NCBI RefSeq assembly: GCF_037975245.1
Contig: NC_092573.1
Coordinates: 9,830,001 to 9,894,000, forward strand
DNA: 64,000 nucleotides
Direction: 5' to 3'
Source of the DNA: Apostichopus japonicus
Taxonomy: Eukaryota; Echinodermata; Holothuroidea; Aspidochirotida; Stichopodidae
Part shown: one piece after another, positions 1 to 64,000 of the stretch
Layout: the number at the start of each line of letters is the position of its first letter
Position numbering within the stretch: the stretch's first letter is position 1
Translations under genes and position numbers: made by a program
Notes under the pieces: model-generated
What the model was told of the DNA's origin: nothing
What the model saw: only the letters and a program-made list of their open reading frames with translations
Database searches by the model: none

Positions 1-226
1 CGGGCAAGTTGTTACAAACCCCCCCCCCACAAATTGGGCTCCTACGCCTATGACGGCAGTTCTATTAGGCATTTTTTTGTAGTATTCAAAATCAGTAGAA
101 GTTTTGTACGGTGGAGTATAAGAATCCCGAGATACAATTTCCCAAAGTGGCAACAAAAACGTGGTAAATATGACAGGTTAAAGGTCAATTTTGACCGAAA
201 TTTAAAAAAAATTAGGTCATGCACAA
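1..226. other. window edge, probable transposon debris, no gene
   Basis: There is a C-run near base 20, then a stretch reading GGCTCCTACGCCTATG, which resembles ends of invertebrate DNA transposons. A short open frame is present on each strand but has no recognisable domain. I cannot define an element boundary because the window cuts it. Confidence 0.3.
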
Positions 227-692
227 TCACAGGGAAAAATAAATAGGCTTAGATAAACTAGAGTGCGACAGTCGGAAATTCCGACTGTCGCACTCCAATT
301 TTCCAACTAGCGTCAGTTTTACCAAGTTTGGGGTGAGACACCCCCACACCCCCTCTAACGACGTCCCTGCGCGGTGAATATGGAACACGATCACATGGTT
401 CAGCCTCTGTAGAGTCATGGTGCTCCGTAGCCTTGTCTTCAAACGCCTCAGAGCACTAAAAGATCTCTCGGCTTCCGTCGAACTGGCGGAGGAGACTATG
501 CAAGAGAGCTTCGACTTCACCAAACATAGCCCGTACCGCTGGATTCATCGACTTGAATATTTGTCTATACCCTTAAACCGACGACGAATGGAACTGGCCT
601 CGAAAGAAAGGCAGACTAAGCTTAAGATTGTTGGAGAGCTCAGGGTACCAACTCACGAGATCTGGGTGGAATTCTCCATTCAGCAACATTGA
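227..692 (-). pseudogene. hAT-family transposase C-terminal fragment (ZMYM1-like)
   Basis: The minus strand encodes a conserved hAT C-terminal dimerisation segment: a block reading SSTEAERSFSALRRLKTRLR, followed by STM, QRLN and a terminal HIHR. In the family this block lies in the last 60-80 residues of the transposase. Here it continues into a tail rich in L and S and stops at 227. Upstream (higher coordinates) the frame quickly loses similarity, and no BED zinc finger or catalytic core is visible. It is therefore a truncated relic rather than an active gene. The G/C-rich end with GGGCGTCAATCC on the minus strand near 845-860 could be the same element's terminus. Confidence 0.75.
261..295. 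repeat. perfect 35-nt palindrome
   Basis: Two 17-base arms (GAGTGCGACAGTCGGAA and its exact reverse complement) flank one central A. It lies inside the tail of the hAT fragment, so it may be a transposon-internal hairpin. No function can be assigned. Confidence 0.9.
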
Positions 693-769
693 GTGATATT
701 CGAGGATATGAATCCTAAGATGTGTAAGCCCTAACCAAATAGAGCCACGACACTAATCTTTTTCCAAAT

Positions 770-862
770 GTGTGGGGGGGGGACATTTGATATTGTTTCC
801 CCCATCCATCGAAATGTGGGGGGACGTGTCCCCCCGTCCCCCCCTGGATTGACGCCCATGGA
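770..862 (-). mobile_element. G/C-run transposon end, hAT-like
   Basis: Read on the minus strand the block begins CATGGGCGTCAATCC and runs through several G-runs and C-runs. This pattern is typical of ends of hAT elements in marine invertebrates. It lies just 5' of the transposase fragment at 227-692 on the same strand. No matching terminal repeat or target duplication could be paired, so the boundaries are approximate. Confidence 0.4.
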
Positions 863-4470
<3,608 letters not shown>

Positions 4471-4851
4471 TTGATCTGATTCTAATGCTAATACCACTGC
4501 CCTCTCAATTCATGCTTCAAAGCACTCATATTGACAGTATATGAACATTTCCTATTAACCTTTATCTGATTCTAATGCTAATACCACTCCCCACTGCCCT
4601 CTCAATTCATGCTTCAAAGCACTCATATTGACAGTATATGAACATTTCCTATTAACCTTTATCTGATTCTAATGCTAATACCACTCCCTACTGCCCTCTC
4701 AATTCATGTGAACAAAGCACTCATACTGACAGTATGAACAGTTCATAACCTGGATCTGATTCTATGGCTAATAACACCAAATAATATCCTTTAATATCAT
4801 GCTTCAATGCACTCATACAGACAGTACGAACGGTTCCTAACCTATATCTAA
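4471..4851 (+). repeat. tandem repeat, ~90-97 bp x 4
   Basis: The word CTGATTCTAATGCTAATA recurs at 4476, 4566 and 4663, with a degenerate copy at 4756. Each is followed by copies of CATGCTTCAAAGCACTCATA (fourth copy diverged). The second and third units are nearly identical, so the array expanded recently. Period is 90-97 bp. Confidence 0.9.
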
Positions 4852-5964
4852 TTAAGAAAAGAATATCCATACTGCTTGCACCAATGTCAGTAATAGTTTC
4901 TTGAAAGCATGACATGAAAACAAAACAAAAATTCAAAAGTTGTTCCAACTTGGTAGGCAATTTTCAATATTCTATCTACTGTATATACTTTGTTTGTCCC
5001 ACTCTTCTCCCTCTGCAACATTTTTAGTATATCAATCAAATCAATATCTCCTATTCATTCAAAAGTTTAAAATTTACTATCTCTTGAGTAGATTGCTGTA
5101 TATATTATGGAATAACAGATTCTAAACGCTTTAATGTCTATACGACAGAAACACAAGTGTTTATCCCTTCACCATTATGGACCATTAAGGAATGCCAGCC
5201 TACAGTACTAGATCAATATTATTGATCGGGCTGACAGTTCCCCCCTGTCCAGCAAATACAGTTGTTACATTGGAGTGTCTTTCATCCATGACAGGGTGTA
5301 CCTGAATGGGTATTCAAGGTACAAACTTTCAGTTTATTGTTAGGGTAATAAACCCAGCTGCTTATCATGAATGGGATGCGTATTGAAGTCCCTTCAAACA
5401 GTTAACGGATAGTTCAAAATGTATGTGTTCACTCTCCCGAGGGCAACCCTTAATATGCTGCAATAGGGAATCGACAGAAGTTATCTTGTTGGCGAGAAAT
5501 GCGAGGATGGACATGTTCTTGATATCAGCAAGTGAAAGAATTTAAAAGTTGGAATTGTTTATTTTACTGTAAGTATCAACTGGATTGGAAAATATATGAA
5601 TGTTATTTACTTGATTACAAGTCATTGGTGGGTGGTGCTCTGGGAATTTTTTTTCTGGTATCCCATCTCAAACTGCTATACAAATTGGGACACTTCTTAT
5701 ACTTGAAGTGCAAAAATGTACAGCAGTTTTTGTCTGTATATACAGAAACCATATGTTGATATGTTATTAGGGACAAAAGTCATGGCCTTCAAAACTGTAA
5801 CACAAAATTATTCCTTGATGTGCTAAATTGAAAAGTTTACTAAGTGTCATGTGGATATCCCACAAGGAGGACAAGAAATCTATATTGGTTTTGGTATCTG
5901 AGCTTTGATAACCCTTGTAAGAACCCAGTAACACAACTTACATAGTATGCATGTTGTTTTAATT
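4852..5964. other. no recognisable gene
   Basis: AT-rich sequence with a few 60-75-codon frames of low-complexity hydrophobic composition. None has a known motif or convincing splice sites. Confidence 0.5.
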
Positions 5965-6187
5965 TCAAATACCTTCCAATCATAAGGTCCCCAGTTCGAG
6001 TCACTCCAAGGTTAATGTACAGTATGTCGTCCAGTTACAGAGTTGTTGACAATTGACAATTCCTAATCATGGACGTTAAATATGAATCTAATAGACTGAC
6101 TCGGGTCAGCTTGCGGCTTTGATAAGCCAATGAGGCTTCTTCGCGAGTTCCTGCTTGCAGGAGGACCTAAAATACATACATACAATT
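5965..6187 (+). mobile_element. tRNA-derived SINE, family A, copy 1 (5'-truncated)
   Basis: This copy retains the B-box part of a tRNA-like head (GTTCGAGTCACTCC near 5996). A shared body follows, with CATGGACGTTAAATATGAAT, GGCTTTGATAAGCCAATGA and CCTGCTTGCAGGAGGA. It ends in an ACATACATAC tail. The A-box half is degraded. The same body occurs at 14688-14885 (minus), 40654-40899 (plus) and 58308-58480 (minus). Confidence 0.8.
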
Positions 6188-6221
6188 TGCAGCAAACAAA
6201 TTTTGGCTAGGCTATACAGAA

Positions 6222-6290
6222 TTCAAACCAGTGTCCGCAGGGTTACGAGCACAGCACTACCAACTAGGATATCCTGCCCGGTTTGTTTAC
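6222..6290 (-). mobile_element. tRNA-like SINE head fragment
   Basis: On the minus strand it reads CTAGTTGGTAGTGCTGTGCT, then CACTGGTTTGAAT. These are plausible Pol III A and B boxes 30-40 bases apart. There is no acceptor stem or clean cloverleaf, so this is a SINE relic and not a working tRNA gene. Confidence 0.45.
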
Positions 6291-6578
6291 AATATCCTAG
6301 TCAGTTTTCCCTTGGTCATTTAATACTATAAAATATATTCTCTATCTAACACAAAGCAGATCTATTTTAAAGTTTGGTATCAATCATGTATATTATTATA
6401 ATTTCACAAAACCGAATGTTCACTCTTCTGATGTATTCAACTGAAGGTGATATTCCTTCTTCCACTGCTAGCCAAATTTATTTTATTCTCAGCTGTTTTC
6501 TTCTTTATAATTTGTTTCTAAATTTACTGCGTTCCTCTATTGCCTGTCCCCTCTCTATATTTGCACTCTTCCATCTAT

Positions 6579-6626
6579 TTTAGCCTCTGAAGAAGATCCT
6601 GCTAGGATCGAAACGTCAGGCCAACT
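6579..6626 (+). ncRNA. hammerhead-ribozyme-like motif (retroelement remnant)
   Basis: The order is CTGAAGA at 6587-6593, a perfect 6-bp hairpin (GATCCT / AGGATC, loop GCT) at 6595-6609, then GAAAC at 6610-6614. Bases just 5' (TTAGCCT) and 3' (AGGCCAA) can pair as stem I with one mismatch. This matches the hammerhead core plan CUGANGA - stem II - GAAA. Two features are off: an extra A lies between the first core strand and stem II, and stem III is almost absent. Minimal hammerheads are known in Penelope-like retroelements, so this is probably such a remnant; activity is untested. Confidence 0.4.
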
Positions 6627-7734
6627 TACTTTTACACATTCCATCTATCTAGTCTACAAACTTGGTATCATTTAAGCTATGTACTGTACCACCTCTGATC
6701 AGCTTTCTGGGCCATAAATTTGTCTTATCAAAGAGTTTCATTCAGGTCAACCATTGCAGTGATTTGTTTGTTTGTTTCAATGTAGTTGTAATAATTTGTT
6801 GGATTCTAAACTCAATTTCCTAACAAAGCTATTCTTTTTAAATCTTCTCCTAATAATCTAGGTTGGGTAATAGTTTCACTGTGTTGAAAGAGTTGACCAA
6901 GCCAATGTCTGTTTTGGCTTCGCTATAATTCTTGTTTATCTTTTATACGTGAGCAATATAATGATTATATTCTGGTTATTCTCTCAATGGCATGTACGGA
7001 AGTGTCTTGACAAAGTTATTCGCTGTCTATGTGTAATTACTTAGGTAACTGTAACCATGGCAATCCACCCTCATCTATGTTTTAAATTGTGGCTATAAAA
7101 ACCTTAGCAAAGTTGTTTGTTGTTTCTTTTTTTCCCTTCAGACTACATAAAACTTTCATGATGAGTTAATCCCTCACTAGGAGGTATAAAAATCCTTAAC
7201 GACTCATTTGGTAAAAACAAGGGCCACGTGATAGATAGCTTGCAGACTACTAGAAAGTTTTTACGTGGGAAGCAAAATGATTTAGAAAAGCACTTGCAAT
7301 CACGTTTCGGATTTCACTTTGTTTTCTGGAAAAACAACTCTGCGGGTGAAAATTGTACTCTTTGACAACCTGCAGTCAACAAACGCCTCTAAAATCACAA
7401 TCATCACATTTTAAGGTTTCATAAGTCGGGATTCAATAACCTTCAGCCTCCTGTAGATGGCCTCTCAGGCAAGGCTGTGTAACATGGGGAACATGTACAG
7501 TTAATTGTAGAAATAATGATACTTGACAATAATTAAATGTAATATTATAAACCCTGCATGGGCATTGGGCAATGATAGAATTATATTCTACATACTGTAC
7601 TGTGGAGTACTCTTTAAGTGTCAAACTAAGCAGGAGTGAGGATATACTAATACCAGAATATCAGAATGAATGTAAATCTCGGCATTAGCTATAATTGATT
7701 TCAAGTTAGCCCATGAAACCTGCATGGCGGAGAG
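6627..7734. other. no recognisable gene
   Basis: Only short frames on both strands. No domain, tRNA or structured repeat seen. Confidence 0.5.
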
Positions 7735-8830
7735 GGAAGAGAGGAAATACATTCGATGTATAGTACACCGATGTGCAGGATAAAAAATGTGATAAATCAT
7801 TGATGTAAGAATTTTACTAGTTCATGGAGTTATGTAATACCTACATGAGAGCTACATCATACAATTAATAATCTGATATGCAGGAATGTGCAGGCATATG
7901 AAAATATGTTTGATATGATAACAGTTCAAGTATAATACACCGATGTGCAGGAATGTGCAGGATAAAAAATGTAATAAATCATTGATGTAATAATTACTAG
8001 TTCATGGAGTTATGTAATACCTACATGAGAGCTACATCATACAATTAATAATCTGATATGCAGGAATGTGCAGGCATATGAAAATATGTTTGATATGATA
8101 ACAGTTCAAGTATAATACACCGATGTGCAGGAATGTGCAGGATAAAAAATGTAATGAATCATTGATGTAATAATTACTAGTTCACGGAGTTATGTATTAC
8201 CTACGTGAGAGCTACATCATACAAATTATACTCTAATATGCAGGAATGTGCAGGCATATGAAAAAATGTTTGATATGATTGCAGTTCAATGTATAGTACA
8301 CTGATATGCAGGAATGTGCAGGGACAAAAATGTGATATATCATTGATGTAATAGTTACTAGTTCATGGAGTTATGTAATACCTACATGAGAGCTACATCA
8401 TACAAATTATACTCCGATATGCAGGTTAGTGCAGGCGTATGAAGAAATGTTTGATATGATAACAGTTCAATGTATAGTACACGGATGTGCAGGTGTGCAC
8501 AGGGGCAAAAATATGATAAATCATTGATGTAATAATAACTAGTTCATAGAGTTATGTAATACCTACATGAGAGCTACATCATGCAATTAATACTCTAATA
8601 TGCAGGAATGTGCAGGCATATGAAAAAATGTTTGATACGATAACAGTTCAATGTATAGTACACTGATGTGCAGGAATGTGCAGGGACAAAAATGTGATAA
8701 ATCAGTGATGTAATAATTACTAGTTCATGGAGTTCATGTATTACCTACATGAGAGCTACATGATTCATACAATTAATACTCTGATATGCAGGAATGTGCA
8801 GGCGTATGCAAAAATGTTTGATATGATAAC
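7735..8830 (+). repeat. tandem satellite, ~180 bp x 6
   Basis: The landmark GTTATGTAATACCTACATGA (or close variant) recurs near 7829, 8009, 8189, 8370, 8551 and 8733. The period is therefore 180-183 bp. Each unit also carries direct repeats of TGCAGGAATGTGCAGG. Units diverge by a few percent to roughly 10%. No coding frame is conserved. Confidence 0.95.
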
Positions 8831-9229
8831 AGTACATGTATGCAATCATGTTTAAACTGGACATACTACAGATCTACAACATAAAATCATATAGGCAGAA
8901 GTGCAAAGATGTGCTAGATTCTGAGCAGGTACAGTACAGTATTGATGTAATGACTGCATACAGAGGAAAATCTCTTCATTGCCTACAAAATAGTATCAGT
9001 TTTTATAATGAGCATTGCAGTACTGGGATACTGTGAATATTATATATCCTTGTTAGCATAGATCAAAAGTACAGTACAGTAGGTTTAGTTTCATGATAAT
9101 GGCGATATTGAAAAACTGTTTGATACATTAATTATGTACAGTATATATGCCTGCGTAGATTTTAATGTTGCTTGTACATAACTTAATCGATATGAGTTAA
9201 TGACAAAATCAGATTTAGGTTTCTTTTGC

Positions 9230-9840
9230 ATCAATTGGAATAACAGGATCTGGTCTATATCTGATCTGAAATTTGAGCTGCAGTTACATTACTGTCAAAT
9301 CATGATCCTGACCATGACATTTGATCCAGCTTATGGGATCAGATCTGGTCTTCCACAGTGATCAGTTCCCGGGTTAGAGCAATAACAAGCATCTGTGTTA
9401 CATATCTGATCTGTATCTCAATCACAATTTACACCACCGTCTACCATGATCCTGACCATGACATCTGACCCAGCCAATGGGATCACATGTGATTATCTGG
9501 ATCAGATTCTGATCTCTTTCAGCGTCTGAGTATGAGAACCTGATCAGCTTTTGATCCAGATCAGAGTCGCAAAATGCACTATTGTCAGTCATTATCCTCA
9601 TCCAGCCAATGAGATAAGATCTGATCTTCTACCACAGATTCCGGTCTCTTTCAGTATCTAAATAAGAGGATTTTGATCTGTATTTCATTCAGATCTGAGT
9701 TTGAAATAACAGGATCAGATACAGAAGATCTGCATTGCAATTTACATTAAGGTCAATCACACACAATCCTGACCAGTGGAATTGATCCATGCAGCCTTGG
9801 GGATCAGATCAGAATATCCACATCAGGTCCAGTACTTCCG
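9230..9840 (+). repeat. degenerate GATC-rich repeat field upstream of the kinesin gene
   Basis: Four diverged units of roughly 130-160 bp share ATCCTGACCATGACATTTGA-like and GGGATCAGATCTGG-like blocks. GATC and its half-words (TGATC, GATCA) are strikingly frequent here compared with the flanks. It ends about 200 bp before the kinesin start codon and may overlap its promoter; regulatory use is only a possibility. Confidence 0.65.
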
Positions 9841-10017
9841 AGTGTAAAAACACTGTCGGTATGGACGTATTATGTAAATATTTAATTTATTAAATTGTAA
9901 ACCAATTACTTTGATCTATCGAACAAGTATAGGCTTTAGAGACACAACAATCAAAAGTACAAAATAAAAATGTTAGAAGTGCATCCGACATATTTTATCT
10001 TGATCTGTATTTCACAG

Positions 10018-10056
10018 GCAAAATAAATACAGCCGACCAAAGCCCATGTTGGTAGT
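10018..10056 (+). promoter_or_regulatory. probable 5' UTR piece of KIF24 with overlapping uORF start
   Basis: TTTCACAG at 10010-10017 looks like a 3' splice site, so the first coding exon may start at 10018 after an unseen noncoding exon. An upstream ATG at 10046 is out of frame, has a weak context, and opens a 30-codon frame that ends at 10138 inside the coding region. Confidence 0.4.
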
Positions 10057-27592
<17,536 letters not shown>

Positions 27593-28600
27593 AGGGGATA
27601 TTACACCCACTGCTCGACACCAGATAGGCCACTGAATAGAGAAGGGCCTGGAATAAGTTGAAGGGGATATTACACCCACTGCTCGACACCAGATAGGCCA
27701 CTGAATAGAGAAGGGCCTGGAATAAGTTGAAGGGGATATTACACCCACTGCTCGACACCAGATAGGCCACTGAACAGAGAAGGGCCTGGAATAAGTTGAA
27801 GGGGATATTACACCCACTGCTCGACACCAGATAGTCCACTGAATAGAGAAGGGCCTGGAATAAGTTGAAGGGGATATTACACCCACTGCCTGACACCAGA
27901 TAGGCCACTGAATAGAGATGGGCCTGGAATAAGTTGAAGGGGATATTACACCCACTGCCTGACACCAGATAGGCCACTGAATACATAAGGTCCTGGAATC
28001 AGGCGAAGGGGATATTACACCCACTGCTCGACACCAGATAGACTGCTGAATACATAGGGGCCTGGAATTAGTTGAAGGGGATATTATACCCCTGCTATAT
28101 GCCACACAGACTGCTGAATACAGGGGCCTGGAATCAGCTGAAGGGGATATTACACCCGCTGCTATACGCCAGACAGACTGCTGAATACATAGGGGCCTGG
28201 AATCAGCTGAAGGGGATGTTACACCCCTGCTATATGCCAGACAGACTGCTGAATACATAGGGGCCTGGAATTAGTTGAAGGGTGACATACACACTTTTCT
28301 ACACCACACAGACTGCTACACATGGAGGAGCCTGGTATTCAGCTGACATACTGATGTACTCCATATGGACTCTGATCATGGGATGGCCTGGTATCAAGTA
28401 AAAGTGATATGCACCCACTGCACTACACTATTACAGACCCCTGTACGTGGAGGAGCATGTTAATTAGCTGAGGTGATGCATATTAATTAGTACACCCTAT
28501 ATGGACCACTGACCATGGATGGATATACCTGGTATCAACTGAAAGTGATATTGTACCAATTGCTCTACACCAGATGGGAATGTAAACCCATCGCTCTACA

Positions 28601-29229
28601 AGAGAGGGCTGCACTGTTTAATATGTTGGAACACATGTTCCCTATCAAGCAACACTCAATGCAACTTAATCTAACTAATACTATTATTTTTTTTTATTCT
28701 CCTTTTAAGTTGCAAGATATTACAGTTTTAATCAAGAAACTTTGTGTCCCATGAATACTTCATGTTGTGCACCCTATTTTGCTCGACTCTCTGAACCTTG
28801 GTCTAACTTAATCATTCTTGTTCACAATATAACAGATGACACCTTGAGGTATCTGATCTTTTGACAGTCTAACCTTGTACCACAAGTTCCATGCAGCAAA
28901 GTGCAGCTTTTTAAACTGAAAGTTTAATTTGTTAAATATATCTCTCTCATTCCATTTTATTTGTAAGACACCTCGCTTAGGCACCTCGAACAATTTGCCA
29001 TTCCAAGTAATCACCAAAGGCTTTTAAACATTATTCTAATAGCTTCAAGGTTTTAATCTATTTACACTTATGTTAATAATCACATGAGAATGTGACAAAT
29101 CTATAAGCTCAAAATCGGACTTGTTTTAAGATAGCATCTACAACTGTATTTTGGATAGAAAAATTCAACAGTATGTCTATGATTCATCAATAAAATTTAA
29201 TTTTAACTTAGATTTGGGACAAATTGACA
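28601..29229. other. no recognisable gene
   Basis: AT-rich 3' flank of KIF24. An AATAAA at about 29189 is one possible polyadenylation signal, but nothing else supports it. Confidence 0.35.
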
Positions 29230-29690
29230 TTGTGCCACTTGTTTGAAAACATTTAGTTTTTAAGTAACTGATAGCATTTTCAGTGTAATATTTTGGTTTT
29301 AAGCAGCTGATAGTGTTTTCAGTGTAATGCTTTGTTTTCAAGCATCTGAGAGTGTTGTCAGTGTAATGTTTCGTTTTCAAGCTTCAGATAGTGTTTTCGA
29401 GCATCTGATAGTGTTTTCAGTGTAATATTTTGTTTTCATGCATCTGATAGCATTTTCAGTGTAATATTTTGTTTCTAAGCAGCTGATAGTGTTTTCAGTG
29501 TAATGCTTCGTTTTCAAGCATCTGATAGTGTTGTCAGTGTACTGTTTTGTTTCAAGCTTCAGATAGTGTTCTCAAGCATCAGATAGTGTTTTCAGTGTAA
29601 TGTTTTGTTTTCAAGCATCAGATAGTGTTTTCAAGCATCTGATAGTGTTTTGAGTGTAATTTTTTGTATTTCAGGCAGCTGATAGTTTTG
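29230..29690 (+). repeat. ~40-bp tandem field downstream of KIF24
   Basis: About ten diverged units combine AGCATCTGATAGTGTTTTCA, GTGTAATGTTTTG and TTTTCAAGC. Unit length varies between roughly 35 and 62 bp because sub-blocks are duplicated. Confidence 0.9.
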
Positions 29691-32045
29691 TTTGTAGGAT
29701 GGTCCTGATGTCATAGACAAGACAACTTTTATAACTCTTGTCAAGATGTAATGTTACGAACTAAATACAATTCAACAAATAATCGCTTCGAAGTTATTTT
29801 CAGTTAATCGTCCCATCGCTACAATTTTGCGACTCCTGTGAAAATGTTGTATGAGCATAACTTACTTGTTCTTTTTTTTTTGACATGTTGTCAAGTTTCA
29901 TTTATCAGACAAGTTTTGTAAAGATGCGTTTTACTGAAAGTTGGCAAGTTGCCAACAGTTTGTAAATTTTATTTTCAGTGTTTTGCTATTGTAACACAGT
30001 AATTATACATTTAGCATGTCCCTTCTGGGTCAGCGTTCATTGGTACCATTTAAGATATTTAATAGCATACGAAAGTCTGCTACCGTTCAAGACAAAATAT
30101 ATATCAGAACAGTATTCCGAAACAGCTCCTTACCACCTATGTCCTTCCTGACTTAACTTACATATATGAATCGGGAGAATTGTTTTATAAAGTCACTACT
30201 AAGGCCTATTATTAGCAAATTATTCAGGAAAGATGTGCTTATTTTTGGAAGGAACAAAATCAAGTGTGAAACTGTTTGGAATCAAGAGTTCAAGATTTTG
30301 GGCAGGAAATATACAACCCCCCTGCTGGCAAGGTCATATGGGACGCAAATAAGATTGCCCGATCAAAAAACGTTTCTATTTGTGCTTTATTGTCCTACTA
30401 AGCGGTATCATATGTTCTTGGATGAAGTTCGGTTGGTTTAAACAATGCTTTTCAATTGGTAGACGGGCCAAATCTTAGCCTGCGAAAGATTTTATTCTGG
30501 CCCGTGAAAGAAACAGCACCCCATAATCTTGCACAAATTGAGTATGTGGGCCTTAAAGGTCTTATACTTGAGAACCCACCAGTGTATTCTCTCTGGCCAG
30601 TTGCTCCAACCAACATGTTTCCATGGCCCCCACAAAAAAAAAATAATTGAGATTACTGGTTGTAAAGATTATCTCAGGATTAAAAGAACCAACACAAAAC
30701 ACAAAAGTTTGAATTTATTGAAATTGTATTAAAACTTTTCACTTGAAATGATTTAGAAAGAGCTTCCAAAAATTCATAAGAATTCTTTTACAGGTCCTCA
30801 ATTTTAAAACTTTGTATCATAATAATTACTTTTAAAGGAGAGAAAAGTTTTTTACTTTAAATAGTATTTCTCTGTTTGCAAATATACAATAAAGTAATAG
30901 ATTTTTACTAGTATAACATAAAGTAATTTTTTTGTAACTGAGTTGGCTCTCACCAATGACCAAGCTGTATTTCAAACTGTTTATTCTTATAATATAGTAT
31001 TGCAATCCATTTTAAAATGTGAATTCTGCCAAAGACTCAAACACCTTCAAATGCTTTTGTCTTCTTCATTTTCATTGTTTTTTTTCTTTTGTTCATTTCT
31101 CTTTTGTTTCCTGTCTGTGTTCATTGTGTGTTCCTTCAGATAATAAAATGACAAAGATATAAATGTGGTGCAGCGGCAAGTTAAAGAACAATGAGATTTC
31201 AAACAAACAGGATGTTTACAAAGTTTGAGATCAAAACAATCTTGGTAATTACTTTCAACAGTTCAGAAGTACATGAAGGTCATGTACTCACTAAGGAATA
31301 TTAATGAAGGACAAAAAACAAATTGCCAATAAACGATGATAAGGCTCTCTGTGAACAGATGTCCTAATTAACGAAAAGGTTCAAAACGACTAATGAGAAC
31401 GATGATAGCGGTATTAAACAAGCTTTCTAAGAGATGCTGTCACTTTGATGCATCCAATACATATATGCTATAAATTTGACTTTATGACCATTCGTTATCA
31501 AAAATGAAACCATGTTACTGCCAACCTCTAGATGATTCATCTCTGGCTGAGATAGACAGGAGTTTAAATCTTCAGAAAACTGTTGGGAAAGGGGGGGGAG
31601 GGTCACATATATGTAACAGACTGTGTTATTATAACAGTGATACCTCTAGCTTGGGAGTGTCGGACAGATTCCTTTACACAATTTGCTGGGATTGACCCAG
31701 CTGTACACGATTGTTAACGACATGTGTGTACCATTACACCGCATGAGAAGAGAAAGTGCCTTAACCAAAACCTTTTGAAGGTCTGAAGTCACATTAGCCC
31801 TACTTTGTAACAGTTTCACAGACACTATAAATTCTCTTATTGAACTTCTGACAACATCGACAAGTTTGAACATTTAGTCTAGCGAACAACACCAACAACA
31901 ACCACCATATTGTGAGTGTAATATGAACAGAAATATGCAGATTAAAAGGGCATGTTTCTTTCTGATAGGTGACAAAACTTTACATGTGCCAAAAAAAAAA
32001 CTTTTCGCCCAAACCATAGTTGGGTTTGCATGAAAGTGGACTCTC
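29691..32045. other. no recognisable gene
   Basis: This is the gap between the two convergent genes. Frames of 60-90 codons occur but show no domains or splice-consistent neighbours. Possible AATAAA signals for KIF24 lie near 30888 and 31142. Confidence 0.45.
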
Positions 32046-32072
32046 CTTTTCAGGACCGATTTCTATCGCTGC

Positions 32073-32556
32073 CCCACAAGGCCAAGTTGCTCCTTGCTAG
32101 ACTACTGGATAGGGTGTAATGGTGTCCCCACAAGGCCAAGTTGCTCCTTACTAGAATACTGGATAGGGTTTCATGGTGTCCCCACAAGGCCAAGTTGCTC
32201 CTTGCTAGACAACTGGATAGGGTGTCATGGTGTCCCAACAAGGCCAAGTGGCTCCTTGCTAGACTACTGGATAGGGTGTCATTATGTCCCCAATAGGCCA
32301 AGTTGCTCCTTGCTAGACTACTGGATAGGGTGTCATGGTGTCCCCAATAGGCCAAGTTGCTCCTTGCTAGACTACTGGATAGGGTGTCATAGTGTCCCCA
32401 CAAGGCCAAGTTGCTCCTTCCTAGACTACTGGATAGGTGTCATGGTGTCCCCACAGGGCCAAGTTGCTCCTTGCTAGACTACTGGATAGAGTGTCATGGT
32501 GTCCCCACAAGGCCAAGTTGTTCCTTGCTAGACTACTGGATAGAGTGTCATGGTGT
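32073..32556 (+). repeat. 54-bp minisatellite, ~9 units, between the gene 3' ends
   Basis: The unit is built on CCACAAGGCCAAGTTGCTCC, TTGCTAGACTACTGGATAGG and GTGTCATGGTGTCC. Because 54 is a multiple of three, long frames stay open on both strands (119 and 127 codons). The plus-strand start is preceded by CTCTCCTTTTCAG. On the minus strand it lies about 180 bp past the PIK3C3 stop, so it may be in that 3' UTR. Confidence 0.95.
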
Positions 32557-32734
32557 GGATCGGTAATGAACAATGGAGTTCAGATAAAGAACCTAGTATT
32601 CATAAACAGTGCTGTGCGATGAACTGATATTCTGCCAGGGTGACTCAAGATGACTAACGACTCCTGTTTTGCAAATCAACAAAGTCATTGACAACCTCAA
32701 AGTCTGCATAACTCGGATTGAATCTAGCAGCAAA

Positions 32735-32749
32735 TTACCTCTTCCAGTA
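32735..32749 (-). CDS. PIK3C3: PIK3C3 exon 19 (four codons and stop)
   Basis: Encodes Y-W-K-R then TAA, after acceptor CTTATCTTACAG. Human ends YWRK, so HKLAM plus YWKR restores the family C-terminus. The phase is 0 on both sides. Confidence 0.85.
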   Translation of the reverse strand, partial: YWKR

Positions 32750-35700
32750 CTGTAAGATAAGAAAATAACAAAAATGACAATTAAGTATAACAAGTTTCCA
32801 TGTTGACTTGCAGTTACTACAGGTTTGACCATTTCAATACAATATTACAACTTTGACATATCGCTATTAAAGAACAGGATTTTTCACCCGTCTTTGTTTA
32901 TCCGCTCCAAAGAATATTTTGGATGTAAACCCTGAATTGACCCAGTCTAGTGAACCCACCTGACCTGGGCTTGAACACAACCCTCCCAGATGCTAGGTCT
33001 CATTCCATCTGTGTAATTTCAATTACAGACCGTTATGCTATATTACACGCATTTCATAATAGGTCAGCTGTCCCAACCTGAGATCTATCAACCATCCCTG
33101 TTTTCAGTGAGGATATTGAAGAGGTGATATATCATAGATTCTCGTATTGGCATAAAAGAGCGTGAAGAGATTGAGGAATGTCTTAATGTTACAGCAATAT
33201 TTATAAGTCCTGTACAGGCTCGACAGAAAACGAAAAGAATATATATATTTTTTTTAAATTTGAAAATATTCACAACATATGTGATATGATTACTACAGGC
33301 ATCATTAACAGTTGCCTGCCAGTGCCTAACCAGTCATTAAATTACAAGGTGTCACAGAACAAAATGCTATGCACAATTATCAAATTTTTCTGCAAATACC
33401 ACTTAAAGATGCAAAGCATAAAGAACCATCGGGGTTTTCAACATTTTATACTATCAATCAAACAAAAACCTCTGCCGCTACTACGCAAAATTTAAAACGT
33501 GTCACAATTTTCCAGTCTAAAAGCGCTATTGTTTATACTGACCATGGCAAGTTTATGGACTTGTTCCACCCAAGCAGCAAACATAGCCCCAGCGCTAACA
33601 TCAATGAGATTCTTCATATATTGAACTGCCTCCTCGTCGGTCAAATCTAAGCGGAATTTATCCTGCAGCTGTGGAAAGAAAGAAGTACACAGTAGTATGC
33701 AAAAAATTAAACATCACCATTCTGTAGCTGAGAAGACAAGAAAGTTTGGCATAATTAAACTAGGTTTGCTACATTCATTATAGTGTTAACTTGAGACTTC
33801 TCTGCGACATGACAATGTAATGGACGATTATACGGCAACAGGTTGGGTGCGAGGGTGAGAAACATTCATCCTCCCCCCCACCCCCCCCCACTACATAAAG
33901 ACCAAAGACATTGAATTATTTACCTTTTTGACTGTTTTATCGGGTTCCAAGGCAATATCTGGAACATTGGCATCGACCATCAGAGTAAACAGATTCAGAA
34001 TAAGGTTTGCATGCCTGAAATATGAAACCAAAATGAAAAAATAGACGGATCACCTTTTGTTGATAACTTCTAGTGAATATCAATTGAGACTGAGTGTATG
34101 ATGATCCTGGGCTACCTGGTACTATGCCTTCTACACACTGTGTATCTATACTGACCTGTTTCTATGAATTTCACACAAACTTTCTTGAGAGTAGATACGA
34201 TGACTCCCTCCCTCTCCCCCCTCCCCCATACACACCTACAAATACCCCACATCCCCCCAACCAACCTTTCAAGGTCGAACCAGACTGTTTGTTATTTGAC
34301 TATTGATTGGAAGATGCACACAGCGTGATGGACAATTGGCTGAAGGCGTCGGACTTGTGATCCAACGATGCAAGGATTGCTGGTTCGATTCCTGCCTGGT
34401 TCATTACGCTGTGTCCTTGGGCAAGATTCTCTATCTCAATTGCCTCTCTCCACCCAGGGGTTAGATGGGTACCTGTGCGGTAACTTGTTATTGGGCGCAG
34501 TATATAACTGCTGCGGCAGACTGGAGGGATTGTCTCTGGGACAGGTTATCATTGACCAGGGGTAATATAACATCTGTAAAGCGCTTTGAGACCTATTGCT
34601 TGTTATAAAGCGCTACATAAAAATCGAAAATCAAATATTATACACAGCATCAACTCATATCACCGACTCTGTGATGGGGTTTACACTCACCTTCTGAGAT
34701 GCAGAAATGATGTGTAACAGAGCGTAATGAAGTCTTGGTACTGTTCGCTGTTGACCCCTCCCATCCCTTCCAACATCTCCTTGCTCAGCTTCATTGGAGG
34801 TGGGAAGGGTTTGGGGTCGCGACCCAGGATGTAACCAAAGTCAACATGGAAGAGGTTGCCTTTGGTGGTGAGGAGTAGATTATCCAAGTGACGGTCTCCT
34901 ACCCCTAACAGATAGGTGATCACACAGTATCCAGCATTGCTCTTAATGTATGTATCCATCACCTCTGGGGATATGTTGTAAGGAGCATTCTCCTTCGGGG
35001 CATGTTTCCGGAAAAAATTCTGGAGGACGAGAAGAGCGAGTTCTTACTCATCGATGTATGCAGAATATGACTAAATACTATTTCCATTACATACCAGTCA
35101 TTACAAATATTTCTTATTTTCATATTCAATTTTATTTTCTGTTTTTACAACTGGTATGATAATGATGGGGTAGGACAGCTCTCAGATAATATGGATCAAA
35201 GATGAAGTTAGAATATTTCCACAATATCTTTGACATCTAAATATATCTGCTGTTGATGTTTTTCTGTCTTGATTTTCTTCTCCTGGTTCAGTAAAGGGTT
35301 GCTTTTTCTACAAAGCTTTTGCTTCAGAAAGCATTTTCTTGAGTAACACTTGTTTTGGATACACATTAAACCTTAGACAAATTTTCAGATCCTTCTTATT
35401 CTGGTAAAGAAAACAGAACTATTAATATGAGCAAGTTGTTTTTAACAAATTCTCAACAACAATCAATCAATAGCAAACAAAAGCCAGATATTTCAAAGAC
35501 TACTTCATACCTGTATACTGCCCTCGCTGGATAGTACATCGGCCACCGCCGTAGATTCTACGAATTGCACAAAGCCAGTCTTGCTGCTGGTAGCCAGGAC
35601 GTTATATGGTGTCAGCTTCAAGTCTAGATTCTCTTGCTGTAGAAGCTGTGGATGACAAATGTAGAAGATGGAATTTTAAAGATAGCATGCTGCAATTCAC

Positions 35701-38700
35701 AAATTTCCCAATGGCATGACAGGATTATCAGGCATCATTCACAAGCTGTTACCAAAACAAAACAATAATATGCCATATCCTTTTAACTTAGTCTGTTGCT
35801 TTTTTTAAGAATGAAGAAAATAATCTAAAGTTTTTGTTGTTGTTTGCTTGCAGCCCAAAGAGATTTACAGTTTACTCACAAACTGCAAAGTTAAAGAAAA
35901 GTGTCTTTGATAATTGAGATATTTTGCAAACTTGCTCTCATACAGAGTGTGCTTCCATTTCATCTAGTCATCATTGTTTCTCTTTTTCTTTTTTTCTTTA
36001 GCATGATTCAAACTCTCATATCTGCTTTAATGAACTACATATACTTGGGTCTTACCATGATACAGTTCTGATTCGGTCATAACTATACATATGTTTCTTC
36101 TTTTTCTTCTTTTAAAGATCAAAATATGAATTTATTTTATTAGAAATTCTCCATTTTCCAAATTGCCAATTGATATCGATTACTTTTTGTATCATAGTCA
36201 GATTTTTTTTCCAAACTATAAAGACTAATCTCCTGATTCATCTGTTTCTGTCTACCGGAGTTGGTTTGTTTGCTTTTTAGGTCATTTCTCTCTTTATTAA
36301 AGTCACTAAATACCTTTCCTCTCATCCCAGAGATTTACCTTATCCATGAGAGAGATCATCTGTAGGATCAGCTGATCCTGTCTGAGATCATCTCCGGTCT
36401 TAGCGATGACGATATAGTCCTTGTTATCCACCGTCCTGAAGTACAGTTTACATGGCAACAGGGCACTCTTAAAGATGGAGGCTTTCTCTGCAATCAGACC
36501 AGTGATTCTAATCTCTGGTTGGATTGGAAGTGGAATGGGGTCAAAGTTGGATAACATCTGTTTGGAAAATTCAGTGCTCGCCAGCAAAGCTTGTAGTCTC
36601 TCGATCTATGAATAAGAAATAACCAGAAGGAACTGAATCATGTTGGCTAGCATTAATGTCAACATTAATGAACGACAAACGAATAGAAATATCAAATTGC
36701 TAGGCACACTACTCCACTTCCAGCTTGCATATCAACAGTGCTGCATTACAACCCACTCGCCTCTGATGCCCTCAGGCAAAATAATTATGCTTGCCACCTC
36801 CCCCTACCCTGCCCACCCACCCCCACACATACACAGCTGTGTGTACATTCAGACCGAGGACCCCATTGTTTGATCCATTGTTCAATGCTTCATACTCTAA
36901 CCATAATAATACCCCATAACAATAGAACTCTTGCGAGGACTGGTGATTCTTTAGAAATCACAACCCAGGACCCGTTCATGTCCTCAGTCAGAAAACAAAG
37001 CAAACGCACAAACACATACACACACACCCAATCAAGTTTTGCAGCACAATCCAAAAACTGATAAAGTTGGTATGTCTTGCTTGGAGGTGTTCACAGATGA
37101 CCCTTCACCTTGGAGAACCTTCAGCACCATGCCCCATCTGTCCATGGGCAATCCGAAATTGGATGAAATTGTCAAATTGTCAAATGTAATGAGAGATGTT
37201 GTATTTTCATACCAACCTTTTTCTTCCTGTTTCCGCTTTCCTTTGCGACGCTTCTCATCACCTCTAGAAGTTTATTGATTAAAACGTTCTGTCTCTTCAA
37301 CAGTCCATGCTTACGGAAATAATCTGCTGCTCCCTGTTAAACAAAATTAGAAGAGGGGATTCTTAAAGTCCTATATATATATATGAATATATCCAATTCT
37401 ATAGTTTAACAACTATTAATGACATCACAATATACTAACTTCATACGGACATAAATACCTACATCTAAAATACAGATCGATATTAAAAAAATATGAAATA
37501 TGGTGACAAAATAATCGATTGTGTGAAAGCTACTTTGAAATTTTTGAAGAAACTTAAATGCAATGTTTTTTGTTTTTACTAAATTACATTATTTCATGTA
37601 GAGATGTTGCAAGCAGGAAACAATATTAAGGATGCCATGATTGGAAAAGGAAAGCATCATCACTTCCTCAGCTATATATAGTTATGGAAATGAAGAAACC
37701 CAAGCACAGTTTATTTTTTCATCTGCTGGGGTGAGGATGTGAGGGGGAAGGGGGAAGAGGGAAGGGGAAAGGGACATGGGGCTTGAATTGTTTTGAGCCC
37801 TTCATTAATCTGGAATGGTAAGCAGATCTAGATAAACATACCTTGAGTAAGTGCTGTCCAAATCTCTGCATCACTGTATTGTACATTTCTTTAATCTGGG
37901 AATCTTTGGATATAGAACTCTGGTCATCCTTCTCTACCATTAAGTACCAATAGAAGTAATTGGCTAAGGTGTAATTCTTACAGGCTCTCTGGATCAGGAA
38001 GGTGGCTAAATCACACTGAAGAATTAGAAGGGAAAATATATGAGGGAATAGGTTAGGATGTGCACAACAGATACATAACAGGAAGGTGGCTAAATCACAC
38101 TGAAGAATAAGAAGGGGAAAATATGTAAGGGAATAGGTTATGATGTACAAAGCAGGTACACAACAGGAAATCACAATAAAGAAATGGAAGGGAAAAGATA
38201 TATAAGGGAATAGGTTAGGTTGTACACAGCAGGTACATAACAGAAAGGTGGCTCAATCACACTGAAGAAATAGAAGGGGAAAATATATAAAGGCATAGGT
38301 TATGATGTACAAAATAGGTACATAACAGGAAGGTGGCTAAATCACACTGAAGAATTGGAAAGGAAAAGATATGAGTGAATGGGTTATGATGTACACAACA
38401 GGCACATAACAGGAAGGTAGCTAAATCACACTGAAGAATAAGAAGGGGAAAATATGTAAGGGAATAGGTTATGATGTACAAAATAGGTATATAACAGGAA
38501 GGTGGCTAAATCACACTGAAGAATTAGAAGGGGGAAAATATATAAGGGAATGGGTTATTTTGTACACAGCAGGTACATAACAGGAAGGTGGCTAAATCAC
38601 ACTGAAGAATTGGAAGGGAAAAGATATAAGGGAATAGGTTAGGTTGTACACAACAGGTACATAACAGGAAAGTAGCTAAATAACACTGAAGAATTGGAAG

Positions 38701-41700
38701 GGAAATGATATAAGGGAATAGGTTAGGTTGTACACAACAGGTACATAACAGGAAAGTAGCTAAATAACACTGAAGAATTGGAAGGGAAAAGATATAAGGG
38801 AATAGGTTAGGTTGTACACAACAGGTACATAACAGTAAGGTAGCTAAATAACACTGAAGAATTGGAAGGGAAAAGATATATAGGAGTAAAGGTTATGATG
38901 TACACAACAGGTAAATAACAGGAAGGTGGCTAAATCACACTGAAGAATTGGAAGGGAAAAGATATAAGGGAATAGGTTAGGTTGTACACAACAGGTACAT
39001 AACAGGAAAGTAGCTAAATAACACTGAAGAATTGGAAGGGAAAAGATATATAGGAGTAAAGGTTATGATGTACACAACAGGTAAATAACAGGAAGGTGGC
39101 TAAATCACAATGAAGAAATGGAAAGGAAATGATATAAGGGAAAAGGTTAGGTTGTACACAACAGGTAGCACATAACAGCCAAAGTGACAACACTGTTCAA
39201 GTGACAGATGTTCATATTTGATCAATTATGAACTAACTTAGCACAAATGAAATGATATCTTCTTACCATTCTATCAAAAATTCAGTTGAATTGAATTTAA
39301 ATAATTTGAAAGACAGAGAAATTCCTTGAAATTTTTCAATGCATTACTTACAAATGAACCTAAATTTATACTCACTGTTTCTAAGGCTAAGTACTAATAC
39401 CCCGGGTAGAGTTAGAATATTGACTCAAGCAAATAACGGCTGTAGATATCATTAAACTGTGCAATTCACCATTTACAATTACGAATGGCCCAATCATCAC
39501 AGTGTTATCCAGATACTGCCTGACACCAAAAACTAGAACTAATTCAAGTAGTCATGTTGTGTTTCATTACTAAACTTACCTCAATTTATTCAACAAATAA
39601 ACAACAAACACCACTTACTAATAGACTCAAAAGTATTAATGTGATGTAGTGTACAAAAGGCTTTTGGAATACTTCTGTCACCCCAAGTCTTATATACAAA
39701 TTAGGCTAGGCATAGGCACATCTGCTATGACATGTTCCTGACCTTTTCTTGATGACAAATTCTGTTTGTTAAAATTAATCTCTTTCTTGAGACGTGATGC
39801 AAGTTACACCACATTGTTTAATTGACTTATTTGTTTCCTTGATTAAACAAAGGACGGCCTGAGGTTTTGATCTAAGGAGGACCTTCTCTGGGAACAGACT
39901 ACAACAAACAAGTAATTATACAATGGATAATCGTAAATACAAAGAAGTCATTGTTAAAGAACATCACCTACCTCCTCATCTTCATCCTCCTCTTCCTCCT
40001 CCGATGCGGGAGATGGAAATGAGCCGTAGACAGCTACTGTTGGAGGCAGAGGGGAGTCTGGGGTATCAGCTAGAGGGTGTGGTAAATTCCTGAGGGAAAG
40101 GAGAGGGGTGTACAGTTACAGGGAGTGCTCAGAGTCTTAGTGTTGCTTTACAGTCATGCATCCAATAATGCACCTCAGATTTAAAAGCAAGATAAGCCAT
40201 CTGTATACATCAGCTAAGAAAAAATTGTTTTAATCTAAAATCAGCTTCAGGTTAAATGGAGCATAATTTGTACAAAATTGATAATCACATAAAAGAGAAA
40301 GGGTAAATAAATCACTAATGATATAACACCTATTGTTGGAAATTGTAAACAAATCGAATAAATACTAATAAATACTAATAATAACAAAAAGAATAGGCCA
40401 AATTATTAGAAAAAGGACATTTGGGGGCCCCAATCAGTAGACAATTGGTAAAATCGGTATAACCAAAAAAATGACAGATTACGTAACATCTAAATTGTGG
40501 GGAAAATGTAAAAAGTAATAAAATTCACTTTAATCCCAATACATGCTGATGTCATATTCATGATTAAAATGATTTGGCATCATTTCAAATCTAAATCATA
40601 AATGGAACAAGGCAACATCAGGATTGTACAGAGTCATCAATTACTCACAAATTGGAGTGTTAGCTCAGTGGTTAAGGCCGGTGCCTTTCAATTATAAGGT
40701 CCCCGGTTGGAGTCACTCCCAGACTAATGTATGTCGTACAGTTACAGAGTTGCTGACAATTAACAATTCATAATCATGGACGTTAAATATGAATGTAAGA
40801 GACTGACTTCGGTCAGCTTGCGGCTTTGATAAGCCAATGATGGCTTCTTCGCAAGTTCCTGCTTGCAGGAGGATCTAATATACATACATACATACAAATT
40901 AACTCATAATTAGCAATCTTTGAGTGACAAGAGATACATGGTTATCTGAAGTTTCATCTACTGCGATCACTTTTCCGTTAAATTCTCTGCGGTCATGGCA
41001 AATCTGTCACAAGCAATCGACAGATAACAGACAATTATGCTTTAAGAGCCAATAATATTCATAAAAATAAAGGAGTAAGATCCATACCTGTCCCTCTCTC
41101 CCTGAGAAGAAACAGATTCTGTCCTCTTCTTATTCTGCATATCTAATCCGGCTTTTATCTCCTGGAAGTTTTCATATTTGAGAGCTTGGACAAGTTGTAA
41201 CAGATACAACATCAGTTCCTGTGAAGATATAATATAACAAAAAAACATGGGTAATGACTTTACAAAATTTCTTTGTACTGCTTTTATATCAATTTTTTCT
41301 GGTTTGGGGTTGTTTTGTTTGTAGAAAAGTACCCTTCATGTACCTTTAATGATCTGATACAATCACCTACTAATCCAACCTATAGTCCAGGTGAAAACCT
41401 ATGTTCCATTGATGCAACAGGAACATACTGCAAGAATTCTGGTGAAATTTCCACAGGATTCTTACGTAGTGTTTTCGAGATATTGATAATCAAACTTAAT
41501 GCAAACAGGTATGATGTCATCATTTGCAAACTGATAACAAACTGTTTCGTTTCCCTTTATTTGGATAACTAAATTGTTTTGACCATTGATTGGAAAAGGT
41601 TCCAAATTTTCCCTAAGGGGATATCAAGTTAACAATGTGATAATGACATTGAGATGTAACCTATTCCTGAAGGAGAAAACTTAATGTAAACGGATATGTA

Positions 41701-44700
41701 GGAAATGAAGAATGCAAACTTTCAACAGGATGCTTTAAATATGTTCCTCTTTCGTAAGTCAAATATCAATTTTCATCCGGACTACATCCTATCACATCAC
41801 TAGACAACGAGGGAAACTTCGTTTCGTTTATTTGCTTTATCACTTCGTGTATAAACACAACAGATTCAACATAACATATATTGAAACTACAGAAATTATA
41901 TAAACATGAGTTGAAAGGAAGTTCACAGAAACCCTGCATGGGTTTGAAGATGTGCAGTCCCGTATCCAATACACAAAAACATCGAGAAAATGAACAACTA
42001 CTAAGACTAGCAGAAAAGAGACAGCTAGGTTTAAACCACAAAGTAAAAATGAGACGTAGAAACGAGAGAAGCTCCACCCGGACTATCCTATCATATCACT
42101 AACCCGACAAGGAGGGCGACATTAAAGAATATCAACTCACCTCATCATCAGCCTGCTTTAACCTAGAGACAGCGTACCTCCTGACCTCGGGGTTCTTGAA
42201 TTGAGGGGAGAGAAGCTCCAGAGCATCGGCGACATCGATCGGCTGCCATTTTCTCATCAGGTCCAGAGCTTGGATCTCCTCGTGTACCATGTCCCATTTT
42301 ACACTCTTGAGGAATTTCGTGAGCGCTTGCTTCTGATTGGTCAGATAAAAACGAAACCTCCAGATGAGGTCTGCCTCCTCTGAACTGAGCACTTTGTTGG
42401 GACCAAACTTGATAATATGCTGAAAGAAATTAAATTTGAATTTGATGAAAACTTTATTTTAAGTTGCATTATTATCACAACCCCCCCCCTTAAAAAAAAC
42501 CCCAAAGAAGTCAATACCTTAAGAACGTCCTCTAACTTACATGGCTAGGCCCTATGGCATTTGCATGATGGACATAAATAGGCCTAGGCTTAACTTGCAT
42601 ACAATAGACAAAGCTTTTGTATTCAAATAATTTGCTAGTTACAATTGTCCTAATCATATTGAGTTATATTTTATAGAACTCGTATTTAACAATGCACCAG
42701 GTATTGGAGTGAATGGTTTTGAGAGTTTAGTGAGAAGGGCAAAAGTGTTGCATAATGTCAGCAAAAAAACAATGACTTGAGAAAGCATTGTTGTTGTGTG
42801 CTGTCTGTGTTTAATATATAATATCATAGACCACTAGTTGAGGGCTTTCATCATGTACACAGTAAAACCTGTTTTATCCAGACATTTATTACCCAAATGT
42901 TGGGTTATGATCGAAACTTCATCATGTTTCACTACTGAACATATGTTGTCACTAATCAAATTTACATTTCGAAATTTCTTTAACATTTCACATTATGTTA
43001 CAGCCCAAAATGGGAAAAAGACACTGAAAGAGTGAATGTTAAACCGCATGCACAGTGCTGTACCTCATATCATGTGACCACCCACTGGAACAGGAAACTC
43101 AAATTTATCAGAGGAAACTACAGTATTGAGATTTTCTTTGTGTTTGTACAACTTACTGCCTTGACATGAACGAATTATGCAGGTTTCACAGTACAACATG
43201 AAGCGCACACGCACATATTTTCTGAAGCCTGTAAGACTTTCAAAACCTAATAATGAGGCACATATATACAAACAATATGTTGGTCCAACCATGATTCAGC
43301 TAAAATAATAATATAACAAATCTTTGGAGAGTTTCCTTATAGAGTCTACATGTGATAGAGATATGATATCATAACAGATGGACAATATAAATGTAGAACA
43401 TTCAGATCTTTTAGTTTCCATGTAACGCCCAAAACTGACTGGTTTTGAGGATTTATGAGCGCTGATACTTACCTGTCTCCAGTCTAGTTATACACTATCA
43501 TTATCTACTTAACCTACAATCTGGTAACATTTAGCAATGCGCCCCCAATCCCACATCTGATCTCCCGCCCATGCAATCCTCCTGATGACTGTACCATTCA
43601 GCGAGTGACTATTCCAGATAGTAGGTTTGATGAGGAAAGTGCATAAATAGATTGGAGACAGGTAGAGAGAAACAAAGTAAAATGTAACATTTCCTCTTTT
43701 GCAATGGGAGCTGGGACATCCTAAAGGTTAGCTGCCATGGAATGGGAAGCAGACTTTCACTGTAACTTGGAATGTTGTGCTCTCTCCTGCTGTACACATT
43801 AAGTACTTACACTAAGCTGATCTCTGGTGTGAGCATTTGGCTTCAAGTCTCTGTCAGTCAATCCACTCCTTTCACTTCTGACCAAAGTGTGGTGTTTGGC
43901 CTCGATTAAATTTTCCTGTAATCAAGGTTTTCAAAAGTTTCTTTCGATTAAACCCACTCATTGAGGGATAGAGGAGTGAAAGAAAGGAAAATGAAATCAG
44001 CTTAGCAGTATCAAGGAAAATAAAGAAACAACAAGCCCAATGGCTCCTATTAGTCACCAAACAGCCCCTTAATTCCTGGAGAATTTATAACACAAGCCAT
44101 GTCCTAATGCTTAATAGCATATAGACAACTAATCTCGGCAACCCTTTTTCTCTTTCTTCGGACAAAGTAAACATCACAAATATATCACACATGGTATTAC
44201 TGCATGATAATTCTGTACAGCAAAAACAACGTAAAATGATACAAAAGTGTGGGGGGGGGGGAGGGGGGAGAGGGCCCTGGTCCTGGATAACTTATTTTCA
44301 CATCTGCTCTTACCATTAACATCTCAGGGTCTGGTACAGTAACAATATCAGCATGATGACGAATAGTAACCACTTCTTCAGCATCCTAAGAGCCCAAAAA
44401 ACAAATATATATATAGATGTGTCATCGGCATTGATCATTATGATAGATATGATTGAAAGAAACAACTACAAAAATCTTATTCCATTTGGGAGGCATCCCG
44501 TTTAACAATCCTTCTAAAACAACCCTAAAGAGTACGGACCCCGACACAAGTTTCAGATTCGGGTGCCAGGAAGACCTAACAATATCCAGTGTGGTGGCAG
44601 CACACCCAAAATATTTCTCCTCAACAGAGGGAAACAAATGCTTAGACATTTAGAGGAGAATTTTATATCATATTACTTGTCAGAAAGATGGCTAGTATTT

Positions 44701-47700
44701 CTACAACCATTAACATGAACAGGATTTCAAATGAACTATTCTTGGCTTCCTAACCCTTGGCTAAACTAAACTAATAATCTGTAGATGATGGCTGGAGTTG
44801 CCTTCTATTTTATAAAAACATATACGGTGATTGTCAGCCTGACATTTGTAAGGCAGAGTGTCACTCACTGGCATAGAAGATAACTTTTCCTTTGCAAAGA
44901 CGAGCTGAACTGTGATCTAATTACAATGACAATGTACCCGATGTTTATGTGAAGGTATCGATGCATAAATGTAAACACTTGATGACTGTTGTAACTTCCC
45001 GTATAATTTGTAACACACAGAATTGCCTTTCTGTTTACAGTTCTAAAGAGTTCATACCTAGGGCACCTGACAGCGCTAAGCTAACAGGCATCAAACCAGC
45101 TTATTTTGAAATGCACGGATACAATTTAAGTGGCTTTGAAAGTAAAAACCAGATCGTTTTGAGTGTTCAGTACTGTAGAGTAGGCTAGAGGCCTCACGTA
45201 CAACTTTAAAGTAAGTGGCAAACTCTGTGTGTAACAGTGTATTAGCCGACGTGAGAACGAACTTCACGTCCAGTCTTGTAAGAAACACTGCTCGGGACAG
45301 ACTGTCCGAGATGCTGTGGTCAAATAAAGAAACTGTTGCGGATATATATCTGCTTTCCAATTAGGTTAATCTGATAACACTATAATCATGAAAGGAAAGC
45401 TTTCCCACTCGCGAGCGGCTTCGACGTTTGCGCTCGCATCCTTCCATGACTAACAGTTCTGTAGCGATTGATAGCATGCACTCGTGGATGCGTGCAGGGT
45501 CCTACATAACATAATTTTGACAAGAAGCCTTAATTTGTAAAAAACGTACAGACCCAGATATGGCAGTATCCACCTTTCGCATTGATGTAGCAACACAAGA
45601 GTAAAGTTAATCACTCAAAGCACCCCGAACAAAACTTTCATATTTGGTTATTAAGAGATTATAGCTTATATTGCATTTACACCCTATGTTGCTTACATTA
45701 CCTTCTCATAATAGACAATTGAAAAGTCGATGGTGTTGTAATGAATCCTGGCAAATTCAACCATTAGGAACATGAAATTGGACTCTCTCTTCTCCTTCTG
45801 TAAAAATTAAAAGTAAATCAACTCTTAATAGGGCACAAATATTAAAGTTTTGACATCTTGTAGACTGTTAGCAGCCGCTGTTATCACAATTCAGGTTGTT
45901 TTACGACAACATTTGTAATGTTTGAGAAAATGACCCTTTAAACAGTTTAAAGTTCATCAATTCAAGAGACTGGATGGATTATATAGTCTTTAAATACACA
46001 GACCATTTGGTCATTTTTTTCAGATTCGCAACAAAACTTGATGGGAAATAGACAAGAGTTTCATGGTCTCAAATGACATGTTTTTTTTTAATGCAGTAGA
46101 AACTTTTCAAGACAGGATGTATTATATAGTCTTTAAATAAACAGACCATTAGGTCAGTTTTATTCAGATTTGCAATGAAACTCGATGGGAAATATAGACA
46201 AGAGTTTCATGGTCTCAAGTGACATGTTTTTATCATGCAGTAGAAACTTTTCAAGGACAACTGGTGTCAAAGGTCATCCAAAGGTTCTTTGTTGTTAACA
46301 TGGAGTTGAAAGAACATTTCTTGGCCGAGAGTTATTAGAACTAACATAAACAATGGATTAATATTAAGGTCTAAACTGAGGAATGGACATCATCGTCAAT
46401 TTTGCCTTAATGGAACATTCCAGAGATTTAGCATATATGTTAAAGGTAAATATCTTAGACACCAAACAAGTCGAAAAAATATAAATTGAACTCTTTTTTG
46501 TCTTTCTTTCTTTGTGGACTATATATCATATCAAGATTAAATTCTACCTAAACTCATCGTTTAAAGGTATACTCTCACCTTGCAAGAAATAAAAAGTGGA
46601 AACATGGGTTTAAGGAAGTTGATTGCATGTGTAGCATATAGTTTCTCCTGCCATGGAAAGATAATACTGAAATTTCAGTCTATTGATTATTATGATTATT
46701 ATGATCATTATTGAGGGTACCTTTGGCAAGTAAAGGGGCATGGCAGTTGTTGCCATCGGTAACAGGTGATTTCTAAGGGCAGCACAGCAAAGGTAAGGGG
46801 CACCGACGCCAATTTGCCATCTGTGTCGTTGGTTAAGTCAAGCCTTGCTTATAATAAAAATAATGATCATAATATTCAGGCATTTATTTTTACGACGCTT
46901 AAGCGACCACAAATGTGGGAGACACCCGCAAGTGCTTATTATGGATTACAACTGTCATGTCGGGTGGCTTCCAATTCAAAATTTTATCTCAAATTTGGAA
47001 TCTTTCCAATTTAGAATATCATCATTTCATCTTATCAAAAGTAAATACTTCTATTAATAAAATCTTTCATGTCTTTCACCTCCTACCTCATTGATCATCT
47101 CCAGTTCTCGAAAGGTCAATCTGTCCAACCAATCGACCTTCTGCATTTTGCCTTTATGGTGTTGTTTGGTAAGTTTAGCCAACTTTGCCATGGTGTCATC
47201 ACCGACCAATTTACCAGGTGTCTTGGTGCTGGCATACCCATCGGCCTCTTGGTTCGGCCAGACTTTCAAATCGTGCATACCCTGTCGGTACGTCCTGCCG
47301 TGAAAGACGAAAGAAATTATATTTAGTTTGTGTAGAATGTGTCGTCCTCGTTTTGGTGTAAATTGAAAAATACCACACATGTTATCGATTGATGATGTGT
47401 TACATCGACACTTCCCAAAATTATCGGTCGGTACGCCGTACTCTTAGGGTGTGGAACTTGAGCGAGTATTAGAAAACAAGATGGAGAATCTGACAATAGA
47501 ATTCCAAACTGCCATGAACATTTTTGGTAAATGTGAGTGTGCTCTTGTTTATACTAACTTTCATTCAATGTGCAATCGATTGCAATCAAATCAGTCAATG
47601 TGCAGTTGCTTGCTTGCTTTTTTTATATATTTTTATATAGCACTTTATACCAGTGATAGGTCTCAAAGCGCTTTACAGACGTTATATTACTCCTGGTCAA

Positions 47701-50700
47701 TGATAACCTGTCCCAGAGACAATCCCTCCAGTCGACAGCAGTTATATACTGCACCCAATGACAAGTTACCTCACAGGTACCCATTTAACCCCTGGGTGGA
47801 GAGAGGCAAGTGAGATAAAGCATCTTACCCAAGGACACAACGTAATGAACTAGGCAGGAATCGAACCAGCAATCCTTGGATCACGAGTCCGACGCCTTAG
47901 CCAATTGGCCACCACGCTCTCAAATAATCAATCAGGAGAATATATCTGGTTTATTTTAGGCTTGGACCTACAAGTAGCAAGTTTGGGAAGCAGCCAGGGT
48001 GTACGACACCCTTCATAAAAAATGTTAACTGGCACAGCTGGACTTCCAAACTTGCTACTTTAATCTACTGATTCCTGTTGGAAAAGATGATCTTAGAACG
48101 ACAGAAATATTAATTTGCAATTACAAATGTGAATCATCCATGTTAAACACACAGCCATAGCAGGAACCATGCATGGTTAAATTAAATTCTATTGACAGTA
48201 CATTATTTCTGCATTGTTTACAAATTCTTTAAGCATATTTCAGAAATCTCTTTTGAAACTTAGGTACTTTGTAAATAACCAAATATTTGTGAGTTGTTAG
48301 TGACTCATTCAAAACTAACAGATCATCTATAACACTTCCTTAGATTTCTCGTTCACATATTTGAATAAAAATTATGTCACTGAAAAACGAAACGCTTTCT
48401 TGCTTGATACTGTTATCGTTATGTATGCTTTCGTGGTGTGTGATTCTTGAAGCTGTGTCAGACAGATTCTTGCTTTATAAAATCAACTCTGTTAACTCTA
48501 ATACATACTAATAAAACTCTCTACGGGGAGTTTTCATTTATAGAATTGAAAATGAGGACAGTCGGAAACTATTGTGTGGGAGACTGACCACATGTCTAGT
48601 AGCAGGTTAAATACTCAGTACCTCAAACAGAAGGAAAGAAAAAGTAGCACTAAGGCTTCCACGAATTAGGTTATAAGTGAGAGCTCTTGTATACATGTGA
48701 AGTAAGCACTAGTTTCGCATTGACAAATGTCAGATTTGTCACATCACAATGTACGCAAAGCAAGACTAACATCCCAAATTACATACTAGAAGACAAAGTA
48801 GTTAGGATGATGTTCCATTGCTGCTATTGATGATATTTGTCCTCTAGAGATTGCAAATGTCAGACGTTACAAGTGTTATTGACACCTTGGCAAACTATGA
48901 TCATCAAGACCTTTGAACATAGCAGGGGTTGGCTTCGGTTTTTGGGGTTGAAAAACTCAATTTTTAAGAGACTAATAGAGCCAGTTTTACATTAGCATAT
49001 TCATTTAGGCACCTTGTCAAAGAGAGAAAAAAAACTGCAACAAAATGCAAAAGCTGCTGCATCAAGGCTGAATCAATATCAAACGATGAACATGAATCAA
49101 TATCAAACAATGAACATATCAGCAGTGCCTATTTTGTGAAATTGCACAGCACAAAAGATTACATCTGCAGGATTATGTGGAACCCTCAGCATCTTAGGTT
49201 TGACATTGTACTTTACTGTACTTTATCAATAAACCTATAAAGTTACATATAGTAAAAAAGAATGCAAGGTTTGACTTTCAATGTGCAATGACATGGCAGA
49301 TTTCTGCATGTACTGTATTGTTAAATATTTTATATATTTTTTAATTTTTTAATAATAATAATAATAAGAAATTATATATATATAATAATATAAATAAATA
49401 AAATAAATTTAAAAAAATAGAATAAATAAATAAATAAATTAAAATAAAAATAAAAATGTTAAAATAAAAAAAAATGAAAAAATCCTTCAATATAATAAAA
49501 ATGTGGGATTTTATTCAAAGTTCTTATTTGAGGCAAAGTTGACAACCAAAAGTTTACTACCAGCAATGTATTCAAGCTATTCCCCTATAGAGTTTTTGAC
49601 TCACCCATGTTTACCAAAGAGTGCAACAGTTGTACCACCCACGGGCCTGGCCTCCGTTGGGCTGTACACATCCCAGATAGTAAAGGCGGCCTACCGGAAC
49701 GAAACAACAATTAACTGTCAGTACACTATTTGTCATTGGTATAGATACAAAGCAGCAAGAAATTTAACAAATGAAGCCAAGTTAGATAAAAGTAGAGTGC
49801 AGCAGTTGAGGAGGGACATGTCAAGAATAACAAAATGTAATAGCGTAGGTCGGAATAACTCCTTGGGACAATTTTAATATGCATATTTGTTTTGTATAAA
49901 CCAATTTAATGTGTGGTGTACAAGCCATACAATGCATAAACTATTATATCAACTCTTGAATGGAACTAATTTGTTGAGTTCGAAGAGTAATGTCCTGTTT
50001 TGAAAGCTACAAATCTGTTTTTACTAATATTGTAATGTTTTAACTATGAGTGTACATTAGGTGTATTATTCACAAACCCACCGGGCTTTTGATTTTTGTA
50101 ACCTGACTTCATGACTTACTGTCATGTTTTCTTTTCATTATATATTTGCTAATTCTTTTAAGATGAGCCATCACAACATGGACAATTTAGTCAAATTTCC
50201 ATTGTTTCATGAGTTGCTGTCTTGCTTGCTTTGTTAGATTGTATCAGTTAGTATATACTGTCTATACTGCGATAACAATGACAGTGATAATTAATCAATG
50301 AAAGTTTTATCGGTTCAAGAGATACTACCAATGCAGGTAATATCTTCCTACCTCCACCCTACTACTTTGCCCAACTCATCCCCCACCTGCACCAAAGCAC
50401 TTCCCTCCTTTCGCCCCCATATTTTTCTAACTCCCAAGCTCCAAAAAGTACCAATGAAGTTTAGCAAAATTTGAAACACATAATTAGAAACAGGTTAGAA
50501 ATATACAAGGCATATGCTTTTGGTCACAATTTTCATACAACTTTTGTAAATTATTGATTCCCTCTTTATTTAGTTTATTATCTGGTCTCGTTACCTGAGC
50601 ATTTCGTGGAAGGTCACTGTACTTGACTGGTAAAGTTAGCCATTCATTCCAGCTGAAAATGAACAAAGAGTAGTACACAACATTCAGTGATTAATTTACT

Positions 50701-53700
50701 GTACAAATTTTGCGGAGCATTTCATTAGGCTCTAAATTTCTCTCGTTGAATACTATAGTTCCTGTGTAGAAACTGCTATACATCGTAACACTTGTATAAC
50801 AACTTGACCATTTTCTATCACATTTTGTACACACAGGGTACAATCAGTAATTCAGCTCCATTGGATATTGTCAACATCAGCTGACTCAACCGTTATTTGG
50901 AAGTTAACTGGAGAAGCTTGATCTGGCTTCCCAATAATGTTTAGAGCAAAGATTTTACAACACCTCTTTCCCAATCCCCACAGCCTCACCCCTCCCCCAA
51001 TCTCAAATCTGTGTCAGGGTTCCTGAGCTTCTACGTGTGATTTCCCAGAGCAGACTGAACATGAAAAATAGCCCCATTTTTGGAGACATCACCTTTGAAC
51101 ATTCCATGAAAGTAAAAGACCTTTTATACTTCAAAACTTTGACAGTGTACTGATAACAATTTTCTAAAAGATAAGCATTGTTTCAGATTGACTGATCATA
51201 TCTGATATCAATTTACATAACTCATAAGACTTTTGATGTCGAAGGTTTGGAAAAGAGACAAAGGACCTTTCGAACAGACAGACAAGCATACAGACTGACA
51301 GAGAAAAATGAAATGAACATTGACATATTGTTGAGTGCAGTACTAAGTTTAGTATGCAGTAAAAATAAAGAAACCAAATGAAGCCTGTCAATTTCAAATA
51401 TCTTCATCAATGTTTGGTAATGTAGCATGGATATTTCATGTAAAAAGTATAGTTTGATAACTGGAGTTCAGGTACATCCTATCAAAATTAAGGTTTCTGT
51501 TGAACTTGTTAGTGACTATTTGGCATGTTCCTAATTTTGAGAAAACCTTAGCTTTGTTGGGTTTTGACTTGGTACAAAGGTGAGGTAATCTTTAATGCCA
51601 AAAATTTTACATAATTCCTTGTAACCAAGTTTACAATCAAAATTTTCTCCAGCATTTTTTTTTTAATTACTTAGATTCAGTTCAAGTGATAGGACCAGAA
51701 TAGCTAAATGTTTTCTATGTAAGGGAGAAAATAATGTTCACTAACAATGAAATGAAACTGTTTACTTACTTCCACCTGGTAGTGAATGCTTTGTAACATG
51801 TTTGGGTAGGCAAAGTTAGTGCCTTGCCATCAGCAAAAATCTGACATGTCACATACAAATCAGAACATTTATCTTCATAGAGACCTGAGAACCTCAGCTG
51901 TGGATCATCTAACAACTCCCGATAAGTTGGCTTTTGACGCTTTCCCTCAAGTGTTCCACTGCACATACAAAAAAAGAAGAAGCGAAGAATAGAAAAATAC
52001 ATGTAATCCTGCATTGCAGCAAGTGGTCCCTAGACCTATGTCATGTTACATGCGATAACCTGGAGATTTCCAAAAATCGTTGATCTCGAACAGTTTCATT
52101 GCCTAAAAGCTGGTTTGATGTGCTTCCCAGGATATATCATGGACCTCATTTTGTGAAAGGTTCCATACTAGATTTTTACCCTGAAAAGTAGAGAATTTAG
52201 ATATGTAAATCCAATCTGCCAAACAGTACTCACACCTCAGTTCAACAGTATGGACCGAAATGTAGGCAATGGGAAGTTATTTTTGTACAAAAACTGAACA
52301 CAAAAGGATGAATACAGCTTTAATTTTAAGCTGCTTGATTTACAGCCGGGTAGCTATGGCACAAATTGATGCATTTTCAATTTTAAAAAACTAAAAACTT
52401 AAAGAACACATATAAGTTCTGCATGGTTTTGACACAAGTTCTAGTCTATCTTATATGCTGAGGGGAGTTTCTCATAGAGTCCCTGACATGATCTTCATAG
52501 TGCTACAGGATTTAGTGAGAGTGGCACCAAATGCATCATGCATCCATCACACTTGAACACTCTGCAGAGACTAAAAAGTAAATAGACAGGCCGAGAACTG
52601 AATATTTGTATTTTGTGGGTTGCAAAAGCAAGTGTGAACACAGGGAAGTATTAAATGTTTCAATTTTGTGTAGCAGGTTTTAAGGCTCTTAAGTTTTTCT
52701 TAATAAATACTACAGTTTTTGTGTACAAAACCTGCTATACATCTCTCAACTTGTATAGCAATTTTTTCCTTGTTACATAGCATTTTGCAATGCGATATTG
52801 GATAAATTATTCCCTGCAACATACATGGATCACCTAGAGAAAAAACTAGGAAAATTACTTTACAACCTGCTGCAAGTTTAAGGATAGGGACCTGTGACTT
52901 TTTAAGTTTAAGAATTGTGCCTATCGCCCACCATGTTCTTGCTTAAAAGTTTCATTATTTACACCAAATTTTCTATACCTACACAAAGAATGCACTCCAT
53001 CACATAAAATTCCACATCAGCAAACAATTAAATGGTATATAACTACATAAACTATCTAACAAATTTCAATAACCGGTGCTGTGGTAGAGTGAATAAAGGT
53101 GGTGGCATTTGAAGCAATGAGGCTTAGCAATCAGGAGGTTCCTGGTTCGATACCCGGCTGGGTCATTTGTAAGGTGGGTTTTAAATCCAAGAGCAATCTA
53201 TGGGTTTCCCATCTGAAATGACTTTCTAAATTGAAATGATTCCAAATTTGAGTTAAAATGTTTAACTGGAAGCCACCTGAAATGTAAATTTTAATCTATA
53301 AGCCCTTGCAAGTTTATCCCACATTTGTGGTTGCTTAAGAATCGTAAAAATAACTGCAGATTATTATTATTATTCAGAGGCAAATCTAAAAACTTACCAT
53401 TCCCATGGCCTTAGGTCAAAAATAAAATCCCACAGTAGTATTTGTAGAAGAACAGTATTGAAGCTGGCATATGACCTAAGCTGCCGTGCTAACCCAACCA
53501 CAGAAAATGTTGGCGGTTCATTAGAGATCTCTAACATTTGTTTCAGGAATGAGAGTTCAAACCAACAATGGGTTCTGTAATATACACCAAAGTGTCTTAA
53601 ATGCAAAATTGGTGTTTCCTTGTTTCACTGTGGCAATTTTGGCCTTTCAGTTAAGACTTTATAGGCTAGATCAATTACAAAGTAAATTTTAATGCATGTG

Positions 53701-54200
53701 CGAGGTTAGGGAAACTTTTCCTTGCTTTGAGCAGTTTGACTCAGTTTAACCTTATCCAGTAGGCCTATAATGTTTTATATTTCTGGGGGACTCTGGTCAA
53801 ACATCGAGGCTATGAAATCTTGACTACATAGGCCAATGATGAATAGAACTAGAAGTAGGCAAGGCTTTAACCACTAAGCAAAATCTGCATTAACCACCAT
53901 CATCCTTTAAAAGAACATTAATGCCGTTACTACCGCGATCTTACTGCATACCATCATACTACAGGACACGATCTCCATCCCTGTTTCATACCTTTTCCTT
54001 CTATCAATATTACAGTGTGGTTATCGCTTGCAGAAAGGATAGGCTGTGCTAAACACTTACAATAACACTGAGTAAGACTACTAAGAGTAACAACATCATA
54101 ACCTAGCCTACGTTAGACAACTTGCTTACATTTTAATTTGAATATTAATTTCTAAGTCGCAACTGTAGACATAGTAAAATCTGTCGCTGACTTCCTCCAT
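32735..54200 (-). CDS. PIK3C3: PIK3C3 / VPS34 class III phosphatidylinositol 3-kinase, 19 coding exons
   Basis: Class III PI 3-kinase phosphorylates phosphatidylinositol to PI3P on endosomal and autophagic membranes, in complex with VPS15 and Beclin 1. Nineteen exons join in consistent phase to 888 residues, against 887 in human. An N-terminal C2 region ([35 protein letters not shown]-type WNEW; LTIWDVY-type FTIWDVY) precedes a helical domain from about 290 to 530 ([29 protein letters not shown]). An acidic linker [10 protein letters not shown] lies at 462-471. The kinase domain has Lys637 in [14 protein letters not shown], the catalytic loop DRHLDN at 744-749 and DFG at 762-764. Human numbering is one lower at each. 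All key residues are intact. ATG 54200 has a strong context (A at -3, G at +4). The gene is convergent with KIF24 and divergent from the gene at 57625. Its terminal exon has only four codons. Confidence 0.97.
33543..33668 (-). CDS. PIK3C3: PIK3C3 exon 18
   Basis: Residues 843-884, [18 protein letters not shown] and VEQVHKLAM. It ends at donor GTCAGT. Unspliced, the frame would instead add 17 unrelated residues and stop. Confidence 0.93.
33924..34014 (-). CDS. PIK3C3: PIK3C3 exon 17
   Basis: Residues 812-842, [20 protein letters not shown] and EPDKTVKK. Acceptor ATATTTCAG, donor GTAAAT. Confidence 0.97.
34325..34634 (+). mobile_element. tRNA-derived SINE, family B, copy 1, in PIK3C3 intron 16
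   Basis: The head has an A box (TTGGCTGAAGGCG) and an intact B box (GGTTCGATTCC) 30-40 bases apart. The body includes ACCCAGGGGTTAGATGGGTA and GTCTCTGGGACAGGTTATCA. The tail has paired GCGCTTTGAGACC and TAAAGCGCTACATAAAA. An inverted copy lies at 47625-47926. The cloverleaf ends are lost, so this is not a tRNA gene. Confidence 0.88.
34691..35019 (-). CDS. PIK3C3: PIK3C3 exon 16 (catalytic and activation loops)
   Basis: Residues 703-811 plus a split Arg. It has [32 protein letters not shown] and EGMGG; the catalytic residues are intact. Acceptor GTCCTCCAG, donor GTGAGT. Confidence 0.98.
35511..35645 (-). CDS. PIK3C3: PIK3C3 exon 15
   Basis: Residues 658-702, with [20 protein letters not shown] and EGSIQ. 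Acceptor CATCCACAG, donor GTATGA. Confidence 0.97.
36339..36605 (-). CDS. PIK3C3: PIK3C3 exon 14 (kinase N-lobe)
   Basis: Residues 569-657. It contains the ATP-contacting Lys637 in [20 protein letters not shown]. Acceptor TATTCATAG, donor GTAAAT. Confidence 0.97.
37217..37333 (-). CDS. PIK3C3: PIK3C3 exon 13
   Basis: Residues 530-568, ending [11 protein letters not shown] (human [11 protein letters not shown]). Acceptor TTTAACAG, donor GTTGGT. Confidence 0.94.
37842..38015 (-). CDS. PIK3C3: PIK3C3 exon 12
   Basis: Residues 472-529, [20 protein letters not shown] and onward, matching human DLCTFLISRACKNSTLANY. The acceptor AATTCTTCAG and first 21 bases are the last unit of an 84-bp tandem array lying upstream. 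Donor GTATGT. Confidence 0.97.
38016..39172 (-). repeat. 84-bp minisatellite carrying the PIK3C3 exon 12 splice acceptor, ~13 units
   Basis: Read on the minus strand each unit contains CCTAACCTATTCCCTTATAT, a pyrimidine tract with CCAATTCTTCAG, then TGTGATTTAGCCACCTTCCT. The last is identical to the start of exon 12. About 13 units extend upstream of the real exon, with one internally deleted near 38165. Homology to the exon ends exactly at its 21st base. The array occupies most of intron 11's 3' third. Confidence 0.95.
39173..39971 (-). other. rest of PIK3C3 intron 11
   Basis: Nothing recognisable; AT-rich unique-looking sequence. Confidence 0.5.
39972..40089 (-). CDS. PIK3C3: PIK3C3 exon 11 (acidic linker)
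   Basis: Residues 432-471. A Pro/Ser-rich segment ends in ten acidic residues. It corresponds to the variable linker in human, so sequence match is weak, but phase fits both sides exactly. Acceptor CCCTCAG, donor GTAGGT. Confidence 0.88.
40654..40899 (+). mobile_element. tRNA-derived SINE, family A, copy 3 (longest), in PIK3C3 intron 10
   Basis: The head reads GTTAGCTCAGTGGTTAAGGC (A box) and GGTCCCCGGTTGGAGTCACT (degenerate B box). The family A body follows, with GGACGTTAAATATGAATGTA, GCGGCTTTGATAAGCCAATG and CTGCTTGCAGGAGGA, then a (CATA)n tail to about 40899. It is antisense to PIK3C3. Confidence 0.92.
41088..41218 (-). CDS. PIK3C3: PIK3C3 exon 10 (helical domain)
   Basis: Residues 389-431 plus a split Arg; [20 protein letters not shown] is strongly conserved. 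Acceptor CTTCACAG, donor GTATGG. Confidence 0.97.
42141..42419 (-). CDS. PIK3C3: PIK3C3 exon 9 (helical domain)
   Basis: Residues 296-388, including [20 protein letters not shown] and [18 protein letters not shown]. Acceptor TCTTTCAG, donor GTGAGT. Confidence 0.97.
43811..43915 (-). CDS. PIK3C3: PIK3C3 exon 8
   Basis: Residues 261-295, [18 protein letters not shown] and [13 protein letters not shown]. This is the entry to the helical domain. Donor GTAAGT. Confidence 0.95.
44250..44274 (+). other. G-run tract in PIK3C3 intron 7
   Basis: A run of 11 or more Gs, then A, six Gs, AGA and three Gs. It can form a G-quadruplex on the non-transcribed strand of PIK3C3. Confidence 0.7.
44314..44385 (-). 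CDS. PIK3C3: PIK3C3 exon 7
   Basis: Residues 237-260, ending VPDPEMLM, which matches the VPDPQ segment of human. Acceptor CTCTTAG, donor GTAAGA. Confidence 0.9.
45702..45797 (-). CDS. PIK3C3: PIK3C3 exon 6
   Basis: Residues 205-236, [15 protein letters not shown] and IVYYEK. Acceptor TTTTTACAG, donor GTAATG. Confidence 0.95.
46000..46260 (+). repeat. ~132-bp tandem duplication in PIK3C3 intron 5
   Basis: Two adjacent copies share TATATAGTCTTTAAATA, CAGACCATT.GGTCA and GACAAGAGTTTCATGGTCTC. They differ at scattered bases. Confidence 0.88.
47087..47294 (-). CDS. PIK3C3: PIK3C3 exon 5 (end of C2 region)
   Basis: Residues 135-204, with [18 protein letters not shown] and [17 protein letters not shown], both near-identical to human. 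Donor GTAGGA. Confidence 0.97.
47625..47926 (-). mobile_element. SINE family B, copy 2, in PIK3C3 intron 4
   Basis: Inverted relative to the copy at 34325. The plus strand reads AGCACTTTATACCAGTGATA, then GTCTCAAAGCGCTTTACAG, and ends with the reversed B box GGAATCGAACC (minus sense GGTTCGATTCC) and GCCAATTGGCC. Confidence 0.9.
49320..49500. repeat. AT-only low-complexity tract in PIK3C3 intron 4
   Basis: Runs of AATA, TAAA and TATATA with almost no G or C over about 180 bp. It lies close to the exon 4 donor on the minus strand. Confidence 0.9.
49605..49690 (-). CDS. PIK3C3: PIK3C3 exon 4
   Basis: Residues 107-134 plus a split Gly; [20 protein letters not shown]. Acceptor CCGGTAG, donor GTGAGT. 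Confidence 0.95.
50595..50652 (-). CDS. PIK3C3: PIK3C3 exon 3
   Basis: Residues 87-106, [19 protein letters not shown]. Acceptor TTTTCAG, donor GTAACG. Confidence 0.95.
50700..50870. repeat. diverged dispersed repeat, member 1
   Basis: Shares ACTGCTATACATC, ACTTGTATA and CATTTTG blocks in the same order with 52660-52830. Both lie in PIK3C3 introns. The family is unidentified. Confidence 0.55.
51770..51958 (-). CDS. PIK3C3: PIK3C3 exon 2 (C2 region)
   Basis: Residues 24-86. [19 protein letters not shown] and [20 protein letters not shown] match the family. Acceptor TGTGCAG, donor GTAAGT. Confidence 0.95.
52660..52830. repeat. diverged dispersed repeat, member 2
   Basis: Partner of 50700-50870, with GTGTACAAAACCTGCTATAC and CAACTTGTATAGCAA. 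No terminal repeats are visible. Confidence 0.55.
53073..53170 (+). mobile_element. tRNA-like SINE head, family C, in PIK3C3 intron 1
   Basis: It has a TGTGGTAGAGTG A-box-like word and a consensus B box GGTTCGATACC about 60 bases later. The sequence between does not fold as a tRNA, and only one copy is seen here. Confidence 0.55.
54130..54200 (-). CDS. PIK3C3: PIK3C3 exon 1 (start)
   Basis: Encodes residues 1-23 plus a split Ile, with [12 protein letters not shown] matching the human N-terminus. Donor GTAAGC. Confidence 0.93.
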
Positions 54201-54283
54201 GATCTCTATTTCAGTCAGTCTGTAAGTGAGAGGCAGGACTGTTCCTCCTTGAAAATGTTATCAGGATTTTTATGGCTCAGGGG

Positions 54284-54294
54284 GCTGCCATCTT
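54284..54294 (-). promoter_or_regulatory. YY1-like site upstream of PIK3C3
   Basis: The minus strand reads AAGATGGCAGC about 85 bases before the ATG. It matches the YY1 core AAGATGGCGGC with one change. Such sites are typical near transcription starts of housekeeping genes. Confidence 0.45.
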
Positions 54295-54300
54295 AGAACG

Positions 54301-56207
54301 TTAGTTTACAATATTACTATGATCCAGCATAGGGGGAATTTTCTAGTTAAGATATTTGTTTATACAAACGAATACATTTTGTTACTTTAATGAATTAATA
54401 ACATATTCATTCACCGAAATACCTTTAAATAAAAATTATTAAAGAAATAAATATTCAAAATGGACATAAATGAACCATATCATTTCGGTCATTTCCCCAA
54501 TGGACGCAACTACTGTCAGCTGTTTGAAGGTGAAAAGTCATTTAGTGGGGCATTATCCCTATGTCGGTACAAGCTTTGGGTCATTTTAGGTTGTACAGTT
54601 CTCCGTGCCCACAATCTTCCTGTTATGCAGTTCTAAATTCACACATATTACACATAACACAATTATACCTATAAATTAACCCCGTGGGGGGGGGGGGTGG
54701 AGCGATATTCGGAAATCACTCTACCTGTGCATACGATGTATAAACATCATCAGTTTATTTACAGGAATATGCTACAAAGTAAGTATATAGTTATTAGGCT
54801 GAGTATTTCGGAAGAGATTGAGGCTAATCGAAAATGATACGCGAAAGAAAGAAACTAAAAAGAAACTTGAAATTTCTAGAAAATGTTGAATGACCCGATC
54901 TGAATTTGATACAAAAAATCAAAATTCCCAGTAAATGTTGATATGTTAAGACGAAATAGGCCTTGTTCAAATTTGAGACAACCGCGGCCACCACTCCCGG
55001 TTATCCTTTTGGTTGACCATGTTATCGCTATAATTGTTATCGCTTCAAATTCACGGTAAAACGTGCTGAGAAGCAAGAAACTCTTGCTGTACGTTAAATA
55101 CAATTGCTCAAATAAAAACTTTTTTTCACAAAGGACGAAACGTATTATATACTTCAGTAAAACTTCTTTCCTTGCACCGACCATCACAATAACCAGTTGT
55201 TTTCTCACTAACCAGGTCACAGAGGCCCCGGCGTGAATCGCTATAGTGCTAAAACTTCACTACTACCCTGCATGAATTTCAATTTTCAACACTCTTATTT
55301 AAAAACATTATCAAAGCAAAAGGGTTAATTTCAATTGTTGGTATAACTATTTTACCCGCCTCAATTAAAAACATAAATATCGGACAGATTTAGTCCGAAA
55401 GTTCATGGACATAAAGTGACTTCAAGCTGCAAAACACCCCTCCCCTTAGATCCCCCCCCCAGGAGGGCATTCACAAACAAACATTGCCGTGCCCCCTCTT
55501 ATTAAGTGCCGCCATCGCTGTGCCCCCCCCCCCCTCCCCCGGACTGAAATGTCTGCATGGCGACGCCACTGTATATATGATGGAGGTTTAATTACTCGTA
55601 TACTCTAATAATTCGTCTCGAAAATTATGTTGTGAATGCAGCAATATCATTTGTGAGCTTTAGCGTCGATGACCATAATCTGGTTTGTATCATGTCGAAC
55701 GCCGTGGGTAATATTAATGCCCTTGATTCTACATTATTTGTTACAAGCTGATTCAAGTTACATCCCGAACTTTCAAAGCTTTGGCATGCAACTCCCTATC
55801 CAAGTAATCCCGTTCGACTGACCTGTATATGGAGTGCAGCTCCTTCAGGTTGGGCAAACATTTACTACGAAAACCCATAAATTAAGCTAAGAGAATAGTA
55901 GTTTACGGAGGGTATAGCAGTAGACAAAATCTTTCAACAGATGGCAGCAGCAGGGTAAACAACAAAAAGAGACTTAGTAGAAACATAATTAAAGGTATGC
56001 TCTATTGACCCCTGCTAGATATTCATGCAATATGGTCACCTTTGGTCAAAATACTTAAATTGTTTTTATTACAACCATTGGAGGAAATTTTTCCTCACTG
56101 GGACATTCAGTGGTCTTGTGAGTTCCTTAAAAATGTCTGAGAACATGCTTGATTTCAGCCGCCAGTGCTGCCCCAGACCTTGAACCGGTCCCTCCCATGG
56201 GATAACC
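54301..56207. other. divergent intergenic region, no recognisable gene
   Basis: It contains C-runs and G-runs (near 54683 and 55450-55545) and a fragment ending GGCGACGCCACTG near 55560, which resembles a transposon terminus. A 114-codon minus frame at 54876-55220 has no known domain. Confidence 0.5.
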
Positions 56208-56215
56208 CTTCTAAT

Positions 56216-56604
56216 CAGTGGCGGAGCTAGGGGTATTGGTCAGGAGGGGCGAGAATGGTCTGTAGGGGCGCTTTCGACAATATCTAAGCGGAGCGCCACC
56301 ACAGGTTGGCGCGTAGAGTACAGAAATTTTTCGAGTAAAGATACTCCCTAGATCGCCGGAAATGACCCTTCCCGGGCTTGGCTAATTTGCAGATAAACGA
56401 AGAATAAATAGGTGTCACCGCCATATTACACCAAAAAAATATGACAAATGTCAATAGGTAGATGAGAGCGCAATAAAAAAGTCAAATAATCGCGAATAAG
56501 TAAAAAGTGGTAAAGAGCTGAAAAGGGCGCCAGTAGTCCATTTGAGTCCGTCAGGGAGGGGGGGGGGCATCCGCCCCCCCGACTGTATGGACGCTCCGCC
56601 ACTG
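56216..56604. mobile_element. 389-bp hAT-type MITE with intact ends
   Basis: It begins CAGTGGCGGAGC and ends GCTCCGCCACTG, perfect 12-bp terminal inverted repeats. It is flanked on both sides by CTTCTAAT (56208-56215 and 56605-56612), an exact 8-bp target-site duplication as expected of hAT elements. The interior is noncoding with a G-run/C-run hairpin near the right end, so it depends on a transposase elsewhere. Confidence 0.95.
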
Positions 56605-56612
56605 CTTCTAAT

Positions 56613-57624
56613 CAGGAGCCCGCTCTCTCTCTCTCTCCATCTCTTTCTGTAAATAAAGTAAATAAAGATGACAAACTTCCCATAACATTAAAGCAGCTAA
56701 TTTGTTTGAGCGTTGAGTTTTCATTAATCTTTTTACATAACACGATCAACTTCTGCGATTTACTCAGTTGTATGTAACGTTTAAAGAAGAGTGTCTGGTC
56801 GACAAATATATTGTGTTTTTGGTCGATACATATATCCTACTTAATTGTAGGTTTGGTATAAAACATTGTCAGAAAGTTTGTAAATCAAGGCCAAAAAACG
56901 TTTTAGTGATGAGCTTGTGTTAGAAATCTTTGCGTTATGCATCATAAAGTTGCAATATTGCAAATTACACAGACTCAGCGTAATATATTTACACTAAATG
57001 CCCCTTGAAATGTGTCTATAAGCAAAACATTCTAGTCAGGAATGTCGAACAAGTTCTCAACCCACCGACGCCAAATTGATTTTCTATTCTCAGAATCATC
57101 AGTCTTTATATTGCCCCGTGTATTCCTACCACAACGGTCTTTCCAGTTATATGGGGCAAAAGTTATAGTACGTTGGTACTGTTTTACAATTGTACATAGC
57201 TCAGCAATTTCCTGTTCAGAACGTCGGGAAAATAATAGCAGTTTTGGCTTTTTAATTTATCAAACCTGCAAAACGAGCAATTGATAGCAAGAATACTTCT
57301 ATGCAGGATAAACGCAAAAGCCGAAGCCGAAGCACGAGTTCTTTCATCACATCATTTGGAAAGTGTATGTGTGTCCGGATGATTCAACTTAATAACAAAA
57401 AACATTTCGTGAAATTACTGTGAGGGAGTGCACACACTGCTCTATACAGATGATCCTGAATCTGTGCTTGCAACGTTGGATGTGAATACTGTGTAACTTA
57501 CATTGTGATAGAAGATTAAACCTGAACATTTTCTTGGGAATTTTCGCTCTTCTAGTTGATTCTTACTTGCCTTTCAGCAAGCGTTATGTGAACCCCCGTT
57601 TCGGAATTAACGTTTTGTGGCAAT
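56613..57624. promoter_or_regulatory. likely promoter and 5' UTR region of the gene at 57625
   Basis: No TATA box is obvious. A start-stop element (ATGTGA) occurs at 57586-57591, 33 bases before the main ATG. CTTGCCTTTCAG just upstream could be a 3' splice site, in which case the first coding exon starts near 57577. Confidence 0.35.
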
Positions 57625-57918
57625 ATGGCTGCTAAGTTTCTAAAATTATTTGGGAGAAAAGCACCTCACCCACCTCGTCCTGATTACACAGGCGATAGGG
57701 ACCAGTTTACGAGACCTGCCGATGATGATTTTGGGTTTATGCGGCCCAGTACCCATTCTGATCAGAACGGAAGGGGGACTAGCGTTAACCCTAGTGCACA
57801 AAGCACATTGGAAGGGGGGAGTTACTTAAGTACCAACGGTAGTGTATCGTCAAGTTCTAACGTTAGAAGAGCAGGACATCGAACTACTGAAGGTGAAAGT
57901 CCTACAACGAACTCACGG
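57625..57918 (+). CDS. first coding exon of an unrecognised gene (partial)
   Basis: Ninety-eight codons run from ATG (A at -3, G at +4) to the consensus donor GTAAGA at 57919, phase 0. The peptide starts with a short basic-hydrophobic segment MAAKFLKLFGRK that could contact membranes or form an amphipathic helix. A disordered stretch rich in P, S, T, D and G follows. I do not recognise the family. It is divergent from PIK3C3, with 3.4 kb between the start codons. The composition and start context differ clearly from the noncoding flank. The rest of the gene was not found before the window end. Confidence 0.7.
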
Positions 57919-58307
57919 GTAAGAATACAATCAACCATTTTACTTCTCTCAGTCACACATTCAACTTGACAGATTTGCCTTCAAGTTAGGACTAGCATAG
58001 GCTCTTACATATATTCGCCCTCATTGCTACTGCTAGTCAACGTATACATAATTTAGGTTTAGGCCTAACCTATAAACTGACTAGCAAAAGAACATGCCTA
58101 TCGCTAGATCTACGTCATGAAACAAAAATAAAGGCTAGTGCTAGTACAGTAGTAGTATTGTAGTACAGTACTATTAGTACTTACCAGTAGGCTAAGCCCT
58201 AGGTCTGACATTTAATATCCTACCCTAGGCCTAGATCAAATCTCTAAACCTTTTGCAAAGCTTTTCAGGTCTTGAGTAACAAATCAAACTGCTTTATTAC
58301 TACTAGT
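57919..58307 (+). other. start of the presumed first intron
   Basis: Nothing recognisable; contains TAGGCCTA-type words and TACAGTA runs that recur across the window. Confidence 0.4.
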
Positions 58308-58480
58308 GTATGTATGTATTTTAGATCCTCCTGCAAGCAGGAACTCGCGAAGAAGCCTCATTGGCTTATCAAAGCCGCAATATTATATTTAACGTCCATG
58401 ATTATGATTGTCGATTGTCAACAACTCTGTAACTGGACGACATACATTAATCTTGGAGTGACTTTAACTAGTGAAATATG
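58308..58480 (-). mobile_element. SINE family A, copy 4
   Basis: The plus strand reads GTATGTATTTTAGATCCTCC, GCAAGCAGGAACTCGCGAAG and GGCTTATCAAAGCCGC, then CATACATTAATCTTGGAGTG. The tRNA-like head is lost. It sits in the presumed intron of the gene at 57625. Confidence 0.85.
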
Positions 58481-59399
58481 CCGGGTACGAACAGGACTTG
58501 ATCCATTTTTCTTTTAAATGTTACAAGACTTTTGAGTTTCAAGAGGAAATATTCAAGCCAATTGCAGCGATCAGGTTTCTGTTTAAGCCTGGCAATTCAA
58601 GGGTGTCAAATTGGTCACCTTCCATTCTAAGTTTGGTCTAAATAATTATTTCACTAACTTCAAGATAATTATAAAAATTCCTGATGAAATTTAGGAAGTA
58701 TGTTGAATTTACTGCCTAACACAAAAATAGTTCAATTGGTGTTGGGTCCCAACAACTAAGTACTATATCATGTGAGTGATTATGTTGCTTAAATAAATAA
58801 AACATTGAAAGGTTACATCTTAGAACTGTTGGGTAAACATCTGTGCCCAAAGTTCAGTTCATTCACCTCTGTGTAGGGCTGTAAGCACAACAATGTACCT
58901 TTGTGTATTTTGTTTCATTAGTTCTCCCCCCTGGAACTTGTGTGTGCACTACAACTATTCAAACCACAGAAAAGAACAAAAACAAACTTATTTCATACCA
59001 TCTGGGAAGAAGATGCTGTTAAAATAAGTTCAATGAACTTTTAAGGACCATGCCAACTTTCAATGTCTTCTACCTAAATGCAATATGTAGCAGTATATGT
59101 AGGCCTATACTGTCATGAACTAACATTCTCGTTTAGTTTCGGTTATCATCCAAACTGTAATGATAACTAATCTGGAGATATGGAGCCAAAAAAAAATAAA
59201 AAAATAAAAAGAGGACAGTCCAGTCGACTAATTTTAGTGACAGCTAGTATTTTATTGAGTTTAATTGATCGCTTCTAAGAAAAGGGAAAGGTTACTTGAC
59301 TGTCTTATTTAAAATTGTTTCACAAAATAAGAATTGAAATAAACTAAATGAAAGGCAGTAATGAAGTACATATATGTGGACCATATGTAGTGTACGGTA

Positions 59400-59945
59400 T
59401 ACATTACATACAAGCATGTATTAGTTGCAACGCTACTATTGTGTCCTCAGCGAGGAAGTCTTTAATAATATCCGAAACTGAAAAATTATTTTTCCAAAAG
59501 GTTTTCCTTTTTTGATATTTTTAGTTACTATATTTTTATTTATTATAAAAGGTATACCATCTGATGAGGTCTATGAAAATAGCATACATGTATTAGTTGC
59601 ATGCAACTCTAATATTGTGTCCTCAATGAGGAAGTCTTTTATAATATCCGAAACTGAAAAATTATTTTTCCAAAAGGTTTTCCTTTTTTGATATTTTTAT
59701 TATTTTTAGTTCCTATATATTTATTTATTATAAAAGGTATACCATCTGATGAGGTCTATGAAAATAGCATACATGTATTAGTTGCAACTCTAATATTGTG
59801 TCCTCAATGAGGAAGTCTTTTATAATATCCGAAACTGAAAAATTATTTTTCCAAAAGGTTTTCCTTTTTTGATATTTTTATTATTTTTAGTTCCTATATA
59901 TTTATTTATTATAAAAGGTATACCATCTGATGAGGTCTATGAATA
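59400..59945 (+). repeat. ~183-bp tandem repeat x 3
   Basis: GGTATACCATCTGATGAGGT recurs at about 59551, 59736 and 59917. Units share TCCGAAACTGAAAAATTATT. Units 2 and 3 are nearly identical. Confidence 0.95.
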
Positions 59946-60639
59946 AAATTAATTCCTCTGTCATGCATGATGCAGTACAGTTTCGTTTGAAAGGGAACCA
60001 TTAATCAAAATCAGGTTTCATGTGTAATGTAAATGGTTGGCATTGATGTGAAGTACTTTTCACCCACACTCAAACAAACTTTTCTTGATATAGAACTCAT
60101 TGTGGTTTGACCTTGTGGTTGAAAATATGTGCTTTCAATAAATCATACCTCTTCTACATGTATGGATTCATGGGAAGTGCACAGTAGAAGGTTGATGAAT
60201 ATAAATTATTGCTCGAATCAATTTATAGCTTTGTAGGGTTCCAGCCTACATAGGTCGGTCCCTACAGCTTTATATAAAATCTTTGTGAGGATTTTTATTA
60301 GTATTAAATTATCGTTGGTGTTTATAACATTAACTAAAATATTCCACAATGATTGCAATGATGATGTAATTATGTTGTTGCACAGAAGTGATGCAACACA
60401 CAAGAAATTATGCATATATATTCTAAACACATGTTTTGAAGATGCAACTCATTATAATTTAATATATACACTGTTACTTAGGTACAGAACTTATGAAGAA
60501 ACTTATAGTACTGTACAGTACTAGGTGTTTGTGTTTGTGGTGACTTGTGTTGGGGTTGCAGCGATGACAAAATATCAATTTTGGCAGATAACCTCTAGGT
60601 AGATGGGAAGGTGGCGATGATTTGATAGAAGATTGGAGA

Positions 60640-61065
60640 GAATCTCGTTTGGTACCGGTTAGTCTTGGGGTGTCAGATATAATAACTGTACTAGATCCAT
60701 CTAGGAATAATGGATTTGCATAGAAATCTCTACCGTAGGTAAAGCTAGAGTATGATGTAAATCTTAGTGCCCAAGAGTTGGTACCAGTTAGTCTTGGGGT
60801 AATATCAGATTAAATTACTGTACAGATCCATAGGAATAATGGATTTGCATAGAAATCTCTACGGTACGTAGGTTAGCTACAGTATAGTATGATGTAAATC
60901 TTACTGCTCGAGAGTTGGTACTGGTCAGTTAGTCTTGGGGTAATATCAGATTAAATTACTGTACTGTACATCCATAGGAATAATGGATTTGCATAGAAAC
61001 CTCTGCCGTACTTAGGTAAGCTACTGTAGAGTATGATGTAAATCTTATATGCCCGAGAGTTTAGT
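60640..61065 (+). repeat. ~129-144-bp tandem repeat x 3
   Basis: TAGTCTTGGGG and GGAATAATGGATTTGCATAG recur in three units, each followed by GTATGATGTAAATCTTA. Length varies because of short TACAGTA insertions. Confidence 0.93.
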
Positions 61066-64000
61066 TTTTACTCATATTAACTAACTTTTACTTAAAATAC
61101 TATTTTCTCTTCTTCTTTCTTCTGTACAGGGAGTGGCCTACTTGACAAGCCTACTACTTAGGTTTTTTAGGTCACTTCCTTTCGTACTACTTCCTTTTCT
61201 TCTACTTCCTTTCCTTGATCTATAGTTTGACTGTCAATCTGTCTGTCATAACATCCATTTATGACACTGTACAACTCATGTAGTTGTTACGAAGAAACAA
61301 AGCTTGATCCGCATGCCCTTGTTATGTTAACAACTGTGCAGAACTAGTGGCATGTACAGTAGGGTTACCATATCACTGAATCAGCGAATGTTTGCAAAAT
61401 TTATAAGTCTGCCTCTGACAAGATTGCCTGTGTCATGAATCAGGATCAAAGTTGTATTTTAAGCGCTCTAAAGCGCTGAATTGCGAGAGCTCTGTGATCC
61501 TGTGATCAGATCACTATAGATGTACATTCAATTAGATGATTTAAGTCTTTAATAGTTTCTAAATTGACAAAACTGAAATGACCAACAAAAACATTCATGT
61601 TGTTCAAATGACTTAGAACAGTTAGTCTGAAAATCATGTCACTTCAAAACTTTATGATGTACAATTCATATTAAGCACAGTTTGTAAAGTGAGTTATTCC
61701 TCGTTATGACACAAATTAAGGATAACTTCCATTTCCTAAATGAAATATTATCAACAGTATCAATATGGCAGCTATTAAGCATTGACTTAAATGTTGCAAT
61801 ATAGTTGCACATATACAAGTTTTGTCTATTTGAGGAAACAATTTTAAATTGTTAATAAGCGGTTGAATGATTTACTCTACATACGTATACTTGTTTGGGA
61901 TAATTGACATTAACAACATTGCTTAAGTCTCATGTCCTGGTCTGAGATATATTTATATTTTGCAGTTTTTTGCTGTACATTAAATTTTGTCCGTTATTAT
62001 TATACATTTTTATATGACTGCAACATTGCTACACAGTACAGTGAAATGCCTCATTATAACTTTCTTCTAACATTGTTAATAATAAGTATTACAGAATAAA
62101 ACAATAGAAAATGTATTTTAGTTTAATGTTAGAATAACTATAGGTCATTTTTATTTCAGTGCATGCCTTTAGAGTATAACATTGATCTTCTTAACCAGCA
62201 ACTACATAGTATCAAAACATATAGATCCACACACATACAGTGTGTACAACTGTACACACTGTGTTATTTTTTCAATGCAGTTTCACTGTAGTGTGTATAC
62301 ATCTATAGTATACATACTGGTTGGATGTTTTTCTAAAACATCCTGCTTTCACTTTTAACACAAGGTTTAAATGTCTCAAACAATGCTAAAAGTTGCATAA
62401 TCATCCTTTTTTATATATTTATAGATATATGAATAGGTCAAAGACAATCCCAGGGATATATACTGTATTATGTTCTACAATAGAAACATACAGTATTAAT
62501 TGATGAATTATAACTTCATCTGTGTAGGTTTCCACTTTCCAGGATCAGTTAATTATTCTGGTGTGAACGCTGGTGAAATAAAGTTTAATGTTTAAATGTC
62601 TTAAGATCTAATCAAATTTTGCTTTGCTATCATCAGAGCTAAGAATTTAAAATATAAAGACCTAAAAAAAAATTGAAAAATCCATTTATAAGAATTTTTT
62701 AACTGTCCAACCTTGAACACTTAAAAACCTTCTACTATTTTTTCTCAGAATGATTATACACATCTAAACTCTAGATAAGAATAACACAACATGGCAGGAC
62801 AGTTCAAGTGTGAAATACAAAAATAGTGAAATTAACAATTTTTTATAATTTACAGAGCTGACCAAACTGTACTCGTCTATCAATGTTCAACATGCCACAG
62901 ATGTACATTATATTATCCCTCAGATTGACGTTTCTTGCTTTTTATCTGCTAACTGTACAGGAGTAAACCTATATGTACAGTACAGTACTGTCTGTGCAAA
63001 ATTGTGTCCTTATAAAATTAGCACTTAATCAATTGTTTATAAGTAGGTCCAGAATGAAACAATTTTCAATTTTTTGTTTAGCAATCACCCATTCCTTTGT
63101 AGTTTACATGCTACTTATTCTCTAGTACCTTAATATTAATTTCCTCTTTGGCAATGATCTGTGCGTACTACTGTACATACCGCACCCTAACGCCGGTACA
63201 CAATAAATTACGGTTTTCACTTTCATAGCTAATTTGCTTTGTTTGCTCTTGTTATGTTAATAGACTGCATGTTAAAGAGTGGGGTGATATTGTTCCATGT
63301 ACAGTATTTATGTACAAAGCAACATGTCGAAAATTGAATACACTGTAAAATTAATACAGGTTTCTTACTTACTATACAATAAATGAAGCATCAAATTTAT
63401 TGAAACTAAAAAGAGTTGGTGTTGCCTATAACAAAAAATTCTAAATTGTCATTTGAAATGAATTTGACTAAAGGTTGGAATATATCTGTATCACTTCAGG
63501 AACATAATAATTACCTCTTGCAAATGGGATCCTTACTTCTTTGAATTATTAATTCAGTTCTAATTTACATAATTTACAGCACACACTATGGTAATAGCCT
63601 AACGTTAGTAGTTAAAATTAATGTCTATACCATGTTGTAATTCACACTTGTACGGTACTGTGCGTACAGGATTCATGACAAGTCAGTGATACGGTATTTA
63701 TCAATTGTCTGCTTCTTTTGGCTGTTCGCCGGGTACCTTGTGTGAAATTATTGATTTTGTAAGGTATTCTTGACAAGTTGGTGTCTAATACCAGTATTCT
63801 GGTACACAGCAGCTGCTTGTTCTGTATAGAAGCACCTGTTATAAATTATTGAATGAATTACTATTAGCTAAGAGTTCTGTATTAAAGGATAAAGTAAAAG
63901 CTATCTATAGTACAGGCTATATATATGAACACATGTTACTTATATATAGTACAGGTAGGGCACACAGATCGGTTGATACATTCATGTGCAGGCTGCCAAG
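61066..64000. other. no recognisable exon to window end
   Basis: AT-rich sequence with frequent TACAGTA/GTACAG words and a 12-bp inverted repeat at 62237-62262. No exon with a conserved peptide was found, so it is probably intron. Confidence 0.45.

Follow-up and report, generated by a model that had tools for sequence, protein, structure and literature searches.

What becomes of an intron–exon border when it is repeated many times over in front of the exon to which it belongs? This question is raised by the PIK3C3 gene in a 64,000-nucleotide window (the whole stretch of DNA that was analysed) of the Apostichopus japonicus genome. The junction of intron 11 and exon 12 is present there in 14 head-to-tail copies on the minus strand, 13 of which lie upstream of the true one. 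About 13 tandem acceptor copies had been predicted ahead of this exon, and both TRF and unit alignment bear this count out. The features of the locus, together with comparable arrays found elsewhere in the genome, are presented in Table 1.

Table 1. Features of the PIK3C3 locus (positions within the window) and donor-side boundary arrays at other loci of the same genome.
Feature	Position	Strand	Details	Basis
PIK3C3 gene model	33543..54200	-	884 aa in 18 coding exons; provisional at the extreme 3' end	PI3K_C2, PI3Ka and PI3_PI4_kinase domains
PIK3C3 exon 12	37842..38015	-	174 nt; true acceptor before 38015	Homology from the second residue; AG/GT borders; phase 0
PIK3C3 intron 11	38016..39971	-	1956 nt, 59% array	Gene model; its donor, at 39971, is that of predicted exon 11
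PIK3C3 predicted exon 11	39972..40089	-	118 nt; proline-rich, then acidic stretch, ending EEDEDEE	Splice borders and phase
Boundary-spanning minisatellite	37995..39172	-	14 junction copies, each about 63 intron nt and 21 exon nt	TRF and unit alignment
Possible 5' extension of exon 12 via alternative acceptor U1	38016..38099	-	84 nt, 28 codons, no stop	Predicted frame
Degenerate copy U2	38155..38240	-	Boundary 38175; acceptor reads TAT, without AG; exonic bases diverged	Unit alignment
Outermost copy U13	39089..39173	-	Boundary 39109; acceptor AG lost (CAT)	Unit alignment
Donor-side array, L045/L046			CDK11-like, two duplicate loci; 70-bp unit	
Donor-side array, L086			PRKG1-like; 42-bp unit	
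Donor-side array, L020			Taken to be an MLCK/titin-like kinase; 31-bp unit	

The identity of the gene follows from exon 12, which matches PDB PIK3C3 chains with a best E value of 5e-17. A gene model that uses the last acceptor of the array is free of stops over its whole length. A direct join of exons 10 and 12 is out of phase (donor phase 2), and a 118-nt exon 11 placed in the gap fits; this predicted exon was the top of eight candidates by splice score (21.3 versus 12.8 for the next). Exon 12 starts at residue 472, right after the acidic stretch and within the helical (PIK) domain (residues 283–527, Pfam PI3Ka), and not at the helical-to-kinase junction, where the original prediction had put it. 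The proline-rich and acidic stretch ahead of exon 12, judged by eye, is probably disordered.

The true junction boundary lies at 38015 (copy U0), while those of the upstream copies (U13 to U1, in minus-strand reading) are at 39109, 39023, 38939, 38853, 38769, 38685, 38601, 38515, 38430, 38346, 38261, 38175 and 38099. TRF describes an 84-bp unit repeated 11.8 times at 38168–39167 (88% matches, score 1448), as well as a 254-bp period that covers the whole array, 37995–39167 (score 1666). Neighbouring junction copies are 84 bp apart in six of the 13 intervals and 76, 85 or 86 bp apart in the other seven, which means that the expected multiple of three holds for the former group only. The anticipated contents of the unit were also found in part. 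The 84-bp unit is there and TAAC occurs in 14/14 units, but CTAAC is found in 7/14, the acceptor AG in 12/14 (11/13 upstream, being lost at 39109 and 38175), and exonic bases identical to all 21 of the true exon 12 in 6/13 upstream copies.

When the array was used as a DNA query against the 671.6-Mb genome, the sole match was the array itself, in a search that skips very common words and therefore gives repeat counts as lower bounds. This suggests that the array occupies a single place in the genome and therefore would not be a dispersed element. Phage records, searched by megablast with the DNA of the exon, gave no match, a result that has no bearing on the array.

Within the array, U11 and U7 are identical, U10 and U12 agree at 98% and U8 and U9 at 99% in the unit alignment, while U1 and U2, on the exon side, show greater divergence, with 62–86% identity to the remaining copies. 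Near-identical distal copies combined with diverged exon-side ones would fit the turnover of a tandem repeat. U0 is nearer to the consensus (5 differences) than U1 (18) or U2 (19), and a simple sheltered-edge rule predicts otherwise. The data cover one haplotype of one species, and two identical copies (U7 and U11) are, on their own, compatible with a local assembly error. Multiplication of the copies by the assembler is nevertheless a most improbable source of the array, given that each copy differs from the consensus at 1 to 19 positions, that several unit lengths occur, and that similar arrays with different units are found at unrelated genes and at the two duplicate CDK11-like loci.

The 11 upstream acceptors that carry AG score 9.8–12.4 in a crude weight matrix, bracketing the true site at 11.3. 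In other words, the ladder of near-identical 3' splice sites that had been foreseen ahead of the true one does exist. In NAGNAG and other tandem acceptors, competing 3' splice sites are separated by a few bases and have a branch point in common. The PIK3C3 array resembles them in its nearby competing 3' splice sites; unlike them, its copies each have their own TAAC and tract and are 76–86 nt apart.

Compared with the true copy, the 13 upstream copies differ at 3/39 positions in CAG, 27/273 in the exon part, 7/65 in the CTAAC region, 59/429 in the tract and 47/277 in the upstream part, rates that would show nothing firm because the copies are not independent. Among the 59 tract differences, 39 exchange one pyrimidine for another, 14 turn a purine into a pyrimidine and 6 do the reverse. 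Such changes, which mostly keep or gain pyrimidines, and the unchanged TAAC of all 14 copies might be expected if the many branch-point-like and pyrimidine sites gathered U2AF/U2 and promoted exon 12 inclusion while splicing still went to the true site. This enhancer function is very unlikely, since shared descent and recent exchange link the copies and make conservation among them weak evidence, and CTAAC itself is kept in only half of the units.

Of the 11 upstream acceptors with AG, 10 lead to a stop, and the single open frame is that from 38099 (U1), which adds exactly 28 residues without a stop, as had been predicted. U1 retains CAG and its pyrimidine tract and scores 12.4, no worse than the true site. 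Together with its open frame, this counts against all decoys being unproductive, and at least one of them could, by its sequence, be usable productively. An open frame of this length is ordinary in the introns of PIK3C3: outside the array, 28% of the 63-nt intron windows are open (4479/15771), a share which is 46% (981/2115) among pyrimidine-rich ones, and an open window lies directly upstream of 5 of the 16 other PIK3C3 acceptors.

On this basis, the proposal that copy number tunes isoforms can be weighed. On this view some transcripts, in a proportion either regulated or steady, would use U1 and gain 28 residues in the helical domain, with copy number shifting that proportion. A well-scoring site exactly 84 nt away, open in frame, and an insertion point that follows a probably disordered stretch speak for it; nevertheless, the 28 extra residues are hydrophobic and rich in cysteine, the remaining AG-bearing decoys lead to premature stops, more than half of the spacings are not multiples of three, and the other arrays found in the genome offer no open extension whatsoever. 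Tuning of isoforms at this array, for which equally long open frames elsewhere in the introns leave little that is special, is thus possible but unsupported, and it is rather unlikely. Slightly less likely still is that the decoys act as poison acceptors, whose frequent use would lower PIK3C3 mRNA through premature stops and make array length a brake on expression. The predominance of stops and the loss of AG in only two of 13 copies, which shows that decoys are not selectively destroyed, agree with such a brake, but RT-PCR in amphioxus is reported to suggest regular splicing at comparable arrays (PMC3087553, PMC3902484).

The array is probably a 'mirage', made in place and with decoys that are mostly ignored. 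An 84-bp segment across the intron 11/exon 12 border would have been duplicated tandemly in place and then expanded to 14 copies through slippage and unequal exchange. As the duplications would extend intronwards, the whole of exon 12 still follows the final copy, and the protein predicted from the gene model is intact. The upstream copies, with acceptors that look functional, would serve as decoys; they are most likely disregarded for the most part because the final acceptor is the only one that leads into the full exon with its 5' splice site, as expected under exon definition. On the rare use of a decoy, the mRNA would mostly carry a premature stop; these stops are read from the frames, and the splice choice and decay are presumed. 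In line with this reading, the unit spans the border together with its splice signal, the true border joins the rest of the exon with the frame intact in the gene model, and the array was matched at a single locus in the genome search.

The architecture has its closest counterpart in amphioxus. As described in PMC3087553, the 'mirage' of the globin gene BflGb6 joins an intron's 3' end to the 5' portion of exon 2, in 6 or 3 units depending on haplotype, with 81–100% identity and RT-PCR that suggests regular splicing. In BflGb6 and BflGb9, the units likewise consist of an intron end, a splice signal and a piece of exon, are near-identical within an array, and have the true border in the unit that adjoins the exon body; BflGb6 is of the acceptor-side type, as is the PIK3C3 array. 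The differences are that the globins are cephalochordate genes while PIK3C3 is here an echinoderm one, as the code and gene order of the mitochondrial contig indicate, that their units measure 150–160 bp against 84 bp, that they hold 3 or 6 repeat units against 14 junction copies, that the PIK3C3 copies diverge more widely (62–100% identity against 81–100%), and that haplotype variation and RT-PCR are known for the globins, the PIK3C3 array being read from the sequence of one haplotype. GFP exons, sought as a sign of amphioxus, gave no match here and none in 14 control genomes, so that their absence carries no weight.

Lancelet PGBD5 provides another example, in which imperfect tandem repeats of 60 and 108 bp overlap the 5' and 3' splice sites with protein homology largely intact, in 2 or 7 and 3 or 6 copies by assembly (PMC3902484); copies are thus fewer than in PIK3C3, and the species is another. 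The same architecture is ascribed to Adh and TnC of amphioxus by citation in PMC3902484. PMC3087553 also proposes arrays over splice borders as a source of new introns and cites the Rogers model of intron gain through tandem genomic duplication (cf. PMC4974935). PIK3C3 shares with that model the duplication within a gene of segments with splice signals; its array lies in intron 11, which separates predicted exon 11 from exon 12, so that the duplication lengthens an existing intron and makes no new one.

Whether such arrays recur in this genome was assessed in 166 other exon loci chosen regardless of repeats. Boundary-spanning arrays were found in 4/166, corresponding to three genes, all of them kinases and all with the array at a donor; this count is probably a lower bound. 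All decoy donors listed for these arrays lead to stops, PIK3C3 is the only acceptor case among the boundary arrays found, and none was seen in 56 kinesin loci. Several candidates were not counted, namely repeats that begin some bases inside the intron (L134, L163), intronic arrays (L078, L090, L074, L127), uncertain, decayed short copies of the donor border (L082, L133), and 60–69% matches without a visible junction copy (L054, L083, L047). Six members of one similar cluster (L025, L028–L031, L033), with edge matches of 62–84%, were left out of the count. Recurrence of boundary arrays in this genome rests on three kinase genes with donor-side arrays.

The occurrence of more than one boundary array in an echinoderm suggests that what was named in amphioxus extends more widely within the deuterostomes. 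Such arrays are natural competition experiments, with about a dozen near-identical sites beside one true site in one transcript, and ordinary RNA reads over them would reveal how strictly splice choice depends on the full exon. They also represent raw material for the lengthening of introns and, as proposed in PMC3087553, for new ones. A bolder and rather improbable view holds that minisatellites across exon borders belong permanently to this echinoderm genome, that lineages with such arrays tolerate many closely similar competing splice sites because splice choice is read from the full exon, and that the length of the PIK3C3 array additionally sets the share of transcripts with 28 added residues or a stop. 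If true, lancelets would not be alone, and the output of a kinase would depend on an unstable repeat.

The border between intron 11 and exon 12 of PIK3C3 carries 14 minus-strand copies of the intron/exon junction, of which the last is the true one and the other 13 lie upstream, so that the core of the original prediction (about 13 tandem acceptors before exon 12) is correct. When the genome was searched at the DNA level using the array as query, the array itself was the single location returned. The units are less uniform than had been proposed. The AG of the expected CAG is present in 12 of 14 copies and missing from the outermost and the degenerate one, leaving 11 of the 13 upstream copies with it. 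As for the branch-point-like motif, TAAC occurs in all 14 copies but CTAAC in only 7, while the first 21 bases of exon 12 are repeated without change in 6 of the 13 upstream copies. Successive distances, calculated from the junction coordinates, are 86, 84, 86, 84, 84, 84, 86, 85, 84, 85, 86, 76 and 84 nt; the expected multiple of three applies to six of these spacings and fails for the other seven.

A human PIK3C3 sequence served as query for modeling the surrounding gene, whose exon 12 has matches to PIK3C3 chains in PDB. Exon 10 ends in phase 2, and phase 0 is required at the start of exon 12. Between them, eight candidate exons were found, one of which was clearly the best (21.3 versus 12.8 for the next, on a rough splice-site matrix); it codes for a proline-rich and then an acidic stretch. 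With this predicted exon 11, intron 11 would measure 1956 nt, with the array making up 59% of it, and the model comprises 18 exons and 884 stop-free residues, its extreme 3' end being provisional. C2, PIK and kinase domains were recognized. Exon 12 begins at residue 472, inside the PIK domain (283–527) and not at the helical-to-kinase junction as had been suggested, the kinase domain spanning 632–832. Elsewhere in the window, kinesin motor exons are followed by a 1444-codon stop-to-stop frame with no Pfam match; together they are perhaps one kinesin gene, oriented towards PIK3C3 from the opposite side. Another tandem array contains minus-strand open frames of 263 codons (no Pfam match) and 157 codons (weak matches).

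The copies, numbered outwards from the true junction (U0), differ in their relatedness. U7 and U11 are identical across the unit, and U8/U9 and U10/U12 are 99% and 98% alike, whereas U1 and U2 share 62–86% similarity with the remaining copies. Recently exchanged distal copies with divergence on the exon side would be the pattern expected from unequal exchange. However, U0 departs from the consensus at 5 positions, compared with 18 for U1 and 19 for U2, which counts against a simple edge rule. Comparable turnover is described for the amphioxus globin BflGb6 (PMC3087553).

The upstream copies may be regarded as decoys. On a crude matrix, the 11 AG-bearing acceptors among them score 9.8–12.4 against 11.3 for the true site; therefore, the acceptor alone does not mark the true copy. 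Since only the last acceptor precedes a complete exon with its donor, the decoys are most likely skipped in splicing. Classic duplicated-site experiments reportedly showed that the choice between duplicated splice sites is set by exon sequence and proximity. The alternative is that the nearest upstream acceptor is used in part of the transcripts; as predicted, this would add 84 nt, or 28 codons, without a stop. This open frame is unremarkable given the intron background: in PIK3C3 introns outside the array, 4479 of 15,771 sliding 63-nt windows are open, as are 981 of 2115 in the pyrimidine-rich subset, and the 63-nt stretch before other PIK3C3 acceptors is open in frame 0 in 5 of 16 cases. All of the other 10 AG-bearing decoys meet a stop inside the extension, including three at multiple-of-three distances (246, 924 and 1008). 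Misuse of the decoys would mostly yield premature stops, and the case for isoform tuning by the array is weak.

Boundary arrays were also sought in 166 exon loci, picked by protein family match independently of repeats. From 134 listed protein kinase matches, 30 loci (L004–L033, many single-exon) were taken, and a further 80 stretches, each with flanks of 600 bases (L034–L113), contain 84 of the other 104; the 20 left out mostly looked single-exon or near-duplicate. The kinesin set (L114–L169, 280-base flanks) covers 56 of 126 listed matches, mostly better-scoring. Each locus was self-compared for repeats at match edges, and flagged loci were inspected by eye, except six of the L025 cluster; since a match edge need not coincide with an exon border, some arrays may have been missed. 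Clear boundary-spanning arrays were found in 4 of the 166 loci, representing three genes, all donor-side and all kinases, and in none of the 56 kinesin loci by self-comparison at match edges. Two of them are CDK11-like exon loci, nearly identical to each other and separated by 3.3 Mb, the CDK11-like assignment having been made for L045; CDK11 itself is linked to splicing. A stop follows every decoy donor listed for the four loci. Pattern counts of 17 for PRKG1 and 17 for L020 are too high because three PRKG1 sites were double-counted and the L020 count took in one site beyond the array and another lacking GT. Across the 80 stretches, the share of bases covered by arrays of period ≥20 is 2.4% up to 100 nt from a match edge, 4.5–7.6% in each 100-nt bin beyond that as far as 600 nt, and 0.6% inside the matches; exon borders are thus a thinner, not a favored, place for arrays.

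Features of the PIK3C3 region and of other loci (window positions unless a contig or locus is named)
Feature	Location	Details
PIK3C3 exons	~54188 to 33546	minus strand
Exon 11 candidate	40089-39972	
Array, 84-bp period	38168-39167	Tandem Repeats Finder; 11.8 copies, 88% matches, score 1448
Array, 170-bp period	38168-39167	Tandem Repeats Finder
Array, 254-bp period	37995-39167	Tandem Repeats Finder; score 1666
True junction (U0)	38015	
Nearest upstream acceptor (U1)	38099	
Degenerate copy (U2)	38175	no AG
Outermost copy (U13)	39109	no AG
L045, L046 (CDK11-like)	G000:C11 near 6.327 Mb and 9.613 Mb	70-bp unit, ~63 exon bases + donor; 8 decoy donors each within examined stretch, at least 9 junction copies
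L086 (PRKG1-like exon)	746-1374	42-bp unit, exon end + GTAAT donor; 14 decoys in examined stretch, reaching its end
L020 (kinase exon, presumably MLCK/titin-like; Pfam: protein kinase alone)	1854-2369	31-bp unit, final bases + GTAAGT donor; ~15 GT decoys
Kinesin motor exons	15456-19275	plus strand; matches G000:C13:9845456-9845674, 9849090-9849275
1444-codon frame	19685-24019	
Tandem array	27536-28282	69 bp x 10.9
Kinase exon match pairs	G000:C7 near 15.942 and 16.071 Mb	two pairs, equal or near-equal scores, equal spacing

Several observations concern the assembly, in which the contig of the window is one of 23 of 18–46 Mb. The paired kinase matches on C7 stem either from recent duplication or from a second haplotype retained in the assembly. 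The mitochondrion is contig C35 (16,099 bases); in its COX1, asparagine occupies the conserved sites of GGFGNW and MNNMSFW only when code 9, with AAA as asparagine, is applied. Over the 10,000 bases examined, frames judged by eye to be COX1, ND4L, COX2, ATP6, COX3, ND3, ND4, ND5 and CYTB follow one another on one strand, with an ND6-like frame on the opposite one, an arrangement assumed to be the echinoderm order. The code and the frame order point to an echinoderm, conceivably a sea cucumber. The small contig C29 (31,219 bases), with five fragmentary COX1 matches, is a mitochondrial copy or a misassembly.

The PIK3C3 array has the structure by which amphioxus mirages, tandem arrays spanning exon borders, are defined; one paper on these describes the PGBD5 case and cites Adh and TnC (PMC3902484). 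A search of limited terms in the open-licence literature found no boundary arrays outside amphioxus, in echinoderms or elsewhere. The array is real and striking and belongs to a known kind; for its phylum, no report turned up in that literature, and modest evidence suggests that it is one of several boundary arrays in this genome.
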